From Phytoactinopolyspora limicola (GTDB taxonomy: Bacteria; Actinomycetota; Actinomycetes; Jiangellales; Jiangellaceae), in contig NZ_JAAOEN010000004.1 of NCBI RefSeq assembly GCF_011320225.1, forward strand, positions 124,001 through 188,000: a DNA stretch of 64,000 nt. Direction: 5' to 3'. The notes under the pieces were generated by a model. That model saw only the letters and a program-made list of their open reading frames with translations. It did not search any database and was not told the DNA's origin. This document shows, piece by piece, positions 1-64,000 of the stretch (positions are counted from its first letter, which is position 1; every line of letters begins with the position of its first letter). The position numbers and the translations under genes were made by a program.

Positions 1-1231
1 AGATCGGGTCCATCAGCCTGGTCAGCAACTTGGCGAAGGTGGTTTTGCCCGAGCCGGTCTCGCCCACGACGGCCACCCGGGTGCCTGGCGAGATATCGAC
101 GTTGACGTCGTCCAGCACCACTGGTCCGTCGGGGTAGGCGTAGGCCACCGACTCGAACCGGACGTCGATGGGGCCACGCGCCAGCTCCTGCCCGCCGGGG
201 CCGGGGTCGGCGATGTCGGCGGGTGTGTCGAGCACACCGAGCACCCGCCGCCAACCGGCGATCGCGTTCTGCGCCTCGCTGAGCACCTCGGTTCCGACCT
301 GGACCGGTGCGACGAACAACGTGACCAGGAAGATGAACGCGAGCAGGCCGCCCAGCGTGATGTCGCCGGCGATGCCGAGGTAGACGCCGACGACGATCAC
401 CGCGGCGTTCGCGAGGCCAGCCACCACCTCGCCGGTGGAGAACGTCATCGCCGCCAGCCGCTGCGCCTTCGTGGCCGCGACACGGTGTTGCTCGACCGCG
501 TGGTCGATCCGCTCCTGGGTGCGCGTCTCGACGGCGTAGGCCCGCACTGCCTGGGCGCCTACCACCGACTCGGAGATGGCACCGAGCATGACGCCGACCC
601 GCTCCCGCACCACCATGAACGCCGCCGACAGCCTCCGCTGAAACCACCGCAGCGCGACGAAGAACGGCAGGAACGTGATCCAGACCAGCAACGTCAACTG
701 CCACGAGTAGATCGCCATGATCACCGTGGCGATCACCAGCTGCCCCATGCTGACCAGCAGGAACAATCCGCCCCACTGGACGAACTGGGAGATCGTGTCG
801 ACGTCGGTGGTCACCCGGGCCACCAACGCGCCGCGCCGCTCGGTGTTCTGCGTCAGCACCGAGAGGTCGTGGACGTGCCGGAAACCCTTGGTGCGCAGCG
901 TCGCCAGCCCGGACTCGCTGGCCCGGAAGATCCGGAGGTTCATCAGGTAGGCCGCCCCGATGGTGACCATGATGCCGACCGCGGCTAGCAGGCACATCCA
1001 GCGCACGTAGGCGAGGTCGGGCCCGCCGGGTGCGTTCAGTCCACGATCGATGGTCTGCTGGACCGCGACGGGGACGATCACCCGTCCGGCGGTGGCGATC
1101 ACCGCGATCCCCAGCGTCAGTGGCAGACCTTGGCGCATCTCCGGAGACAGCGACAGGCCTCGCCGGATGGTCCGCATCGCGCCGTCGAGCCTGGTGTCGC
1201 CCAGCCGGGACGACGTTCCCGTCGTGCTCAC
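1..1231 (-). CDS. ABC exporter half-transporter (TMD-NBD), 3' end outside window
   Basis: Type IV (B-family) ABC exporter subunit, of which about 410 residues are visible. The N-terminal two thirds is a hydrophobic six-helix transmembrane domain. It is followed by the start of a nucleotide-binding domain with Walker A GETGSGKTT close to the window edge; signature, Walker B and H-loop lie outside. I chose the GTG start because it overlaps the TGA of the upstream exporter gene as GTGA, which indicates translational coupling. Together the two genes should form a heterodimeric exporter in the cytoplasmic membrane, exporting drugs, lipids or peptides. The substrate cannot be told. The fold is clear; the function is inferred from family and pairing. 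Confidence 0.9.
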   Translation of the reverse strand, partial: MSTTGTSSRLGDTRLDGAMRTIRRGLSLSPEMRQGLPLTLGIAVIATAGRVIVPVAVQQTIDRGLNAPGGPDLAYVRWMCLLAAVGIMVTIGAAYLMNLRIFRASESGLATLRTKGFRHVHDLSVLTQNTERRGALVARVTTDVDTISQFVQWGGLFLLVSMGQLVIATVIMAIYSWQLTLLVWITFLPFFVALRWFQRRLSAAFMVVRERVGVMLGAISESVVGAQAVRAYAVETRTQERIDHAVEQHRVAATKAQRLAAMTFSTGEVVAGLANAAVIVVGVYLGIAGDITLGGLLAFIFLVTLFVAPVQVGTEVLSEAQNAIAGWRRVLGVLDTPADIADPGPGGQELARGPIDVRFESVAYAYPDGPVVLDDVNVDISPGTRVAVVGETGSGKTTFAKLLTRLMDPI

Positions 1232-3201
1232 GACACCTCACCTTGGTCGCCGTCGCCGTCCATCGCGGCCCGCTCCGCGGCATCGCGTTCATACGCGGTG
1301 ATCAGCCGCTCGTAACCCGCCGCCGCGACCATGAGTTCGTCGTGGCTTCCGCGGGCCGCCACCCGGCCGCCTTCGATGTAAGCGACCTCGTCGGCCAACG
1401 CGATCGTGGCCCGCCGGTAGGCCACGACCAGCACCGTCGACGGCAGTCCGGCGGCCCGCAGGCCGGCCAGGATGCGCCGCTCCACCTCGGGGTCGACGGC
1501 GCTCGTGGCGTCGTCGAGCACCAACAGCCGCGGTTTGCGGACCAAAGCCCGGGCAAGAGCCAGCCGCTGGCGTTGCCCTCCGGACAGCGTAGATCCCCGC
1601 TCGCCGACCGGGGCATCGAGGCCGCCGTCGAGCTCACGGACGAACTGATCGCCCTGGGCCAGCTCGAGCGCCGCCCAGACGTCGTCGTCGGGCACGTCAC
1701 GGCCGAGGGTGATGTTGTCTCGGATGGTGTCCTCGAAGACAAACGGCTGCTGGAAGACCAGCGCCACCGACTCGGAAATCTCGCCGCGGCGCAACTCCCG
1801 GAGGTCGGCGCCGTCCAGCAGGACCTGGCCGTCGTCCGGGTCGACCAGCCGGACCAACAGGCTGACCAGTGTGGACTTCCCGGATCCGGTGGGGCCGACG
1901 ACGGCGACGGTACGCCCCGGCGGGACGTCGAGGTGGACGTTGTCGAGCACCGACACCCGCCCGTCGGTGACCGGTCGGCCGGTCACGGCGCGGTGGTGAT
2001 CACCGGTGGGCACGGCATCGCCGCCGGCGGCTGGCAGCGGCCGGGCCGCGGTGCGCCGACTCACCGTTCGCGCTGGGTTCTCGGCTACCTCGAAGGCGCC
2101 GCGGCCCGCGTCGCTGGCGTAAGTGAAGCTCACGTCACGGACGTCGAGATCGGCGGCGGCAGCGGTGCCCTGAAGCGCACGGTGGCCGTACTCCTGTGCA
2201 CCCGTCGCGTCGAGCACCGCGGCCACCCGCCGCCACCCGACCACGGCCCGGGGCAACTCCCCCAGCACGAAGCCGATGGCCCGGATGGGGAAGGCCGTGA
2301 CGGTGAACAGGTAGGCGACCTGCACGAGTTGACCGGGTTCGAGATCGCCCCCGGCGATCCGGGAGGAGCCGATGAGCAGCACCGTCAGGATGCCCAAGTT
2401 GGGCAACGCCTCCAGCACGGGATCGAATGCGCCGCGGATCCGCCCCACCCCGACATTCGCCTCTCGTAACTCCAGAGCGACCCGGCGGAAACGTTCGGTT
2501 TCGTCAGCCTCGCGGCCCATGGCCTTCACCACCGCCGCGCCGTCGAACGACTCGTGCGCCACCGCGGACAGATCCGCACGCAGCGCCTGCGCCCGAGTAG
2601 CCAGCGGCGAGAGCTTGCGCTGGTAAATGAAATTGATCACCAGGATGGCGGGGAACACCAAGAAGCCCACGAGGGCGAGCAGCGGGTCGACGAGCGTCAT
2701 CGACACCAACGCGATGATCAACATGACGATGACACCGAGCGCGAACGGCAGCGGGGCGATCGGCCAGAACGTCGCCTCGACGTCGGCGTTGGCGTTGGAC
2801 AACAACCGCCCGGCCGGGTGCCGGTGATGCCACGACAACGGCAACCGCAGGTACTGCCGGGTCACCCGGCGCCGGTATCGCGCATTCAGCCGGTACTGCC
2901 CCAGGCCGGCGAAGAAACGTCGGATCACGATACCCGTGGCTTTGAGGATCGCCGTGACCATGATGGCCAGCGCGGCCAGCCCCATGGTGCCGGCGGCGGT
3001 GTCTCCGTCGGCGAAAGCCGGGATGATGACGCGGTCGGTGACCCGGCCGATCACCTCTGCCGCCACCACCGTCATCAGGCCGTACAGGGCGCTGCCGGCG
3101 ATGGAGATACCCAGGATGACCGGCTCGTCGCGCAGCGCCCGTCCGAGGATACGCATACCCTCGCCGAGCGTGGCCCGACGCTCGACTCGACTCTCGCTCA
3201 C
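1228..3201 (-). CDS. ABC exporter half-transporter with degenerate ATPase site
   Basis: A 657-residue TMD-NBD exporter subunit, longer than the usual 580-620. Six membrane helices fill residues of about 25-320. The NBD has Walker A GPTGSGKST, a Q-loop and signature LSGGQRQR, but Walker B is followed by Asp (LVLDDATSAVD, normally DE) and the H-loop His is replaced by Tyr (VVAYRRATI, normally AHR). This fits the non-catalytic half of an asymmetric heterodimeric exporter. About 45 extra Pro/Arg/Ala-rich residues are inserted between the A-loop strand (VSFTYA) and the next strand (VLDNVHL). The gene is first in a two-gene operon with the partial exporter and overlaps it by 4 bp. Confidence 0.93.
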   Translation of the reverse strand: MSESRVERRATLGEGMRILGRALRDEPVILGISIAGSALYGLMTVVAAEVIGRVTDRVIIPAFADGDTAAGTMGLAALAIMVTAILKATGIVIRRFFAGLGQYRLNARYRRRVTRQYLRLPLSWHHRHPAGRLLSNANADVEATFWPIAPLPFALGVIVMLIIALVSMTLVDPLLALVGFLVFPAILVINFIYQRKLSPLATRAQALRADLSAVAHESFDGAAVVKAMGREADETERFRRVALELREANVGVGRIRGAFDPVLEALPNLGILTVLLIGSSRIAGGDLEPGQLVQVAYLFTVTAFPIRAIGFVLGELPRAVVGWRRVAAVLDATGAQEYGHRALQGTAAAADLDVRDVSFTYASDAGRGAFEVAENPARTVSRRTAARPLPAAGGDAVPTGDHHRAVTGRPVTDGRVSVLDNVHLDVPPGRTVAVVGPTGSGKSTLVSLLVRLVDPDDGQVLLDGADLRELRRGEISESVALVFQQPFVFEDTIRDNITLGRDVPDDDVWAALELAQGDQFVRELDGGLDAPVGERGSTLSGGQRQRLALARALVRKPRLLVLDDATSAVDPEVERRILAGLRAAGLPSTVLVVAYRRATIALADEVAYIEGGRVAARGSHDELMVAAAGYERLITAYERDAAERAAMDGDGDQGEVS

Positions 3202-3369
3202 GACCTGCTGCCCTCGTCCTCGAACACCTCAGACCTGAGCAGCGTGACGCGTGCGACGTCAGTAATGCCTGCCCGGGATGACTGTCTCAGCACAGTACCA
3301 ATCCCCGCCGACACCCATGAAACGGGTTTCGTCGATGCGTCACAGCACTGCCGGCAAAAGTCCCACCCC

Positions 3370-3432
3370 GTTGTGCACCTGATCTCCGTTTTGTCACCTG
3401 ATCTTTTCGCCAGGCGCGATCAGGTGCACAAC
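3370..3432. repeat. 15-bp perfect inverted repeat
   Basis: The arms GTTGTGCACCTGATC (3370-3384) and its exact reverse complement (3418-3432) are separated by 33 bp. The right-arm sequence GATCAGGTGCACAAC also occurs in both copies of the neighbouring 121-bp direct repeat, so it is part of the same repeat family. It could be a transcript-end hairpin or a REP-like element. Confidence 0.7.
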
Positions 3433-3550
3433 TGTGGCGACGCTGCTGGTCGCCGCATGGTGGTGTCGTCCGGACTCGTCTCACGATGCGAGCCCGGAAA
3501 AGATCAGGTGCACAACACACGTGTGCGGCACTGATCAATGCATCTGATCG
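3430..3550. repeat. 121-bp direct repeat, copy 1
   Basis: Matches 4113-4233 along its full 121 bp with about three substitutions. It begins with AACTGTGGCGACGCTGCTGG and ends with CAATGCATCTGATCG. No reading frame is maintained, and the internal GATCAGGTGCACAAC repeats the flanking inverted-repeat arm. Confidence 0.85.
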
Positions 3551-3804
3551 TCAGAGCGTGCCACCGCGCCGTCATGCTCGCCGTCCGCGGACGAGCATCA
3601 CCATCAGCACGAGACGCCCGTCATCACGGTGCCGAGCAGCAGCCCCTTTGATCCGGCGCCTGCATCCGGAACCCGATCCGACCACGTTCATCGCGCCTGC
3701 CGTGTCCGTCGCGGACGTCGCGCCCGTCGGCCTCGCCGTCCATTCCGGCGACACCCACCCCTCGGCTGGGCGCAACAAGCTTCCTTACGGCACGCCGTCG
3801 TGTG

Positions 3805-3883
3805 CAGTAAGCCTCCTTGTGGTCGCCTCAGCGACAGTAAGCCTCCTTGTGCCCGGGGCGGATGCCGCAGTGAGCCTCCTTGT
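3805..3883. repeat. three spaced copies of a 16-bp unit
   Basis: Units of CAGTRAGCCTCCTTGT start at 3805, 3835 and 3868, with a more degenerate relative just upstream near 3777. The spacers are short GC-rich self-complementary stretches (for example GGTCGC-CTCA-GCGAC). Read on the minus strand each unit carries AAGGAGG and encodes KEAYC or KEAHC in one frame; the 30 and 33 bp periods keep that frame, but a TGA interrupts it. It may be a decayed repeat peptide or a structured RNA. Confidence 0.6.
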
Positions 3884-3940
3884 TGTGGCCCGGACGGCGA
3901 CACGCTTCCCCGTGCGGTGAGCACCGCGCCGCCATGCCCG

Positions 3941-4012
3941 GCACTCCGCTACCGCCAGATGGTGTTAAGCGCCGGATTCGGGCGCTAACACCATGTGGCG
4001 GTAGCGAAGTGC
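3941..4012. repeat. long stem-loop, CTACCGCCA family, copy 1
   Basis: The arms at 3941-3973 and 3981-4012 pair with two mismatches and one bulge around a 7-nt loop. The core GCTACCGCCA...TGGCGGTAGC is shared with the palindrome at 59846-59919, some 56 kb away. Probably a transcription-terminator-like or REP-like element. Confidence 0.75.
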
Positions 4013-4112
4013 GCGATGTCGCACCAGGATCTGACACCCATCCGGCTCAACTTCGCCATAGCGGGGCCTTCGCGGTCGTCGGCACCCCCGAACGGGTGAC
4101 GGACAGTTCGCC

Positions 4113-4233
4113 AACTGTGGCGACGCTGCTGGTCGCCGCGTGGTGGTGTCGTCCGAACTCGTCTCACGATGCGAAGCCGGAAAAGATCAGGTGCACAACA
4201 CACGTGTGCGGCACTGATCAATGCATCTGATCG
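4113..4233. repeat. 121-bp direct repeat, copy 2
   Basis: Second copy of the element at 3430-3550, in the same orientation, 683 bp downstream. It differs at only a few positions (for example GCCGCG versus GCCGCA), which suggests a recent local duplication. Confidence 0.85.
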
Positions 4234-4436
4234 CTGAGCGGAACGGCCAAGACCGCGCGACTGGGTGGCGCGGCACGGTGAGCGCCGGCCCCTGGTGCGC
4301 TGAGCGCCGGCAGCCGCGTCCACTATGCCGCCTTTGTGGAAGCCGTCAACGCACCATGGCGCGCCGCAGCGGTCGAGGGACTCAGAGCACACGGCGAACA
4401 CCCAGCGAGCCACCCACGTGGAACCTCGCCGCGAGG

Positions 4437-5195
4437 TTAGCGGCGCACGGTTTGTCCCGCGGCGGCCAACGCGCCCTTCACCTCGGAGATCCGCAGCTCA
4501 CCGAAGTGGAAGACACTCGCCGCCAACACCGCGTCAGCTCCGGCTTCGACCGCCGGGGCGAAATGGCCGACCTGCCCGGCTCCCCCGCTGGCGATCACCG
4601 GGACATCGACGACGGCACGCACCGAGGCGATCATCTGCAGGTCGTATCCGTCTTTGGTGCCGTCGGCGTCCATCGAGTTGAGCAGGATCTCCCCCGCTCC
4701 GGCGGCCGCGGCCTGGCGGGCCCACTCCACGGCGTCGATACCCGTGCCGCGCCGCCCGCCGTGGGTGGTCACCTCGAAGCCGGATTCGGTGTCGCCACCT
4801 CGGCGCGCGTCCACCGACAAGACCAGCACCTGAGCGCCGAACCGGTCGGCGATCTCGCCGATCAGCGACGGACGCGCCACAGCTCCGGTGTTGACACCAA
4901 CCTTGTCCGCACCCGCCCGCAGCAGCCGGTCGACGTCGTCCACCGACCGTACCCCGCCCCCGACGGTCAGCGGGATGAACACTTCTTCGGCGGTGCGGGA
5001 CACGACGTCGTACACGGTCGAGCGGTCGTCGCTGGATGCGGTGATGTCGAGGAAGGTCAGCTCGTCGGCGCCTTCCGCGCCATACGCGGCGGCGAGTTCG
5101 ACGGGATCGCCAGCGTCGCGCAGGTCGGTGAAGTTGACGCCTTTGACCACCCGGCCGGCGTCGACGTCGAGGCACGGGATGACCCGCACCGCCAC
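4437..5195 (-). CDS. hisF: imidazole glycerol phosphate synthase cyclase subunit HisF
   Basis: The cyclase half of IGP synthase: it uses ammonia delivered by HisH to convert PRFAR to imidazole glycerol phosphate plus AICAR. It is a 252-residue TIM barrel of normal length, starting [20 protein letters not shown] with the catalytic Asp in PCLDV. A second conserved acid lies in VLSVDARR, and phosphate-binding glycines in VGGGVRS and IASGGAG. I chose the GTG start because homologues begin at this point; upstream in-frame extension would run through the 58-bp palindrome. It is last in the minus-strand his gene run, 109 bp downstream of hisA. Confidence 0.97.
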
Positions 5196-5205
5196 TCCCC
5201 CACTC

Positions 5206-5263
5206 CCCGTGATCATTGGCTTTTCACCACCGAATTCGGTGGTGAAAAGCCAATGATCACGGG
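5206..5263. repeat. 58-bp perfect palindrome between hisA and hisF
   Basis: The two 29-bp arms are exactly complementary with no loop, centred on GAATTC at 5232-5237 and running outward through GGTGGTGAAAAGCCAATGAT. On its right it is followed immediately by a run of GGGGGC/GGGGGT units (about 5261-5300). It begins 11 bp upstream of the hisF start, so in mRNA it would form a very stable hairpin just ahead of the ribosome-binding site. Confidence 0.9.
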
Positions 5264-5304
5264 AGCGGGGGCGGGGGCGGGGGTGGGGGTGGGGTTGGGG
5301 TTGG

Positions 5305-6033
5305 TCACGAGGCGATCTCCAGGGCTTGCTCCAGGGTGAACGCACCCGCGTAGAGCGCCTTGCCCACGATGGCACCCTCCACCCCTACCGGGACCAACGC
5401 ACGGAGGGCGGCGATGTCGTCCAGGCTCGAGACGCCGCCGCTGGCCACCACGGGCCGGTCGGTGCGCTCGCACACCGACCGCAGTAGGTCGAGGTTGGGG
5501 CCACGCAGGGTGCCGTCCTTGGTGACATCGGTGACGACGTATCGTGCACATCCGTCGGCGTCGAGCCGCGCCAGCACCTCCCACAGGTCGCCGCCCTCCC
5601 GGGTCCAGCCGCGGGCCGCCAGCGTGGTGCCACGTACGTCGAGCCCCACCGCGATGCGGTCGCCGTGGCGCGCGATCGCACTCGCCGTCCAGTCCGGATT
5701 CTCCAGCGCGGCCGTGCCGAGGTTCACCCTGCGGCAGCCGGTTTTCAGCGCGTTCTCCAGCGATTCGTCGTCGCGGATTCCCCCGGACAACTCCACCGCG
5801 ACGTCGAGCCGGCCGATCACCTCGGCGAGCAGCTCGCGGTTGGAACCACGGCCGAACGCCGCGTCGAGATCCACCAGGTGAATCCACTCGGCACCTGCCG
5901 ACTGCCAGGCCAGCGCCGCATCTACGGGTGCGCCGTAGGCCGTCTCGGTGCCGGCCTCACCCTGAACCAGGCGCACCGCCTGCCCATCCGCGACGTCTAC
6001 CGCCGGCAACAGCTCCAGCCGATCGTCAGCCAT
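5305..6033 (-). CDS. priA: phosphoribosyl isomerase HisA/PriA
   Basis: A (beta/alpha)8 isomerase converting ProFAR to PRFAR in histidine synthesis. In actinobacteria the same protein (PriA) commonly also does the TrpF step of tryptophan synthesis. It is 242 residues, starting [20 protein letters not shown], with catalytic acids in AVDVADG and [10 protein letters not shown] and phosphate-binding loops ELSGGIRD and VASGGVSS. It lies between a methyltransferase gene and hisF. The bifunctional reading rests on lineage knowledge; no separate trpF is visible in this window. Confidence 0.95.
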
Positions 6034-6121
6034 GTCTACTTCCCCTGCCCATCCGTCGTCTCAACCGCGATCCGTCCGAGGTAACCACCACGGCGCCCCG
6101 CCGCGGATACCCCAACGTCGT

Positions 6122-6871
6122 TCACGCCACCTTCACCGCTCGGAAGCGTAACCGGCGATAGTCAGCCCACCATGCATCGTCTCGCCACAGCTGCGGCCGA
6201 GCCAGCTCGGTGGCGCGACTCAGCACGTCGACCGGCACGTCGGCCAGGACGTCGCGGGCGAACATCTCCAGCCATTTTTCCAGACCGTCCGGTCCGCTGA
6301 GCCGGGTGGGCCGGTCGTAGAAGTCGAGCTGACGGACCTCGAGGCCGGCGTCTTCGAGGATCGCCGCGTACTGCGCCGGGGACGGGAAGTACCAGGGCCA
6401 GCGCCGTTCCGGGAGTCCGGATTCGCGGCAGGCCTGGTCCACCGCCGTGCGGATGGTGGCGACGTTGCCCGTGGCGCCCATCTCGGCGATGAACCGGCCG
6501 CCCATCCGTAGCGCGTCGGACACACACCCGAGCACTTCCACCGGCGCCGGCATCCAGTGCAGCGCCGCGTTCGACACGACCGCGTCCACCGGCTCTTCGA
6601 CGGTGAAGTCGTGTGCGTCGACGACGCGCAGGTCGACGGCGGTACCGAGCCGCTGGCGCGCCGCCTCCACCATGTCGGCGTCGGCGTCCATTCCGATGAC
6701 GGTGGCACCGGTCTCGACCAGCCGGGCGGTGAGATCCCCGGTGCCGCATCCGAGGTCGATGATGGTTTCGCCCGGCTCGGGTTTGAGCCAGTCGAGCAGC
6801 TCTACGCCGTAGGCGGCGACGAAGGCGAAGTCACGGTCATACGCCCGTGCATCCCAGTTGGTCACGTTCAC
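6122..6871 (-). CDS. class I SAM-dependent methyltransferase
   Basis: A 249-residue Rossmann-fold methyltransferase. Motif I is [13 protein letters not shown] at about residue 38, an acidic residue ends strand 2 (GMDADADM), and NAALHWM is a post-motif. The layout resembles trans-aconitate 2-methyltransferase and related small-molecule methylases; the substrate is not deducible. The GTG start overlaps the hisH stop as GTGA, so it is cotranslated with hisH although it has no known part in histidine synthesis. It is followed by an 88-bp gap to hisA. Confidence 0.88.
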
Positions 6872-7506
6872 ACGCCTTTCACCCAGTTCTGAAGGAAGGT
6901 CAGGCCGGCGTCGCCGGATTTCTCCGGGTGGAACTGGGTGGCCGATAAGGCCCCGTTCTCCACCGCGGAGACGAACCGGTCACCGCCATGTTCTGTCCAG
7001 GTGACCAGGGGCGCACGCAACGCGCTTCCCCCTGGCAGCTCCCAGCGGCGCACCCCGTAGGAGTGCACGAAATAGAAACGCTCTTGCTCGACGCCGGTGA
7101 ACAGGGCGGAACCCGCCGGGACGTCGACGGTGTTCCACCCCATGTGGGGCAAGGGCCTGGCGTGTAGCCGCTCGACGGTACCGGGCCATTCGTCCAGCCC
7201 GGTCGCCTCGGTGCCGTGCTCGACCCCGCGCGCGAACATGATCTGCAGCCCGACGCAGATGCCGAGCACGGGCCGCCCGCCGGCGAGGCGTCGCCCGATC
7301 ACCTGGTCGCCGTGGACCGCACGTACGCCGTCGACGCAGGCGGAGAAGGCCCCCACACCAGGTACGACGAGCCCGTCGGCGTTCTCGGCGGCGGCGCGGT
7401 CGGCGGTCAGTTCGACGGCGGCGCCGACGTGCTCCAGGGCTCGCACGGCCGAGCGGACGTTGCCGAACCCGTAATCGAGGACAACAACCCGACGTGGCGC
7501 GCTCAT
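6868..7506 (-). CDS. hisH: imidazole glycerol phosphate synthase glutaminase subunit HisH
   Basis: Class I glutamine amidotransferase that supplies ammonia to HisF. It is 212 residues, starting [20 protein letters not shown]. The oxyanion strand is VVPGVGAF, the nucleophile Cys lies in [10 protein letters not shown], and the His-Glu of the triad are in TQFHPEKSG. It is separated from hisB by a gene on the opposite strand, so unlike hisB-hisD it needs its own promoter or read-through. Its start lies only 29 bp from the divergent hydrolase start. Confidence 0.97.
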
Positions 7507-7535
7507 CTTCTACCTCCGCGTGCCAAACTTGCTCC

Positions 7536-8720
7536 GTGGCAGTGGACGACCCTTCGACGACAACCCGCACGAGCCCCGATCATGACGGTTCCGAGACGGC
7601 GCGCCGCTGGCCCAAGCGGGTGGCGATCGCATCGGCGAGTGTGGTGGTTGTGGTGGTCGCCACCACGGCGGCCGGTGGCTGGTATTACGCCGACGAACTG
7701 CTGCTGGTCGACACCTCGCCGACCGAGTTTCCCATCGAGGTGGTGGAGGTCAGCGACACCAGCGTCACGCTCATCGGCGAGGGCGCCGACCAGCCCGGGC
7801 TGACCGGCCTGGATTGGCCGGGCGGCTACGCGCGCGTCGGCCCCGACATCGAACGGGTCGGCGACACCATCACTCGCAGCCTTATCCCATTCCCTGACGT
7901 GCCCGAGCCCGGCACCATGGTGCGCACCAACTTCTACGCCTACCCGTTGGATTTGGCCAGCTTCCGTAAGGTCAGCGAACTCGACGCCGACGAGATCGTC
8001 TACGACGGTCCGCTGGGCGGCTATCCCGCCACCTACCTGCCTGGTGAGCGAAGCCGGTGGGTCATCCATGTCCACGGTCGCGGCGCCACCCGCGCGGAGG
8101 CGTTCCGGCTGCTGCCGCCCCTGCACGAGGCCGGTTTTCCGCAGCTGGCGATCGCGTACCGCAACGACGACGACGCCCCCGCCGATCCCAACGGCCGATA
8201 CGGTCTCGGCTGGACCGAATCCGACGACGTCGCCGCGGCCATCGACTACGCCCGCGGCCAGGGCGCCGACGACGTCATCCTGGCCGGCTACTCGATGGGC
8301 GGCGCCGTCGTCGGAAACTACCTGCGGGTACACGGCCCCGACGGGGTGGCTGGGGTGATCTACGACTCCCCCGTGCTGTCCTGGTCCGACGTGCTGGCCA
8401 ACGAGTCGCGCAACCGGAATCTGCCGGCGGTGGCCGCGACGATCGCCTCGGGGGTGGTGCGGCTGCGCACCGGGATCAATCTGGGCGCCATGAACCAGGT
8501 GGCCAACGCCGACACGCTGACTCTGCCGGTGTTGTTGTTCCACGGCAGTGGCGACGAGACGGTGCCGGTGTCCTCCTCCGACGCGTTCGCCGACGCCCGG
8601 CCCGACCTGGTCACCTATGTCCGGCTGGACGGAGCCGGCCATGTGCAGGGCTGGAACGTCGACCCGGCCGCGTATGAACAGGCGGCGGCCGAGTTCGCCG
8701 TCACCCTGCCCAACCCGTGA
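7536..8720 (+). CDS. membrane-anchored alpha/beta hydrolase
   Basis: A protein of about 394 residues with a charged N-terminus, one membrane segment (about residues 28-48, AIASASVVVVVVATTAAGG) and an extracytoplasmic alpha/beta hydrolase domain. Ser nucleophile in GYSMGG, Asp in GSGDETVPV and His in GAGHVQGW form the triad. The substrate is unknown. I chose the GTG at 7536 because the longer start at 7494 would overlap hisH; no strong ribosome-binding site is seen for either. It is oriented against the his genes and placed between hisB and hisH. It converges on hisB with 26 bp between stops. Confidence 0.85.
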   Translation: MAVDDPSTTTRTSPDHDGSETARRWPKRVAIASASVVVVVVATTAAGGWYYADELLLVDTSPTEFPIEVVEVSDTSVTLIGEGADQPGLTGLDWPGGYARVGPDIERVGDTITRSLIPFPDVPEPGTMVRTNFYAYPLDLASFRKVSELDADEIVYDGPLGGYPATYLPGERSRWVIHVHGRGATRAEAFRLLPPLHEAGFPQLAIAYRNDDDAPADPNGRYGLGWTESDDVAAAIDYARGQGADDVILAGYSMGGAVVGNYLRVHGPDGVAGVIYDSPVLSWSDVLANESRNRNLPAVAATIASGVVRLRTGINLGAMNQVANADTLTLPVLLFHGSGDETVPVSSSDAFADARPDLVTYVRLDGAGHVQGWNVDPAAYEQAAAEFAVTLPNP

Positions 8721-8746
8721 CCGCTGCGCGCACGGGGCCTCCCGCG

Positions 8747-9367
8747 TCACAACGCACCTTTGGTGGAGGGCACGCCACGCTCGCGGGGGTCGACGGCGAC
8801 CGCGGACCGCAACGCACGCGCGACGGCCTTGAACTGTGCTTCGACGATGTGGTGCGGGTCGCGTCCACCGAGCACCCGCACGTGCAGCGTGATGCCGGCA
8901 TGGTGGGCGATGCTCTCCAGCACGTGGGCCGTCAGCGATCCGGTGAAGTGTCCACCGATCAGCACGTACTCCTGGCCGGCGGGTTCACCGGAGTGGACGA
9001 AGTACGGTCGCCCGGAGACGTCGACGACGGCCTGGGCGAGCGCCTCGTCGAGTGGCACCAGCGCGTCGCCGTACCGGACGATGCCGGTTTTGTCGCCGAG
9101 CGCTTGGCGCAGGGCCTGGCCGATGACGATGGCGGTGTCTTCGACGGTGTGGTGGACGTCGATGTGGGTGTCGCCGGATGCCTCGACGTTGAGGTCGATC
9201 AATGAGTGGCGGGACAACGCGGTGAGCATGTGGTCGTAGAACGGCACCGTGGTGGAGATGCTGTGGGTGCCGGTTCCGTCCAGGTTCAGTGTGACGCTGA
9301 CCTTGCTCTCGCTGGTGACCCGCTCGACGGCGGCGGCCCGGGCCGGCCGGGTTCCTGGGTCTGTCAT
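8747..9367 (-). CDS. hisB: imidazoleglycerol-phosphate dehydratase HisB
   Basis: Mn-dependent dehydration of imidazole glycerol phosphate to imidazole acetol phosphate. It is 206 residues, the size of the monofunctional enzyme. The metal-binding His-rich repeats are visible: [24 protein letters not shown] and [11 protein letters not shown], with the terminal [12 protein letters not shown]. It starts directly after the hisC stop with no gap and ends the uninterrupted hisD-hisC-hisB block. Confidence 0.97.
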
Positions 9368-10447
9368 CTACTCCAGCACCTTCCGTAGTGCCTGTTTGAA
9401 CGTTTCGGTTTCGGTGGGGGTGCCGACCGTCACCCGCAGCCACCCGTCGGGGCCAGTCTCACGGATGAGTACACCGTGGTCGAGCAGCGCTTGCCAGCCG
9501 GCGTGGCGGTCCGGGAACCGGCCGAAGAGCACGAAGTTCGCGTCCGATTCGGGTACGTCGAGGCCGAGCGAGCGCAGCCACGACGCGAGGTCGTCCCGGA
9601 TGACCCGAAGCTGCGCCACCCGTTGCTGCAGCTCGTCAGCGTAGGCAAGCGCGGTGCGGGCCACCGCCTGGGTCACGGCGGAAAGGTGGTACGGCAGCCG
9701 CACCACTCGCAGCACGTCGATCACCGCACGGCTCGCGGCGGCGTAGCCCAGCCGGGCGCCGGCCAAGGCGAAGGCCTTGCTCATGGTGCGGGTTACCAGC
9801 AGCCTCGGGTGGGTGGCGAGCAGGCTCAACGCGCTGGGGGTGCCGTCGCGGCGGAACTCGGCGTACGCCTCGTCGACGACCACCATGCCGGGGGTGGCAT
9901 CGTGCAACGCCCGGACCAGGTCCAGTGAGACGGCGGTACCCGTCGGATTGTTGGGTGAGGCGATGAACACGACGGCCGGGCGGTGGGTCGCGACGGCGGC
10001 CACGGCGGCTTCGGCGTCGATGGTGAAGTCGTCGCGGCGCGGCGCGGTGATCCACGTCGTCGACGTGTTGCGGGCATACTCCGGGTACATCGAGTAGGTC
10101 GGGGCGAACGAGAGCACGCTGCGCCCCGGGCCACCGAAGGCCTGCAAGATCTGCATCATGATCTCGTTGGAGCCGTTCGCGGCCCACACCTGCTCGGTAC
10201 CGAGCGACACCACGGACTCGCGCTCTAGGTACCCGGCGAGGTCCGACCGTAGATCCCATGCCTCGCGGTCCGGGTAACGGTTCAGGCCCAGCACAGCCTC
10301 GCGTACGGCGTCGGCCGCCGCATCGGCCAGGGCCGCCGACGGTGCGTACGGGTTCTCGTTGACGTTGAGCAGCACGGGGACGTCGAGCTGCGGCGCGCCG
10401 TAGGGCTGCTCGCCGCGCAGGTCGTCGCGGATGGGCAGGTCGTTCAT
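9368..10447 (-). CDS. hisC: histidinol-phosphate aminotransferase HisC
   Basis: PLP fold-type I aminotransferase making histidinol phosphate. It is 359 residues from the ATG that overlaps the hisD stop as ATGA ([17 protein letters not shown]). Visible features are the N-terminal NENPYAPS motif, NNPTGT, the PLP-contact VVDEAYAEF, the Schiff-base Lys in [17 protein letters not shown] and the phosphate-binding Arg near the C-terminus. An in-frame extension upstream to 10678 lies inside hisD and is not real. Confidence 0.96.
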
Positions 10448-11769
10448 CGCGGGAACCTCGCTCGGACGGCCGCGCCGTGGGCGGGCAGGTCTTCGGCTTC
10501 GGCGAGGGTCTCGACGTGCCGGGCGACGTCGCGCAGCGCCGCCTCGTCGTATTCGACGACGTGGATGCCGCGCAGGAACGATTGGACGGACAGGCCGGAG
10601 GAGTGCCGGGCACACCCGCCGGTGGGTAGGACGTGGTTGGAGCCGGCCGCGTAGTCGCCGAGGCTGACCGGCGCCCACGGACCGACGAAGATCGCCCCGG
10701 CGTTGCGCACCCGGGCGGCGACCGCGGCGGCGGCGCGGGTTTGGACTTCCAGGTGTTCGGCGGCGTAGGCGTCGACGACGGCCAGCCCTTGGTGGACGTC
10801 GTCGACGAGCACCGTGCCGGATTGTGCGCCGCGGAGCGCCGCTTGGACCCGCTCGACGTGTTTGGTGGCGGCGACCTGAAGCTCCAGCTCGGCGTCGACG
10901 GCGTCGGCGAGTTCAACGCTGTCGGTGACGAGGACACTAGCCGCCAAGGGATCGTGTTCGGCCTGGCTGATGAGGTCGGCGGCGACGTGCCGGGCGTCGG
11001 CGGAGTTGTCGGCGAGGACCGCGATCTCGGTCGGACCGGCCTCGGCGTCGATCCCGATGACACCCTTCAGGAGCCGTTTGGCGGCGGCGACGTAGACGTT
11101 GCCCGGGCCGGTGACGAGATCGACCGGGGCGCACACCAGCGTGCCGTCGTCGTCGCGCGCGCCGTAGGCGAACATGGCGACGGCCTGCGCACCCCCGACG
11201 GCGTACACCTCGGTGATGCCCAGCAGTGCACACGCGGCGAGGATGGTGGGATGCGGCCGGCCACCGGTGTTCTTCTGCGGCGGGCTGGCCACGGCCAGGC
11301 CCCGCACCCCGGCTGCCTGCGCGGGGACGACATTCATGACGACGCTGCTCGGGTAGACGGCGAGCCCGCCCGGCACGTAGAGCCCGACCCGCTCGACCGG
11401 GACCCAGCGTTCGGTGACCGTGCCACCGGGGACCACCGTGGTGGTGACGTCGGTTCGGCGCTGAGCGGCGTGGACGACGCGGGCCCGGGTGATCGACTCC
11501 TCCAGCGCGGCCCGGATGTCGGGCTCGAGGGTGTCCAGCGCCTCGGCGAGCGCCGCTTCCGGCACCCGCAGGTCGGCCACCTCCACCCCGTCGAAGCGCG
11601 CGGTGTACTCCTTGAGCGCCGCGACCCCACGATGACGCACGTCGGCGCAGATGGGTCGGACGGCGTCGAGTGCGGACTCGACGTCGACGGGAGCACGTGG
11701 GACCAGCGCGCGGTAGTCGAGGACCTCACCCGCGGCGAGGCGGCCGCGCAGGTCGATGCGGCGTATCAC
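10444..11769 (-). CDS. hisD: histidinol dehydrogenase HisD
   Basis: Zn-dependent NAD enzyme that oxidises histidinol to histidine in two steps. It is 441 residues, normal length, starting [15 protein letters not shown]. Conserved segments are [70 protein letters not shown] and [10 protein letters not shown], the last carrying the catalytic Glu-His. It is first of the his genes. The roughly 480-bp region upstream must hold its promoter, but I could not pick a clear -10/-35 on the minus strand. Confidence 0.97.
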
Positions 11770-12053
11770 TCAGAAGAGTCTATGTAGCGCGTCCACAACT
11801 TGGACAACCCGCCCGCATACCAAGACGGCCAGCGTTCCTTTCCGGCACCATGGTGGCACACCTCGCACCTCGATCCGGCGAGCTACCCAGCCGACAGACG
11901 TGGCTGCGCCGTAGGACCGCCGAGCCGCGAGCACCATGCCTCGAATACGGAATCAGTGGCGATGAGACGCCATCACCGAGCGCATCATCGCCTTGATCGC
12001 CCTTGAGGAAGGATTACGGCATTCGGTACGACATGCCAGCGTGCAAAACGTAG

Positions 12054-12082
12054 TTGACATGAACTGCAAACCTTTGTAGTCT
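12054..12082 (+). promoter_or_regulatory. promoter with embedded LacI-type operator upstream of the first creatinase-like gene
   Basis: TTGACA (12054-12059) and TAGTCT (12077-12082) are separated by 17 bp, matching a sigma70-type promoter. Between them lies GCAAACCTTTGT (12066-12077), one base off the operator consensus RCAAACGWTTGY. The predicted transcript would have a leader of about 160 nt containing a second, perfect operator. The rest of the 11770-12247 gap shows no gene. Confidence 0.6.
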
Positions 12083-12165
12083 CCACGTCAAGTCCTGCCG
12101 GAGGATCTCGTGCCTGACCATGTATTTCGCTGGTCAAATGATCCAACAACGGTGACCTTATCTTT

Positions 12166-12177
12166 GCAAACGATTGC
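12166..12177. promoter_or_regulatory. LacI-type operator GCAAACGATTGC
   Basis: Perfect match to the window consensus, 70 bp upstream of the creatinase-like gene and 100 bp after the promoter-embedded site. Paired sites at this distance would allow looping by a LacI-type dimer of dimers (inference). Confidence 0.75.
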
Positions 12178-12247
12178 CAACACACCTCACAATGCGGTTC
12201 GATCACCGGCGGCGGCGCCATACCCCCTGTGAACGAAGGGACGTGTC

Positions 12248-13441
12248 ATGACAGACAAGACCACCCAGCACCGGACCACACTGGACAGTGCGGGGCTCTA
12301 TCCCCGATTCACTCAGGCGGAATTTGCCCGGCGCTACGATGCGGTGCGTGGATTTCTGGACCGTTCCGGTCTCGACGCTCTCGTCGTCTTCGGTTCGTCC
12401 GCGGTGGGCCAGGCCGGACAGGCCGATGTGCACTACCTCACCAACTACCTGGGCATGCAATCCACGTTCGTGTTGCTGTCGCGCGACACCGAGCCAACCT
12501 TGTTCATCCAGGTCTACAACCACGTTCCCAATGCTCAACAGGCGGCGGCCATAGCTGACGTGCAGTGGGCGGGAGCGTTGCCCGGCGAGACGCTGGGGGC
12601 AGCCCTCCGGCACCGTGGCGCACAGACCATTGGGGTCGTGGGCGCGATGCCCTATCAGAGCCACGAGTCGATGCGTCGCGCTGCCGCCTCCCATGCCGAG
12701 TTCAGGGACGTCACCAACGAGTTCCAGGCCCTGCGCACCGTCAAGAGTGACGAAGAGATCAACTGGCTGCGCCGCGGCGCGAAGTTCACCGACCTGGCGC
12801 TCGCCGCTCTCGAACGTGAGCTACGCCCAGGATTACGCGAGGAGGAACTCGGTGAGATCGTCGAGGGTTCCTACCGTGCCGCGGGCGGACAGACCGTGTT
12901 CCACTACATCACCAGCACCCCCATGGCTCAACCCGGCAGCTGCGTACCAGCACAGGTGCTGTCTCGGCGCCGGATCGAGCCGGGAGATCTCGTGATCGTC
13001 GAGATCAGTGCCGCCTACGCCGGGTATGCCGGCCAGGGGCTGCGCTCCTACGTCGTCGACGCGGACGCCACACCACTCGTCGAGGAGTTACACGCCACAG
13101 CTGAGGACGTCTTCACCCGTCTGTTCGATTCGGTCCGCGCCGGATCGACGGCCGACGACGTGTTGGCTGCCTCGGACAGTATTGGCGCCAGCGGCTTCAC
13201 CATTCGCGACGCGTTGGTGCACGGCTTCGGCATGGGCCTGCTCCCACCCACCATCGGCACCCGTCAAACCCCCTGGGACAACGATCCCTGGACGTTCCGC
13301 GAGAACGAAACCATCGTGGTCCAGCCGAACGTGGTGACCACCGACGAACAGGTCGGGGTTCAGACCGGCCATCTGTGCAGGGTCACCGCGGACGGCCTGG
13401 AGTCGTTGCACGAATACCCCCTGAAGCTCGTGCACGTGTGA
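12248..13441 (+). CDS. creatinase-like M24-fold protein without metal ligands (paralogue 1)
   Basis: A 397-residue pita-bread-fold protein of creatinase/prolidase type: N-terminal domain about 1-150, then the M24 domain. The usual M24 metal ligands are replaced. The first Asp position reads VEISAAYAGY and the second AGQGLRS; the Glu of the EPG motif is VVQPNV, and the last Glu position is GVQTGHL. The His survives in DALVHGFGMG. Length and metal loss resemble creatinase, which hydrolyses a C-N bond without metal. It may therefore be an amidino or amide hydrolase rather than a peptidase. Two operators and a promoter lie upstream. A GAAGGGA ribosome-binding site supports the ATG start. Confidence 0.85.
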   Translation: MTDKTTQHRTTLDSAGLYPRFTQAEFARRYDAVRGFLDRSGLDALVVFGSSAVGQAGQADVHYLTNYLGMQSTFVLLSRDTEPTLFIQVYNHVPNAQQAAAIADVQWAGALPGETLGAALRHRGAQTIGVVGAMPYQSHESMRRAAASHAEFRDVTNEFQALRTVKSDEEINWLRRGAKFTDLALAALERELRPGLREEELGEIVEGSYRAAGGQTVFHYITSTPMAQPGSCVPAQVLSRRRIEPGDLVIVEISAAYAGYAGQGLRSYVVDADATPLVEELHATAEDVFTRLFDSVRAGSTADDVLAASDSIGASGFTIRDALVHGFGMGLLPPTIGTRQTPWDNDPWTFRENETIVVQPNVVTTDEQVGVQTGHLCRVTADGLESLHEYPLKLVHV

Positions 13442-13451
13442 TGACACAAAA

Positions 13452-13491
13452 CACCGGTGTGCGGACGAGAGTCCGCACACCGGTGCTTTTT
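13452..13491 (+). terminator. strong intrinsic terminator with GAGA tetraloop
   Basis: A perfect 15-bp stem (CACCGGTGTGCGGAC at 13452-13466 with its complement 13471-13485) closes on a GNRA-type GAGA loop and is followed by CTTTTT. It ends the creatinase-like gene 11 bp after its stop. An A-run on the other side means it may also terminate the converging ABC operon. Confidence 0.88.
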
Positions 13492-13517
13492 ACCCGACGG
13501 GTGCTGCGCCGCCGGAT

Positions 13518-14330
13518 TTACCCGACGTGTGCTGCGCCGTCCGACCGACCGCGCTCCACCCCCATAACCAGCTCCCAGACGTAGTGGCGGATCTGCTGGA
13601 ACTCGGCGGAGGCGATCGTGCTGGGGTCCCGTGGCCGCGGCAACGGCACATCCACGATCGTCCGGATGGAACTGGGCCGGCCCATCATGACCACCACCCG
13701 ATCCCCCAGCAGGACCGCTTCCTCGATGGCATGGGTGACGAACACCATCGTCGTGGGATTCTCCGACCAGATGTTGAGCAACTCGAACTGCAACAGCTCA
13801 CGGGTCTGCGCATCCAGCGAACCGAAGGGCTCGTCCATCAGAAGTACGTTCGGGTTAACCGTCAACGCCCGGGCCAGACCGGCGCGTTGTTGCATACCTC
13901 CGGACAACTGGAAGGGGTAGGCATGTTCGCGGCCCTCAAGACCGACGAGTTTGATGAAATGTTGTGCGACATCGCGGATCTCGCTCTTCGGTACACCTCT
14001 GACCTTCAGACCGTAGCCGACGTTGCCCAGTACCGTCTTCCACGGGAATAGGCCGAAGTCCTGGAACACCATCGCGATGCTCTTCCGCGGACCGAGCACG
14101 GGTTCACCGTCGACCAAGACCTGACCCTGATCGGGTTTCAGCAAGCCGTTGAGACAACGCAACAACGATGTCTTTCCGCACCCCGATGGCCCTACGATGG
14201 AGATGATCTCGTTCTTGCCGACATCGAGGTCGACTCCTTGAAAGACACAAAGATCGTCGAACCACTTTCCTACGCCGGACAACACTATGCGCGGCGCGTC
14301 TGCTTTTTCAGTGTCGTTGATGGTCGCCAT
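13518..14330 (-). CDS. ABC transporter ATPase, SsuB/TauB/NMT1 type (system 1)
   Basis: The 270-residue ATPase of an NMT1-type importer. Walker A is GPSGCGKTS, the Q-loop VFQDFGLFPW, the signature LSGGMQQRAG, Walker B VLLMDEPFGSLD and the switch His VFVTHAIEEA. I chose the ATG giving MATINDTEKADAPRIV; a TTG eight codons upstream is the alternative. It is last gene of an SBP-permease-permease-ATPase operon. It is closely similar to the ATPase at 39147-39968, for example GKWFDDLCVF versus GKYFDELCVF. Confidence 0.92.
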   Translation of the reverse strand: MATINDTEKADAPRIVLSGVGKWFDDLCVFQGVDLDVGKNEIISIVGPSGCGKTSLLRCLNGLLKPDQGQVLVDGEPVLGPRKSIAMVFQDFGLFPWKTVLGNVGYGLKVRGVPKSEIRDVAQHFIKLVGLEGREHAYPFQLSGGMQQRAGLARALTVNPNVLLMDEPFGSLDAQTRELLQFELLNIWSENPTTMVFVTHAIEEAVLLGDRVVVMMGRPSSIRTIVDVPLPRPRDPSTIASAEFQQIRHYVWELVMGVERGRSDGAAHVG

Positions 14331-14366
14331 CACCGATGAACCCCATTTCGTCAATGGTAAGAGCCG

Positions 14367-15227
14367 TCACATGTTGCCGTACCAGGGCAAGAATTTTTCG
14401 ATTGTCTTCTGTACGCCCACCGTGAGCAATACCCCCACGATGGACAGGATCGCGATCGCGACGACGGCCTCGTCATGCCTGAAGGTCGTCGTGAGCGTCA
14501 TGGCATAAATGCCAAGCCCATCCACCGCCGTGAGAAATTCGACGACCACCGCGGCGGTCAACGCTCGCCCTGAGGCCAATCGAAATCCCGCGACGAGGTA
14601 GGGCAATGACGCCGGGACCGCGATGCCGAGCCAGACATGGCGGCGCTGAGCACCGAATGAGTCCGCGATCTCCAGGTATCTCTTGGAGACGGCTCGGCTC
14701 CCGTCCCAGGCGCCGATGGCCAGCGGGGGAAATGCCGAGAAGATGACCAACGCGATCCGGGTCTGCTCGGAAAACCCGAACCACAACGTGAAGATGGGGA
14801 GAATGGCCAGCATGGGTGTGGCATACAGGCCATTGATGTACGGGCCGAGCGCTGCTTCGAGGGTCTTGGCCTGGCCCAGCGCGATGCCGACCAGCAGCGC
14901 CGCCGCCCCGCCCAACCCCAAGCCGATGGCAACGTCCACCAGTGTCATGCGGGTGTTGTTCCAGAGTTGAGCGTCTGTTGTCAGCATCTCGGGGGCCACC
15001 GCCAGAATCCCTAGCGGCGTCGCCATGTAGTCACGGCCGAACATCATGACCCCGGCCTGCCAGGCGGTCATGATGACCACAAAAGTGCCCAGCCTGGTCC
15101 GCACTGACTTCGAGCGCCACATACGCCCGATGGCCCGAGCCGCCTTGGCTTCCGGGGATGACCGCGGCGTTGGCCCCGGATCCCCGGGGGCCGCGCGATC
15201 GGGGTGGGTATCCGTCAGATCAGCCAT
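14367..15227 (-). CDS. ABC transporter permease, SsuC/TauC type (system 1, permease B)
   Basis: A permease of about 286 residues with around six membrane helices and an EAA-type cytoplasmic loop (EIADSFGAQRRHVWLGIAVPASLPYLVAG). I chose the ATG with upstream GGAGAGG (MADLTDTHPDR); a GTG at 15284, touching the preceding stop, would add 19 residues. It works with the neighbouring permease as a heterodimer in the membrane. A 36-bp gap separates it from the ATPase gene. Confidence 0.9.
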   Translation of the reverse strand: MADLTDTHPDRAAPGDPGPTPRSSPEAKAARAIGRMWRSKSVRTRLGTFVVIMTAWQAGVMMFGRDYMATPLGILAVAPEMLTTDAQLWNNTRMTLVDVAIGLGLGGAAALLVGIALGQAKTLEAALGPYINGLYATPMLAILPIFTLWFGFSEQTRIALVIFSAFPPLAIGAWDGSRAVSKRYLEIADSFGAQRRHVWLGIAVPASLPYLVAGFRLASGRALTAAVVVEFLTAVDGLGIYAMTLTTTFRHDEAVVAIAILSIVGVLLTVGVQKTIEKFLPWYGNM

Positions 15228-15284
15228 CCCAGCACCATCCTCTCCAGGTCGGCTCCGACCGCGGGGCGCGCTCACCGTCGCCAC

Positions 15285-16103
15285 TCATGACCGCCACCGA
15301 CTGAACCGCGTTTCCAGGACGCGACCGCCAGCCATCGCAACCAGGCCGATGGTCACCACCACGACCACCGCCGCCAGCAGATTGTCCATCTGATAGCGGC
15401 GCGCGTAGATCAAGAGCAACTGCCCCAACCCCGACGAGTCGAGCAAGAACTCGGCGCCGATCATGCCGACCAGGCCGCGCGCGATACCTTGCCGGATCCC
15501 CGTCATGGCGTAGGGAACGGTGGCCGGGATCACGACGTCTTTCCACACGCCCCATTCGTTGGCACCAAACGACCGGGCTACCTCCACCAGGCGGCGGCTG
15601 ATCGCCCGAACCCCCTCGATGACGTTGAAACAGACGGGAAAGAAGACGAAGAGCACCACTACGAGCGTCTTCGGCCAGAATCCGAAACCGATGACCGCCA
15701 AGATGAACGGGATAAGAACGATGTTCGGCATGATGTAGAGGAAGGTGATGTAGTCCTCCAACCCCAGCCGAAGAATTTCGATCCGGCCGACCGCGACCCC
15801 GACGATCAACCCAAGAGCTGTTCCAAGCGCGAACCCCGCGGCGAAGAGCTGCAAGGATTCGAGCAGTCCGGTAGCCAGATCGCCATTCTGGACGATGTGA
15901 ATCAAGGCGCCGGCGGTCTCGGAGAAAGACGCGAAGAAGATCGGGTCCAAGAAGAAGCGACCGATGATCTCCCAGAGAATCGCACCTACCGCCAGACTTA
16001 CCAGCGTAATGACCCGCGATCGATGACGGTCGAACCAAGTATGGCGGCCGAGCACGGGTGGCATTGTGTTCCGCTGAACTTCGACTGTGGCTGACGTACC
16101 CAC
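15285..16103 (-). CDS. ABC transporter permease, SsuC/TauC type (system 1, permease A)
   Basis: A 272-residue permease with five to six hydrophobic helices and the EAA loop EVARSFGANEWGVWKDVVIPATVPYAMTG. The GTG start is supported by an AAAGGTGA ribosome-binding site directly upstream; a longer GTG start at 16139 is possible. It lies between the solute-binding lipoprotein and permease B. Confidence 0.9.
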   Translation of the reverse strand: MGTSATVEVQRNTMPPVLGRHTWFDRHRSRVITLVSLAVGAILWEIIGRFFLDPIFFASFSETAGALIHIVQNGDLATGLLESLQLFAAGFALGTALGLIVGVAVGRIEILRLGLEDYITFLYIMPNIVLIPFILAVIGFGFWPKTLVVVLFVFFPVCFNVIEGVRAISRRLVEVARSFGANEWGVWKDVVIPATVPYAMTGIRQGIARGLVGMIGAEFLLDSSGLGQLLLIYARRYQMDNLLAAVVVVVTIGLVAMAGGRVLETRFSRWRS

Positions 16104-16169
16104 GTGATCACCTTTCAATCCTGCGCCGATACAGACCATTCAGGGGCCGGCGTCAGCGACCGGCCGGTG

Positions 16170-17249
16170 TCAGGAGCGCTGCTCCACCATCTCGAACGCT
16201 TCATCCCAATAACGCGTGTCGAAGGCGTCGTCATAGTCGAATGCGCTCGGTATGTTCCCGAGGTCGAGCTGGGTTTGAATCGATGATTCGATCACCGAGC
16301 GATCTAGACCGATGTCGTCGAGCTGCCACCAGTCCATCTCGAGGTATTCGCGCAAGATCTCCGCTACCACGTCGGGATCATCTTGTTCGACTATCTCCGC
16401 CAGAAAGGGAACGAGATCGTCGAAGTTGTCGGGGTCATGCATGAATCGAATCGTCTCGATATGCGCGGCCAACAGCCGGACGATGACCTCGGGCCGCTTC
16501 TCGAGTACGTCGTTGCTGGCCACGACCGTCACGTAGTGCACGCTGACCGCATCGCTGAGTCTGCGAAGAATCCGCCAATCGTCGTCGGTCAGATGCCGAA
16601 GTTCGGCGAGTTCGTCGATGTGGAGGACATGTGTGTCCAGGACACCGGCCACCAAGGGCGCGACATGGTCACCGCCGGCACCAGTGTCGACGGTGTTGAC
16701 GTCGGCGATGTCGACACCGCAGCTGTCCAGGATCAGGTCCAACACCAGATGCCGGGTGTCCCCTGGCGCCATGGCGCCGGAGCTACGACCGGTCATGTCC
16801 TCGCACGATTGCACCTGCGGGTCTCTGGTCACCAGGATCCAGTCGATCTGGTCGAGTCCCGCGATACCCGTCACCTTGATGCCCTGCACTACGCCACCGA
16901 GGAACGGGTCGGTCCCGGTGAACCCGACATCGATCTCGCCGGTATGCGCCGCCTGGACGTTGTCTCCCCCCGACACGAGTGGCCGGAACTCGACGTCCAG
17001 ATCCCACCGGGCGTAGAAGCCGAACTCCTCGGCGACGTACGCGAGCGTCGCCACCCAGATCGGATTCAACTGTCCGGGGTGCCCGAGGGTGATCGGATCA
17101 CCAGCTTCCGGTGCGGCATCGTCGCTGGTGTCCGACTCGGATCCACCGCCGCATGCGGCCACGATGGGCAACAACAACGCTGCCATGAGCTTACGCGCCC
17201 GGGCTCCGGGCGGGTGTCCTCGCTTCGAACCTGTCGGTTGTGTCTTCAT
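16170..17249 (-). CDS. NMT1/THI5-type solute-binding lipoprotein (system 1)
   Basis: A 359-residue lipoprotein with a Lys/Arg-rich start, hydrophobic segment and lipobox IVAAC, followed by a Gly/Ser/Asp-rich linker. The body has the features of NMT1/SsuA-type receptors (LTLGHPGQLNPIWVATLAYVA-like opening, HTGEIDVGFTGTDP, VQSCEDMTG). This family binds pyrimidines, sulfonates, riboflavin or other small heterocycles. It is similar to the receptor at 38053-39141 in the VQSC-DL segment and the C-terminal YWDEAFEMVE, so the two probably bind related ligands. First gene of its operon, with operator GCAAACGTTTGC about 100 bp upstream. Confidence 0.92.
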   Translation of the reverse strand: MKTQPTGSKRGHPPGARARKLMAALLLPIVAACGGGSESDTSDDAAPEAGDPITLGHPGQLNPIWVATLAYVAEEFGFYARWDLDVEFRPLVSGGDNVQAAHTGEIDVGFTGTDPFLGGVVQGIKVTGIAGLDQIDWILVTRDPQVQSCEDMTGRSSGAMAPGDTRHLVLDLILDSCGVDIADVNTVDTGAGGDHVAPLVAGVLDTHVLHIDELAELRHLTDDDWRILRRLSDAVSVHYVTVVASNDVLEKRPEVIVRLLAAHIETIRFMHDPDNFDDLVPFLAEIVEQDDPDVVAEILREYLEMDWWQLDDIGLDRSVIESSIQTQLDLGNIPSAFDYDDAFDTRYWDEAFEMVEQRS

Positions 17250-17350
17250 CGCCCACTCCCTGGTCAGCCGGACAACACATGTCCTTCCACATCAGTGGAT
17301 CGATCACGTCGGATCGGTCGAGCCAGCTCTGGCTGGCGCTAGGAATCATC

Positions 17351-17362
17351 GCAAACGTTTGC
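17351..17362. promoter_or_regulatory. LacI-type operator GCAAACGTTTGC
   Basis: Fully palindromic version of the site, in the 328-bp divergent region between ABC system 1 and the second creatinase-like gene. Its position suits control of the ABC operon. The rest of this region shows no gene. Confidence 0.78.
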
Positions 17363-17542
17363 TGTCGCGTCAATACTTCTTCGATCGCTGATTTTGCTAC
17401 GGATTCCGTTGCCGAATGAAGAATAGTCGATGATTTCGCTGGCAGGAGCCGCCACGACCAGCACCCCGACTTGGGCCGATGAGTGCACCACACTGCTCTT
17501 GTGGTTGATGTTTACACCCAAGGTTCTGCCGGAGTACCGTGT

Positions 17543-17554
17543 GCAAACGATTGC
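17543..17554. promoter_or_regulatory. LacI-type operator GCAAACGATTGC
   Basis: Perfect site 23 bp upstream of the second creatinase-like start, where it would overlap the transcription start or the early leader. It lies 192 bp from the other operator in the same divergent region. Confidence 0.78.
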
Positions 17555-17577
17555 GGCCATCTTCCTGGAGGGTTCCG

Positions 17578-18723
17578 ATGATTGACACCGACCTGCGGTT
17601 CACTGATGCGGAATGGCAACGACGGGCACGTGTGTTGCGCGAGATCGCCGAGGCGCACGACGTCGCACACGTGCTGCTCTACGGCGCCGACCGAAGCGGG
17701 ACCTCCGTGCCCTGGTTGACTGGCTGGCCGGTGACCCGCGAAGCACTTGTGGTGTGGAGCACCGACGACGAACCAGTGCTGTTCGTCCAGTTTCGCAATC
17801 ACGTCCCGCAGGCGAGTTCGATGGTCGACCGGGCCGAGGTCCGGTGGGGAGGGTCATGCACGGTTCAATCGGCCGTCGACGAACTCGAGCGTCGTCGTGC
17901 CGGCCGCCGGGTCGGCGTCATCGGCCCACTGTCCTATACGTCCTACCGGATTCTGGTGGCGGCGGGATACGAGGTGACCAGCCTGGATGCGGCGTACGTC
18001 GACGCCCGGCTGATCAAATCGGCCGAGGAGATCCGGTTCCTCAGCCGAGGCGCGGAGCTGAGCGACGCTGGCCTGGCCGGCCTGATCGATGCAGCCCACC
18101 CCGGTGTCAGCGAGCGAGAGCTGATCAACTCCATCGAGCGCGCCTACGTGCCCAACGGTGGCGGGACCCATATCCACTACCTGATGTCTACACCGATGTC
18201 GAGACCGAGCCGGTGTGTGCCCGCTCAGCGACCATCGAAGCGCCGGCTCGAACGCGGCGACGTCGTCGTCACCGAGATCAGCGCCGACTACCAGGGGTAT
18301 GCCGGCCAGGTATTACGCACCATCACGGTTGACTCCGAACCCACGGCGCAGTACGCGGAGATGCACGAGGTGGCTCAGGTGACCTTCGAGCGCATCTGCG
18401 CGGTCCTCCGGGATGGCACCACCGCCGAGGAGGTCATCGAAGCCGCTTCGTCGATCGAAGCCGCCGGCCTGACCATCTGCGACGATCTCGTCCACGGCTA
18501 CGGAGGTGGTTACCTTCCACCGATCCTCGGGTCACGTAGCCAGCCACACCACCAAGGCTCCCACGTGGGGTTCGCAGCTGGCATGACGGTGGTCGTCCAA
18601 CCCAACGTCGTCACAGCCGACGGTCAGGCAGGCGTCCAGACCGGCGAACTCGTCCACGTGACCAGCACCGGTGTCGAGCGGCTACATTCGGCACCCCGCG
18701 GCATCCTCAGCTCGGCCCACTGA
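17578..18723 (+). CDS. creatinase-like M24-fold protein without metal ligands (paralogue 2)
   Basis: A 381-residue paralogue of the protein at 12248-13441. The same substitutions are seen at metal-ligand positions: TEISADYQGYAGQVLR for the two Asp, VVVQPNVV for the EPG Glu and GVQTGEL at the last Glu. The His is kept in DDLVHGYGGGYLPP. I chose the ATG with GGAGGG six bases upstream (MIDTDLRFTDAEW) over an in-frame upstream start. It is divergent from ABC system 1 and has its own operator. Paralogues flanking an importer suggest two related substrates or a heteromer (inference). Confidence 0.85.
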   Translation: MIDTDLRFTDAEWQRRARVLREIAEAHDVAHVLLYGADRSGTSVPWLTGWPVTREALVVWSTDDEPVLFVQFRNHVPQASSMVDRAEVRWGGSCTVQSAVDELERRRAGRRVGVIGPLSYTSYRILVAAGYEVTSLDAAYVDARLIKSAEEIRFLSRGAELSDAGLAGLIDAAHPGVSERELINSIERAYVPNGGGTHIHYLMSTPMSRPSRCVPAQRPSKRRLERGDVVVTEISADYQGYAGQVLRTITVDSEPTAQYAEMHEVAQVTFERICAVLRDGTTAEEVIEAASSIEAAGLTICDDLVHGYGGGYLPPILGSRSQPHHQGSHVGFAAGMTVVVQPNVVTADGQAGVQTGELVHVTSTGVERLHSAPRGILSSAH

Positions 18724-18748
18724 CCTACAACCAGCCCGTCGTCCAGCA

Positions 18749-20605
18749 TCAGGCCCGTTCGGCCCGCAGGGTTGGAGCGACCGGCCGCGCGGCTCCGATC
18801 CTGGCCGGAATCGCCGTAAACACCGCGACGACGAGGACAGTTGCGGGCACAACGGCCAGCAGCTGCCACAACGGCGGCACGAGCGTCTCGTCCGGATCCA
18901 CAGCGACATACAGCGCGAGACCGCCCGGAATACCCAACGTGGCACCGGCCGCGGCCGGAAACACCTGCGCCGCGGAGAGTCCGACGCTCACCTGTCGCGG
19001 AGTCACCCCGAGTGCCCGGAGAAGCGCCGACGTATGCCGGACGTCGAGCACTGTCGCCCACGTGACGAAGATCGTGTTGACCGCGGCCAGGATGATCAGC
19101 ATGACGGTGAGCACCAGCAGCACCCGGCCGAGCCGGTCCGATTGGAGGTCGACCGCGGCGCCGCCTCGTTGGGCGTTGAGCTGGGCATTGGCCGCGAGAG
19201 CGGCGACGATCCCGCTGGCCGTGACGGTCATGCTGACCACGCCGAGCACGACGCGGCGCGGCCGACGCGCGGCTATTCGCGACGCGACCAGCAGCGAAGC
19301 CGGCAGCCGCGACGAGACCGCAATCAGGCGTGCACTGCGCCGCGGCAGGCGGGCGGCGTCGGCCAGTGCACTCACGGTGCTCATCCGGGCCGCCCGAACC
19401 GCCGGGACACAGGTTGCCACCACCGCCACCGCCAGGGCTACCGCCGTAACCGAGGCGACGATCGGCACGGTCATTGCGGGCTCCACCCCGCCGCCGATGA
19501 GGCCCGCGGTCGGATCGGTGAGCAACGGGGCGGCCAGCCATCCGGCGGTCAGCCCGGCAGCGGACGCAATGAGCGCCACGCCCACATACTCCGCGAGCAG
19601 CACCGTGGCCACCAGGGCGGGAGTGCCCCCGACCGCCTTGAGCAACCCGACCCGGCGGATCTGGTCGGCCATCCGGCCACCCACGAGCACCGCGATGCTC
19701 GCCAGCGCGAGGGCGGCAAGCAGCCAGGCACCCGTGATCAGCGTGCGCTCGGTGTTCCGTTCCAGGTGGGTGACCTGGTCGACGATCTGCTGCCACGGCA
19801 CGAGCAGCGGTGCTCCCAGACTGTCCAGCATGTGGGTGTCGGCGAAGGCTTGAGCATCGGCCGGGTTGGTCAGCTTCAGATACGTGACGTAGGACAACGC
19901 GTCGGCTGATTCGGCGACGCCCCGCGCGTCGGCCGTGGTCAGCCAGATCAACCCGGGGTCGCGCAGCATCCCGTCGGGAGGTTCGACGCCGGGCGGCGGG
20001 TCGCCGAAGAGGCAGGGCACGATACATGCCGACGCAATCGGGTACGGCGGCGTAGCTGCGGTGACCGCGATTCCGGCGATGCCGAACGCCTGTCCGTTCA
20101 CCGTGACCTGATCACCGACGCGAACCCCCAGGGCGTCGGCAAGGGCGGCCTCGACGACCACCTCGCCGTCGGCAACCCAGGTGCCGTCGGTCACCCTTGG
20201 CTGGTCGACCTCCGCCACCGCTACGTCGCGGCCGATGGCCTGGACGTCCACGCGCTGGCCGCCGGCGTCGAGAGTCGCCGCCGCGGCCGGGAATGGACCG
20301 CTGTGGGCGGCCACCTCGGGGAGTCCGGCCAATACCTCGAGCGCGGCTCGGTCGGCCGGACGGCCAGCCGGCTCCGCGAAGGGTTCACCGGCCACCGAGG
20401 GAGGTGCCGCGCTGGCCACCACGTCGGGCCCGGCCGTGGCGTGCCGCGTGTTCTGGTATGGATCGCTCGCCACCCCGTGGATCAACAGCCCGAGCGTCAG
20501 CGTCGCGGTGGCCGCCACGATGGCGAGCAGCAGCAGGGCGGCCTCGGCGGGGCGCCGGCGCAGATCCCGGGCGGCCAGGCGAGTCACGAACAGCAGTCGG
20601 CCCAT
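18749..20605 (-). CDS. FtsX/MacB-type ABC permease
   Basis: A 618-residue FtsX-family permease: N-terminal helix (about 20-45), a large extracytoplasmic domain (about 50-290), three helices, a second helix at about 420-445, a second external part and a terminal helical cluster. It is the membrane partner of the adjacent MacB/LolD-type ATPase and belongs to mechanotransmission systems for envelope stress, lipids or peptides. The ATG (MGRLLFVTRLAARDLRRRP) lies 4 bp after the ATPase stop. It converges on the second creatinase-like gene. Confidence 0.9.
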   Translation of the reverse strand: MGRLLFVTRLAARDLRRRPAEAALLLLAIVAATATLTLGLLIHGVASDPYQNTRHATAGPDVVASAAPPSVAGEPFAEPAGRPADRAALEVLAGLPEVAAHSGPFPAAAATLDAGGQRVDVQAIGRDVAVAEVDQPRVTDGTWVADGEVVVEAALADALGVRVGDQVTVNGQAFGIAGIAVTAATPPYPIASACIVPCLFGDPPPGVEPPDGMLRDPGLIWLTTADARGVAESADALSYVTYLKLTNPADAQAFADTHMLDSLGAPLLVPWQQIVDQVTHLERNTERTLITGAWLLAALALASIAVLVGGRMADQIRRVGLLKAVGGTPALVATVLLAEYVGVALIASAAGLTAGWLAAPLLTDPTAGLIGGGVEPAMTVPIVASVTAVALAVAVVATCVPAVRAARMSTVSALADAARLPRRSARLIAVSSRLPASLLVASRIAARRPRRVVLGVVSMTVTASGIVAALAANAQLNAQRGGAAVDLQSDRLGRVLLVLTVMLIILAAVNTIFVTWATVLDVRHTSALLRALGVTPRQVSVGLSAAQVFPAAAGATLGIPGGLALYVAVDPDETLVPPLWQLLAVVPATVLVVAVFTAIPARIGAARPVAPTLRAERA

Positions 20606-20609
20606 GAGG

Positions 20610-21356
20610 TCAGCCGTCCAGTCCGGCCAGCGCACCAAGGTTCCCCGTGGTGCCGCCGGTGAGCCTGGTCTCGTCGACGAAGGCGCCGTCCCGCATCGAG
20701 ATCAGCCGGTCTGCCGTGGCCGCGATCCGTTCGTCGTGGGTGACGATGACGAGGGTCTGGCCGGATTCGTGCAGGTCCTCGAAGAGCCGGAGCACGTCGG
20801 CCGTGGCGGCGCTGTCGAGATTGCCGGTCGGCTCGTCGGCGAGCACGACGAGTGGTTCGTTGCTCAACGCTCGTGCCACGGCGACGCGCTGGCGTTGACC
20901 ACCTGACAGTGCCGACGGCAGAAAACGGGCACGATCGGCGAGTCCGACCCGGTCCAGCAACTCCGCCGCCCGCGTCCGCGCCGTTCGTGGTGAGCGTCCA
21001 TCCAGCAGCGCAGGCAGTTCGACGTTCTCGACGACGGTCAGCTCCTTCATCAGGTGAAATGCCTGGAAGACGAAGCCGACACCGGTGCGGCGCATCCGAG
21101 CCAGCGCCCGCTCCCCCAGTCGATCGATGCGGCGGCCGGCCAGCCAGGCCTCGCCGGCTGAGGGCCGGTCCAGTCCGCCCAGCAGATGCAGCAGTGTGGA
21201 CTTTCCGCAGCCGCTGGGTCCCATCACCGCCACGGTCTCTCCGGTGGCGACGTCGAGATCCACCCCGTCGACGGCGCGAACCAGTCCGTCTCCGGTCCCG
21301 TATTTCTTACACAGCCCGACGGCGCGCAGGACGGGTTCGGTGCTGGGGTCACTCAT
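20610..21356 (-). CDS. MacB/LolD-type ABC ATPase
   Basis: A 248-residue ATPase with Walker A GPSGCGKST, LSGGQRQRVAVARAL, Walker B VLADEPTGNLD and VTHDERIA. The start ATG overlaps the PadR stop as ATGA (MSDPSTEPVLRAVGL), so it is coupled to the regulator gene. It partners the FtsX-type permease downstream. Confidence 0.93.
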   Translation of the reverse strand: MSDPSTEPVLRAVGLCKKYGTGDGLVRAVDGVDLDVATGETVAVMGPSGCGKSTLLHLLGGLDRPSAGEAWLAGRRIDRLGERALARMRRTGVGFVFQAFHLMKELTVVENVELPALLDGRSPRTARTRAAELLDRVGLADRARFLPSALSGGQRQRVAVARALSNEPLVVLADEPTGNLDSAATADVLRLFEDLHESGQTLVIVTHDERIAATADRLISMRDGAFVDETRLTGGTTGNLGALAGLDG

Positions 21357-21880
21357 GATGTACCCCGACGGATCGTCCACCTCTGGTCGCACGCTTCCAG
21401 CCAGCGCAGATCCGCCTGGAGCCGAAGCACGATGCCTTCCAGCAGCAATGCGGCGTCCGAGTGATCCGGTTCGTTCATCGCGGCCCGTTGCGCATCACGC
21501 AGCCGGCGCAGCAGCTCACGCCGCTGCGTGTCCACGATGGTGAGCGGGTCCGCCAGTCCAGCGGCAGCGGCCGCGACCAATTTGAGGTGAAACTCCGCGA
21601 GGCCCGGCTTCGGCCAGCCGACGTCGGCGAACCACTCGGCCACCCGCTCCTGGCCAGCCGATGTGAGCAGGTAGGTCTTGCGATCTGGTGAATCACCCCC
21701 CGCGGTCGACCGCTCGCACACCACGAGGCCCGCCTTCTCCAGCCGGGTCAACACAACGTAGATCTGGCCGGCGTTCATGGCTTCACCGACGGGACCCAGC
21801 GCGTGTCGTAGCCGCGCGCGCAACTCGTAGCCGTGTGAGGGCTCCTTCGCCAGCATGGCCAGCACCACTTCTTGCTGCAT
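21353..21880 (-). CDS. PadR-family transcriptional regulator
   Basis: A 175-residue regulator. The N-terminal winged helix (MLAKEPSHGYELRARL, NAGQIYVVLTRLEKAGLV) and C-terminal Vir-like helical dimerisation domain (about 100-170) fit PadR subfamily 2. It is first gene of a three-gene operon with an ABC ATPase and FtsX permease, a common PadR-ABC arrangement in which the regulator represses its own operon. GGAGGCGAG precedes the ATG, and a 30-bp palindrome lies 12 bp upstream. Confidence 0.92.
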   Translation of the reverse strand: MQQEVVLAMLAKEPSHGYELRARLRHALGPVGEAMNAGQIYVVLTRLEKAGLVVCERSTAGGDSPDRKTYLLTSAGQERVAEWFADVGWPKPGLAEFHLKLVAAAAAGLADPLTIVDTQRRELLRRLRDAQRAAMNEPDHSDAALLLEGIVLRLQADLRWLEACDQRWTIRRGTS

Positions 21881-21891
21881 CTCGCCTCCTG

Positions 21892-21921
21892 GATAACGGT
21901 TATCTATAGATAACAGTTATC
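21892..21921. promoter_or_regulatory. 30-bp palindromic operator, probable PadR site
   Basis: Near-perfect palindrome with one mismatched pair, built from two copies of GATAACNGTTATC-like half sites meeting at CTATAG. It lies directly in front of the padR-type gene in the short gap after the aminotransferase gene. Autorepression is inferred from position. Confidence 0.7.
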
Positions 21922-21950
21922 TAGGAGGCCGTCAACTGCGGCCCGCCGCG

Positions 21951-23327
21951 CTAGATCCGAGATCCGGCCTCGGTCAGGACCGACCGGAGGATCACCTCCA
22001 TTTCGTCGAACTGCTGCTGATCGCAGACCAACGGTGGAGCAAGCTGGATAACCGGATCGCCCCGGTCGTCGGCCCGGCAGTACAGGCCAGCGTCGAAGAG
22101 GGCCTTCGAGAGGAATCCGCGTAGCAGACTCTCCGACTCCTCCTGGTTGAACGATTGTTTGGTCGCCTTGTCTTTGACCAGCTCGATTCCGAAGAAGTAG
22201 CCGTCTCCCCGAACATCGCCGACGATCGGCAGGTCGAGCAGCTTGGCAAGGGTCGCGCGGAACCGAGGGGAATTGTCGGTGACGTGCTGGTTGAGCTTCT
22301 CTCGGTCGATGATGTCCAGGTTGGCCAGCGCAACCGCGGCCGACACCGGATGCCCGCCCCAGGTGTAGCCGTGCCCGAAGCTGGCGTGCCCTCGGGAGAA
22401 CGGCTCGAATACCCGGTCGCTGGCGATCATCGCCCCGAGCGGTGCGTAACCGGAGGTGATCCCCTTCGCGCAAGTGATGATGTCGGGTACGTACCCGTAG
22501 ACGTCGGCACCGAAGTACCCACCCAGCCGGCCGAACGCGCAGATCACTTCATCCGACACCAGGAGCACATCGTACTCATCACAAATTTCTCGCACCCGCT
22601 CGAAATAGCCCGGTGGTGGCGGAAAACAACCACCGGCGTTCTGCACTGGCTCCAGGAAGACCGCGGCCACCGTTTCCGGGCCCTCGAACTCGATCGCCTC
22701 CGCGATGCGGTCAGCTGCCCATCGACCGAAGGCCACGGGATCGTCGATGTGTTCGGGCTGCCGATAAGGATTGGTGTTCGGCACCCGGATCGAACTGGGA
22801 ACGAGAGGTTCATATGCCGACTTGAGCTCCGGCAGGCCGGTCAGCGACAGGGCGCCGTGCGTGGTGCCGTGGTACGCGATGGCTCGGCTGATCACCTTGT
22901 GTTTCGTCGGCCGCCCAGTGAGCTTGAAGTACTGCTTGGCGAGCTTCCACGCCGATTCGACCGCTTCGCTGCCGCCGGTGGTGAAGAACACCTTGTTGAG
23001 ATCACCCGGCGCCAATCCGGCGAGCCGCTCGGCGAGTTCGACCGCCCGTGGGTGGGCATATGACCAGATGGGGAAGTAGGCGAGCTGCGCGGCCTGGCTG
23101 GCGGCGGCCTCCGCGAGTTCAGCCCGGCCGTGCCCCACTTGCACGACGTACAGCCCCGACAGGCCATCGAGATAGCGACGACCATGAGCGTCCCACACAT
23201 ACGGACCCTCACCACGAACGATGACCGGCACCTCGCTCTGCTCATATGCTGACATCCGGGTGAAGTGCATCCACAGGTTGGTGTGGGCCGTGCGAGACAT
23301 GGCATGTGCGTCGTTCGGGTCCGTCAT
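21951..23327 (-). CDS. class III PLP aminotransferase (omega-amino acid/diamine type)
   Basis: A 458-residue fold-type I class III aminotransferase. Motifs are GLYVVQVGHG, FFTTGGSEAVESAWKLA, YHGTTHGAL, LLVSDEVICAFGR, the PLP Lys in DIITCAKGITSGYAPLGA, and GHGYTWGGHPVSAA. Such enzymes move amino groups from beta-alanine, GABA, putrescine or taurine-like substrates to pyruvate or 2-oxoglutarate. The ATG start overlaps the stop of the upstream Lrp gene as ATGA, so the two are coupled. The exact substrate is unknown. Confidence 0.93.
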   Translation of the reverse strand: MTDPNDAHAMSRTAHTNLWMHFTRMSAYEQSEVPVIVRGEGPYVWDAHGRRYLDGLSGLYVVQVGHGRAELAEAAASQAAQLAYFPIWSYAHPRAVELAERLAGLAPGDLNKVFFTTGGSEAVESAWKLAKQYFKLTGRPTKHKVISRAIAYHGTTHGALSLTGLPELKSAYEPLVPSSIRVPNTNPYRQPEHIDDPVAFGRWAADRIAEAIEFEGPETVAAVFLEPVQNAGGCFPPPPGYFERVREICDEYDVLLVSDEVICAFGRLGGYFGADVYGYVPDIITCAKGITSGYAPLGAMIASDRVFEPFSRGHASFGHGYTWGGHPVSAAVALANLDIIDREKLNQHVTDNSPRFRATLAKLLDLPIVGDVRGDGYFFGIELVKDKATKQSFNQEESESLLRGFLSKALFDAGLYCRADDRGDPVIQLAPPLVCDQQQFDEMEVILRSVLTEAGSRI

Positions 23328-23797
23328 CGGGTCCCCCAAGCGTAGGTCTGTTTCCTCAGCCGCAAATAGACGAAGCTCTCCGTGCCACGAACCCCGGGGA
23401 TGGCGCGGATCCGCTTGCTGATGATCTCTAGTAGATGATCGTCGTTCTCACATACGATCTCGGCGAGCACGTCGAACGAACCGGCGGTCATGACGCAGTA
23501 GGAGACCTCGCTCATCTCGGCGAGGCGGTCGGACACCGGCTCGATTTCACCGTCGACAGTGATTCCGATCATGGCCTGCCGGTTGAAGCCCAGCTGCAAG
23601 GGGTCCGTCACCGCGACGATCTGCATGATGCCGGCCTCCAGGAGGCGCTGCACACGTTGGCGAACGGCAGCCTCCGACAGTCCGACTTCGCGCCCGATGG
23701 CGGCGTACGACTTCCGTCCGTCCTGCTGGAGTTGCTCGATGATCATCTTGGCGATGTCGTCGAGCAACACGTCGACATTGCCGCCGTGGACACTCAT
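23324..23797 (-). CDS. Lrp/AsnC-family regulator
   Basis: A 157-residue Lrp/AsnC protein. The N-terminal HTH (KMIIEQLQQDGRKSYAAIGREV, LSEAAVRQRVQRLLEAGIM) is followed by a C-terminal RAM/AsnC ligand domain (about 75-150, with the Gly-Ser-Phe-Asp segment TAGSFDVLAEIV). It is cotranscribed with the class III aminotransferase and probably regulates it in response to an amino acid or amine. The upstream 305-bp region is AT-rich around 23850-23920 and is shared with the divergent LacI gene. Confidence 0.92.
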   Translation of the reverse strand: MSVHGGNVDVLLDDIAKMIIEQLQQDGRKSYAAIGREVGLSEAAVRQRVQRLLEAGIMQIVAVTDPLQLGFNRQAMIGITVDGEIEPVSDRLAEMSEVSYCVMTAGSFDVLAEIVCENDDHLLEIISKRIRAIPGVRGTESFVYLRLRKQTYAWGTR

Positions 23798-23998
23798 ACC
23801 CGAACCTCCTCGCTCACAATCGCTCGAGATACTGATTCCGTCGGGGTTGACGCTGACTTCAAGGGAATCAGTTTAGATTTCAGACTATAACTTACCTTTT
23901 CTACAGTAGAATGCCAACTCTGCCACGGATGACAGCAAGGATCTCTCAATGCACACAGTCGACGCCCCCTCTCCGGGACCAGTTCAACCACCAAGACT

Positions 23999-24010
23999 AC
24001 AAACGATTGT
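23999..24010. promoter_or_regulatory. LacI-type operator ACAAACGATTGT
   Basis: Lies 92 bp upstream of the LacI-family gene in the divergent Lrp/LacI region. The flanking T and A extend the symmetry to TACAAACGATTGTA. This is the best sequence argument that the neighbouring regulator binds this motif (autoregulation). Confidence 0.78.
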
Positions 24011-24102
24011 ATTCAGACGTCCTGTTACGTGAGGACAACAAAGCTAAAGGCGGTAACAAACGAACGCAGCCACACACCGTTCAGGCGGGTTAAGCTGATG
24101 TC

Positions 24103-25137
24103 ATGAACCGACCCACGCTGCGTGATGTCGCCCAGGCGGCCGGTGTCCACCCGGCCACTGTCTCGCGAGCACTGAACCCGCAGACGCGACAACTCGTCAA
24201 CGCCGACACCGCCCAGCGGGTCCTGCGCACGGCACGATCGCTCGGATACCGCCCCAACCCGTTCGCCCGCACCCTCAAAACCGCCCGTTCGGCCACGGTC
24301 GGGCTGGTCATCCCGGACCTCACCAATCCGCTGTTCCCACCCATCGTTCGCGGCCTGGAAGACGTCCTCGGCACCGCGGGTTACGGCGTCTGGGTGGTCA
24401 ACACCGACAACGACGAACAACGCGAGGCCGCCGCCATCGAGTCGCTGCGCGCCCGCAACGTCGACGGCTACGTCCTGGCCACCGCCCGCCTCAACCATCC
24501 GCTGATCGACGAGCTGGCCGCCGAGAACGTACCCGTGCTGCTGGTCAACCGCCGCACCGAACGCGCCGACATCCCGTCGGTCACACCCGACGACGCCTCC
24601 GGGGTGGCCCTGGCCATGCGGCACCTCGTCGAGTTGGGGCATCGTCGCATCGTCCACCTGGCCGGACCCCAGTCACTCTCCACCGGATATCAACGGCTGC
24701 GCGCGTTCCGGTACGCGCTGCACGATCACGGCCTCCCCGACGCCCCGGAGCTCGTCGTCGAGTGCGAGTCCTTCACCGAAGACGCCGGGGCCAAGGCCGT
24801 TCAGCGGCTGCTGGACGACGACGTCGAGTTCACCGCGGTGCTGGCCGGCAACGACCTCCTCGCGGTCGGCTGCTACGACGCCCTCGAGGAGCGGGGCCTG
24901 AGCTGCCCCGCCGACGTCAGTGTCGTCGGATTCAACGACACCCGCTTCATGGACAAGCTGCACCCCCCGCTCACCACGGTGCGGATCCCGCATTACGACA
25001 TCGGCGCCGAGGCCGCCCGGCTGCTACTCGAAGGGCTGAACCAGCCGCAGCGGCATGCGCGGTCGGTGTTGCTGCCGTTGTCCCTCGTCGTCCGAGCCTC
25101 CACGGCACCCCCGGCGCCCCGCACCCGCGCCACGTAG
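24103..25137 (+). CDS. LacI-family transcriptional regulator, probable master regulator of the local regulon
   Basis: A 344-residue LacI/GalR protein: an N-terminal HTH and hinge (TLRDVAQAAGVHPATVSRAL, about 5-30, then the YRPNPFARTL hinge) and a periplasmic-binding-protein-like effector domain (about 60-330, with VGLVIPDLTNPLF and the terminal TTVRIPHYDIG). Family members bind short palindromes with a central CG, which fits the twelve RCAAACGATTGY sites between 12 and 50 kb, one of them upstream of this gene. The effector is unknown. The stop codon lies inside a repeated sequence that continues downstream. Confidence 0.93.
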   Translation: MNRPTLRDVAQAAGVHPATVSRALNPQTRQLVNADTAQRVLRTARSLGYRPNPFARTLKTARSATVGLVIPDLTNPLFPPIVRGLEDVLGTAGYGVWVVNTDNDEQREAAAIESLRARNVDGYVLATARLNHPLIDELAAENVPVLLVNRRTERADIPSVTPDDASGVALAMRHLVELGHRRIVHLAGPQSLSTGYQRLRAFRYALHDHGLPDAPELVVECESFTEDAGAKAVQRLLDDDVEFTAVLAGNDLLAVGCYDALEERGLSCPADVSVVGFNDTRFMDKLHPPLTTVRIPHYDIGAEAARLLLEGLNQPQRHARSVLLPLSLVVRASTAPPAPRTRAT

Positions 25138-25145
25138 CCGCGCCC

Positions 25146-25201
25146 CACGCAGCCCACGCCACGCAGCCCACGCCACGCAGCCCACGCCACGTAGCCCGCG
25201 C
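25146..25201. repeat. four tandem 14-bp units after the LacI gene
   Basis: CACGCAGCCCACGC is repeated three times exactly and a fourth time with changes (CACGTAGCCCGCGC). The array is framed by two copies of a sequence around GCCACGTAGC, the first of which supplies the LacI stop codon. It looks like slippage or duplication of the gene end. Confidence 0.75.
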
Positions 25202-25267
25202 CCCACGCAGCCCGCCCCCAATCCCCGGTGCTGAGTTGCCGGTCCCGGGGGCCGATCTCCTCGCGCA

Positions 25268-27415
25268 TCACGTTTCCAGGGCGGCGACGATCCGCTCCGG
25301 CGTCAGAGGAAGGTCGCGGACGTCCACCCCCAACGCGTCGCGGACGGCATTGGCGATGGCCGCCGCTGTCGGCCCGTGGGCGATCTCGCCGGCCCCGACG
25401 CTTGGCTCGTCCGGCCGGTTGATCACCTCGACGTGCACGTCGGGAACGGCACGGAACCGCAGGATCGGATACGTCTCCCAGTCGGTGCTGGTGACCCGGT
25501 GCCCGTCGAGGCGGGCCTGTTCCAGCAACGTCCAACTGGCCGCCTGGATCGCCCCACCCTCAAGCTGGTTGACCACCCCGTCGAGACTCACTATCCGGCC
25601 CACGTCGGCCGCGATGACCAGCCGGGTCACCCGGATCTCATGCACCGCCTCGACATCGGCGACGACGGCACAGTACCCAGACGTGCCCTTGTAGCGGGCC
25701 CAGGCGATGCCCCGGCCGGCGTCGGCCGCAGCCTGGTCGCGCCCACCCTGCTCGCGCCGCCACCCGGCCAGCTCGGCGGCGCGCTCGAGCACCGCCCGCG
25801 CCCGCGGGTCGCTCAGGTGGGCGAGCCGGTACTCCAGGGGATCCGCACCGATCCGCCTGGACAGCTCGTCCATCAACGATTCGATGGCGAACACGTTGGT
25901 GAACGCACCGAGCGCCCGTAGGGACGACGTCCGCACCCGCGTATCCACCACCCGGTGACCGGTCACCCGCCGCGCCGGGAAGTCGTAACCGGGATCGGCG
26001 TTGCGCACGGAGCCGCCACCGGCCGCCAACGGTGGATCCACCGACGGCGGCAACACCTGCCGGTCGCGGTGGGCGGCCCCGAGCAGCCCGTGCGACCCGC
26101 CGTATCCGGGGCGGGCGACGTGACCCTGGCTCCATACGTCCACGGACCAGGTGGCGACGTGCCCGCGCGCGTCCAGGCCGGCTTCCACATCCACGGCCAT
26201 GGCGGGGCCGAGTGGCCCCGAGCCCAGTTCGTCGGCCCGGCTCCACACCACCTGGACCGGGCGGCCGGGGACGGCCCGCGCCAGCAGCGCGGCATCGAAG
26301 GCGGCGTCGTCGGCACCGTTGTGTCCATAACTGCCCGCGGCCTCGACGTGGTGCACGACGACGTCCTGTTCCGGCACTCCGAACACCACCGCCAGCGCCG
26401 CCCGCAGCGGATATACCCCCTGGCTATGGCTCCACACGGTGAGTTGAGATCCCGCCCACCGGGCGATCGCACAGCTCGGCCCGATCGCGGCGTGGGCCAG
26501 GAACGGGCGGGTATAGGTGGCGCGGACGGTGGTCACCACACCCACCGCGGCCGTGGCATCGCAGATGTTCACCACGTCGATCCGGTCGGCTGGGGCAGAC
26601 CGCCGCGGCTGCGCTGGATCCCCGGTTCCGGCCGGGTTCGGTGGCAGCTCCCACTGGGCGGTGTCGGCCAGTGCCGCGGCCGCCCGGATGGCCACCTCCT
26701 CCCGCTCGGCCACCACCCCTAAGAAATCTCCCTGCCGGACCGTGGCGATGACGTGGGCACCAACAAGCGACGTGTCGACGGTGCTCAGGTGCGCTGCGCG
26801 GACCGGCGGGCGGACCACCCGGCCCCACACCTGTCCGGGGAGGTGGAGGTCATGGAGGAACCGGGGCCGCCCGAGCACCTTGTCCGGCAGGTCGACACGT
26901 GGCGGGTTGGGTGGATCCGCCGGCGCCGGTGCGGGCCGCACCCACGACGGGCCACGGGCGTCCCGGTCGAGGACGTCGGCGTCGAGATCCCAGTAACTGA
27001 CCGCGCTGTCCCCGGCCGCCGTCCCGACCACACCGTCCCGGACGACGAGCGCGGCGGGGTCGGCGTCGAGCCGGGCGGCGGCCACCTCGATGAGCAGCGC
27101 CCGCACTTCGGCACACACCTGACGTAGTGCCGCCACCGACCGGGCCACCGACAGGCTGCCCGCGGTGAGCCCTTCGGCCGGGCCCGCGGCGGTGCTGACC
27201 GGTTGGACGACGACGCGTGAGTCGTCGACACCCAACTCCTCGGCTGCCGCCTGGGTGAGCGCCGTCCAGATGCCCTGCCCCAGCTCCACCTTGCCGACCC
27301 GCACCAGGACGTGCCCGGTGTCGCTGAGATCGAGCCAGGTGGACAGCCGGGGGTTGGCCGCGAGGCTGGGCGGCAGGGTGTCGGCGGCGGATCGTGCCGG
27401 GTCAGCCGTCGTCAT
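25268..27415 (-). CDS. molybdopterin-binding subunit, isoquinoline 1-oxidoreductase / nicotinate dehydrogenase B type
   Basis: A 715-residue large subunit of a two-subunit molybdenum hydroxylase of the IorB/aldehyde oxidase class. It starts with the typical VRVGKVELGQGIWTALTQ segment and has VRTSSLRALGAFTNVFAIESLMDEL and the catalytic Glu region GAGEIAHGPTAAAIANA near the end. The family hydroxylates N-heterocycles or aldehydes using water, passing electrons to a [2Fe-2S] subunit. The ATG overlaps the end of that subunit's gene by 14 bp. No signal peptide and no XdhC-like maturation gene are visible here. Confidence 0.9.
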   Translation of the reverse strand: MTTADPARSAADTLPPSLAANPRLSTWLDLSDTGHVLVRVGKVELGQGIWTALTQAAAEELGVDDSRVVVQPVSTAAGPAEGLTAGSLSVARSVAALRQVCAEVRALLIEVAAARLDADPAALVVRDGVVGTAAGDSAVSYWDLDADVLDRDARGPSWVRPAPAPADPPNPPRVDLPDKVLGRPRFLHDLHLPGQVWGRVVRPPVRAAHLSTVDTSLVGAHVIATVRQGDFLGVVAEREEVAIRAAAALADTAQWELPPNPAGTGDPAQPRRSAPADRIDVVNICDATAAVGVVTTVRATYTRPFLAHAAIGPSCAIARWAGSQLTVWSHSQGVYPLRAALAVVFGVPEQDVVVHHVEAAGSYGHNGADDAAFDAALLARAVPGRPVQVVWSRADELGSGPLGPAMAVDVEAGLDARGHVATWSVDVWSQGHVARPGYGGSHGLLGAAHRDRQVLPPSVDPPLAAGGGSVRNADPGYDFPARRVTGHRVVDTRVRTSSLRALGAFTNVFAIESLMDELSRRIGADPLEYRLAHLSDPRARAVLERAAELAGWRREQGGRDQAAADAGRGIAWARYKGTSGYCAVVADVEAVHEIRVTRLVIAADVGRIVSLDGVVNQLEGGAIQAASWTLLEQARLDGHRVTSTDWETYPILRFRAVPDVHVEVINRPDEPSVGAGEIAHGPTAAAIANAVRDALGVDVRDLPLTPERIVAALET

Positions 27416-27899
27416 GTCGTTGCCCTGGTCCGGTGGCAGCGGCCAGCACCGCGCGCACGATCCGGTGGTGGGTCCCGCACCGGCACAGGTGGCGTTCGAG
27501 GGCGGTCCGGACGTCGTCGGCGGTCGGCTCCGGGGTGTCGCGCAGCAGCGCGGTGGCGGCGACGACGATGCCGCTGAGGCAGTACCCGCACTGCCCGGCT
27601 TGTTCGTCGAGCACGGCCCGCTGCACCCGGTTGGGGCACCCCTCCGACGCCAAGCCTTCAACGGTGACCACGTCGCGCCCGGCGGCCGCCCACAGCGGAA
27701 GGTCACACGACGGTGTGGGATGCCCGTCGACGAGAACCACACAGGCCCCGCAGAGTCCCTGGCCACAGCCGAACCTGGTGCCTTTCAGGCCGAGATCGTT
27801 GCGGAGCAGGTACAACAGCGGCGTCTCGGGATCCACGCTCGTGTGCACCGGTGTGCCGTTGACCGTCAGCGCCGTGCCGGAGCTGCCCTCGGGTGCCAC
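27402..27899 (-). CDS. [2Fe-2S] subunit of molybdenum hydroxylase (IorA/CoxS type)
   Basis: A 165-residue iron-sulfur subunit. The plant-ferredoxin-type cluster motif is GCGQGLCGACVVLVDG with the fourth Cys in PTPSC; the second cluster motif is QCGYCLSG and HLCRCGTH. It carries electrons from the Mo centre of the downstream gene product. I chose the GTG giving VAPEGSSGTALTVNGTPV, starting 4 bp after the CMD-like gene stop; a longer in-frame ORF reaching 28508 overlaps that gene and is not real. Confidence 0.92.
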   Translation of the reverse strand: MAPEGSSGTALTVNGTPVHTSVDPETPLLYLLRNDLGLKGTRFGCGQGLCGACVVLVDGHPTPSCDLPLWAAAGRDVVTVEGLASEGCPNRVQRAVLDEQAGQCGYCLSGIVVAATALLRDTPEPTADDVRTALERHLCRCGTHHRIVRAVLAAATGPGQRHDDG

Positions 27900-27903
27900 C
27901 GGA

Positions 27904-28467
27904 TCAGTCCACCAGGCCGGCCTGGGTGTCGGCCAGGACCTCCAGATGTTCGAGGCCCAGGGTGCGGATCCAGCGCTGCTGGCCGGAGGTGAGCGCGACG
28001 AAGTACCCCAGCTCCACCAGCTCCGCCTCGGTGAAGTGCTGGTGTAGACGCTGCCAGAGGGTGTCGTCGGCCATGGTCTGATCCCACACGATGGCGTCGG
28101 TGTAGGCGAGGGCGGCTTTCTCTCGGTCGCTGAGCCGCGTCGACGACTCGTAGCGGAGCAAGTCGTCCAGCTCCTGCTCCCCCAAACCTTGGTCGCGGGC
28201 CAGCTCGCTGCGTTGGCCACTGCAGTAGGCACATTCGACGGTTTTGGCCACGTACATTCGGGCCAGCTCTTTGACGCGGTGGTCGAGTTCTCCACCGTAG
28301 AACGCGGCTTCCCACGTCGCGGAGAAGGTGTCGAGGATGGCCGGGACGTGAGCCCGGACCGCCTGGCTTTCCGGGCGGGGCGCCCCGCGGGTACGGGCCA
28401 GCTCCAGGTGGTGGGCGATGTCGGGGGCGTGCAGGCGCTCGGTGGAGGGATAGCTGATCCGCGCCAC
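27904..28467 (-). CDS. carboxymuconolactone decarboxylase / AhpD-like protein
   Basis: A 187-residue all-helical CMD-fold protein with the redox pair CxxC in ECAYCSGQRSE and a downstream helical ALAYTDAIVWDQTM segment typical of the AhpD-like group. Such proteins act as peroxidatic or ring-cleavage-pathway enzymes; the CxxC favours a thiol redox role. The GTG start has a strong AGGAGG six bases upstream. It is first gene of the operon with the Mo hydroxylase, with an operator 37 bp upstream, and divergent from the ACMSD-type gene. Confidence 0.88.
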   Translation of the reverse strand: MARISYPSTERLHAPDIAHHLELARTRGAPRPESQAVRAHVPAILDTFSATWEAAFYGGELDHRVKELARMYVAKTVECAYCSGQRSELARDQGLGEQELDDLLRYESSTRLSDREKAALAYTDAIVWDQTMADDTLWQRLHQHFTEAELVELGYFVALTSGQQRWIRTLGLEHLEVLADTQAGLVD

Positions 28468-28504
28468 GGCGTCCTCCTAGGGTTTCGAGGACCGTCATCT
28501 GACA

Positions 28505-28516
28505 GCAAACGATTGT
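28505..28516. promoter_or_regulatory. LacI-type operator GCAAACGATTGT
   Basis: In the 132-bp divergent region, on the side of the CMD/Mo-hydroxylase operon. Its centre is 56 bp from the second site. Confidence 0.75.
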
Positions 28517-28560
28517 AGCAAGGCAGCTAGTATGGCCGTAAGATACGAAGCCACATCACA

Positions 28561-28572
28561 ACAAACGATTGA
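28561..28572. promoter_or_regulatory. LacI-type operator ACAAACGATTGA
   Basis: Second site of the divergent region, 27 bp upstream of the ACMSD-type gene, one base from full consensus at the last position. Confidence 0.7.
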
Positions 28573-28599
28573 CGTCAGTGGCGACGACGAGGAGGCGTA

Positions 28600-29598
28600 G
28601 TGTTCGACGTCCATGCCCACGCCATCCCGGACGGACTGATCCACACCCTGCGCCGCGACGGCCCGTCGCTCGGCGTCGAGATCGTCGACACCGACCGCGG
28701 CACCCAGGTCCGGGTCGCCGACGGACCACCCTCCGCACCCCTGGACCCACTGCTGAGCGACCTACCGGCCAGACTCGCCGCGATGGACCGAGGTGGCGTC
28801 GACGTTCAGGTGGTGTCGCCGTTCATCGGCCTGACCGCGTACTCGCTGCCGGCCGAGGCCGGCGCCCGCTACAGCCGGTTGTTCAACGAACTCATGGCCA
28901 GCACCGCCGCTCAGGCCCCAGATCGGCTGCGGGCGCTGGCCACCGTACCCCTCCAGTCCGGCGATCTGGCCGCGCGCGAGCTCACCTACGCCGTCGAGCA
29001 TCTCGGTATGGCCGGTGTCGAGATCGGCACCAGCCGACCGGGTGGACAGGTGGACGATCCGGATCTGGAACCGTTCTGGGCCGCGGCGAACCACCTCCGC
29101 TGCCTCGTACTGATCCACCCCATGTCGGGTACGAGCCACCACGAGCCGTATTTTCTCGGCAACCTCGTGGCCAACCCGGCCCAGACCACCCTGGCCGCGG
29201 CCCGGCTGATGTTCGGCGGCGTGCTCGACCGGTTCCCCGACCTGCGCATCTGCCTGGTCCACGGCGGCGGCTTCCTGCCCTATCAGGCCGGCCGTCTCGA
29301 GCACGGGTTCGCCACCTACGGGCAGCGTTGGGGGGCCCGGCTGGACACCTCACCGGCCGAACTCATCCGCCGGTTCAGCTACGACACCGTGCTCCACTCC
29401 CCGACCGCGCTCCGTGCCCTGCTAGACCAGGTCGGCGCGGACCGGGTGCTCGTGGGCACCGACTACCCCTTCGCGATGGGCGACGACGACCCTGCCGGCA
29501 CCCTGGCCGCGGTGCCCGCTCTCACGTCGGCCCAGCATGACTTGATCCGGCGCGACAACGCTCGCCGCCTCCTGACCCCCCGGGATCTCGATGAGTAG
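28600..29598 (+). CDS. amidohydrolase 2 / ACMSD-family enzyme
   Basis: A 332-residue metal-dependent TIM-barrel amidohydrolase of the 2-amino-3-carboxymuconate semialdehyde decarboxylase superfamily. It starts FDVHAHAIPDGL (the HxH ligand pair) and continues with VLIHPMSG, CLVHGGGFLPYQAGR and the closing VGTDYPFAMGD (Asp ligand). The family includes decarboxylases and hydrolases of ring-cleavage intermediates in tryptophan, nicotinate and aromatic degradation, which suits a partner of the divergent N-heterocycle hydroxylase. GGAGG lies ahead of the GTG start. Confidence 0.9.
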   Translation: MFDVHAHAIPDGLIHTLRRDGPSLGVEIVDTDRGTQVRVADGPPSAPLDPLLSDLPARLAAMDRGGVDVQVVSPFIGLTAYSLPAEAGARYSRLFNELMASTAAQAPDRLRALATVPLQSGDLAARELTYAVEHLGMAGVEIGTSRPGGQVDDPDLEPFWAAANHLRCLVLIHPMSGTSHHEPYFLGNLVANPAQTTLAAARLMFGGVLDRFPDLRICLVHGGGFLPYQAGRLEHGFATYGQRWGARLDTSPAELIRRFSYDTVLHSPTALRALLDQVGADRVLVGTDYPFAMGDDDPAGTLAAVPALTSAQHDLIRRDNARRLLTPRDLDE

Positions 29599-29599
29599 C

Positions 29600-29687
29600 G
29601 TGGCACGCTGAAGCGCTCCACAAACCGGACAAAAGACCCACGTTGACGACACCTCAGCGTGCCATGCACTACACCTCAGCGTGCCAC
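29600..29687. repeat. inverted and direct copies of TCAGCGTGCCAY
   Basis: GTGGCACGCTGA at 29600-29611 is the exact inverse of TCAGCGTGCCAC at 29676-29687. A further direct copy lies at about 29654-29665, 22 bp upstream of the latter. It follows the ACMSD-type gene and precedes the AfsR-like gene, so it may serve as a terminator hairpin or a regulator binding cluster. Confidence 0.6.
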
Positions 29688-29751
29688 GGCTCCAGCCCCT
29701 CTTGCCCAGTGCCGGGCGGACGAGCCGGCCGGCACCGGCTACCGTGGGCCC

Positions 29752-32700
29752 ATGAAATTCGGGGTGCTCGGCCCTGTGGTGGTGTGGCCATCGGACGGCA
29801 CCGTGGTCACCATCGCCGGGTTCAAGGTCCGCGCCCTGCTCGCCGACCTCCTCGCCCACGAGGGCCGGCCGGTGTCGGCTGACCGACTGATTGACGACCT
29901 CTGGTCCGACGACGACCTACCGGGAAATCCGGCCGGCGCCCTGCACACGAAGGTGTCACAGCTGCGACGGGCCCTCGACACGGCCGAGCCGGGCGCCCGG
30001 GATCTCGTCGAGTCCGCGGCGTCGGGATACCGGCTGCGGGTCTCCCCCGACACCGTCGACGCGCAACGATTCACCGCGATGCTCACCCAGGCGCACAGCC
30101 GGCCGGACGCTCAGGGACGGGTGGCCCTGTTGACCGAGGCGCTGGCGCTGTGGCGAGGGCCCGCGTTCGGGGAGGTCGCAGACCTGGAGTTCGCCCGGGG
30201 TTCGGTGCTGCGGCTGGAAGAGCAGCGGCTGGTGGCACTGGAGAGTCTCGCCGAGGCCCGGCTGGAGCTGGGTGAACACACCCTTCTTGTGGGTGAGCTG
30301 GGTGACCTGGTGGCCCAGCACCCGCTGCGCGAACGGCTCCGCGCCGCGCAGCTGCGCGCCCTCTACGGTTCGGGGCGCCAGGGTGAGGCTCTGGACGCTT
30401 ACGACGAGTATCGCCACCACCTGCGCGATGCGCTCGGCCTCGACCCCGGCAGCGAGTTGGTCACTCTGCATCAGGCGATCCTGCGTCAGGATCCGGCGTT
30501 GACGCCGATGGGCGTCCCGGCCATGTCAGCGGCGCAACCCACCACCAATCTCCCGGTGACGATCTCGACGGAGCCCGACGGCGGACTGGTCGGCCGGGCG
30601 GCGACGATCGCCGACGCACGCAAGCAGCTGGAAACCAACCGGCTGGTCACCTTCACCGGCCCGGGCGGGGTGGGAAAGACCCGCCTCGCGGTGGAGGTGG
30701 CTCGCGCGGTCGGTGACAGTTGCGCCGACGGCGTATGGATCGTGGAACTCGCTCGGCAGACACCCCGGGCGTCCTCCACCAACCCGGCCCAGTTCAGCGC
30801 GGGCCTCGCCCCGGACGGGGTCGCCGCGATCGCCGCCGCGGTGGCCACGACACTCGGCGTCCGGGAAGACTCCGCGGCGGGCACCCGGCTGGAAGCGGAC
30901 CATCCGAACGTCACCGACCGGTTGATCGCCGCGCTGCGGGCCCGGCAGGTGCTCGTGGTACTCGACAACTGCGAGCATGTGATCGAACCCGTCGCGCACC
31001 TCGTCGAACGGCTACTGACGGCGGCACCACGGATGCGGATCCTCGTGACCAGTCAAGAGCCGGTGGGTCTCCCCGATGAGGTGGTGTTCCCGGTGCCGCC
31101 GCTGGAGGTGCCGGCCACCGGGGCGTCGTTCGACGACATCTTCCGGTCCGGTGCGGTGCGGCTCTTCACCACCCGGGCGTCGACTGCCGCGGGGTTCGTG
31201 TTGTCCACTGACAATGCCGAGTCGGTGGCGGAGATCTGCCGCCGGCTGGACGGTATTCCATTGGCCATCGAATTGGCCGCGACGCGGGTCCGGGCGCTGG
31301 AGGTGAACGAGCTGGCCGCCCGGCTCGACGACCGGTTCACCCTGCTGGCCGACGGACACCGCACGGCACCGCCACGACAACGGACCCTCCGCGCGATGAT
31401 CGACTGGAGCTGGGAGCTGCTACCTCCGGCGGACCGGGTGGTATTGCGCCGGCTGGCGGTGCCGGTGGGCGGGTGCACACTGGACGCCGCCGAACACGTC
31501 TGTGCCGGTGATGGCATCGCCGCGGCCGACGTCGCCGATGTTCTACGCCGCCTGGTCGACCGGTCGCTGGTCGCGGTCTCCGACGACGGAACAGCCCGCC
31601 GGTATCGGCTGCTGGAGTCGGTGGCGGCCTACTGCTGGCAACGGTTGGGCGAGGCGGACGAGATCGACGCCATCCGGATCCGGCACGCCACCTACTACAC
31701 CGACCTGGCCGAACGGGCCGCGCCGCTGCTGCGTGGGCACGGCCAGCGGGCGGCGTTGCGCGGCCTGGACACCGAGACCGCCAACCTGCGCGTCGCACTG
31801 GAGAGCGCCGTCGATCTGAGCGCCCCGGAGCTGGCGTTGCGCCTCGTCAACTCCCTGGCCTGGTATTGGTTCCTGCGCGGCCGGCACCAGGAAGCCCGCA
31901 GCTGCCTGACCCTGGCGGTCGGGGCGGCACCCCCCAACGGAACCGCCGACGTCGCCCGGGCCGAGGCGCTGACGTGGCTGGCCGGTATCGCCTTCACCGA
32001 CTACCGGGACGATCCGGTGGCGCGTGGTACCGCCGTGCTTGGTCTTTATGACGAGTTGGACGATCCGGCCGGACAGGCCCGCGCGCAGTGGCTGTGTGCG
32101 TTCACCATGCCAGCGTCCGGTGACCTGGCGGTGGGTGAACGGCTGGTGTCCGCGGCGCTGAGGGGTTTCCGCGCGCTCGGCGACCGATGGGGTATCGCGG
32201 CCGCGTTGTTCACCCGCGCGGAACACGCACTGGTGGAGGGCGACCTCGCCGCGGTCCGGCGGGACAGCGAGGAATCCCTGAGGCTGTTCGACGAACTGGG
32301 CGATCGCTGGGGGCGGCTGTACCCGACCCGCTTGCTCGGCATCCTCGCCGAGATCGCCGGTGACCACGCACACGCGGCCCGGCTGCACCGAGATGCCCTA
32401 CGCAGTGCGGAAGACATGGAGCTGTGGCCGTCGGTGTCGATTCAGCTATCCAGCCTCGGCCGGATCTCCCTGCTCAAGGGTGACCTAGCCGAGGCCGACG
32501 AGTACCACCAGCGGGCACACCGGCTGGCGGAGGAGCTGTCGGACAGTTCCGCCGCCGCGTTCGCCGCGATCGGGCTCGGTCTCGGCGCCCGCCGCCAAGG
32601 CAAACTCGACCTCGCCGAGCGGCGGTTCCGCGATCTGCTCGACTGGCACCATCAGACCGGCCTGTACGCCGGCACCGCTTTGATCCTGGCCGAGCTGGGC

Positions 32701-33033
32701 TTCGTCGCCGAGCAGCGCGGCGACGCCGGATCCGCCCGGGCGCTGCACATGGAGGGGTTGACCACCGCGCGGAAGACGGGCGACATACGGGCCGTGGCGC
32801 TGGCGCTCGAGGGGTTGGCCGGGGTGTCGGCCCTCGTTGACGAGCCTGCCCACGCAGCTCGGCTGCTGGGCGCGGCAGCGGCCGCCCGAGCCGCCGCCGG
32901 ATCGCCGTTGCCGCCGGGCGAGAGCGGCGACGTCGACCGGATCTCTCGTCGGGTCCGGGCCGCGCTCGGCCAGGACGAATACGACGCAGCGTTCACCTTG
33001 GCCGGGCGGCTGCCCCTGAACGAACTCCCCTAA
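29752..33033 (+). CDS. large AfsR/SARP-type ATPase transcriptional regulator
   Basis: About 1093 residues. An OmpR-like winged helix (about 1-95, KFGVLGPVVVW and LRRALDT...SGYRLRV) is followed by a bacterial transcriptional activation domain (about 95-250, including LREDALGLDPGSEL-like TPRs). Then comes a STAND/NB-ARC ATPase (Walker A GPGGVGKTRLA at about 302, LVVLDNCEHV as Walker B, ILVTSQEP) and a C-terminal TPR array. Such proteins integrate a signal, often phosphorylation or ligand, to activate secondary metabolism or stress genes. No biosynthetic cluster is adjacent. The ATG at the conserved MKFGVLG was chosen over an upstream extension; its ribosome-binding site is weak. Confidence 0.92.
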   Translation: MKFGVLGPVVVWPSDGTVVTIAGFKVRALLADLLAHEGRPVSADRLIDDLWSDDDLPGNPAGALHTKVSQLRRALDTAEPGARDLVESAASGYRLRVSPDTVDAQRFTAMLTQAHSRPDAQGRVALLTEALALWRGPAFGEVADLEFARGSVLRLEEQRLVALESLAEARLELGEHTLLVGELGDLVAQHPLRERLRAAQLRALYGSGRQGEALDAYDEYRHHLRDALGLDPGSELVTLHQAILRQDPALTPMGVPAMSAAQPTTNLPVTISTEPDGGLVGRAATIADARKQLETNRLVTFTGPGGVGKTRLAVEVARAVGDSCADGVWIVELARQTPRASSTNPAQFSAGLAPDGVAAIAAAVATTLGVREDSAAGTRLEADHPNVTDRLIAALRARQVLVVLDNCEHVIEPVAHLVERLLTAAPRMRILVTSQEPVGLPDEVVFPVPPLEVPATGASFDDIFRSGAVRLFTTRASTAAGFVLSTDNAESVAEICRRLDGIPLAIELAATRVRALEVNELAARLDDRFTLLADGHRTAPPRQRTLRAMIDWSWELLPPADRVVLRRLAVPVGGCTLDAAEHVCAGDGIAAADVADVLRRLVDRSLVAVSDDGTARRYRLLESVAAYCWQRLGEADEIDAIRIRHATYYTDLAERAAPLLRGHGQRAALRGLDTETANLRVALESAVDLSAPELALRLVNSLAWYWFLRGRHQEARSCLTLAVGAAPPNGTADVARAEALTWLAGIAFTDYRDDPVARGTAVLGLYDELDDPAGQARAQWLCAFTMPASGDLAVGERLVSAALRGFRALGDRWGIAAALFTRAEHALVEGDLAAVRRDSEESLRLFDELGDRWGRLYPTRLLGILAEIAGDHAHAARLHRDALRSAEDMELWPSVSIQLSSLGRISLLKGDLAEADEYHQRAHRLAEELSDSSAAAFAAIGLGLGARRQGKLDLAERRFRDLLDWHHQTGLYAGTALILAELGFVAEQRGDAGSARALHMEGLTTARKTGDIRAVALALEGLAGVSALVDEPAHAARLLGAAAAARAAAGSPLPPGESGDVDRISRRVRAALGQDEYDAAFTLAGRLPLNELP

Positions 33034-33241
33034 CCCGCCCTCACCCGCCCTCACCCGCCCTCACCCTCCCCCCTCCCCACCCCCACCCCCCACTCCCCAC
33101 CCCCGGTGATCGTTGCCGGATTTCTGCCCTCACCCCCGGTGATCGTTGCCGGTATCGGGTCGCTATGACGACGCGAACTTGACTTCGATCACCGGGTGGT
33201 AGGGCAGAAATCCGGCAACGATCACTGGGTGAGGGCGGGTT
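33032..33241. repeat. nested palindrome spanning both convergent gene ends
   Basis: The outer arms AACCCGCCCTCACCC (33032-33046) and its complement (33227-33241) cover the stop codons of the AfsR-like gene and wrbA-like gene. The inner arms at 33106-33130 and 33201-33225 are perfect over 25 bp (core GTGATCGTTGCCGG). Another GGTGATCG/CGATCACC pair lies within. A 10-bp CCCGCCCTCA unit is repeated three times at the left, followed by a C-rich tract to about 33104. Probably a bidirectional terminator. Confidence 0.85.
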
Positions 33242-33881
33242 AGACGGTGGCCGGCTGGCTGGTCAGCGAAGCGAGCAGAACGGCGGCCTGGGCGAGCCGT
33301 TCGCCCTGATGCCGGGCCGCCTCCAGCACGGCTTTCTGGTACCCGGCGTCGTCGGCCTGTTCCTCCACGAAGCTGACGCCATAGGGGTTCCCGCCGGCCG
33401 CCGCGGCGACGTTGTAGTTGACGTAGCCGGTCGGGAGGATGATCGCGCCCCAGTGGTACATCGTCTTGTAGAGCGACAGCAGGGTCGACTCCTGACCACC
33501 GTGCGGAAAATGGCTGCTGGTGAAGCCCGTGGCCGGCTTGTTGGCCAGGTTCTCAGCCTCCCAGAGCCCGCCGGTGGTGTCGAGGAACTGCCGGAGCTGG
33601 GAGCTGACGTTGCCGAACCGGGTTGGGGTGCCGAAGGCGTAGCCGTTGGCCCAGGTCAAGTCGTCGAGGGTAGCCAGCTCGATGTCCGAGGTGGTGTCCA
33701 GGTGGGCGCGCCACTCCGGGTTGGAGTCGATGGCGGCATCGGGCGCGAGCTCGGCTACCCGGCGTAGCCGCACCTCGGCCCCGGCGTCGGCGGCACCGTC
33801 GGCGAACCCCTGGGCGAGACGGTGGACGTGGCCGGTGGACGAGTAGTAGATGATGGCGATCCGGGCCTGGGGGGCGTTCAT
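33240..33881 (-). CDS. wrbA: WrbA-type NAD(P)H:quinone oxidoreductase
   Basis: A 213-residue flavodoxin-like FMN protein: phosphate loop YYSSTGHVHRLA at the N-terminus, FGTPTRFGNVSSQLRQFLD, and SSHFPHGGQESTLLSLYKTMYHWGAIILPTG-type segment typical of WrbA. It performs two-electron reduction of quinones, protecting against redox cycling. AGGAGGAACG precedes the ATG. It lies downstream of the MFS exporter gene on the same strand and may share its transcript; quinone reductase plus multidrug exporter suggests a toxic aromatic or quinone stress function (inference). Confidence 0.94.
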   Translation of the reverse strand: MNAPQARIAIIYYSSTGHVHRLAQGFADGAADAGAEVRLRRVAELAPDAAIDSNPEWRAHLDTTSDIELATLDDLTWANGYAFGTPTRFGNVSSQLRQFLDTTGGLWEAENLANKPATGFTSSHFPHGGQESTLLSLYKTMYHWGAIILPTGYVNYNVAAAAGGNPYGVSFVEEQADDAGYQKAVLEAARHQGERLAQAAVLLASLTSQPATV

Positions 33882-33949
33882 GGTGTCGTTCCTCCTGGTG
33901 GTGTTGGTGGCGGTGTTGGTGGCGGTGGTGGTGTTGGTGGTTGGCGCGG

Positions 33950-35521
33950 CTAGTGCTGTTGGTGCTGCTGGTCGGATGGGTCGGCTTCACGTCCGAGCGG
34001 GCGGACGTGGCGCAACACGGCGACGACGAGGACCGCGACGGCGGACAGTAGGACCGCGCTGCTGGCGGCGATGACGTTGAATCCGGTGGTGAAGGCCTCC
34101 CGGGCGGTGGTGATGAGTTCAGTGCCGAGCGCCGAAGGCAACTCCCCGGCGACGGCGAAAGCGTTGGCGAAGCTGTCTCGGGCGATATCCGCGGCCGGGC
34201 CCGGAACCGCTGCGGGGATCGTGTCGGCCAGCTGGCTGCTGTAGATCGAGGTGCCGGCCGTCCCCAAGGTGGCGATCCCCATGGCCAGCCCCAGCTCACT
34301 ACCCGTCTCGGACGTCGCGGCGGCGGATCCGGTCTTCTCCGGCGGGGCGGCGCTGACCACCATGTCGGTCCCCAGCGCGAGCAGCGGCACGATACCGGAG
34401 GCGAAGACGGTGGCGCCGACGACGAGAAGCACCACGCCGGACTCCGCTTCGAGCTGGGTCAGCAGGCCGAGCCCCACAACCGCGATGACCAGGCCACCGG
34501 TGATGACGTAGGCCGGGCGCAGCCGCCGGGCGAGGAGCGGAGCGACGACCGAGGTGACGACGAACGCTCCGGCCATCGGGAGGAACCACAGGCCTGCTCG
34601 CAGCGGCGACATACCCTCGACGAGCTGCAGGTACTGGGTGAAGAAGAGCATGATGGCGGACATGGTGATCGCCGCCATCAACAGTCCGATCACCGCGCCG
34701 GAGAAGCTGCGACGACGGAACATCCGCAGATCGAGCAGCGGGTCGGCCAGGGTGTTCTGCCGACGGACGAACAACCAGCCGACGACGGCGCCGCCCACCA
34801 CGGCCAGTGATGGCACGGCGGTGAGAGCTTGGTCCTTGGCGATCTCCTTGACGCCATAGACGACGGGCAGGATGGCGCCCAGGGACAATACGACGCTGAC
34901 GAGGTCGAGCCGCCCCGCGTGTGGATCATGATATTCGGGCAACAGCATCGGCCCGGCCACCAGCAGGATCACCATGATGGGGACACCGAGGAGGAACACC
35001 GATCCCCACCAGAAGTTCTCCAGCATGGCGCCGCCGACGGCGGGGCCGATCGCGGTGCCCAGCGAGAAAGACATCCCCCAGATACCGATGGCGAGACCAC
35101 GCTGTTTGGGTTCTTTGAACATGGTCCCGATGAGCGACAGCGTCGACGGCATCAACGTCGCACCGGCGATGCCGAGCAACGCCCGGGTCACGATGAGCAT
35201 CTCCGCGCTGGCGGAGTAGGCGGCGAGCACCGACGCGGCACCGAAGGCGGTGGCGCCGATCAGCAGCAACCGGCGCCGCCCGATCCGGTCGCCGAGGGTC
35301 CCCATGGTGATGAGGAGTCCGGCGACCATGAAGCCGTAGATGTCGGTGATCCACAGCATCTGGGTGTTGCTGGCGCCGAGGTCGGCACCCAGGTGGGGCA
35401 GCGCCATGTACAGCACGGTCAGGTCGAGGGCGATCAGGATCGTTGGCAGGGCCAGTACGGCCAGCCCCAGCCACTGGCGTGGCCCGGCGCGGCGTGCGGA
35501 CAGCGTCTCCGAGGTGATCAT
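33950..35521 (-). CDS. MFS drug exporter, DHA2 (14-TMS) family
   Basis: 523 residues, about 14 membrane helices, of the EmrB/QacA/SmvA type. Motif A is GTLGDRIGRRRLL, and the family segment GIAGATLMPSTLSLIGTMF and ALDLTVLYMALPHL are clear. It is a proton-coupled exporter of cationic or hydrophobic drugs. The C-terminus ends in a His/Gln tail, and the downstream 70 bp to wrbA is a GGTGTTGGTGGC-type low-complexity tract. Confidence 0.93.
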   Translation of the reverse strand: MITSETLSARRAGPRQWLGLAVLALPTILIALDLTVLYMALPHLGADLGASNTQMLWITDIYGFMVAGLLITMGTLGDRIGRRRLLLIGATAFGAASVLAAYSASAEMLIVTRALLGIAGATLMPSTLSLIGTMFKEPKQRGLAIGIWGMSFSLGTAIGPAVGGAMLENFWWGSVFLLGVPIMVILLVAGPMLLPEYHDPHAGRLDLVSVVLSLGAILPVVYGVKEIAKDQALTAVPSLAVVGGAVVGWLFVRRQNTLADPLLDLRMFRRRSFSGAVIGLLMAAITMSAIMLFFTQYLQLVEGMSPLRAGLWFLPMAGAFVVTSVVAPLLARRLRPAYVITGGLVIAVVGLGLLTQLEAESGVVLLVVGATVFASGIVPLLALGTDMVVSAAPPEKTGSAAATSETGSELGLAMGIATLGTAGTSIYSSQLADTIPAAVPGPAADIARDSFANAFAVAGELPSALGTELITTAREAFTTGFNVIAASSAVLLSAVAVLVVAVLRHVRPLGREADPSDQQHQQH

Positions 35522-35625
35522 CGGACCCCTTCGCGGTAGTCGTCGATGCCACCATCACGTCTGTGCCTTACCGTGTTCTGCCCATAACCTGTCGGCGCCC
35601 TGACCGCGGCGTGCTCGCCGGCTAG

Positions 35626-36378
35626 TCAGCCGGTCACGCCGTCATAGATCAGGGCGACGGCGAAGACGGCCAGCAGGACGAGGACCCAGCGGTCGAACAC
35701 GTCCTCGCGCATCCGGTGGGCGTACCTCGCCGCCGCCCACAGCACCAGCATGATCGGGACCAGTGCCAGCACACCTTGCCGGAGCCGGTCGGCGTCGAAC
35801 ATCCCCAGCGCCACCAGCGTGCCGGTCTGGACCACGGCGAATACCAGGAACAACGTGACGATCGAGACGATGAAGACCTGCCGTGCCAACCGCAACCCGT
35901 GCAGGTACATGGTCAGCATCGGCCCGGAGATACCGGTCGATCCCTGGAGGAGTCCCGCCACGAGCCCCACCGGTGGAGCTACGTACCGAGCTAGCCCGGC
36001 GGGGATGGCGAACCCGTTGTTGACCAGCCGCATCACCAGATAGAGAACGATCACCCCGCCCAGTGCCAGCGACAGCCACCGCGGGTCCAGCACCTTCAGT
36101 CCGAAGGTCCCGACGAGTGCCCCCACCGCACCCCCGGCCACCATCACCGGGACGTCCCTGGTGGCATGCCAGTGTTCCCGGTGGGTCCAGAGCATCCACG
36201 CGTTGGTCACCACTCCGGGGATGGCCATCACTACCACCGCGTGCTCCACCCCGAGGAAGATCGCCATCGTGGGGATGGCGACCTGTGGCAGCCCGGTGCC
36301 GGTCACGCCTTTGACGAACGCCCCGACCGACATCGCGACGAGGATGACGAGAAGCTCGGTCAACGTCTCACCCTGCAC
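35626..36378 (-). CDS. TauE/SafE-type membrane permease
   Basis: A 250-residue protein with about eight membrane helices in two repeats (GAFVKGVTGTGLPQVAIP, then LVAGLLQGSTGISGPM). TauE/SafE proteins carry sulfite, sulfoacetate or other organic anions, often outward. The GTG start overlaps the end of ABC system 2 permease B by 11 bp, making it last gene of that operon. It may export a product of the imported compound. Confidence 0.88.
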   Translation of the reverse strand: MQGETLTELLVILVAMSVGAFVKGVTGTGLPQVAIPTMAIFLGVEHAVVVMAIPGVVTNAWMLWTHREHWHATRDVPVMVAGGAVGALVGTFGLKVLDPRWLSLALGGVIVLYLVMRLVNNGFAIPAGLARYVAPPVGLVAGLLQGSTGISGPMLTMYLHGLRLARQVFIVSIVTLFLVFAVVQTGTLVALGMFDADRLRQGVLALVPIMLVLWAAARYAHRMREDVFDRWVLVLLAVFAVALIYDGVTG

Positions 36379-37189
36379 CTTGGCGGTACCACGGGCACCA
36401 CCGACGGGTGGCCCAGCGGGCGAGGAACAGGGTGAGGATGCCGAACAGAGCCAGGGCCAGCACGGCCACGAACGCCTCGTTGTGCCGGAACGAGCGCGCG
36501 TTGAGCAGGATGTAGAAGCCGAGGCCTTCGATGCCGATCAGGTACTCGGCGACCACTGCCGCGATCAGCGCCCGCCCGGCAGCCAGCCGGAATCCGGCTA
36601 GTACGTACGGCAGCGACGCCGGCAGCACCACGCCGAACCAGACGGCGAGCCGGCCGGCCCGGAACGACGACGCCACCTCCAGGTAGTCGCGCGACACCGA
36701 CCGGGAGCCGTCGTACATGCTCAGCGCCATGGGGAAGAACGCGGCGAACACGATGATCGCCAGCCGCGCCCCCTCGGTGTAGCCGAACCACATCGTCACC
36801 AACGGCAGCACGGCGACCATCGGCAGCGCGAAGAGCCCGTATACGTAGATCTTGAGGCTGCGGTCGATCCAGCGGACCTGCCCCATGGCCAAGCCGACGA
36901 CGGTACCGAGCACGACGGCCACCACCATGCCTTGCACGATGGGTACCACGGTGCCGGACAACGCGGCCAGGAACTCGGAGCTGGTCACGACCTCGGGGAT
37001 GACGGCGGCCACCCGCGTCGGCCGGGCCACGTAATGCGGCGCGAACACGTGTGTGAACAGCTCCCACAGCGCGAAGATCACCAGGGCGGTACTACCTTTG
37101 ACCCACACCGGGTACGGCAGCCGCGGCCGGCGGGTGCGGGCCGGCCGGCCGGCGGCGGAGCCCACGTGGGTGGCCGGTGCGGCGGTCAC
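36368..37189 (-). CDS. ABC transporter permease, SsuC/TauC type (system 2, permease B)
   Basis: A 273-residue permease with EAA loop EVASSFRAGRLAVWFGVVLPASLPYVLAG. The GTG start (VTAAPATHVGSAAG) overlaps the preceding permease stop as GTGA; a longer in-frame ORF to 37264 runs inside that gene. It is similar to the permease at 14367-15227, including ASLPY(L/V)(V/L)AGFRLA. Confidence 0.9.
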   Translation of the reverse strand: MTAAPATHVGSAAGRPARTRRPRLPYPVWVKGSTALVIFALWELFTHVFAPHYVARPTRVAAVIPEVVTSSEFLAALSGTVVPIVQGMVVAVVLGTVVGLAMGQVRWIDRSLKIYVYGLFALPMVAVLPLVTMWFGYTEGARLAIIVFAAFFPMALSMYDGSRSVSRDYLEVASSFRAGRLAVWFGVVLPASLPYVLAGFRLAAGRALIAAVVAEYLIGIEGLGFYILLNARSFRHNEAFVAVLALALFGILTLFLARWATRRWCPWYRQGAG

Positions 37190-38001
37190 GACGGCCCCCG
37201 CCAGGCGGCGAACCGGCGTTCGAGGGCATGCCCGAGGGCCAGCAGGAGCACGCCCAGAATGCACACCACCAGGATCGTGGCGAAGACCGCGGCGGTGTCG
37301 AACCGGCGGGAGGTGATGAGGATCAGCTCACCGAGGCCGCTGACCGCGAGGAAGAACTCCGCGGCGATCATGCCGACGAGGGCGCGGGCGATGGCCAGCC
37401 GGATCCCGGTCATGGCGAACGGGATGGTGTATGGGATGACGACGTCACGCCACAGGTGCCGCTCCCTGGCCCGGAAGGATCTGGCCACCTCGATGTGCCG
37501 GGCTGGGATACTCGACGCACCCTCATACACGGTGATGATCACCGGGAAGACCGCGAACAGGAACACCACGATCACCTTGGGGGTGAACCCGAACCCGAAG
37601 ATGGCCAGGATGAACGGGATGAGCGCCACCATCGGCATCGCGTAGAGGCCGGTGATCCAGTCTTCGAGTCCGACCCGGAGGAAACGGACCCGGGCCAGCA
37701 GCAATCCCGCCGGCAGCCCGACCAGCACGGCGATGATCAGGCCGGCGCCGAATACCTGCGCCGACGCTAGGAGGGCGGTGGGCAGCTCGCCGCTGGCCAC
37801 GAGTTCGCCCAGCCGGCGCACGGTGTCGGTGAACGGTACGAGGAAGACCGGGTCGATGAGGTGGCCGGCGAGCTCCCAGATCGCGGCGCCGGCCAGCAGG
37901 CTGGCACCGTAGGTGAGCAGTGCGCTGGAACGCCGCCGCCGGACCGGCCGGGCGGCCGCCGGCGCCGGCGCCGGCCCGAGCGTCGGCGTGGTGGTGGTCA
38001 T
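37186..38001 (-). CDS. ABC transporter permease, SsuC/TauC type (system 2, permease A)
   Basis: A 271-residue permease with an N-terminal Pro/Ala stretch, then about six helices and EAA loop EVARSFRARERHLWRDVVIPYTIPFAMTG. It parallels the permease at 15285-16103 (GLEDWITGLYAMPMVALIPFILAIFGFGF versus GLEDYITFLYIMPN...). Second transmembrane subunit of the NMT1-type importer. Confidence 0.92.
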   Translation of the reverse strand: MTTTTPTLGPAPAPAAARPVRRRRSSALLTYGASLLAGAAIWELAGHLIDPVFLVPFTDTVRRLGELVASGELPTALLASAQVFGAGLIIAVLVGLPAGLLLARVRFLRVGLEDWITGLYAMPMVALIPFILAIFGFGFTPKVIVVFLFAVFPVIITVYEGASSIPARHIEVARSFRARERHLWRDVVIPYTIPFAMTGIRLAIARALVGMIAAEFFLAVSGLGELILITSRRFDTAAVFATILVVCILGVLLLALGHALERRFAAWRGPS

Positions 38002-38052
38002 GGCTCAACACCTGCGCTGGTGATCGCCGTCGCGCCGCCGCCGGTGTGACCG

Positions 38053-39141
38053 TCAGCCATGTTCCTCGACCAGAGCGAAGGCCTCGTCCCAGAGGGTGGT
38101 GTCGACGATGGAGGTGTACTCCGGTGCGTCCGCATCCGGGATGTTGCCGAGCCGGACCTGTTCGGCGACCGTCGCGTCGATCTTCTCCTGCGGCAGCCCG
38201 TGCCGATCGAGCGGCCAGAACTCGAGCTCCAGGAAGTCGCGCAGTGCCGCCCTGGACACTTCCTCGCTGTGACCGGTCGCGCCGGTGATGATGTCGACGA
38301 CCTCGTCCTCGTGCGCCGGATCCTGCATGTACCGGATCGCCTCGGTCATCGCCGCCAGCGCCCGGACCAGCTCCGCACGCTGCGCGTCGACCGTGCTGGC
38401 GAGTGCCCAGACCACGAGGTAGTGCTGGGTGGGATCGATGTCGGCGAGCATCGTCACCACGTGCATGGGGTTCTCGCCCTGCTCCTCGATGACGTAGAGG
38501 TCGTCGATGTGGATCACCGAGTTGTCGAGTTGACCGGCCGCCACGGCCTGGATGGCCGACGGGCCCGGGAACGACGGGGTCTCCACGTCGTCGATGCCGA
38601 GTCCGCACGAGTCGAGGACGATCTCCAGCACGCTGTACCGGGCGCCGCCGACCGAGTCGACGGCGATGTCCTGGCCGGCCAGGTCGGCGCACGACTGCAC
38701 GGCCGGGTCGACCGATCCGACCAGCCAGTCGATGTTGTCCATTCCCATGATCGCCGAGACGTCGACCCCGGTGCCGGCGAACGTCACGACCGGACCGGTG
38801 GGTGAATACGCCAGGTCGAGGTCTCCGCTCTGTACGGCGCGGGCGGCGTCGACCCCGGTCTCCATGGAGCGGAAGGTGACCTCGACGCCGTACTTGTCGA
38901 ACAGGCCGGTCTCGTCGGCGACCGCCGTGTGCACCATGGCGTAGATGGACGGGATCCCGATGGTGCCGAACGTCAGCGACCCGACCGGTTCAAGGGCCGC
39001 ATCACCACCACCTCCGCCCGGGCCGTCGTCGGAGCCCTGAGCGTCGTCCGAGCCGCACGCGGCCAGGGTCAGGGTGATCGTGGCCAGCAGGGCGAGGCCG
39101 GATCGGCCTCGGTGTGATCGAAGGGTCGGGTGTCGTCTCAT
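38053..39141 (-). CDS. NMT1/THI5-type solute-binding lipoprotein (system 2)
   Basis: A 362-residue lipoprotein with lipobox LTLAAC and a Gly/Asp-rich linker. The receptor domain includes VQSGDLDLAYSPTGPVV and VDPAVQSCADLAGQDIAV. It shares order and several segments with the system 1 receptor (16170-17249). The ligand is unknown; the family favours heteroaromatic or sulfonated small molecules. It lies between ATPase and permease genes. Confidence 0.92.
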   Translation of the reverse strand: MRRHPTLRSHRGRSGLALLATITLTLAACGSDDAQGSDDGPGGGGGDAALEPVGSLTFGTIGIPSIYAMVHTAVADETGLFDKYGVEVTFRSMETGVDAARAVQSGDLDLAYSPTGPVVTFAGTGVDVSAIMGMDNIDWLVGSVDPAVQSCADLAGQDIAVDSVGGARYSVLEIVLDSCGLGIDDVETPSFPGPSAIQAVAAGQLDNSVIHIDDLYVIEEQGENPMHVVTMLADIDPTQHYLVVWALASTVDAQRAELVRALAAMTEAIRYMQDPAHEDEVVDIITGATGHSEEVSRAALRDFLELEFWPLDRHGLPQEKIDATVAEQVRLGNIPDADAPEYTSIVDTTLWDEAFALVEEHG

Positions 39142-39146
39142 CGTCG

Positions 39147-39968
39147 TTACCTTTCGACGCTGTTGTGGTCGTCGGGTGTGCTCATGACGAGGTTCCAGAC
39201 CTGTTCTCGTAGCTCGTGGAACCGGGGGTCGGTGGTGGTGGCCCGGGTCCGAGGCCGGGCCAGGTCCACGTCGATGACCTGATGGACGGTGCTCGGCCGG
39301 CCTTTCAGGACCACCACACGGTCACCCATCAACACCGCCTCGTCGATGGAGTGGGTGACGAACACCATCGACGTGGGCCGGGTGTCCCAGATCCGGAGCA
39401 GCTCGAACTGCAGGACCTCACGGGTCTGGGCATCCAGCGCGCCGAACGGTTCGTCCATGAGCAAAACTTTTGGTTCGACGGCCAGTGCCCGGGCCAGCCC
39501 GGCCCGCTGCTGCATCCCCCCGGACAGCTGGTACGGGTAGGAGTTCTCGAATCCCCGGAGTCCGACGAGCTCGATGAACGCGGGGACCCGTTCGGCGATG
39601 GCCCGCCTCGACACACCGGCCATCCGCAACCCGTAGGCCACATTGCGGAAGACCGTCTTCCATGGGAACAGTCCGAAGTGCTGGAAGACGACGGCGACAC
39701 CTTCCGGAGGCTCGACCACCGGCGCGCCGTCGATCCGGACCTCGCCGGTACTCGGCGCCACGAGTCCGTCGATACATCGCAGCAGGGTGGTCTTGCCGCA
39801 ACCCGAGGGCCCGACGAGGGTGACCACCTCGGCGCTGCCGACGTCGAGGTCGATGTCGTCGAATACGCACAACTCGTCGAAGTATTTGCCTAGGCCGCGG
39901 ATCTGGATGCGGCTCGTGGCGGCCGCTGGATCATGGACGGCGTTGATGTCGCGTGGGGTCGATCGCAC
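39147..39968 (-). CDS. ABC transporter ATPase, SsuB/TauB/NMT1 type (system 2)
   Basis: A 273-residue ATPase with GPSGCGKTT, VFQHFGLFPWKTV, LSGGMQQRAGLARAL, VLLMDEPFGALD and VFVTHSIDEA. I chose the GTG with AGAGGAG five bases upstream; a GTG two codons earlier is possible. First gene of the five-gene system 2 operon (ATPase-SBP-permease-permease-TauE), with two operators upstream. Its high similarity to the system 1 ATPase indicates duplication of the importer with gene-order change. Confidence 0.93.
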   Translation of the reverse strand: MRSTPRDINAVHDPAAATSRIQIRGLGKYFDELCVFDDIDLDVGSAEVVTLVGPSGCGKTTLLRCIDGLVAPSTGEVRIDGAPVVEPPEGVAVVFQHFGLFPWKTVFRNVAYGLRMAGVSRRAIAERVPAFIELVGLRGFENSYPYQLSGGMQQRAGLARALAVEPKVLLMDEPFGALDAQTREVLQFELLRIWDTRPTSMVFVTHSIDEAVLMGDRVVVLKGRPSTVHQVIDVDLARPRTRATTTDPRFHELREQVWNLVMSTPDDHNSVER

Positions 39969-40004
39969 CGTCACTCCTCTCGGGCTGAGCAGACCGGAGT
40001 GGCT

Positions 40005-40016
40005 ACAATCGTTTGC
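40005..40016. promoter_or_regulatory. LacI-type operator (inverse of GCAAACGATTGT)
   Basis: First of two sites ahead of ABC system 2, 36 bp upstream of its first gene. Confidence 0.77.
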
Positions 40017-40030
40017 AGGCTACCATGGCT

Positions 40031-40042
40031 ACAAACGATTGC
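40031..40042. promoter_or_regulatory. LacI-type operator ACAAACGATTGC
   Basis: Second site, centred 26 bp from the first, so the two bound dimers would be about two and a half helical turns apart. Confidence 0.77.
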
Positions 40043-40054
40043 ACAAGATCACCT

Positions 40055-40185
40055 CCCCGGTGATCGTTGCTGGATTTCCGCCCTCACCCTCGGTGATCGT
40101 TGCTGGATTTGCGTCGCCATGGCGACGCAAATCCAGCAACGATCACCGGCGAGGAGCGACGCGAATCCGACAACGATCACCGGGG
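40055..40185. repeat. nested palindrome with 58-bp perfect core (GGTGATCGTTGC family)
   Basis: The core 40091-40148 is a loopless perfect palindrome with 29-bp arms centred on CCATGG. Outer arms CCCCGGTGATCGTTG (40055-40069) and its complement (40171-40185) are perfect over 15 bp. It shares the GGTGATCGTTGC...GGATTT sequence with the elements at 33106 and 62261. It lies downstream of the dehydrogenase gene stop and upstream of the ABC system 2 promoter. Confidence 0.88.
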
Positions 40186-40219
40186 CTTGAGGGGTGAGGT
40201 TGAGGAGGTGGGAGCACGC

Positions 40220-41215
40220 TCAGAGGCAGTCGGAGACGTCGACGTCTTCTGGCTCCAGCTCCACCCCGGCAGCCCGGGCCTGTTGAGTGAGCAGTGCGGC
40301 GAAGTCGGCGTCGGCCAACTCACTCGTACTCAACTGGGTCACCAACTGGTGCACAAGAGACACCACCGGCAGCGGAACGTCCAACTGCCGCCCCTCGTCG
40401 AGGCCGAGCTCTAGGTCCTTGCGCAGGAGGTGGCTGGTGAACGTCGGCGTGTAGTCGAGGTTGACCAGAGCCGGCGTCTTATAGCGGGAGAACACCGACC
40501 CCATCACGCTGTGGTTGAGGAAGTCGAGGTAGGCCGATCGCCGCACCCCGCCACGTTCGGCCAGCACGAGTGTCTCCGCCAAGACCTGGGTGGTAACCCC
40601 CAGCAGCAGGTTGTGGCAGATCTTGACCAACCGGCTGCGCTCCCCCTCTCCCACGTACGTCACGGACTCACCGAACAGCTCCAGCACCGGCAACACCAGC
40701 TCATAGGCGGCTCGTGGCCCAGACGTCACCACCGACAGCCGGCCGGCCCGCGCCACCTTCGGGTTGCCACTGACCGGCGCCGCCACCAGGGCGCAGTCGC
40801 GGCTCGCGGCTCGCTCGCGCACCCGCTGCGACGCCTGCGCCGACACCGTCGACGAGTCGATCAGCACGGCTGGAGCGCTGCCGGACCCCGCGAACAACCC
40901 CTTCTCGCCCAGTGTGACCTCCTCCAAGACGTCCGAGGCGGACACCATCGTCACGACGACGTCGCAGGCGGCGAGATCGGCCGGCGTCTCGACCGCGCGC
41001 GCTCCGCGTTCGACGAGGGGCTGTGCCTTCGCCGCCGTCCGGTTCCACACCGCGACGTCGAGTCCGGCCGCCAGCAACCGCTGGGCCAGCTCCATTCCCA
41101 TCCGGCCGAGCCCGATCCAGCCGACCTTGGGGTCAGTCAGGCCGGCGGCGCCACCGGCACCTTGCGGCCGCGGTTCCGGGTGGCTGTCGACAGTGTCCTT
41201 GGGACTCAGATTCAT
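40220..41215 (-). CDS. NAD(P)-dependent oxidoreductase, 3-hydroxyisobutyrate dehydrogenase family
   Basis: A 331-residue beta-hydroxyacid dehydrogenase. The Rossmann motif is VGWIGLGRMGMELAQRLLAAG at about residue 31, the substrate-binding loop VAAPVSGNPKVARAG, and the catalytic Lys segment SRLVKICHNLLLG. An unusual 28-residue Pro/Gly/Asp-rich extension precedes the Rossmann fold. It reduces or oxidises a short 3-hydroxy acid or semialdehyde, plausibly a late step of the pathway. Its own operator lies 26 bp upstream. Confidence 0.92.
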   Translation of the reverse strand: MNLSPKDTVDSHPEPRPQGAGGAAGLTDPKVGWIGLGRMGMELAQRLLAAGLDVAVWNRTAAKAQPLVERGARAVETPADLAACDVVVTMVSASDVLEEVTLGEKGLFAGSGSAPAVLIDSSTVSAQASQRVRERAASRDCALVAAPVSGNPKVARAGRLSVVTSGPRAAYELVLPVLELFGESVTYVGEGERSRLVKICHNLLLGVTTQVLAETLVLAERGGVRRSAYLDFLNHSVMGSVFSRYKTPALVNLDYTPTFTSHLLRKDLELGLDEGRQLDVPLPVVSLVHQLVTQLSTSELADADFAALLTQQARAAGVELEPEDVDVSDCL

Positions 41216-41240
41216 GGCTACCTCGCGATCAACGTCGACG

Positions 41241-41252
41241 GCAATCGTTTGC
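41241..41252. promoter_or_regulatory. LacI-type operator (inverse of GCAAACGATTGC)
   Basis: Occupies the 44-bp gap between the amidohydrolase stop and the dehydrogenase start, so the dehydrogenase probably has its own promoter although it lies behind an operon. Confidence 0.77.
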
Positions 41253-41259
41253 TAACGGA

Positions 41260-42633
41260 CTACTCCGCTGGAACGGGTTCGGCCAGCACATGGTGCCGGG
41301 TATCGCGCACCAACTCGTCGGCTCGGCCCATGTCCTCGTCCGGGCCGTGACCGCCACGAACCCGGGTCATACCGGCGACCATCACGGTGTCGACATCCCG
41401 GGCGCCGGACTGGAGCAGCACATGTGCGGCCAGGCCACAGACAGACGGACCTCCCGGTGGTGTCCGTAGGATCACCAGGTCGGCCTGTTTGCCCGGGGTC
41501 AGACTGCCGATCCTCTCGTCCAGCCCGAGCGCGGCCGCCCCGTACCGGGTGGCGAAGCGCAGAATGTCGTGCGGGGTCAGAGTCGGCAGTCCCGGCCGGC
41601 GCCGTCCGGTTCGTCCCTCGGCCCGGTCGGTGGCACCGTCGACGAAACCCTGCAAATGGAAGCCGAGCCGAAGCTGGCCGAAGAGATCGGCGTCGACGTA
41701 GCTGGGGATGTCACAACCCCAGGTCACGCGGACGCCACGCCGGAACGCCCGCCCCAGTACGGTGAACGGGGACCCGAGGCCGATCTCCACCGCGGGGGTA
41801 ACCGACAGGAACGATCCGGCGTCGGCGAGCATCACCAGTTCGTCGTCGGTGCAGACGTTGCCGTGCACCACCACCAGGTCGGGGCCGAGCAACCCGGCGT
41901 CGTTCATCTCGGTGATCTGCCCGGGGAAGTTGGAGTGGATGGTCATGCGCAGGCCGCGTTCCCGGGCGAAGGCCACCTCGCGCACACTCGTGTCGAGGTC
42001 GACGGTCTCGCGATCGCTCAACGCCAGCATGAGGCCGACCCGGCCACCACCCCGCTTGCCGATCTCCCCGGCCACGCGGTCGGCGTCGGTCAGCCGGGCG
42101 GCGTGCCCGCCGAACCCGCCCACCGGACGGTCTCGCAGGCTATATCCGTGTGCTCCGCGCATCCCGGAGTCCATCAGGCCGGCCACCGCCGCATCGGAGT
42201 GCGCCGGCGACGCCAGGCAGTGGCAGAAGTCCAGCGCGGTGGTCACCCCGTTGGACAACAACTCCAGGCCGCCCGCGTACCCACCGGCGTAGATGTCGTC
42301 GGGGCGATACCGGTTGCGGTAGGGCAGCACCTGCTCGAAGTACTCCCCCTTCCACAACTCGCTGGCCAGGCCACGCAGCGGCGTCTGCCAGAGGTGGATG
42401 TGGGTGTCGACCAGCCCGGGTAGCACCACCATCCCGGTGGCGTCGATCACCTCGTCGACCTCCCCCACCTCGTCCTTCGGCACCTGATGGTCCACCGCGA
42501 CGATGGTGTCGCCCTGAACCAGCACCTCGCCGGGGGTGAAATCGCCGAGCCGCTCGTCCATGGTCATGACCTGCCCGCCGCGGATCAGCACGCGCCGCGT
42601 ACCGTCCGGGTCGGGCCACCGGGTGTCAGTCAT
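41260..42633 (-). CDS. amidohydrolase, TrzA/8-oxoguanine deaminase/chlorohydrolase type
   Basis: A 457-residue amidohydrolase of the ATZ/TRZ-like group with all ligand motifs: GLVDTHIHLWQTPLRG, IHSNFPGQI, VVHGNVCTDDEL and WGCDIPSYVDADLFGQLR. Members deaminate or dechlorinate triazines, guanine-like rings, cytosine or S-adenosylhomocysteine. The product is a keto-heterocycle plus ammonia. The ATG start overlaps the ATPase stop by 8 bp, making it the last gene of the dipeptide-type ABC operon. Confidence 0.9.
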   Translation of the reverse strand: MTDTRWPDPDGTRRVLIRGGQVMTMDERLGDFTPGEVLVQGDTIVAVDHQVPKDEVGEVDEVIDATGMVVLPGLVDTHIHLWQTPLRGLASELWKGEYFEQVLPYRNRYRPDDIYAGGYAGGLELLSNGVTTALDFCHCLASPAHSDAAVAGLMDSGMRGAHGYSLRDRPVGGFGGHAARLTDADRVAGEIGKRGGGRVGLMLALSDRETVDLDTSVREVAFARERGLRMTIHSNFPGQITEMNDAGLLGPDLVVVHGNVCTDDELVMLADAGSFLSVTPAVEIGLGSPFTVLGRAFRRGVRVTWGCDIPSYVDADLFGQLRLGFHLQGFVDGATDRAEGRTGRRRPGLPTLTPHDILRFATRYGAAALGLDERIGSLTPGKQADLVILRTPPGGPSVCGLAAHVLLQSGARDVDTVMVAGMTRVRGGHGPDEDMGRADELVRDTRHHVLAEPVPAE

Positions 42634-43537
42634 GCTCCTCCTCCAGATCGTCGAGCCGCGGCACGGCTCGGGTTCGCCGGGCCAGCCGGCGCTCACGCTG
42701 CGCCACCGGATCCGGTACCAGAACCGAATCCAGCAGGCTTCGGGTGTAGGGATGGCGGGGTTCGTTGTACACCTGATCGGCCGGGCCGGACTCCACCAGC
42801 TCACCAAGCCGCAGCACCCCGACCCGGTGGCTTAGGTGCCGGACGACGGCGAGGTCGTGGGAGATGAACAGCAGGCTCAGGCCCAGCTCACGCTGGAGGT
42901 CACCGAGCAGGTTCACGATCTGGCCCTGGGTCGACACATCCAGAGCGCTGACCGCCTCGTCGCAGATGATCAGTCGGGGGTCGACGGCCAACGCGCGGGC
43001 GATCGCCACCCGCTGCTGCTGCCCGCCGGACAACTCATACGGGAACCGCTCCGCGTGCCGGCCGGCCAGCCCGACCTGGTCCAGCAACTCGCGGGCCCGC
43101 CGGCGCCGGCCAGCCCGACCAGGGGCGTCGGAACGTTGCCCGACGGCCTGCTCCACGATGTTGCCCACCAGATGCCGGGGGTTCAACGACGCCAAAGGGT
43201 CCTGGAACACCACCTGGACTGCCCGTCGATACCACATCGGGGTGTTCTTGCCCAGCGTGGTGATCTCCCGTCCGTCGAAGGCGATCGCCCCCGCCGCCGG
43301 CGTGACCAACCGCAGGATGGCCCGCCCCGTGGTGCTCTTGCCCGAACCCGACTCACCCACCAGACCGAACGTCTCCCCGGACGCGATCTCGAAGCTCACG
43401 TCGCGCACCGCCACCCGCGTGCGCCGCCGGCCCGGTGGCCAGCCCCCGATGGCCCGGCCGACCTCGTAGTCGACGTGTAGCCGATCGACCCGCAACAGCG
43501 GCGCCGGCCCCTGGTTTGCCAAGGCCACCCCGTTCAC
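42626..43537 (-). CDS. OppF/DppF-type ABC ATPase
   Basis: A 303-residue ATPase with Walker A GESGSGKST, LSGGQQQRVAIARAL, IICDEAVSALD and FISHDLAVV, and the C-terminal Opp/Dpp extension (GPADQVYNEPRHPYTRSLL). The GTG start overlaps the stop of the fused permease-ATPase as GTGA. Second ATPase of the peptide/nickel-type importer. Confidence 0.95.
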   Translation of the reverse strand: MNGVALANQGPAPLLRVDRLHVDYEVGRAIGGWPPGRRRTRVAVRDVSFEIASGETFGLVGESGSGKSTTGRAILRLVTPAAGAIAFDGREITTLGKNTPMWYRRAVQVVFQDPLASLNPRHLVGNIVEQAVGQRSDAPGRAGRRRRARELLDQVGLAGRHAERFPYELSGGQQQRVAIARALAVDPRLIICDEAVSALDVSTQGQIVNLLGDLQRELGLSLLFISHDLAVVRHLSHRVGVLRLGELVESGPADQVYNEPRHPYTRSLLDSVLVPDPVAQRERRLARRTRAVPRLDDLEEEHD

Positions 43538-45594
43538 CGGTACACCCCCGCGCTCAGCATGTCGGCCACATCCTGGTGTCGCAGACAACGGATCCCATCG
43601 ACGAGCGGCACCGCCTGTTCCCCGCACGCCTCGACGGCGTAGGAACAACGCGGTTGGAACCGGCAGCCGGCTGGCCAGGAATCCGGGCTCGGCACCGTTC
43701 CCGGGATCGATGGCAGCCGGTCGCCGGGCTGATCCGGGTGTGGGGTGGCGCGCAACAGGTCAGCCGTGTACGGGTGCCGCGGTGTGGTGAACAACTGCTC
43801 GACCGGGGCGGTCTCCACGATCTGGCCGGCGTACATCACCGCCACCCGGTCGCACACGTCGGCGACCACCCCAAGGTCATGGGTGATCATCATGATCGAC
43901 ATCTCGAATCGGTCCCGCAGATCGAGCAGCACGTCCAACACCTGGCTCTGAATCGTCACGTCCAGCGCCGTCGTGGGCTCATCGGCGATCAACAGCTTCG
44001 GTTCACAGGCCAGCGCGGTGGCGATCACCACCCGCTGCGCCATCCCGCCGGAGAACTGGAACGGGTAGTCGTCGAGCCGCCGGCGCGCGTCGGGCACCCC
44101 CACCAAGTCGAGCAGTTCGGCGGCCCGGTCAGCGGCGGCGGCCCGGCTCAGTCCGAGGTGGCGGCGCAACGGCTCGGTGAGCTGGCGGCGCACCGGGTGC
44201 ACCGGAGACAAGGCCGCCAGCGGATCTTGAAAGATCATCCCGACGTCCGGGCCACGGACGGTCTCCATCTCCCGGTCGCTCAGACCGGTCAGCTCTCGCC
44301 CCGCCAACCGCACCGTACCCCCGGAGATCTGGCCCGGCACCGGCACCAGACCGGCGATCGCCAGCGATGTCTGCGTCTTGCCGCAACCGGACTCACCCAC
44401 CAGACCGAAGATCTCGCCGTCACCGATGTCGAACGACACACCGTCGACCACCGTCATCAGTCCTTGGCTGCCGGCGGGGAACGCGACCCGCAAGTCTCGC
44501 ACCTCCAGCAGCGATCGCACTCCACCGGTGGTCCACGCACCCACACGCTGGTCGGCCGGCTCAGCCTGGGCCCGCCCGGCCTGGTCACCGTCGTCATCCG
44601 GCTCACTCGGGCCGGCCGGCTCACCCGATCGGCCGGCACCACGCCGCCACCACCGGGTCCGGCTACCCCGGCCGTCCCGACCCCACGGGGGCCCCGCCGA
44701 TCCCTGCCGGCCCAGGGCGTCGCGCAGCCCGTCGCCGAGCAGGTTGAACATCAGCACCGTCAACGTGATGGCGACGCCGGGGAACACCGGGAGCAGGGGC
44801 TGCTCAGCCGAGAACACCCGTGCGTCGTCGAGCATCTGCCCCCAGCTCACCTGCCCCGTCTGCACTCCGAGGCCGAGGAAGCTGAGCATCGCCTCGAAAA
44901 GCAGTGCGATGCCGAGGAAGATCGACGCCTGCACGACCAGCGGCGCGGCCACATTCGGCAAAATTTGCCCGAACATCATCCGGCGCCGGGACAGGCCGAG
45001 GACCCGTCCCGCATCGACGTACGGCTGCTCCCGCTCGACCAGCACACCACCGCGGGTGATCCGGGCGAAGTTGATCGCGAACACCATGCTGATCGCCAGC
45101 ATCGCGTTGGTCAGACCGCGGCCCAGCAGCGCGATGATGGCGAAGGCGAACAGCAGCGTCGGGATTGCCGCCACGATGTCGATCAGGCGCATCGTCACCC
45201 GGTCCCACCAGCCACCCAGGTAGCCGATGAACAACCCGACCGGGATCCCCACCAGCAGCGCGAGCGTCACCGACTGGAAGGAGGCGCGGATCGCCACCTG
45301 CGCTCCGAACACCAGCCGGGAGAACTGGTCGCGGCCCAGCTCGTCGGTGCCGAGCCAATGCTCACCCCCTGGTCCGGCCAGCCGGTTGGGCAGGTCGACC
45401 TCCCACGGATCGTGCGGCGCCAGCCAGCCGGGCGCGACGGCGGCCAGGCCCACCACCGCGAGATACAGCAGGCAGCACAACGTGACCGGCTGGCGGGCGA
45501 GCCGGCCGAGCACCATCCGCCACTGCCGGCTCCCCGCACGGTCCGCCGCCGCGGCGGGTGCTCCCCCCGGCGCCACTGCCACCGGATCGGTCAT
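43534..45594 (-). CDS. fused DppC permease - DppD ATPase
   Basis: A 686-residue fusion. Residues of about 1-290 are a DppC permease ([28 protein letters not shown], about six helices, EAA region). A 55-residue Gly/Asp/Arg-rich linker follows. Residues of about 350-686 are a DppD ATPase ([37 protein letters not shown], and the C-terminal Cys-containing Opp tail [10 protein letters not shown]). Normally these are separate genes. The start overlaps the DppB stop as ATGA. The two ATPases and permeases import a small amide, peptide-like or nitrogen compound. Confidence 0.94.
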
Positions 45595-46535
45595 TGCGGC
45601 CTCACCTTCGGGTTCAACAGCCCGTAGCCGACGTCGACGGACAGGTTGATGACGACGACGATGCAGGCGATGAGGACAACACCGCCCTGAACCATCGGGA
45701 TGTCATTGCGCACCACGGCGTCGATGAGCAGCGTCCCGGTGCCGGCGATGCCGAACACCCGCTCGATCACGAAACTCACCGCCAGCAGCACCGTCAGTTC
45801 CCAGCCGATGACGGTGAGTACTGGCACCATCGCGTTGCGCAACGCGTAGCCGTACACGATGCGCCGGCGCGGCGTTCCGGTAGCACGCAGCGCCTGGACA
45901 TAGTTGCTCTGCAAGACGTCCCGCATCGCGCTGCGGGTCTGCCGGGCGATCACCGCCGCCGAACTGACCCCCAGCGCCAGGCAGGGCAGAACCAACCCAC
46001 GCGCCCATTGAACCGGGTCGTCGCCGAAGGGTGTGTATCCGATCACCGGGAACCAGCCGAGCCAGACCGCGAACATCAGCACCAGCAGCAACGCCAGCCA
46101 GAATCCAGGCATCGCCAGGCCGAGCGAGGCCAGCGCCGTCATCGCCCGGTCGGCCAGCGAACCGGCCCGCAGGGCGCTGTAGACGCCGGCCGGCAGGCCG
46201 ATCAGCAACGCTATGAGCATGGCGCCACCCACCAGCTGGGCCGTCACCGGCAGCCGCTCCAGGACCGACTCCACCACCCCTCGCTGGGTGAACAGCGAGG
46301 TACCGAGATCCCCCTGGACGGCGTTGCCCAGCCAGCTCAGCAGTTGAACAGGCAGAGCTCGGTCGTAGCCGAGTTCGGTGCGCAACGCCTCCAGCTGCTC
46401 CGGGGAAGCCCCCTCCCCCGCGATCTGCCGCACCGGGTCGACCGGCATCAGCGTGATCAGGAAGAACACGAACACCGCGACCAGGAACAACAGCGGCACG
46501 AGGGAGGCCAGCCGGGTGAGGAGCAACTTGCCCAT
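45591..46535 (-). CDS. DppB-type ABC permease
   Basis: A 314-residue permease starting MGKLLLTRLASLVPLLFLVA, with six helices, the periplasmic segment DLGTSLFTQRGV and the EAA loop ALRATGTPRRRIVYGYALRNAMVPVL. It pairs with the permease half of the fused downstream protein. An upstream in-frame extension to 46652 overlaps the SBP gene and is rejected. Confidence 0.94.
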   Translation of the reverse strand: MGKLLLTRLASLVPLLFLVAVFVFFLITLMPVDPVRQIAGEGASPEQLEALRTELGYDRALPVQLLSWLGNAVQGDLGTSLFTQRGVVESVLERLPVTAQLVGGAMLIALLIGLPAGVYSALRAGSLADRAMTALASLGLAMPGFWLALLLVLMFAVWLGWFPVIGYTPFGDDPVQWARGLVLPCLALGVSSAAVIARQTRSAMRDVLQSNYVQALRATGTPRRRIVYGYALRNAMVPVLTVIGWELTVLLAVSFVIERVFGIAGTGTLLIDAVVRNDIPMVQGGVVLIACIVVVINLSVDVGYGLLNPKVRPQ

Positions 46536-46557
46536 CGTGGTATCCGTCCCTCGCCGA

Positions 46558-48168
46558 CTACCGCGCGTCCGGGTCGAGTACCTGTGCCTCCCAGTAGCGG
46601 AAAGCCGACGGCGCGAACCTGGTGGGTTCGATCCCCGCGACCTTGTCGCCATCCCAGCCGAACACCATGGTCATGCTGAAGAATCCGCAGTCCAGGGCCT
46701 CGTCGTGGATGTACTGGGTCATCTCTTGCCAGAGCTGTTCTTGCTGGGCCTCATCGGACTCGTCGATCGCCGCCTGGGCCAGCGCGTCGAGCTCCGGCAC
46801 CTCGACACCCAGCGGGTTGCCAGCCCCCTCAGGGCTGAAACGGAACCGGTAATAGTCCCATGGGCCGGAGTTCTCCTGGGTGCTGGTGTTGATCGCGGCG
46901 GCGTACCGGCCGCTGTCGAAGGTGCTGAAGTACTGCGGCACCGTCATCCGTTCCACCTCGACGTCGATCCCCACGGCACCGAGCTGGCTGCGGACCAGCT
47001 CACCCATCTGATCCTGACCAGGGAAGACCGGGAAGGTGAACGCGAGGTCGTCGACCCCGGCCTCGTCGAGTAGCTGCTGGGCCCGCTCGGGGTCGTGTGG
47101 GTAGGCACTGACGTCGCCGTTGTAGCCGGGCTGCCCGGCATCGAAACGCTGGTCGTAGGTCTCCCCCAGGCCCGCGTACTGGCCGTCCAGGAACGACTGC
47201 GTGTCGATCGCGTGGCAGACGGCCTGCCGCACCCGCGGGTCGGCGAAGGCGTCGCGCCGGTCGAAGAACAACCACCGGTACCGCAACCCCGGGTACCAGA
47301 GTGTCTCGAAGCCCTGCGCCTCCACCTGGTCACGCTGGTTCGGATTCAGCTCCGTCACGTCGACCTGGCCGGTGGCCAACGCGTTGACCAGCGCGTCCGG
47401 CTCCGGAATGTACAGCACCTCGATCCGCTCCGGGCCCACACTCTCCGGCTCGTAATAGTCCTCGAAGTAGTCGACCACGACCTTCGTATCGCGCACCGAC
47501 TCAGCCGCGTTGTACCGGAACGGGCCGGTGCCGGCGGGATCGGTGGCGATGGTGTCCTCGGCGATGGTGACCGGGCTGTGCATGTATCCGCCCCGGTCGG
47601 CCAGCTGGTTCACCAGGGTTGGTGCCGGCCGGCTGAGTTCCAGGGTGATCTGGTGGGTGTCGTCGACGACGATGTCCGACACCGGGTCGAACATCACCGA
47701 CCACTGGCTCGGGGTATCCCGGATCCGCTCGAAGTTCGCCTTGACCGCCTCCGCGTCGAACGGGGTGCCGTCGTGGAACACCACGTCGTCGCGCAACGTG
47801 AACGTCACCGACTCGGCGGTCTCCTCCCATTCGGTGGCCAGCCGAGGCTCAACCGTGATGCCGTCGGCGGCGAAACGCACCAACCCCTCGAAGATGATCG
47901 AGACGTAGGTGGTGTTCGGCTTGTCGAGGTTCTCCCAGGTGTCCAAGGTGAACCGGCTGCCGGCGACGATTGTGCCCTGCGGCCCGTCGGCGGCTGGTCC
48001 ACCCGCGGCGGGACCGTCGTCGGCGGCGTCCGTGCTACCACCACCGTCGTCCCCGCCACAGGCGGCGAGCACCAAACTCGTAGCGGCCAGCAACGCCACC
48101 ACGCCGGCGGCGCTCTTGGAATGGCCGGCCAATGGCCGGCCCCGTCTCACGATCGCGCGAGCTCTCAT
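46558..48168 (-). CDS. peptide/nickel-type solute-binding lipoprotein (SBP family 5)
   Basis: A 536-residue family 5 receptor: a twin-arginine-like basic start, lipobox LVLAAC and a Gly/Asp/Ala linker. The body opens ...TLDTWENLDKPNTTYVSIIFEGL and includes FHDGTPFDAEAVKANFERI and DPRVRQAVCHAIDTQSFLDG, diagnostic for the family. It delivers substrate to the DppB/DppCD/DppF system. I chose the ATG with GGAGGGG upstream over an in-frame ATG 8 codons earlier. Confidence 0.95.
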   Translation of the reverse strand: MRARAIVRRGRPLAGHSKSAAGVVALLAATSLVLAACGGDDGGGSTDAADDGPAAGGPAADGPQGTIVAGSRFTLDTWENLDKPNTTYVSIIFEGLVRFAADGITVEPRLATEWEETAESVTFTLRDDVVFHDGTPFDAEAVKANFERIRDTPSQWSVMFDPVSDIVVDDTHQITLELSRPAPTLVNQLADRGGYMHSPVTIAEDTIATDPAGTGPFRYNAAESVRDTKVVVDYFEDYYEPESVGPERIEVLYIPEPDALVNALATGQVDVTELNPNQRDQVEAQGFETLWYPGLRYRWLFFDRRDAFADPRVRQAVCHAIDTQSFLDGQYAGLGETYDQRFDAGQPGYNGDVSAYPHDPERAQQLLDEAGVDDLAFTFPVFPGQDQMGELVRSQLGAVGIDVEVERMTVPQYFSTFDSGRYAAAINTSTQENSGPWDYYRFRFSPEGAGNPLGVEVPELDALAQAAIDESDEAQQEQLWQEMTQYIHDEALDCGFFSMTMVFGWDGDKVAGIEPTRFAPSAFRYWEAQVLDPDAR

Positions 48169-48234
48169 GGCCCCTCCATGTGCGCATGTCAAAAGGCTCG
48201 ATCGGCACGGCCGGGACTCGGCCGCGCCGGTGGG

Positions 48235-49872
48235 TCAGGTGTGGTGCGCGAAGGCCCCGTCGAAGGCGGGCGAACACCACGTCGGTTCGCCGCCGACCAG
48301 CGTGAGGTCGGCCTGCGTCGCGGTGATCTCGTCCGCGGCGACGGTGAAGTAATCCCGGTCGAGGACAACGAGGTCGGCCAGCATGCCCGGCTGCAGCCGG
48401 CCCCGGCAGTCCTCCTCGAAGCTGAACCAGGCCGCTTGTTCGGTGTACAGCCGCAACGCATCGTCCCGGCTGAGCAGATGCTCCGCGGAACGGAGTTGGT
48501 CGCCGCCGACGGTGCGTCCGGTCACGTACCAGTGCAGGGCGGTGAACGGGTTGTACGACGCAACCCGCATGGCGTCGGTGCCGCCGCCGACCCGGACACC
48601 AGCGTCGGCCAGGGTGCCCAGCGGGGGCGCGGCGGCGGCCCGCTCCGCACCCCAGGCGGCCACCAGGTCAGCCCCCTCGAAGCGCAGCAGCGCCGGCACC
48701 AGTACTCCCACCTGCAGCGCCGCCATCCGTTGCACGGTGGCCGCCGTCAGCCCCTCACCGTGCACCAACGCCCAGCGCAGGCGGGAGATGTCGACCTCTT
48801 TGGCCACCCGTTCCCACAAGTCGAGCGCCGTATCGATGGTGTCGGGCCGGATCGCGTGGAGTTGGACGGTCCAGCCCCGCCGGGCGCAGTCGAGGAAGAT
48901 CCCGAACACCTCGTCGAGGGTGGCCTCCGACAGATCTGGAGCACGGTGGAAACCGTCGTGGATGGCATAGTGCACCACCTCGCCGATACCCAGCACCCGC
49001 AGCATGTCGTCACCCAACCCGGGCGCGAGGTACCGCAGGTACCCACCGATCTCGCTCAGCTCGGCACCGGGCCGAGAAGCGTGCACCGTGGTACGGACAC
49101 GGAGCGTGAGCTGCCGGGAACGCCACGCCGCGTACAGCGCATGATAGGCATCCGGCCCGGTGTTGGTGCCGCCACCGTCGATCACACCGGTCAATCCGCA
49201 GCGGCTCAGCGCCTGCGATGCCGCGATAGTGGAGGCGACCTGCTGCTCCGGAGGCGGCTCCGGCAGCTGCCAGTACAGCCAACGCAGCGCGGCCATACCT
49301 CGCACCACACCCGTGGGACGGCCATCGTCTCCGGTATCGACGTCGCCGGGGTCGACTCCGTCGGCCACCGCGCGGTCCAGATCGACCATGTGGATGCCGG
49401 CCGAGTTGAGCATCCCCCAGCTGTACATACATTGCACGAGAACTGGATGGTCCGGTGCTACCTGGTCGAGTTCCGCGCGAGTGGGGCCGCGCCGTTCGGC
49501 GAACTGGTCGGGGTGCCAGCCGCCCACCACGGTCAGCCATTGCCCGCGGGGGCGGGTGCGCGTGGCGGCGGCGATCTGTCCGAGGGCGCCGGCGAGGTCG
49601 GTGGTGTCTTCCCACCGGATCTCGTCGTTCCAGGTCCGGCCGGCGCGGACGACGTGACAGTGGGCATCGATCAGGCCGGGCACGATCCGGCGGCCGCCGG
49701 CGTCGAGCACCCGGGCACCGCGCCCGGCCAGCTCACGAGCTGAAGCGGTGTCGCCCGCGTAACGCACTCGGCCGCCACTGATCAACAGAGCGTCCACCTC
49801 AGGCGGCGTTCCGTCATTGGCCAGGGTGGTGATCCGGCCGTTGTGCACGATCAGCTCGGACTGTTCGGTCAT
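48235..49872 (-). CDS. amidohydrolase family 3 (YtcJ/N-substituted formamide deformylase type)
   Basis: A 545-residue amidohydrolase 3: RIVPGLIDAHCHVVRAG, VVGGWHPDQFAE, VQLHAIRPDTIDTALDLWE, WALVHGEGLT and GGGTDAMRVASYNPFTALHWYVTG. Relatives hydrolyse N-substituted formamides or exocyclic amides. First gene of the long minus-strand operon with the dipeptide-type importer; two operators lie upstream. GGGAGG precedes the chosen ATG (MTEQSELIVHNGR); the ORF extends 7 codons further. Confidence 0.92.
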   Translation of the reverse strand: MTEQSELIVHNGRITTLANDGTPPEVDALLISGGRVRYAGDTASARELAGRGARVLDAGGRRIVPGLIDAHCHVVRAGRTWNDEIRWEDTTDLAGALGQIAAATRTRPRGQWLTVVGGWHPDQFAERRGPTRAELDQVAPDHPVLVQCMYSWGMLNSAGIHMVDLDRAVADGVDPGDVDTGDDGRPTGVVRGMAALRWLYWQLPEPPPEQQVASTIAASQALSRCGLTGVIDGGGTNTGPDAYHALYAAWRSRQLTLRVRTTVHASRPGAELSEIGGYLRYLAPGLGDDMLRVLGIGEVVHYAIHDGFHRAPDLSEATLDEVFGIFLDCARRGWTVQLHAIRPDTIDTALDLWERVAKEVDISRLRWALVHGEGLTAATVQRMAALQVGVLVPALLRFEGADLVAAWGAERAAAAPPLGTLADAGVRVGGGTDAMRVASYNPFTALHWYVTGRTVGGDQLRSAEHLLSRDDALRLYTEQAAWFSFEEDCRGRLQPGMLADLVVLDRDYFTVAADEITATQADLTLVGGEPTWCSPAFDGAFAHHT

Positions 49873-49943
49873 CGAAACCTCCCGTAGCAACACGCGTCCC
49901 GCCCGTCGCTTCCGAGCAGCGTGTCACCGACGACCAGCGAATG

Positions 49944-49955
49944 TCAATCGTTTGC
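49944..49955. promoter_or_regulatory. LacI-type operator (inverse of GCAAACGATTGA)
   Basis: Lies 71 bp upstream of the family 3 amidohydrolase in the 401-bp gap 49873-50273. Confidence 0.73.
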
Positions 49956-50043
49956 AGCCATGATTTTGTGACACCTATCGCTCATTTGCGGGGATTACTC
50001 CCCGAATGTGCTGACGCAGCCGCCTACTTTGGGGCCTACGACC

Positions 50044-50055
50044 ACAAACGATTGC
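50044..50055. promoter_or_regulatory. LacI-type operator ACAAACGATTGC
   Basis: Exactly 100 bp from the first site centre to centre, the same distance as the two sites at 12066 and 12166. It is the last site of the set in the window. Confidence 0.77.
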
Positions 50056-50112
50056 TACGAATCACGCAGCTCCAGCGGACGTACTGAGGTCATCCGCCCT
50101 CCCGACCGTCCA

Positions 50113-50196
50113 CCCCCGTCCCCGTCCCATGATCATGAACACTTTGCCGTGTGATAGCACGGCAAAGTGTTCATGATCATGGGACGGGGACGGGGG
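50113..50196. repeat. 84-bp palindrome, 39-bp perfect arms, 6-nt loop
   Basis: The arms pair without a single mismatch around TGATAG (50152-50157). The core runs through ATGATCATGAACACTTTGCC. It is followed by a long G-rich tract (about 50197-50272) reaching the aminotransferase stop. No gene is seen here; position between two minus-strand units suits a terminator, but length and perfection are far beyond what that needs. Confidence 0.92.
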
Positions 50197-50273
50197 CCGG
50201 GGAGAGGGGGCCGGGGAGAGGCGCGGGGCGGGGCGGGAGGCGGGCAGGGCAGGGCGGGGCGCGACGCGGGCGG

Positions 50274-51470
50274 TCAGGTTCCCTGGCGAAGGATGTGCCC
50301 GAGCCGGGCGATTCCCGACTCGATCTGATCTGGCGAGGCGACCGAATAGCTCAACCGCAGGCCGCTGACCTGTCCAGGTTCCGGGTAGAACGCCTCCCCC
50401 GGAACATAGGCCACCCCCGCCGCGATCGCCGCCCGCGCCAGGGCGGTGGTGTCGAGGCTGTCCGGGCCACTCACCCAGATGAACATCCCGCCGGACGGGC
50501 GGGTCCACCGGAATCCGAGCGCCGGATCGCCGAGCTCCCGGTCCAGGGCATCGAGCATTAGGTCCCGCCGGCCCCGGTAGTGATCGCGGACCTTGTCGAC
50601 CTGCTCCTCCAGCAGGCCGCTACGGACGATCTCCAAGGCGATGAACTGGGTAAACGTGGAAGTGTGGAGATCGGCGGCCTGCTTAGCACGCACCACCGGG
50701 TCGAGCGCCGCCGGCGAGCCCACCAGCCAGGCCAGCCGGAACCCCGGCACGAGTGTCTTCGAGAACGTGCCTGCGTGAATCACCACATCGGGGGCGAGAT
50801 CGACCAGACGGGGCAGCTCGGCGCCATCGAAGCGCAGCTCGCCATAGGGATCGTCCTCGATGATCGGCACGCCGTACGCCCGGGCCAACTCGACGACGGC
50901 GTGCCGCCGCTCGACGCTGAGACTGGCCCCCGTGGGGTTGTCGAAGTTGGGGATGACATAGATCAGAGTGCTGCCGGCCGCCAGGGCTGCCTCCAGCGAC
51001 TCTGGCACGATACCGTCGTCGTCGATCTTCACCGGCTGGAACCGGACCTCGTACGGCTCGAACGAACGCAGCGCACCCGGATAAGTAGGGGCAGCCACCG
51101 CCACGGAGTCTCCGGGGTCGAGGTAACACTTGGCCACGAGGTCGAGGCCTTGCTGCGACCCGGAGACAACCTGCACGCCATCGATCCCCACCTGCGGGTG
51201 CCGCGCCGCGATCCACTCGCGTAGTCCGGCGTCACCCTCGGTGGTGCTGTACTGGAGCGCCGCCCGGCCGCGCTCGGTCAGCACGCGATCGGTGGCCGCA
51301 CGCACCGCCGCCACCGGGAACAACTCGGCTGCGGGCAGTCCGCCGGCGAACGAGATAACCTCGCCGGTCTGGGTGAGCTTGAGGATCTCCCGGATGGACG
51401 ACGGACGCAGCCGGGTGGTCCGGCGGGCGGCCCGCGCCGACCAGTTGACTCCACGACCGTCGCTGTTCAT
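50274..51470 (-). CDS. PLP aminotransferase, 2-aminoadipate/aromatic type (class I/II)
   Basis: A 398-residue fold-type I enzyme without a GntR domain: ISFAGGLPAAELFP, QYSTTEGDAGLREWIAARH, NFDNPTGASLS, IIEDDPYGELRF, the PLP Lys in HAGTFSKTLVPGFRLAW. This is the LysN/2-aminoadipate and MocR-core type. The ATG (MNSDGRGVNW) lies in the second of two 35-bp tandem copies at the kdgK end. Likely cotranscribed with kdgK and the aldolase gene. Confidence 0.93.
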   Translation of the reverse strand: MNSDGRGVNWSARAARRTTRLRPSSIREILKLTQTGEVISFAGGLPAAELFPVAAVRAATDRVLTERGRAALQYSTTEGDAGLREWIAARHPQVGIDGVQVVSGSQQGLDLVAKCYLDPGDSVAVAAPTYPGALRSFEPYEVRFQPVKIDDDGIVPESLEAALAAGSTLIYVIPNFDNPTGASLSVERRHAVVELARAYGVPIIEDDPYGELRFDGAELPRLVDLAPDVVIHAGTFSKTLVPGFRLAWLVGSPAALDPVVRAKQAADLHTSTFTQFIALEIVRSGLLEEQVDKVRDHYRGRRDLMLDALDRELGDPALGFRWTRPSGGMFIWVSGPDSLDTTALARAAIAAGVAYVPGEAFYPEPGQVSGLRLSYSVASPDQIESGIARLGHILRQGT

Positions 51471-51514
51471 CGTCGCACCTTGACCCCACGACCGTCGCCG
51501 TTCATCGTCGCACC
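51445..51514. repeat. 35-bp tandem duplication at aminotransferase start
   Basis: Copies 51445-51479 and 51480-51514 differ at two bases. Each contains CGACGATGAACRGCGACGGT on the minus strand, so both hold an ATG. The upstream copy overlaps the kdgK stop but encodes only about 12 codons; the downstream copy gives the real start in a different frame. Confidence 0.85.
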
Positions 51515-52446
51515 GCGTCGCCGTGGCCGAACCCTTCGAGGTCGGCCCGCACCGGCAGGCCCTCCCAGTCGCCGAGGGTGGTGCACGCGAACGCCCCGGC
51601 CGCCACGGCCGTGCGCAGGCGCTGCTCGGCGGGCTCGCCGGCGATCCACTCGGCCAGGTAACCGGCGACGAACGCGTCGCCGGCACCAACGGTGTCGACC
51701 ACCGGTACCGCGACGGCCGGTGTCTTGCGCACCTGCCCGTCGATCAACGAATAGGCACCCTCGGCGCCCATTTTGATGATCACCTGGGTGGGACCGAGCT
51801 CGGCCAGCGCCGGCGCGAGCTCCTCCACGGGCCCGTCCGGCACGACCAGCGACGCCTCTTCCGGCCCGGCGAACACCACGTGGGCGCGCTCCACCAGGTG
51901 GGTTAATGCCGCGCGGGCCTCTTCGCGGCTCCACAGGCTGGCCCGATAGTTGAGGTCCAGCGACACCAGGGTGTTGTGCTGCCGGGCGGTGTCGACGGCC
52001 TGTTGGACCGCCGATGCCGGGCCGGGCCCGAGCGCCGGTGTGATCCCGGTGACGTGCAGGACGTCGGCGTCGGCGATGACGTCGGTGTCGATGTCGAAGG
52101 CGGTGATGGCCGACGCCGCACTACCGGCGCGGTAGTACCGCACCTGCGTGCGTAGTGCGTTGGGACGTTCTTTGATCATCAGCCCGGTGGGCCGGGTGGG
52201 GTCGACCCGGACGATCGCCCGTACCCCCTCGGCCCGGAGTTCACGCTGGATCAGCTCGCCGAAACCGTCGTCGCCGAGCCGGCTGATCCACGCCGACGGC
52301 GAACCGAGGCGGCACACCCCGATGGCGACGTTGGTCTCCGCCCCGGCCACCGACAGCCGCATGTCGCGGTGGTTGGCCAACGAACCAACCTGCACCGCCG
52401 ACACCAACGCCATGGTTTCGCCAAGAGTGACCAGTCCCCCGGTCAT
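51502..52446 (-). CDS. kdgK: 2-keto-3-deoxygluconate kinase, PfkB family
   Basis: A 314-residue ribokinase-type sugar kinase: GETMALVSA, GAETNVAIGVCRLG, RAGSAAS, SLDLNYRASLW, and catalytic DTVGAGDAFVAGYLAEW. It phosphorylates KDG to KDPG. The ATG overlaps the aldolase gene stop as ATGA. It is next in the pathway order kinase-aldolase, which supports a sugar-acid route. Confidence 0.92.
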   Translation of the reverse strand: MTGGLVTLGETMALVSAVQVGSLANHRDMRLSVAGAETNVAIGVCRLGSPSAWISRLGDDGFGELIQRELRAEGVRAIVRVDPTRPTGLMIKERPNALRTQVRYYRAGSAASAITAFDIDTDVIADADVLHVTGITPALGPGPASAVQQAVDTARQHNTLVSLDLNYRASLWSREEARAALTHLVERAHVVFAGPEEASLVVPDGPVEELAPALAELGPTQVIIKMGAEGAYSLIDGQVRKTPAVAVPVVDTVGAGDAFVAGYLAEWIAGEPAEQRLRTAVAAGAFACTTLGDWEGLPVRADLEGFGHGDAVRR

Positions 52447-53111
52447 GCGGAGTCTCCACGGGCTCGACGGACCTCGTCCAGGGCACGGCGGGCCCGTGCG
52501 GCCAGCGCGTCGAGATCACCGCTCTCGGCGGCATCACCCTGTAGCGGGCCCCCCAGCCCGACCCCAACCGCGCCGGCGCGGATCCAGTCGCCGATTTGGT
52601 CGAGTGCGACGCCGCCGGTGGGCATCAGCCGCACCTGCGGGAACGGGCCAGCGACGTTCTTGAAGTACGACGGCCCCACCGCTGATGCCGGAAACACTTT
52701 CACCGCGCTGGCGCCGGCCCGCCACGCCGTGATGATCTCGGTGGGGCTGAGCGCGCCCGGATACACCGGCACACCGGCGTCGACCGCGGTGCGGATGACG
52801 TCGAGCTCCACCGACGGCGACACGAGGAAGTCGGCCCCGGCCTCGAGTACGGCGCGGGCCTCGTCGGCCGTGGTGACGGTCCCGGCGCCGACGTCGACGT
52901 ACTCGGGCAGATCACGACGCGCCGCGGCGATCGCCTCGGCCGCACCGGGCGAGGTCAACGTGATCTCGAGGCAGGTGACACCGGACTCGGCCAGCACCCG
53001 GCTGATATCGCCGAAGCGCTCGGCGGAGCTGGCCCGCAGAATGGCCATCACCCCGGTTTCGCGCAGCTGGCGGCTCGGCTCGACCCGATGGGGGACGTCG
53101 ACGTAGGTCAC
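52443..53111 (-). CDS. eda: KDPG/KHG-type 2-keto-3-deoxy acid aldolase
   Basis: A 222-residue trimeric class I aldolase: GVMAILRASS, CLEITLTSPGAAEAI (catalytic Glu), VDVGAGTVTT, FLVSPSVELDVI and the Schiff-base Lys in GASAVKVFPASAVGPSY. It splits KDPG to pyruvate and glyceraldehyde 3-phosphate. GTG start supported by GAGAGGAG upstream; in-frame sequence above it is not conserved in type. First gene of the aldolase-kinase-aminotransferase unit. Confidence 0.92.
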   Translation of the reverse strand: MTYVDVPHRVEPSRQLRETGVMAILRASSAERFGDISRVLAESGVTCLEITLTSPGAAEAIAAARRDLPEYVDVGAGTVTTADEARAVLEAGADFLVSPSVELDVIRTAVDAGVPVYPGALSPTEIITAWRAGASAVKVFPASAVGPSYFKNVAGPFPQVRLMPTGGVALDQIGDWIRAGAVGVGLGGPLQGDAAESGDLDALAARARRALDEVRRARGDSA

Positions 53112-53286
53112 GGTTGATGCTCCTCTCGACCCCCTCACATTAGCTCCCGCCGGTCGCGGCGGGGTGAGGGTGTCCATACCTCGGTGCGCCGGTCCACTCC
53201 CGGCCGCGCCACCCCCTCCCCGCCCCCGCTGCGTTGTCAGGCCGGACAACTGGAAAGCGAGGGCGGGCGTCCGGGTAGCGTTGGGA

Positions 53287-54258
53287 TCAGCCTTTGAACA
53301 GGCCGCGCAGCCAGTGCAGGCGCTCCCGGATCTGGAACGTCTGCCCACCCTCGTGCTCGTTGTACGGCCAGACCCGGATCTCCTTCGGACCCGCGTAGTG
53401 GTTGTACGAGCCGAACACGGTGGACGGTGGAGTCACCGCGTCCATCATGGCGACGCTGTACAGCGCCGGCGCGGTTCCGCGCACCGCGAAGTTCGTCCCG
53501 TCGACGTACGACAACGTGTGGAACACCTGTTCCTCATGGTCACGGTGGATCGACAGGTAGGTGGTGAGCTCGTTGTACGGGCCGCGGCTGGTGATCTCCG
53601 TGGCGCGCCGGAAGCCGGTCAGGAAGGGCACGTCGATGCTGGCGCCAGCCAGGCCGGGCACCAATCCGGCCACCGCTTGGGCGATCCCGCCGCCCTGGCT
53701 GCCGCCGTTGACCACGATGCGCTCGGCGTCCACCAGAGGATGCTGGGCGGCCGCCTCGAACGCGCGCACCCCGTCGGTGTACACCCGCCGGTAGTAGTAG
53801 TCGTCCGGGTCGAGGATGCCGCGGGTCATGAAGCCGGGGGTCTGCGGGTTCGCGCCACCCACCGGGTCGGGGGTGTCGCCTGGTGTACCGGCCGATCCTT
53901 GCCCGCGGGTGTCCATGACGAAGCTGGCGTACCCGGCGGCCGGCAAGGTCAGCCAATCATGTGGCAGGCCACGGCCACCGCCGTACCCGATGTACGTGAC
54001 CACCGTCGGCAGCGGCTCGGTGGCCCCCGCGGGGACGATGAACCACCCCGCCACCGGTTGCCCGCCCCATCCGGCGAACCGGACGTCGAACACGTCGACC
54101 AACGCCAGGGCGGCGTCGTAAGGGGTGAACTGGGCATCGAGTGGGAACTCACGGGCCTCGGCCAGCGTGCGTGTCCAGAAGGCGTCGAAGTCCGACGGCT
54201 CGACACGTTCGGGGCGGTACTCACGCAACTCGGACAGCGGCTTGTCGAACAACGGCAC
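53287..54258 (-). CDS. acetyl xylan esterase / cephalosporin C deacetylase (AXE1, CE7)
   Basis: A 323-residue CE7 esterase: PLFDKPLSELREYRP, GYGGGRGLPHDWL, VMDTRGQGSAG, nucleophile in VNGGSQGGG and His in YNEHEGG. It removes acetyl groups from xylo-oligosaccharides or related short esters in the cytoplasm (no signal peptide). It lies between the GntR gene and the aldolase gene on the same strand, with 175 bp to the aldolase. Confidence 0.94.
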   Translation of the reverse strand: MPLFDKPLSELREYRPERVEPSDFDAFWTRTLAEAREFPLDAQFTPYDAALALVDVFDVRFAGWGGQPVAGWFIVPAGATEPLPTVVTYIGYGGGRGLPHDWLTLPAAGYASFVMDTRGQGSAGTPGDTPDPVGGANPQTPGFMTRGILDPDDYYYRRVYTDGVRAFEAAAQHPLVDAERIVVNGGSQGGGIAQAVAGLVPGLAGASIDVPFLTGFRRATEITSRGPYNELTTYLSIHRDHEEQVFHTLSYVDGTNFAVRGTAPALYSVAMMDAVTPPSTVFGSYNHYAGPKEIRVWPYNEHEGGQTFQIRERLHWLRGLFKG

Positions 54259-54422
54259 GGCGGTTCCTCCTGGACGGGTCTACGACGTCGCAGAGTTCTG
54301 GTAGATGCGATGGCAGCCTAGGTCATGAGTTTCGCGGCACTGCCGCCTACCCCCGCCGTTTTCCGCCAGTTCCCACCGAATCCCGCCACGTCGCCGGCGG
54401 CTCACCTGCTCGTCGCTGTTCC

Positions 54423-55220
54423 TCACCGCCAGTCGGCCCGGCGCACCATGGCATAACGGAACGCGCCACGCAGGTGAAACTCCGACGTCCAGTAGCAGAT
54501 CTCCCCGGTCCGGGTCACCCCCGTGACGTCGAGCGCGAGCACCGGCTCTCCGGCCGGCCGGCCGACGGCGGCGGCGTCGGCATCGTCCAACGCGTCGGCC
54601 CGCGGCCAGACGATCTCCCACTCCACCCGCTCGCCGGTGAGGGTGATGGCCAGCTCGACCATCGGCTCGGCTGGGTCGACCGCGGCCGGGTCGACCGCGG
54701 CCGGGTCGACCGCGGCCGCGTCGACCTTGGCCGCGTCGACCTTGGCGGTGTCCACTCTCCGGGATACGGGGACCGAGTCGCGGGCGAGCAGGACCGGCAT
54801 CCCGTCGGCCGACCACATCTTGGTCACCCGCAGCACGGGTGTTCCCGGCGCGATCTGGTACTCCTGGGCTTCGTCCAGTGTGATGGGCGCGATCTCGGTG
54901 GCGAGGACGTCGACCGAGGGGGTGCGGCCCATCGCGGCGATCAGGTCGGCTTTGTCGATCCGGCGGTCGAAACGGGCCGGGATGTCGAGCAGGGAGGTGT
55001 TGACGGCGGTGTCGGCGCCTTTACGACGGTGAATGTAGCCCCGCTCTTCCAGCCGGATCAGCGCTTCACGCACGGCTGGGCGGCTGCTCGAGAGAGTGGC
55101 CGCGAGAGCCGGCTCACTCGGCATGGTTCCGCCTTGGCGGGCGGCCTCACCCCAGATGTCGCGCAACTGCTCCTCGAGCCACGACGACCGCAGACTCCCC
55201 GGCACCGGCTGCTCCGCCAC
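54423..55220 (-). CDS. GntR/HutC-family regulator with repeat-expanded UTRA domain
   Basis: A 265-residue regulator. The N-terminal wHTH (LRDIWGEAARQGGTMPSEPALAATLSSSRPAVREALIRLEERGYI region) is followed by a UTRA ligand domain from about residue 95. Inside the UTRA domain a loop is expanded by VDPAA/VDAAK pentapeptides. GTG start with GAAGGGG upstream. It probably governs the neighbouring sugar and deaminase genes; candidate sites are TGTCAGACA-like words upstream of the mannosidase gene. Confidence 0.9.
   Translation of the reverse strand: MAEQPVPGSLRSSWLEEQLRDIWGEAARQGGTMPSEPALAATLSSSRPAVREALIRLEERGYIHRRKGADTAVNTSLLDIPARFDRRIDKADLIAAMGRTPSVDVLATEIAPITLDEAQEYQIAPGTPVLRVTKMWSADGMPVLLARDSVPVSRRVDTAKVDAAKVDAAAVDPAAVDPAAVDPAEPMVELAITLTGERVEWEIVWPRADALDDADAAAVGRPAGEPVLALDVTGVTRTGEICYWTSEFHLRGAFRYAMVRRADWR
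54673..54747. repeat. five tandem 15-bp units within the GntR gene
   Basis: Three identical GGGTCGACCGCGGCC units (54673-54717) and two diverged GCGTCGACCTTGGCS units (to 54747). In frame, they give VDPAA-type pentapeptides. Unit length is a multiple of three, so copy number can vary without frameshift. Confidence 0.88.
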
Positions 55221-55307
55221 AACACCATCCCCTTCCCGCGGTCGGGGCCGACGATACCCCTCGATCGAACCGCTTGCTGCGGACACCTGCCCGCCCACTC
55301 GGCTGTC

Positions 55308-56609
55308 TCACCGGTGGATTCGCGAATGACCTTCGGACTCCGCGACGACCCTGCCGTCCCGGATCACCCACCGGGGTCGGGTGTGTTCCCGCAGGACGTC
55401 GACGAGGCGCTCGCTGTGATGGATACATAGGTTGGCCGCGTTGCCTTCGGCTATGGCGTGACCGCGCAGGCCGAGCACGGCGGCTGCCCGGCCGGTGATG
55501 AGGTCGAGGAGGCGTAGCTGATCATCCCCGGAGAGGAACTGGAGGATGTGGGCGGCCAGGAAGGCCACCTCCAGCATGTTGTGGCGGCCGAACGGGTAGT
55601 ACGCGTCCTCGATGTCGTCCTGCCCCAACGCCACCGGCAGGTCGTCGTCGAGGAACTGACGCACGGGCAGGTGCAACGGTCCGGTGTGCGGGTCGGAGAC
55701 GAACGCCAGCCGTGCGGTCCGCGCCAGTTCGACCAGCCGGATCACCGACGGCATCGGATACCCGCCGATCGCGCGGGCGTGGCAGGCGACCCCCCGGCCC
55801 TGCAAGCTGTGCCGGATCATCGCCTCGGCGAGCATCTCGGTGGTGCGCAGCGATGGATCGCCGGCATCGTCGACCAGCATGGCCACCCTGGTGCCGGCGG
55901 TTTGGGCCAGCGCGCAGGCCCATTCAACATGGGCCCGGGCGTCGGTGTTGGTGCTTTCGATCCACGGGATACCTCCGACGACGTCGGCGCCGAGCCGCAT
56001 GGCCTGTTCGCACAGCTCGGCCGCGCCTGGGTCACGCAGCACACCATCCTGCGGGAAGGCGACCACCTGCACGTCGACGAGCCCGCGGTACTCCTCCCGG
56101 ACGGCGAGGACCGATTCCATCCCTTCCAGGCCGGCGGTGGTGTCGACGTCGACGAAGGCCTGCACGTGAAGCACACCGTTGAACACCGCCTCATCGAGCG
56201 CGCGCCGCACGTTGGGCATGATCCACCCGCGGTCATAGTGTTTCTTCACCGCCGACGCGTCTTCGACGATCGACCGCATCGCCGCCCCCATGGTGCCCGC
56301 GGTGTAGGCGTGGAGTGCGCCGTCGCCGGCCAGGGGCAGGGTGTACACCTTGTCGAGGTGCATATGACCGTTGACGAACGACTCCGTCACCAGCCGGCCA
56401 CCGGCGTCGATACGCGTGGTGGTCGTGGCGTCGAGGCCGGTGGTGGCGCCAGCGGATACGTCGGCGACGACCCGGTAGCGGCCGTGTGCGATGCCGATCG
56501 AGACCACCCGGCCGTCGGCAAGCCGGGCATTGTCGATGATCAGGGTGGATGCGTCGTCGCTGGCTGAGCGCCCCGAGACGTCCTCAGCGCGATTGCCAGT
56601 GGAGCCCAT
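55308..56609 (-). CDS. cytosine deaminase-like amidohydrolase
   Basis: A 433-residue amidohydrolase with the deaminase-type motif order: NGHMHLDKVYTLP (EPHIHLDK-like in codA), GRGVACHARAIGG, and GQDDIEDAYYPFGRHNMLEVA (equivalent to the GTDNIRDPFYPYG-type loop). This group deaminates cytosine, isoguanine or related rings. The Glu before the His pair in CodA is Asn here. It is divergent from the GH38 gene across about 200 bp, and next to the GntR gene. Confidence 0.88.
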   Translation of the reverse strand: MGSTGNRAEDVSGRSASDDASTLIIDNARLADGRVVSIGIAHGRYRVVADVSAGATTGLDATTTTRIDAGGRLVTESFVNGHMHLDKVYTLPLAGDGALHAYTAGTMGAAMRSIVEDASAVKKHYDRGWIMPNVRRALDEAVFNGVLHVQAFVDVDTTAGLEGMESVLAVREEYRGLVDVQVVAFPQDGVLRDPGAAELCEQAMRLGADVVGGIPWIESTNTDARAHVEWACALAQTAGTRVAMLVDDAGDPSLRTTEMLAEAMIRHSLQGRGVACHARAIGGYPMPSVIRLVELARTARLAFVSDPHTGPLHLPVRQFLDDDLPVALGQDDIEDAYYPFGRHNMLEVAFLAAHILQFLSGDDQLRLLDLITGRAAAVLGLRGHAIAEGNAANLCIHHSERLVDVLREHTRPRWVIRDGRVVAESEGHSRIHR

Positions 56610-56639
56610 GGTCGAGCCTCCCGCTCATCTGGTCAGGAC

Positions 56640-56800
56640 TGAGCTAAACATGTCAGACATATTCACTCGCACTTGTCTTACATGTGTCAACCGCAGAAAC
56701 TCCTCAACTCCCCACTCGCCGGCCATGGCTTGCGGACCGGCGATGATGAAAGACTCGGGAACGGTTCATCTCGACAACCTGACATATTGACGCCCTGACG
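56640..56800. promoter_or_regulatory. divergent regulatory region with GntR-like sites
   Basis: TGTCAGACA (56651-56659) is a perfect 9-bp palindrome, with further related words TTGTCTTACATGTGTCAA (about 56673-56690) and TGACATATTGA (56780-56790). They lie between the deaminase-like gene and the GH38 gene. Binding by the nearby GntR protein is a guess from position. Confidence 0.45.
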
Positions 56801-56814
56801 AAAGGTGTGGCCCG

Positions 56815-59800
56815 ATGCACGACGACCGCACGCTGATCGAAGACCGGCTGGATCGTGTCCTGCGGGAGCGAATCCGCCCGGCCGTCTATCCGGAGACCCG
56901 TCAGCTCACGGTCGCGGCCTGGCATGCCCCCGGCGAGCCAGTCCCACCAGCTACCGGTCTCACCTCCGACTACACCCCCGCGGCCGTCGGCGACCGCTGG
57001 GGACCGCCGTGGGGCACCACCTGGTTCCGGCTGTCCGGCACCATTCCCCCCGAGTGGGCGGGGCGTACGGTCGAGGCCGTCGTCGACATCGGCTTCACCG
57101 GCCCCGGCCCCGGCTTCACCGCCGAAGGACTGGTCTATCTGCCCGACGGGAGCGCGGTGAAGGGCCTGCACCCGCGCAGCCGCTGGGTCCGGATCGGAGA
57201 GCCCGCCGCCGGCGGCGAAGACGTCCTTTTCTACGTCGAGGCGGCCGCCAACCCGGTCATCCACGGACCTGTCACCTTGCTCGGCGACAAAAGCACCGCC
57301 GGCGACGAACCGATCTACCGGCTCGTCCAAGCCGACCTGGCCATCTTCGACCAGACGGTGTGGGAACTCGTCCAAGATCTCGACGTGCTCGGCCAGCTGA
57401 TGCACGAACTACCGGTCGACCAGCAACGACGCTGGGAGATCCTACGCTCCATCGGCCGTGCCCTGGACGCCCTCGACCTACACGACGTCAACGGCACGGC
57501 AGCCGCGGCCCGGCAGCACCTCGCGCCAGCGCTGGCTACCCCGGCCCACGCCTCGGCCCACCAGGTCAGCGCCGTCGGCCACGCCCACATCGACTCCGCC
57601 TGGCTCTGGCCACTACGGGAGACCGTGCGCAAAGTGGCCCGCACCGCGTCCAACACCGTCGCACTCATGGACGAACATCCCGAGTTCGTGTTCGCCATGT
57701 CGCAGGCGCAGCAGCTGGCCTGGATCAAGGAGCACCGGCCGGAGGTGTACGAGCAGGTCACGAAGAAGGTCGCCGAGGGCCGATTCATCCCCGTGGGCGG
57801 CATGTGGGTGGAGGCCGACACCAACATGCCCGGTGGTGAGGCGATGGCCCGGCAGTTCGTGCACGGCAAGCGATTCTTCGCCGAAGAATTCGGCATCGAA
57901 ACCGAGGAGGTGTGGCTGCCGGACTCCTTCGGTTACTCCGCTGCCCTCCCCCAGCTGGTCAAACTCTCCGGGTCGCGGTGGTTCCTCACCCAGAAGATCT
58001 GCTGGTCGACCACCAACACCTTCCCGCACCACTCCTTCCGGTGGGAGGGTATCGACGGCACCCGGGTGTTCACCCATTTCCCGCCCGTCGACACCTACAA
58101 CAGCGAGTTCACCGGCAAGGAGATGGCACACCTCGTACGCAACTTCCGCGAGAAGGGCAACACCCGCCATTCACTCGTGCCGTTCGGGCACGGCGACGGC
58201 GGCGGGGGCGCCACCCGCGAGATGCTCGCCCGGGCCGCCCGGCTGCACGATCTCGACGGTGCGCCGCAGGTGACCATCGAGCCGCCGGCGGCGTTCTTCG
58301 CCAAAGCCGAGGCGGATTATCCCGACGCACCCGTCTGGGTGGGTGAGCTGTACCTGGAGTACCACCGCGGCACCTACACGTCGCAGGCGAAGACGAAGCA
58401 GGGCAACCGGCGCAGTGAACACCTGCTGCGCGAGGCCGAGTTGTGGGCCGCCACCGCGGCCGTGCGCACCGGGTTCACCTACCCGTACGAGCAGCTGGAC
58501 CGGCTGTGGAAGGTAGTGCTGCTGCATCAGTTCCACGACATCCTGCCCGGTTCGTCCATCGCCTGGGTGCACCGGCAGGCCGCCGAAACCTATGCGGCCG
58601 TCGCTGGTGAGCTCAACCAGATCATCGACGATGCCCAGTCCGCGCTGGCCGGCGACGGCGACCGGACTGTGACGTTCAACGCCGCACCCCACCCGCGCCA
58701 TGGCGTCGCCGCTGGTGGCGCGCGCCTCATCCCCGCCTCCGACGACGCTCCGGCCACGGTGAGCGAGCAGGACGGCGGTTATGTTCTCGACAACGGTCTA
58801 CTGCGCGTCGTCATCGATCCGAATGGCCTGGTGACGTCCGTCGTCGAGCACACAATCGGCCGGGAGGCGATCGCGCCCGGACAACCGGCCAACCTGCTGC
58901 AACTACACCCCGACCTCCCCATCCAATACGACGCCTGGGACATCGAGGAGTACTACCGCAACAGCGTCACCAACCTCGACGACGCCGACGTCGTCGAGGT
59001 GGAACGCGACACGCCGTCGGAGGCGACAGTTCGGGTCGAACGCAGTCCCGATGCCTCGAAGACCCGGGTGATCCAGACCGTCACGCTGCGCGCCGGCAGC
59101 CGGGTCGTCGAGTTCGAGACCGCCGTCGACTGGCACGAGTCGGAAACACTGCTCAAAGCGGCGTTCCCGCTCGACCTGCGGGCCGAGGCGTCGTCGTCGG
59201 AAACCCAATTCGGCCACGTCAAGCGGGCTACACACACCAACACGTCGTGGGAGGCGGCCAAGTTCGAGATCTGCGCCCATCGCTTCCTCCACGTGGCCGA
59301 ACCAGGCTGGGGTGCGGCGCTAGTCAACAACTCCACCTACGGCCACGACGTCACCCGCGACGTACGCGACGACGGCGGCACCACCACGACGGTGCGGCTG
59401 TCGTTGCTGCGCGCCCCCCGGTTCCCCGACCCGGAGACCGACCAGGGGCGGCATTCGTTCCGGTACGCGCTCGTGCCCGGTGCGGAGATCGGCGACGCCG
59501 TCCGCGAGGGCTACCGGATCAACCTGCCCGAGCGGGCGATCACCGGAGGCCACGACGTCGAGCCACTGGTGACGGTGGACAACGACGCCGTCGTGGTCGA
59601 AGCGGTGAAACTCGCCGACGACGGCACCGGCGACGTGGTGGTGCGCCTGTACGAGTCCAGAGGCGGGCGGGCAACAGCCGTCCTCACCGCCGGTTTCCCG
59701 CTGGCCTCGGCGGTCACCACCGATCTGCTAGAGCGCCCGGACGACGACGGCGCCCTGGCGGTCGACGACGATGCCGTCACCCTGCGGATGCGCCCATTCC

Positions 59801-59832
59801 AGATCGTCACCCTCCGCCTCACCCGACGCTAG
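56815..59832 (+). CDS. GH38 alpha-mannosidase
   Basis: A 1005-residue glycoside hydrolase family 38 enzyme, normal bacterial length. The N-terminal galactose-binding-like part (about 1-240) is followed by the catalytic barrel with AVGHAHIDSAWLWPL, MWVEADTNMPGG, nucleophile Asp in WLPDSFGYS and Zn ligands in HQFHDILPGSSI. The C-terminal beta domains are intact. It cleaves alpha-mannosides; no signal peptide, so cytoplasmic. A GAAAGG site precedes the ATG. Confidence 0.95.
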   Translation: MHDDRTLIEDRLDRVLRERIRPAVYPETRQLTVAAWHAPGEPVPPATGLTSDYTPAAVGDRWGPPWGTTWFRLSGTIPPEWAGRTVEAVVDIGFTGPGPGFTAEGLVYLPDGSAVKGLHPRSRWVRIGEPAAGGEDVLFYVEAAANPVIHGPVTLLGDKSTAGDEPIYRLVQADLAIFDQTVWELVQDLDVLGQLMHELPVDQQRRWEILRSIGRALDALDLHDVNGTAAAARQHLAPALATPAHASAHQVSAVGHAHIDSAWLWPLRETVRKVARTASNTVALMDEHPEFVFAMSQAQQLAWIKEHRPEVYEQVTKKVAEGRFIPVGGMWVEADTNMPGGEAMARQFVHGKRFFAEEFGIETEEVWLPDSFGYSAALPQLVKLSGSRWFLTQKICWSTTNTFPHHSFRWEGIDGTRVFTHFPPVDTYNSEFTGKEMAHLVRNFREKGNTRHSLVPFGHGDGGGGATREMLARAARLHDLDGAPQVTIEPPAAFFAKAEADYPDAPVWVGELYLEYHRGTYTSQAKTKQGNRRSEHLLREAELWAATAAVRTGFTYPYEQLDRLWKVVLLHQFHDILPGSSIAWVHRQAAETYAAVAGELNQIIDDAQSALAGDGDRTVTFNAAPHPRHGVAAGGARLIPASDDAPATVSEQDGGYVLDNGLLRVVIDPNGLVTSVVEHTIGREAIAPGQPANLLQLHPDLPIQYDAWDIEEYYRNSVTNLDDADVVEVERDTPSEATVRVERSPDASKTRVIQTVTLRAGSRVVEFETAVDWHESETLLKAAFPLDLRAEASSSETQFGHVKRATHTNTSWEAAKFEICAHRFLHVAEPGWGAALVNNSTYGHDVTRDVRDDGGTTTTVRLSLLRAPRFPDPETDQGRHSFRYALVPGAEIGDAVREGYRINLPERAITGGHDVEPLVTVDNDAVVVEAVKLADDGTGDVVVRLYESRGGRATAVLTAGFPLASAVTTDLLERPDDDGALAVDDDAVTLRMRPFQIVTLRLTRR

Positions 59833-59845
59833 CCACGACCGCTTC

Positions 59846-59919
59846 CCCACTTCGCTACCGCCAGATGGCCGTCAGAGCGATTTTCAGCCCCTAACGCCAT
59901 CTGGCGGTAGCGAAGTGGG
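59846..59919. repeat. palindrome, CTACCGCCA family, copy 2
   Basis: 24-bp perfect arms (59846-59869 and 59896-59919) around a 26-nt loop, core ACTTCGCTACCGCCAGATGG. It matches the stem-loop at 3941-4012. It starts 13 bp after the mannosidase stop and ends 22 bp before the YbaK start. Confidence 0.9.
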
Positions 59920-59941
59920 CCACCGGCGCACCGTTCCTGCG

Positions 59942-60451
59942 ATGATGTCCGATGTGGCCAAGAAGAAACAGGCAGGCAAAGGCACACCCGCGACGGTCAT
60001 GCTGGAACGCGCGGGTGTGCCGTTCACCCTGCACCCCTACGATCACCACCCCGACGCCGAGTCCTACGGTCTAGAGGCGGCGGCCGCCCTCGGTGTACCG
60101 GCCGAACAGGTTTTCAAGACGCTGCTGGCCGACGTCGACGCCGGGCGCCTCGTCGTCGGCATCGTCCCCGTCACTGGCTCACTCGACCTCAAGGCGCTGG
60201 CCAGCGCCGTCGGCGGCAAGCGCGCAGTCATGGCCGACGTCGCCGCCGCCGAACGGAGCACCGGATACGTCGCCGGCGGCATCAGCCCGCTCGGGCAGCG
60301 CAAGCTGCTGCCCACCGTCATCGACCAGAGCGCTACCACCCATGCCACCATCTACGTCTCCGCTGGGCGCCGGGGCCTGGACATCGAGATCTCACCTAAA
60401 CACCTCGTTGAACTCACGGCAGCATCGACCGCTCCGATCGCTCGACCATGA
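59942..60451 (+). CDS. ybaK: Cys-tRNA(Pro) deacylase YbaK
   Basis: A 169-residue YbaK/EbsC protein, which hydrolyses Cys mischarged on tRNA-Pro. Typical segments are VMLERAGVPFTLHPYDH, EQVFKTLLADVD, VVGIVPVTGSLDLKALASAVGGKRAVMAD and QRKLLPTVIDQSA. The start could be either of two adjacent ATGs or a GTG shortly after; no clear ribosome-binding site. The trans-editing Lys is in the VFKTL segment. Confidence 0.92.
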   Translation: MMSDVAKKKQAGKGTPATVMLERAGVPFTLHPYDHHPDAESYGLEAAAALGVPAEQVFKTLLADVDAGRLVVGIVPVTGSLDLKALASAVGGKRAVMADVAAAERSTGYVAGGISPLGQRKLLPTVIDQSATTHATIYVSAGRRGLDIEISPKHLVELTAASTAPIARP

Positions 60452-60493
60452 CCTCAACGCCTCCGATCTGGGGAGCCGCTCGGGGCCGCGGCG

Positions 60494-61186
60494 TCAACCA
60501 AGGTGTCTGAGGAAGAACCGCAACGCGCTGTCCAGCTCGAACGCCGGGATCTCCGCGTGCCTGCCGGGGTTGGCGTGCAGCGTCTTCTCGGTTGATGCCA
60601 AGGCGTCGAACAGCGCCAGACTCTGCGCCCGAGGCGCCCGCTCGTCGTCCCACTGCACCAGAAACTCCACCGGGACGGTGATCCTTGCGGCCGCCTCGGC
60701 TGATGCCAGCGCGCCGCCCAAGCCGACGACCGCCGCGCGGACCCGTGGTTCGGCAGCGATAAACGGAATGCCGAGTCCGCACCCCAACGACACTCCCCAA
60801 TAACCAACCGGGCCGGCGCCGACGTGCTCAAGTTCTTGGACCGAATCCAGGACAGCCCGCCACTCCGGGACGGTTTGGCGTGCCACCAGCGCCTGGAAAC
60901 CAGCGATCAGGGGAGCCAACTCCGCTCCGGCAGCCACCCGAGCCTGGTTCTCGCTCGCGATCCGGTCGTACTCCTCATCCTTCGGCCGATCGCCGTGGCC
61001 GGGCACGTCTACCGCCGCCACCGCGAAATCACCTTCGGCCACGAAGCGGCGCGCCCGGGCCACGACGCCGGGCCTCCTGCGGGCACTCCCTAGGCCATCC
61101 GAAGGAGGGAGTCCCGACCTGTCACATCGTTGATCGGACTCACCTCCTCGATTCACCACAACGTGCAGCGGAGCCGAAGTTATCAC
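60494..61186 (-). CDS. alpha/beta hydrolase, N-terminally truncated, possible pseudogene
   Basis: From VVARARRFVAEGDFAVAAVDVPGHGDRP onward this reads as the C-terminal three quarters of a dienelactone-hydrolase-like protein. Ser is in GVSLGCG, Asp in QWDDERAP and His in NPGRHAEIP. The expected N-terminal strands and the HG oxyanion motif (LGHGGG type) are absent; the first 40 residues of the ORF read as unrelated sequence. Upstream in another frame a GAGGAG-preceded GTG ORF of 17 codons ends in TAG. The break looks like decay or a rearrangement. Confidence 0.55.
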   Translation of the reverse strand: MITSAPLHVVVNRGGESDQRCDRSGLPPSDGLGSARRRPGVVARARRFVAEGDFAVAAVDVPGHGDRPKDEEYDRIASENQARVAAGAELAPLIAGFQALVARQTVPEWRAVLDSVQELEHVGAGPVGYWGVSLGCGLGIPFIAAEPRVRAAVVGLGGALASAEAAARITVPVEFLVQWDDERAPRAQSLALFDALASTEKTLHANPGRHAEIPAFELDSALRFFLRHLG

Positions 61187-61340
61187 GATCTACGGGGCGA
61201 CGTGCGGCCCGAGGCGCAGCCCACACCTCCACCACAGCGTGGGGCTTGTGGGAAAATGTCCGTTGCGGCCCCACCGGACCTGGTTGCTGGATCAGCGTTG
61301 ATCCCACGGGCAAACGCCACGAGAGATCAAGGATCACTAC

Positions 61341-62285
61341 ATGACCGACCGGGCGACCGGGACACTGGAGCGACCTCATGCCCGTCCCGCATCACCCCCG
61401 ACCGCCCGGCAACGGGTCACCAGCCTGGTCGAGTCCAGCACATTTCAGCGATTCATCATCACGCTCATCGTCATCAACGCCGGCCTCCTCGGACTGGAGA
61501 CCTACGACGAGGTGACGGCCCGCTGGGGTGGTGTCCTCACCCCGCTCAACAGGGGCATCCTGGCGGTGTTCGTGGTGGAGGTGGCGCTGCGCATCTACGC
61601 CCACCGAGGTGCGTTCTTCCGATCCGGATGGGGCCTGTTCGACCTCTTCGTCGTCGTCATCGCCATGATCCCCGCCTCGGGTGACGCCGCCGTACTCCGT
61701 GTGCTGCGGGTCCTGCGGGTGCTGCGGCTGCTGTCGACGGTTCGGTCGATGCGCCGAGTGATTGGTGCCTTGGTGACCGCCATCCCGGGCATCGCCTCGA
61801 TTGGTGCGCTGCTGGTGATCCTCTACTACGTGGGCATCGTCATGGCGACCAACCTGTTCAGTTCCATCTCCCCCGAACACTTCGGCTCACTCGGCCAGAC
61901 GGCCACCTCGATGTTCCGGATCATGACCGGCGACGGCGGCCTCGGCGACATCGTCGAACCCATTGGCCGCCAGCAGCCCGCCGCCTGGCTGTTCTTCCTC
62001 GGGTTCGTGGTGATCACGACGTTCGTCGTACTGAATCTGTTCATCGCGGTCACCGTCGAGGCTCTCGACCGGCAGAAAGAGAAAGAGCGGGACGACGATC
62101 CTGGCCCGGCCAATGAGCCCACCCCGGCTGACGGCCTCGGCACCACCAACGGTGCTCCCCCGAGCAACAACAACACCGCCGGACGCGACGACGAACTCCT
62201 CGAGGCGATCACCGCCCTGCGGCAGCAGGTCGCGTCGTTGGAACGCCGGCTCGGCGACCTCCCCCACCACCGCGGTGATCGTTAG
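61341..62285 (+). CDS. voltage-gated-type ion channel (single-domain, BacNav-like)
   Basis: A 314-residue six-helix channel subunit. S1 starts near residue 36 (FQRFIITLIVINAGLL), S2 holds FVVEVALRIYAH, S3 WGLFDLFVVVIAMIP, S4 has Arg every third residue (VLRVLRVLRVLRLLSTVRSMRRV), and S5-S6 enclose a pore loop. The filter reads MTGDGGLGD in place of the LESW type of NaChBac. A charged, coiled-coil C-terminus (DDELLEAITALRQQVASLERRLG) would drive tetramer assembly. The last residues are encoded by a palindrome arm. Confidence 0.9.
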   Translation: MTDRATGTLERPHARPASPPTARQRVTSLVESSTFQRFIITLIVINAGLLGLETYDEVTARWGGVLTPLNRGILAVFVVEVALRIYAHRGAFFRSGWGLFDLFVVVIAMIPASGDAAVLRVLRVLRVLRLLSTVRSMRRVIGALVTAIPGIASIGALLVILYYVGIVMATNLFSSISPEHFGSLGQTATSMFRIMTGDGGLGDIVEPIGRQQPAAWLFFLGFVVITTFVVLNLFIAVTVEALDRQKEKERDDDPGPANEPTPADGLGTTNGAPPSNNNTAGRDDELLEAITALRQQVASLERRLGDLPHHRGDR

Positions 62286-62376
62286 CAGATTTCTGCTGTG
62301 AAACCACGACGAGTATCCGTTGACGATCACCTGAGCACGACAGGAATCCGCTGACGATCACCGGGGGTGGTGGGGG
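62261..62376. repeat. palindrome overlapping both convergent gene ends
   Basis: 36-bp arms (62261-62296 and 62341-62376) pair with four mismatches; core CGGTGATCGT is shared with elements near 33106 and 40091. Both arms are translated: the channel ends PHHRGDR and the opposite membrane protein ends PHHPR, each encoded by an arm. A further copy of GACGATCACC lies at 62322-62331. Confidence 0.85.
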
Positions 62377-62942
62377 CGGCGGCCGTTCCACACCCACGGG
62401 CTCCGGTCGTCTCTCAACAACGAGATGATGGTCACCACCACAACCGCAACAATCGGCCACGCGAACAGCGCCGCCGGCGCCTCCAACTCCATCGGCAGCT
62501 CAACCCTGGTGCCGGGCTCCTCGTCGCCCATCGACGGACCTAGAACGATGCCCACCCCCAAAGCCAGCAAAGATCCCCCCAAACCGGCCATCGCAAGAGC
62601 CAACAAGGTGGTGACCGGACGCCGCCGGTGCCGCATACCGAACACCACTCCCAGCACCACCCCGATCGCGGCACCGAGCAGGGTGAACACGGCGACCTGA
62701 TCGAACATCTGACGGGCTTCGGCGAGGGTCCCCGCCACGCCGTTCTCGGCGACCTCACCGGTGATGTCCGGACTCAACACCCACCAGGCGGCGCCGAACA
62801 GCAACCCGATCACCATCGACACCACAGCGATCTCGGTACCGACCCGAGCCGGGGTAGGCCCACGGCCGCGGCCACCCGCACGGCCACGGGACCGGCCCGG
62901 CGCACGTTCGGCGCTCGGCGCGATCCACGGATCAGTGCTCAT
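62358..62942 (-). CDS. small membrane protein, DUF2567-like
   Basis: A 194-residue protein with an Arg/Gly/Pro-rich cytosolic N-terminus and four hydrophobic segments (about 38-58, 82-102, 110-135 and 160-180). Between the first two lies VLSPDITGEVAENG, reminiscent of actinobacterial DUF2567 proteins. Function unknown. It lies next to dnaE on the same strand, 46 bp after it, with its stop inside the palindrome. Confidence 0.75.
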   Translation of the reverse strand: MSTDPWIAPSAERAPGRSRGRAGGRGRGPTPARVGTEIAVVSMVIGLLFGAAWWVLSPDITGEVAENGVAGTLAEARQMFDQVAVFTLLGAAIGVVLGVVFGMRHRRRPVTTLLALAMAGLGGSLLALGVGIVLGPSMGDEEPGTRVELPMELEAPAALFAWPIVAVVVVTIISLLRDDRSPWVWNGRRPHHPR

Positions 62943-62988
62943 ACCGCACCGACATCAGGGAGAGGCGACCACACACCCGCCCATTTCA

Positions 62989-64000
62989 TCAGACGAGGCA
63001 TGCCGGGCCGAGCAGCGCCTTCAGATCTCCCATCAACGCCGGCGACGGCGACACGCGCAACGTGTCGGACAGGCGCATGACCGTCACCCGCTCCGAGCCC
63101 GTCAGCTTCAGGTGAACCTCGGTGGCCCCCGGGTGAGTGGCCAGCACGTCCTTCAACCGCTCGACCACCGGCGGGGTGCATTTGGCCAGCGGCATCGTCA
63201 CCGTCAACGGACCGGTGGGTGCCTGCGAGATATCGGGCATACTCAGCTCGCTGGCGATGAACTGTGGAGCCTCATCCCGCCGATCGAGTTTCCCCTTCAC
63301 CGTGACGATCTCGTCCTCGATCAGCTGCATCGCGTGCAACTGGTACGTCGCCGGGAAGAACAGGCACTCGATAGCACCTTCCAAATCTTCCACCGTCGCG
63401 ATCGCCCAGGTATCGCCCCGCTTGGTGACCTTACGCTGAACACTCGTGATCAACCCGCCGATGGTGAGCGTTGTGCCGCTGGGGACCTCCGCCTCATCGC
63501 TCAACGCGGAGATCGGACGATCCACCGCCGACGCGAGCACGTGCTCCAACCCGAGTAGTGGGTGGTCGGAGACATACAGGCCGAGCATCTCCCGCTCGAA
63601 GCCGAGTTTGACCTTCTTGTCCCACTCGGACAGCTCCGGGACGGTGACCTCGAGCCCGGAACTCTCTTCCCCGGCCCCACCAAACAGGTCGAACTGCCCG
63701 ATGGCCTCGTTACGTTTGAGGGTGATGACGGCGTCGACGGTCTCGTCGACGACGGCCACCAGCGCACGTCGGGCATAACCCATGGAGTCGAACGCCCCGG
63801 CCTTGGCCAACGACTCCACCACCCGCTTGTTACACACCGGCACGGGGACCTTGTTCATGAAGTCGGGGAAGCTCTCGTACCGGCCCTCGCTCTTACGTGC
63901 GGCAACGACGCCGTCGACAACGTTGGTACCCACGTTGCGGATGGCCGCGAGCCCGAACCGGACATCGGTGCCGACCGGGGTGAAGTCTCCCTCGGACTCG
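62989..64000 (-). CDS. dnaE: DNA polymerase III alpha subunit (C-terminal part)
   Basis: The C-terminal 337 residues of DnaE1-type replicative polymerase. It opens with VGTDVRFGLAAIRNVG, then the HhH segment (SFPDFMNKV, NKRVVESLAKAGAFDSMG), FEREMLGLYVSDHPLLGLE and an OB-fold (VPSGTTLTIGGLITSVQRKVTKRGDTWAIATVEDLEGAIECLFFP). The rest lies past the window edge. The terminal domain ends normally. On the same strand as the his genes, but now separated from hisD by about 51 kb. Confidence 0.97.
   Translation of the reverse strand, partial: ESEGDFTPVGTDVRFGLAAIRNVGTNVVDGVVAARKSEGRYESFPDFMNKVPVPVCNKRVVESLAKAGAFDSMGYARRALVAVVDETVDAVITLKRNEAIGQFDLFGGAGEESSGLEVTVPELSEWDKKVKLGFEREMLGLYVSDHPLLGLEHVLASAVDRPISALSDEAEVPSGTTLTIGGLITSVQRKVTKRGDTWAIATVEDLEGAIECLFFPATYQLHAMQLIEDEIVTVKGKLDRRDEAPQFIASELSMPDISQAPTGPLTVTMPLAKCTPPVVERLKDVLATHPGATEVHLKLTGSERVTVMRLSDTLRVSPSPALMGDLKALLGPACLV

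Follow-up and report, generated by a model that had tools for sequence, protein, structure and literature searches.

M24 metallopeptidases, among them the M24B prolidases or Xaa-Pro dipeptidases (1pv9, 1wy2), bind metal through five ligands, D-D-H-E-E. The same fold serves metal-free chemistry in creatinase (creatine amidinohydrolase; 1chm, 7yto) and in the ectoine hydrolase DoeA/EutD (6twj, 6twk, 6yo9). Creatinase catalysis uses His232, Glu262 and Glu358, the Glu pair holding the cationic guanidinium, and DoeA acts through a covalent intermediate. The N-terminal domain of Spt16 is metal-free as well. In the DMSP lyase DddP, a catabolic non-peptidase of the same fold, the metal ligands are retained according to excerpts of PMC4108388, and a creatinase is described, in an excerpt of PMC7568399, as keeping more than 80% of its activity with EDTA.

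The present analysis concerns two further proteins of this fold, P0001 and P0002, encoded in a stretch of 64,000 nucleotides from Phytoactinopolyspora limicola (the window, hereafter), and the family to which they belong. This family is widespread and without a name of its own, and no description of it was found in the literature searched, whose coverage was partial.

The fold and the altered metal site of P0001

P0001, a protein of 397 residues, is encoded by the ORF 12248-13441 (+), whose coordinates and frame are exact. Its membership of the pita-bread M24 fold is seen both from its Pfam Peptidase_M24 score of 78.4 bits (gathering score 23), accompanied by 41.2 bits for Creatinase_N, and from structure matches. 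The AlphaFold2 model, computed from a 49-row alignment, reaches a mean pLDDT of 94.5 and displays the two-domain creatinase/prolidase fold. Comparison of a predicted structure with creatinase and prolidase had been advised in a preliminary description of this DNA, and the model does share the fold of both (VIA-align Z of 36.0 for creatinase 1chm and 36.5 for prolidase 5cde), but the best match is DoeA 6yo9, with a Z of 39.1 over 360 aligned positions at 2.2 A; DddP and Spt16 follow at 32.2 and 29.8. By sequence profile, the solved structures come in the order metallo-prolidases (E 3e-34), creatinase (6e-22) and DoeA (8e-16). The best NCBIfam score is 54.1 bits, for a cut-off of 630.

Alignments to prolidases and to two metallo-M24 paralogues of the same genome, both of which retain D, D, H, E and E, indicate that the ligand set has become E252 (VEISA), Q263 (AGQGLRS), H325 (LVHGFG), Q359 (VVQPN) and G374 (GVQTGH) in P0001. 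The five-ligand M24 set is absent, and the His is the sole ligand kept. A misalignment of the ligands was rejected because MAFFT, hhalign and the prolidase comparisons are concordant. The preliminary description had read the same replacement, including the retained His, from the sequence, and had held that every carboxylate ligand was replaced; all four have indeed changed, but the first Asp has given way to Glu252, which is still a carboxylate. As regards the last one, most relatives have a Glu one residue past the ligand position, whereas P0001 itself has His375 there. Conserved ligands in shifted positions, which that description had named as evidence against itself, are reduced to a single candidate, Glu375, missing from P0001.

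The catalytic His of M24 proteins (His243 in AMPP, as given in the PDB title of 2bws) corresponds to Ala235 in P0001, a loss absent from the preliminary description. Both copies encoded in the window, P0001 and P0002, have four of the five ligands replaced. The creatinase counterpart of Ala235 is presumably His232. The window's own genome also encodes, at C21:34582-35706 (L004), an M24 protein whose ligands read S, E, H, E and S and whose catalytic His is kept; its PDB matches include creatinase 1chm.

Conservation and phylogeny of the family

Relatives were sought with tblastn (E<=1e-3) in 84,980 species genomes, in which 144 stretches encode one; the best 80 of the 144 loci were kept, and the 81 sequences above 300 bits from these were counted, most of them from metagenome-assembled genomes whose organism names may be wrong. 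E252, Q263, D321, H325, Q359 and Q372 are each found in 81 of the 81 relatives; since the search patterns included the Q359 motif and the D321/H325 motif, the counts of these three residues carry a bias that does not affect E252, Q263, Q372 or position 235. Position 235 is His in none of the 81. G374 is present in 80, the remaining sequence ending before the fifth ligand, and four of the five ligands are replaced in those same 80. Glu375 occurs in 70 of the 81 relatives, the others having, among other residues, Gly, Ala, Gln or Asp. The site being invariant in 81 relatives, chance loss or decay to a pseudogene was rejected.

Of the 393 genomes of the class, a profile search identified 11 with the family, counting that of the window. 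Its 12 sequences, two of which come from the window, all have Q263, D321, H325 and Q359, and 11 have E252; the exception, from locus L009 of genome G040, has Ala at 252. In the 49-row alignment A3, 18 columns are invariant, including Q263, R266, D321, H325, Q359 and Q372. A full metal site is kept by no aligned member, although divergent members (Haladaptatus L091, copies b and c of L017, copy b of L041 and copy b of L049) keep the Glu of the fourth ligand position. Two haloarchaeal plasmids carry family members, and two haloarchaeal members are annotated as Xaa-Pro peptidase or M24 metallopeptidase. On a Tectomicrobia contig (L017:268-6239), three M24 proteins of the metal-free clade are encoded close together, two of them with the Glu at the fourth ligand.

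P0002 is encoded at 17578-18723 (+), with its ATG at 17578, across an ABC transporter operon from P0001, and its assignment as a second metal-free M24-fold protein is based on Pfam, alignments and the tree. The two proteins are 41% identical over 374 aligned columns. In a quick tree with long branches, whose two outgroup rows did not group on one side, the family, the haloarchaeal members and the divergent copies of L017, L041 and L049 come together as a single clade (SH-aLRT 99) that takes in 34 of its 45 rows. Within the same tree, P0002, but not P0001, falls in a set of 22 rows with a support of 98; Pfam, the model, the alignments and the tree together place P0001 as a divergent copy of this 'QPN' family. 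P0001 and P0002 are therefore either old paralogues or separate arrivals. A tandem duplication in place was not favoured, the two lying in different subclades of that long-branched quick tree.

Genes around the two copies

Upstream of P0001 lie genes that appear, from gene order and sequence, to be his genes. Between P0001 and P0002, an operon on the minus strand (13518-17249), convergent with the former and divergent from the latter, encodes in the Pfam/NCBIfam scan an ABC transporter ATPase of the NitT/TauT type (13518-14354), two BPD_transp_1 permeases (14367-15284 and 15285-16139) and an NMT1/THI5-like substrate-binding protein (16170-17249). A terminator-like hairpin with a 15 bp stem lies at 13452-13485, where the P0001 and ABC genes converge, such sites numbering 5 in 11700-18800 for a mean of 3.2 in shuffles; a scan of the same region for sigma-70 promoters gave one match, not above chance.

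Further along, the window encodes a class III aminotransferase (21951-23339, -; NF005102 above cut-off), downstream of the gene of an Lrp/AsnC regulator (23324-23797, -; Pfam/NCBIfam scan), then a LacI-family regulator (24103-25137, +) with 64-67% identity to regulators in L046, L050 and L089. It is followed by a molybdopterin oxidoreductase large subunit (25268-27766, -), 53% identical to an L050 protein, by a carboxymuconolactone decarboxylase-like protein, CMD (27904-28467, -), and by an Amidohydro_2 amidohydrolase (28600-29598, +), 54% identical to an L074 protein. In the oxidoreductase, the best MoCoBD_2 stretch precedes the best MoCoBD_1 stretch. A second NitT-type ABC operon covers about 36368-39974; its NMT1-like substrate-binding protein is encoded at 38053-39141 (-), the other genes being assigned by sequence only. 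Finally, a protein of the 3-hydroxyisobutyrate/tartronate-semialdehyde dehydrogenase (HIBADH) family, with BLAST matches in 25 family loci, is encoded at 40220-41215 (-), and an Amidohydro_3 amidohydrolase at 48235-49893 (-).

LacI-type operators and the regulon

The CG-centred word CAAACGNTTG matches 12 times in the window, i.e. at 11 distinct sites, one palindrome being counted on both strands. Only 0.16 matches are expected, and none of 100 shuffles reached 12. By our gene calls, intergenic DNA makes up 7.9% of the window and contains all 11 distinct sites. These putative LacI-type operators stand 72 bp upstream of P0001 (12166-12177), between the divergent ABC operon and P0002 (17351-17362, with a palindromic core, 217 bp upstream of P0002 and 103 bp from the operon) and 25 bp upstream of P0002 (17543-17554). 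Others are situated between the Lrp/AsnC and LacI genes (23999-24010), between the CMD and Amidohydro_2 genes (28505-28516), 29 bp upstream of the Amidohydro_2 gene (28561-28572), upstream of the second NitT-type ABC operon (40005-40016 and 40031-40042), upstream of the HIBADH-family gene (41241-41252) and, twice, upstream of the Amidohydro_3 gene (49944-49955 and 50044-50055). The CMD gene, which adjoins that of the oxidoreductase, has two operators upstream. P0001, P0002 and the catabolic genes are apparently under common control, and the LacI-family protein encoded at 24103-25137 is the candidate binder of these operators. A perfect palindrome of 20 bases, TGCGTCGCCATGGCGACGCA, lies at 40110-40129, upstream of the second ABC operon, and is unlike the LacI-type operator.

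In the whole genome of 6.59 Mb, the stricter form RCAAACGWTTG gives 17 matches at 15 distinct sites, 11 of which fall in the window, compared with a single match for the reversed-pattern control. One additional site, C1:414237, is located upstream of genes resembling cluster members, with HIBADH-like and Cys-M24 genes (see below) at a distance of about 5.6 kb; the genes directly following the site are taken, from their sequence, for 2-oxoacid dehydrogenase E1 and E2.

Elsewhere, the operator word occurs 18 times in the 15 Actinomycetota family loci, in 10 of them, with 0 matches for the reversed pattern. It precedes the M24 gene in L042, L073, L074 and also L009, HIBADH in L050, Amidohydro_2 in L074 and L088, LacI in L088, ABC genes in L073 and Cys-M24 in L069; the remaining sites are not followed by a called gene of these kinds. 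The LacI and M24 ORFs of L050 overlap. The operator was not seen in proteobacterial loci, where 822 kb from 54 Pseudomonadota loci contained 3 sites against 2 control matches. Similarly, an excess across whole genomes was sought in other family-bearing genomes and not found: the strict form counts 0-6 matches in the 10 of them, with none in G185 or G255, and likewise 0-6 in 19 genomes that lack the family. As these counts do not separate the genomes, the regulon is well shown for the window's genome only. Genome G005, of the same taxonomic family as the host, has four operator words near a Cys-M24 gene (C39:103400-115477; 83% identity) and no match to the metal-free M24; the gene set can therefore exist without it.

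Partner genes in other genomes

Neighbouring genes were clustered over 84 contexts, namely the window plus 83 loci flanked by 0-10 kb of sequence, using mechanically called ORFs and unequal flanks; over-called ORFs hid some neighbours, such as the hydrolase of L007, and some cluster names are derived from sequence. Bug/TctC-like binding proteins are encoded in 34 contexts, an alpha/beta hydrolase and a HIBADH-family dehydrogenase in 24 each, ABC ATPases in 23, an FMN-dependent 2-hydroxyacid oxidase in 17 and Cys-M24 in 15. Molybdopterin oxidoreductase large subunits are of two types, present in 11 and 8 contexts, the window's own being of the second. The family has different neighbours in different phyla, and its lineages may not all act on the same substrate.

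The alpha/beta hydrolase is related to 2,6-dihydroxypseudooxynicotine (DHPON) hydrolase (2jbw, E 1.4e-42), and its Ser223, Asp306 and His334 are invariant in 18 of 18 sequences. In the search of the 393 class genomes, it was found at E<=1e-100 in all 10 other family-bearing genomes, two of which (G029 and G053) contributed sequences to the hydrolase profile, and at this threshold in none of 56 relatives in which the family has no match at 1e-30 (best 2.8e-84). Its gene adjoins the M24 gene in 8 of the 10, with gaps of 36-191 bases between aligned ranges; in G040 the two genes are 2.3 kb apart, and in G238 they are on different contigs. A homologue (29% identity) also adjoins the Haloarcula family member. 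The genome of the window has no match to this hydrolase at E<=1e-30, and an obligate partnership was consequently rejected for it.

The second recurrent partner, Cys-M24, is another M24 protein, in which Cys occupies the second ligand position and the other four ligands, D, H, E and E, are kept along with the catalytic His. Copies are found at L126:8388-9632 (+), on C1 of the window's own genome, and in cluster 8, for example at L075:2873-4231 and L050:3294-4538. This protein is distantly DddP-like, the L075 copy scoring 115.9 bits for a cut-off of 600. At 66% identity or more to the own-genome copy, it is present in 9 of the 10 other family genomes (partial in G133, none in G053), compared with one (G005) of 19 chosen genomes without the family, 9 more of which have a copy at 57-59%.

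Proposed function

The metal site has been replaced by an invariant set of residues, and this within an apparently inducible catabolic regulon, which favours a working enzyme with new chemistry over decay. Our preferred reading, to which we would give a little less than an even chance, is that the P0001/P0002 family consists of metal-independent, DoeA-like hydrolases of an undescribed catabolic pathway, controlled by a LacI-family protein and acting with transporters, oxidoreductases and a further hydrolase. The NMT1/THI5-like transporters, molybdopterin oxidoreductases, amidohydrolases and DHPON-hydrolase-like partner would point to a nutrient that is an N-heterocycle or an amide. Metal-free C-N hydrolysis is a plausible activity for the family, and the Glu at the first ligand together with the catabolic context would be more in keeping with a hydrolase of DoeA type, opening a ring or cleaving an amide, than with creatinase chemistry.

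More precisely, the enzyme would, by analogy, be a homodimer, and Glu252, which aligns with Glu255 of DoeA, would attack or activate the carbon atom of an amide, lactam or imine in a small nitrogen-containing substrate. Gln263 and Gln359 would hold a neutral amide or carbonyl at positions which we take to be those of the guanidinium-holding Glu262 and Glu358 of creatinase, and proton transfer, for which the catalytic His is no longer present, would fall to Asp321 and His325. The pathway would be inducible, with a LacI-family protein as its regulator: NitT/TauT-type ABC transporters would ensure uptake and molybdopterin oxidoreductases an oxidation step, followed by hydrolysis performed jointly with the DHPON-hydrolase-type protein, itself missing from the window's genome. 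Several observations speak against the DoeA-like reading: metallo-prolidases are nearer by profile, the tree does not join the family and DoeA, and the counterpart of DoeA His238 is missing. In addition, the member from L009 in G040 has Ala252, divergent members keep Glu at the fourth ligand, and P0001 is devoid of Glu375.

The loss of both the metal ligands and the known catalytic His would also suit a non-catalytic protein, serving as a ligand-binding or scaffold subunit, for example as the partner of Cys-M24, much as in Spt16, to which the model is structurally matched. The association with Cys-M24 among the family genomes points the same way, even if about half of the 19 other genomes have the 57-59% copy. 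We regard such a pseudoenzyme as unlikely, given that few positions in the family are as conserved as those of the former active site, as expected of a working pocket, that the neighbourhoods are catabolic and that G053 has the family with no Cys-M24 match at 1e-40.

The preliminary description had taken the residue pattern for that of creatinase-type, metal-free C-N hydrolysis rather than of a peptidase. The part of this claim that stands is the departure from a standard metallopeptidase, with ligands lost from a pita-bread fold bearing the N-terminal domain of creatinase and DoeA; to this can be added the structural match to 1chm and the EDTA tolerance of a creatinase mentioned above. The mechanism of creatinase itself, based on a catalytic His and two Glu, is an improbable one for the family, since His is never found at position 235 in the 81 relatives and the positions presumed equivalent to Glu262 and Glu358 are Gln. 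Moreover, no sarcosine or creatinine genes were found in two haloarchaeal regions of 25 kb or among the 6 + 10 window proteins scanned.

A metalloenzyme whose site has been rebuilt or shifted around E252, H325 and Glu375 would account for the conservation of the first two in all 81 relatives and of the third in 70. We hold this to be no less improbable, P0001 having His375 and other members Gly, Ala, Gln or Asp at that position, and Gln263 and Gln359 probably making poor ligands. Lastly, an ordinary Xaa-Pro peptidase or M24 metallopeptidase, as the two haloarchaeal members are annotated and as the prolidases among the best sequence matches might suggest, is scarcely credible with four of the five ligands replaced in both window copies and 80 of the 81 relatives, and with the best NCBIfam score so far below its cut-off.

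For the metal-free family, these two annotations are very probably wrong. Should the DoeA-like hydrolase reading be true, a family of at least about 90 examined environmental proteins would be misnamed, and the shared operators and regulator, the transporters and the partner hydrolase would make the substrate directly testable.

Comparison with known systems

DoeA/EutD resembles the family in its two-domain fold, in the Glu replacing the first metal Asp with the other ligands lost, in its role in nutrient catabolism and in an adjoining ABC transporter. In its own numbering, DoeA has E255, P266 and H238, and its Glu255 is aligned with E252 by both MAFFT and hhalign, the latter profile against profile. 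DoeA differs in keeping H238, where P0001 has Ala235, in having P, Y, M and T where the family has Q, H, Q and G (MAFFT), and in not being its sister in the tree. The family thus has the first-ligand Glu in common with DoeA but, having no His at 235, differs from DoeA and, presumably, from creatinase; with the counterpart of His238 missing as well, neither known mechanism can be transferred unchanged. The DoeA equivalog TIGR02993 scores 45.6 bits for a cut-off of 613, no gene of the genome exceeding it, and no doeB/eutE deacetylase occurs among the window proteins scanned, which represent part of the window genes. An ectoine cluster, of which the aminotransferase and Lrp genes are reminiscent through DoeD and DoeX, was rejected as TIGR02993 is far under its cut-off. 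Riboflavin catabolism was likewise considered as a pathway for an M24 protein, and the words 'M24' and 'peptidase' appear 0 times in the main text of PMC12746152.

Creatinase shares the fold and the N-terminal domain with the family, but keeps the catalytic His that the family lacks, and its two catalytic Glu presumably correspond to Gln in the family. The M24B prolidases, although of the same fold and closest by sequence profile, are set apart by the replacement of four carboxylate ligands in the family, one of them by Glu, and by the loss of its catalytic His. DddP is comparable as an M24-fold catabolic protein other than a peptidase; the DddP model NF043017 gives P0002 22.7 bits for a cut-off of 600 and does not list P0001 at E<=0.001. 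The N-terminal domain of Spt16 has the M24 fold too, but belongs to a eukaryotic FACT subunit without catabolic context.

Taken together, these comparisons raise the possibility, held tentatively and with rather less than even confidence, of a new class of metal-independent pita-bread hydrolases. Its invariant Glu-Gln-Asp-His-Gln-Gln site would be unlike those of creatinase, DoeA, DddP and the prolidases, and it would open or cleave a nitrogen-containing substrate in a catabolic pathway, so far undescribed, that haloarchaea, Chloroflexota, proteobacteria and actinobacteria have in common. A DHPON-hydrolase-like protein would be its partner, and the actinobacteria would devote a LacI regulon to it. 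The M24 fold would then gain a further metal-free chemistry beside those of creatinase and DoeA.
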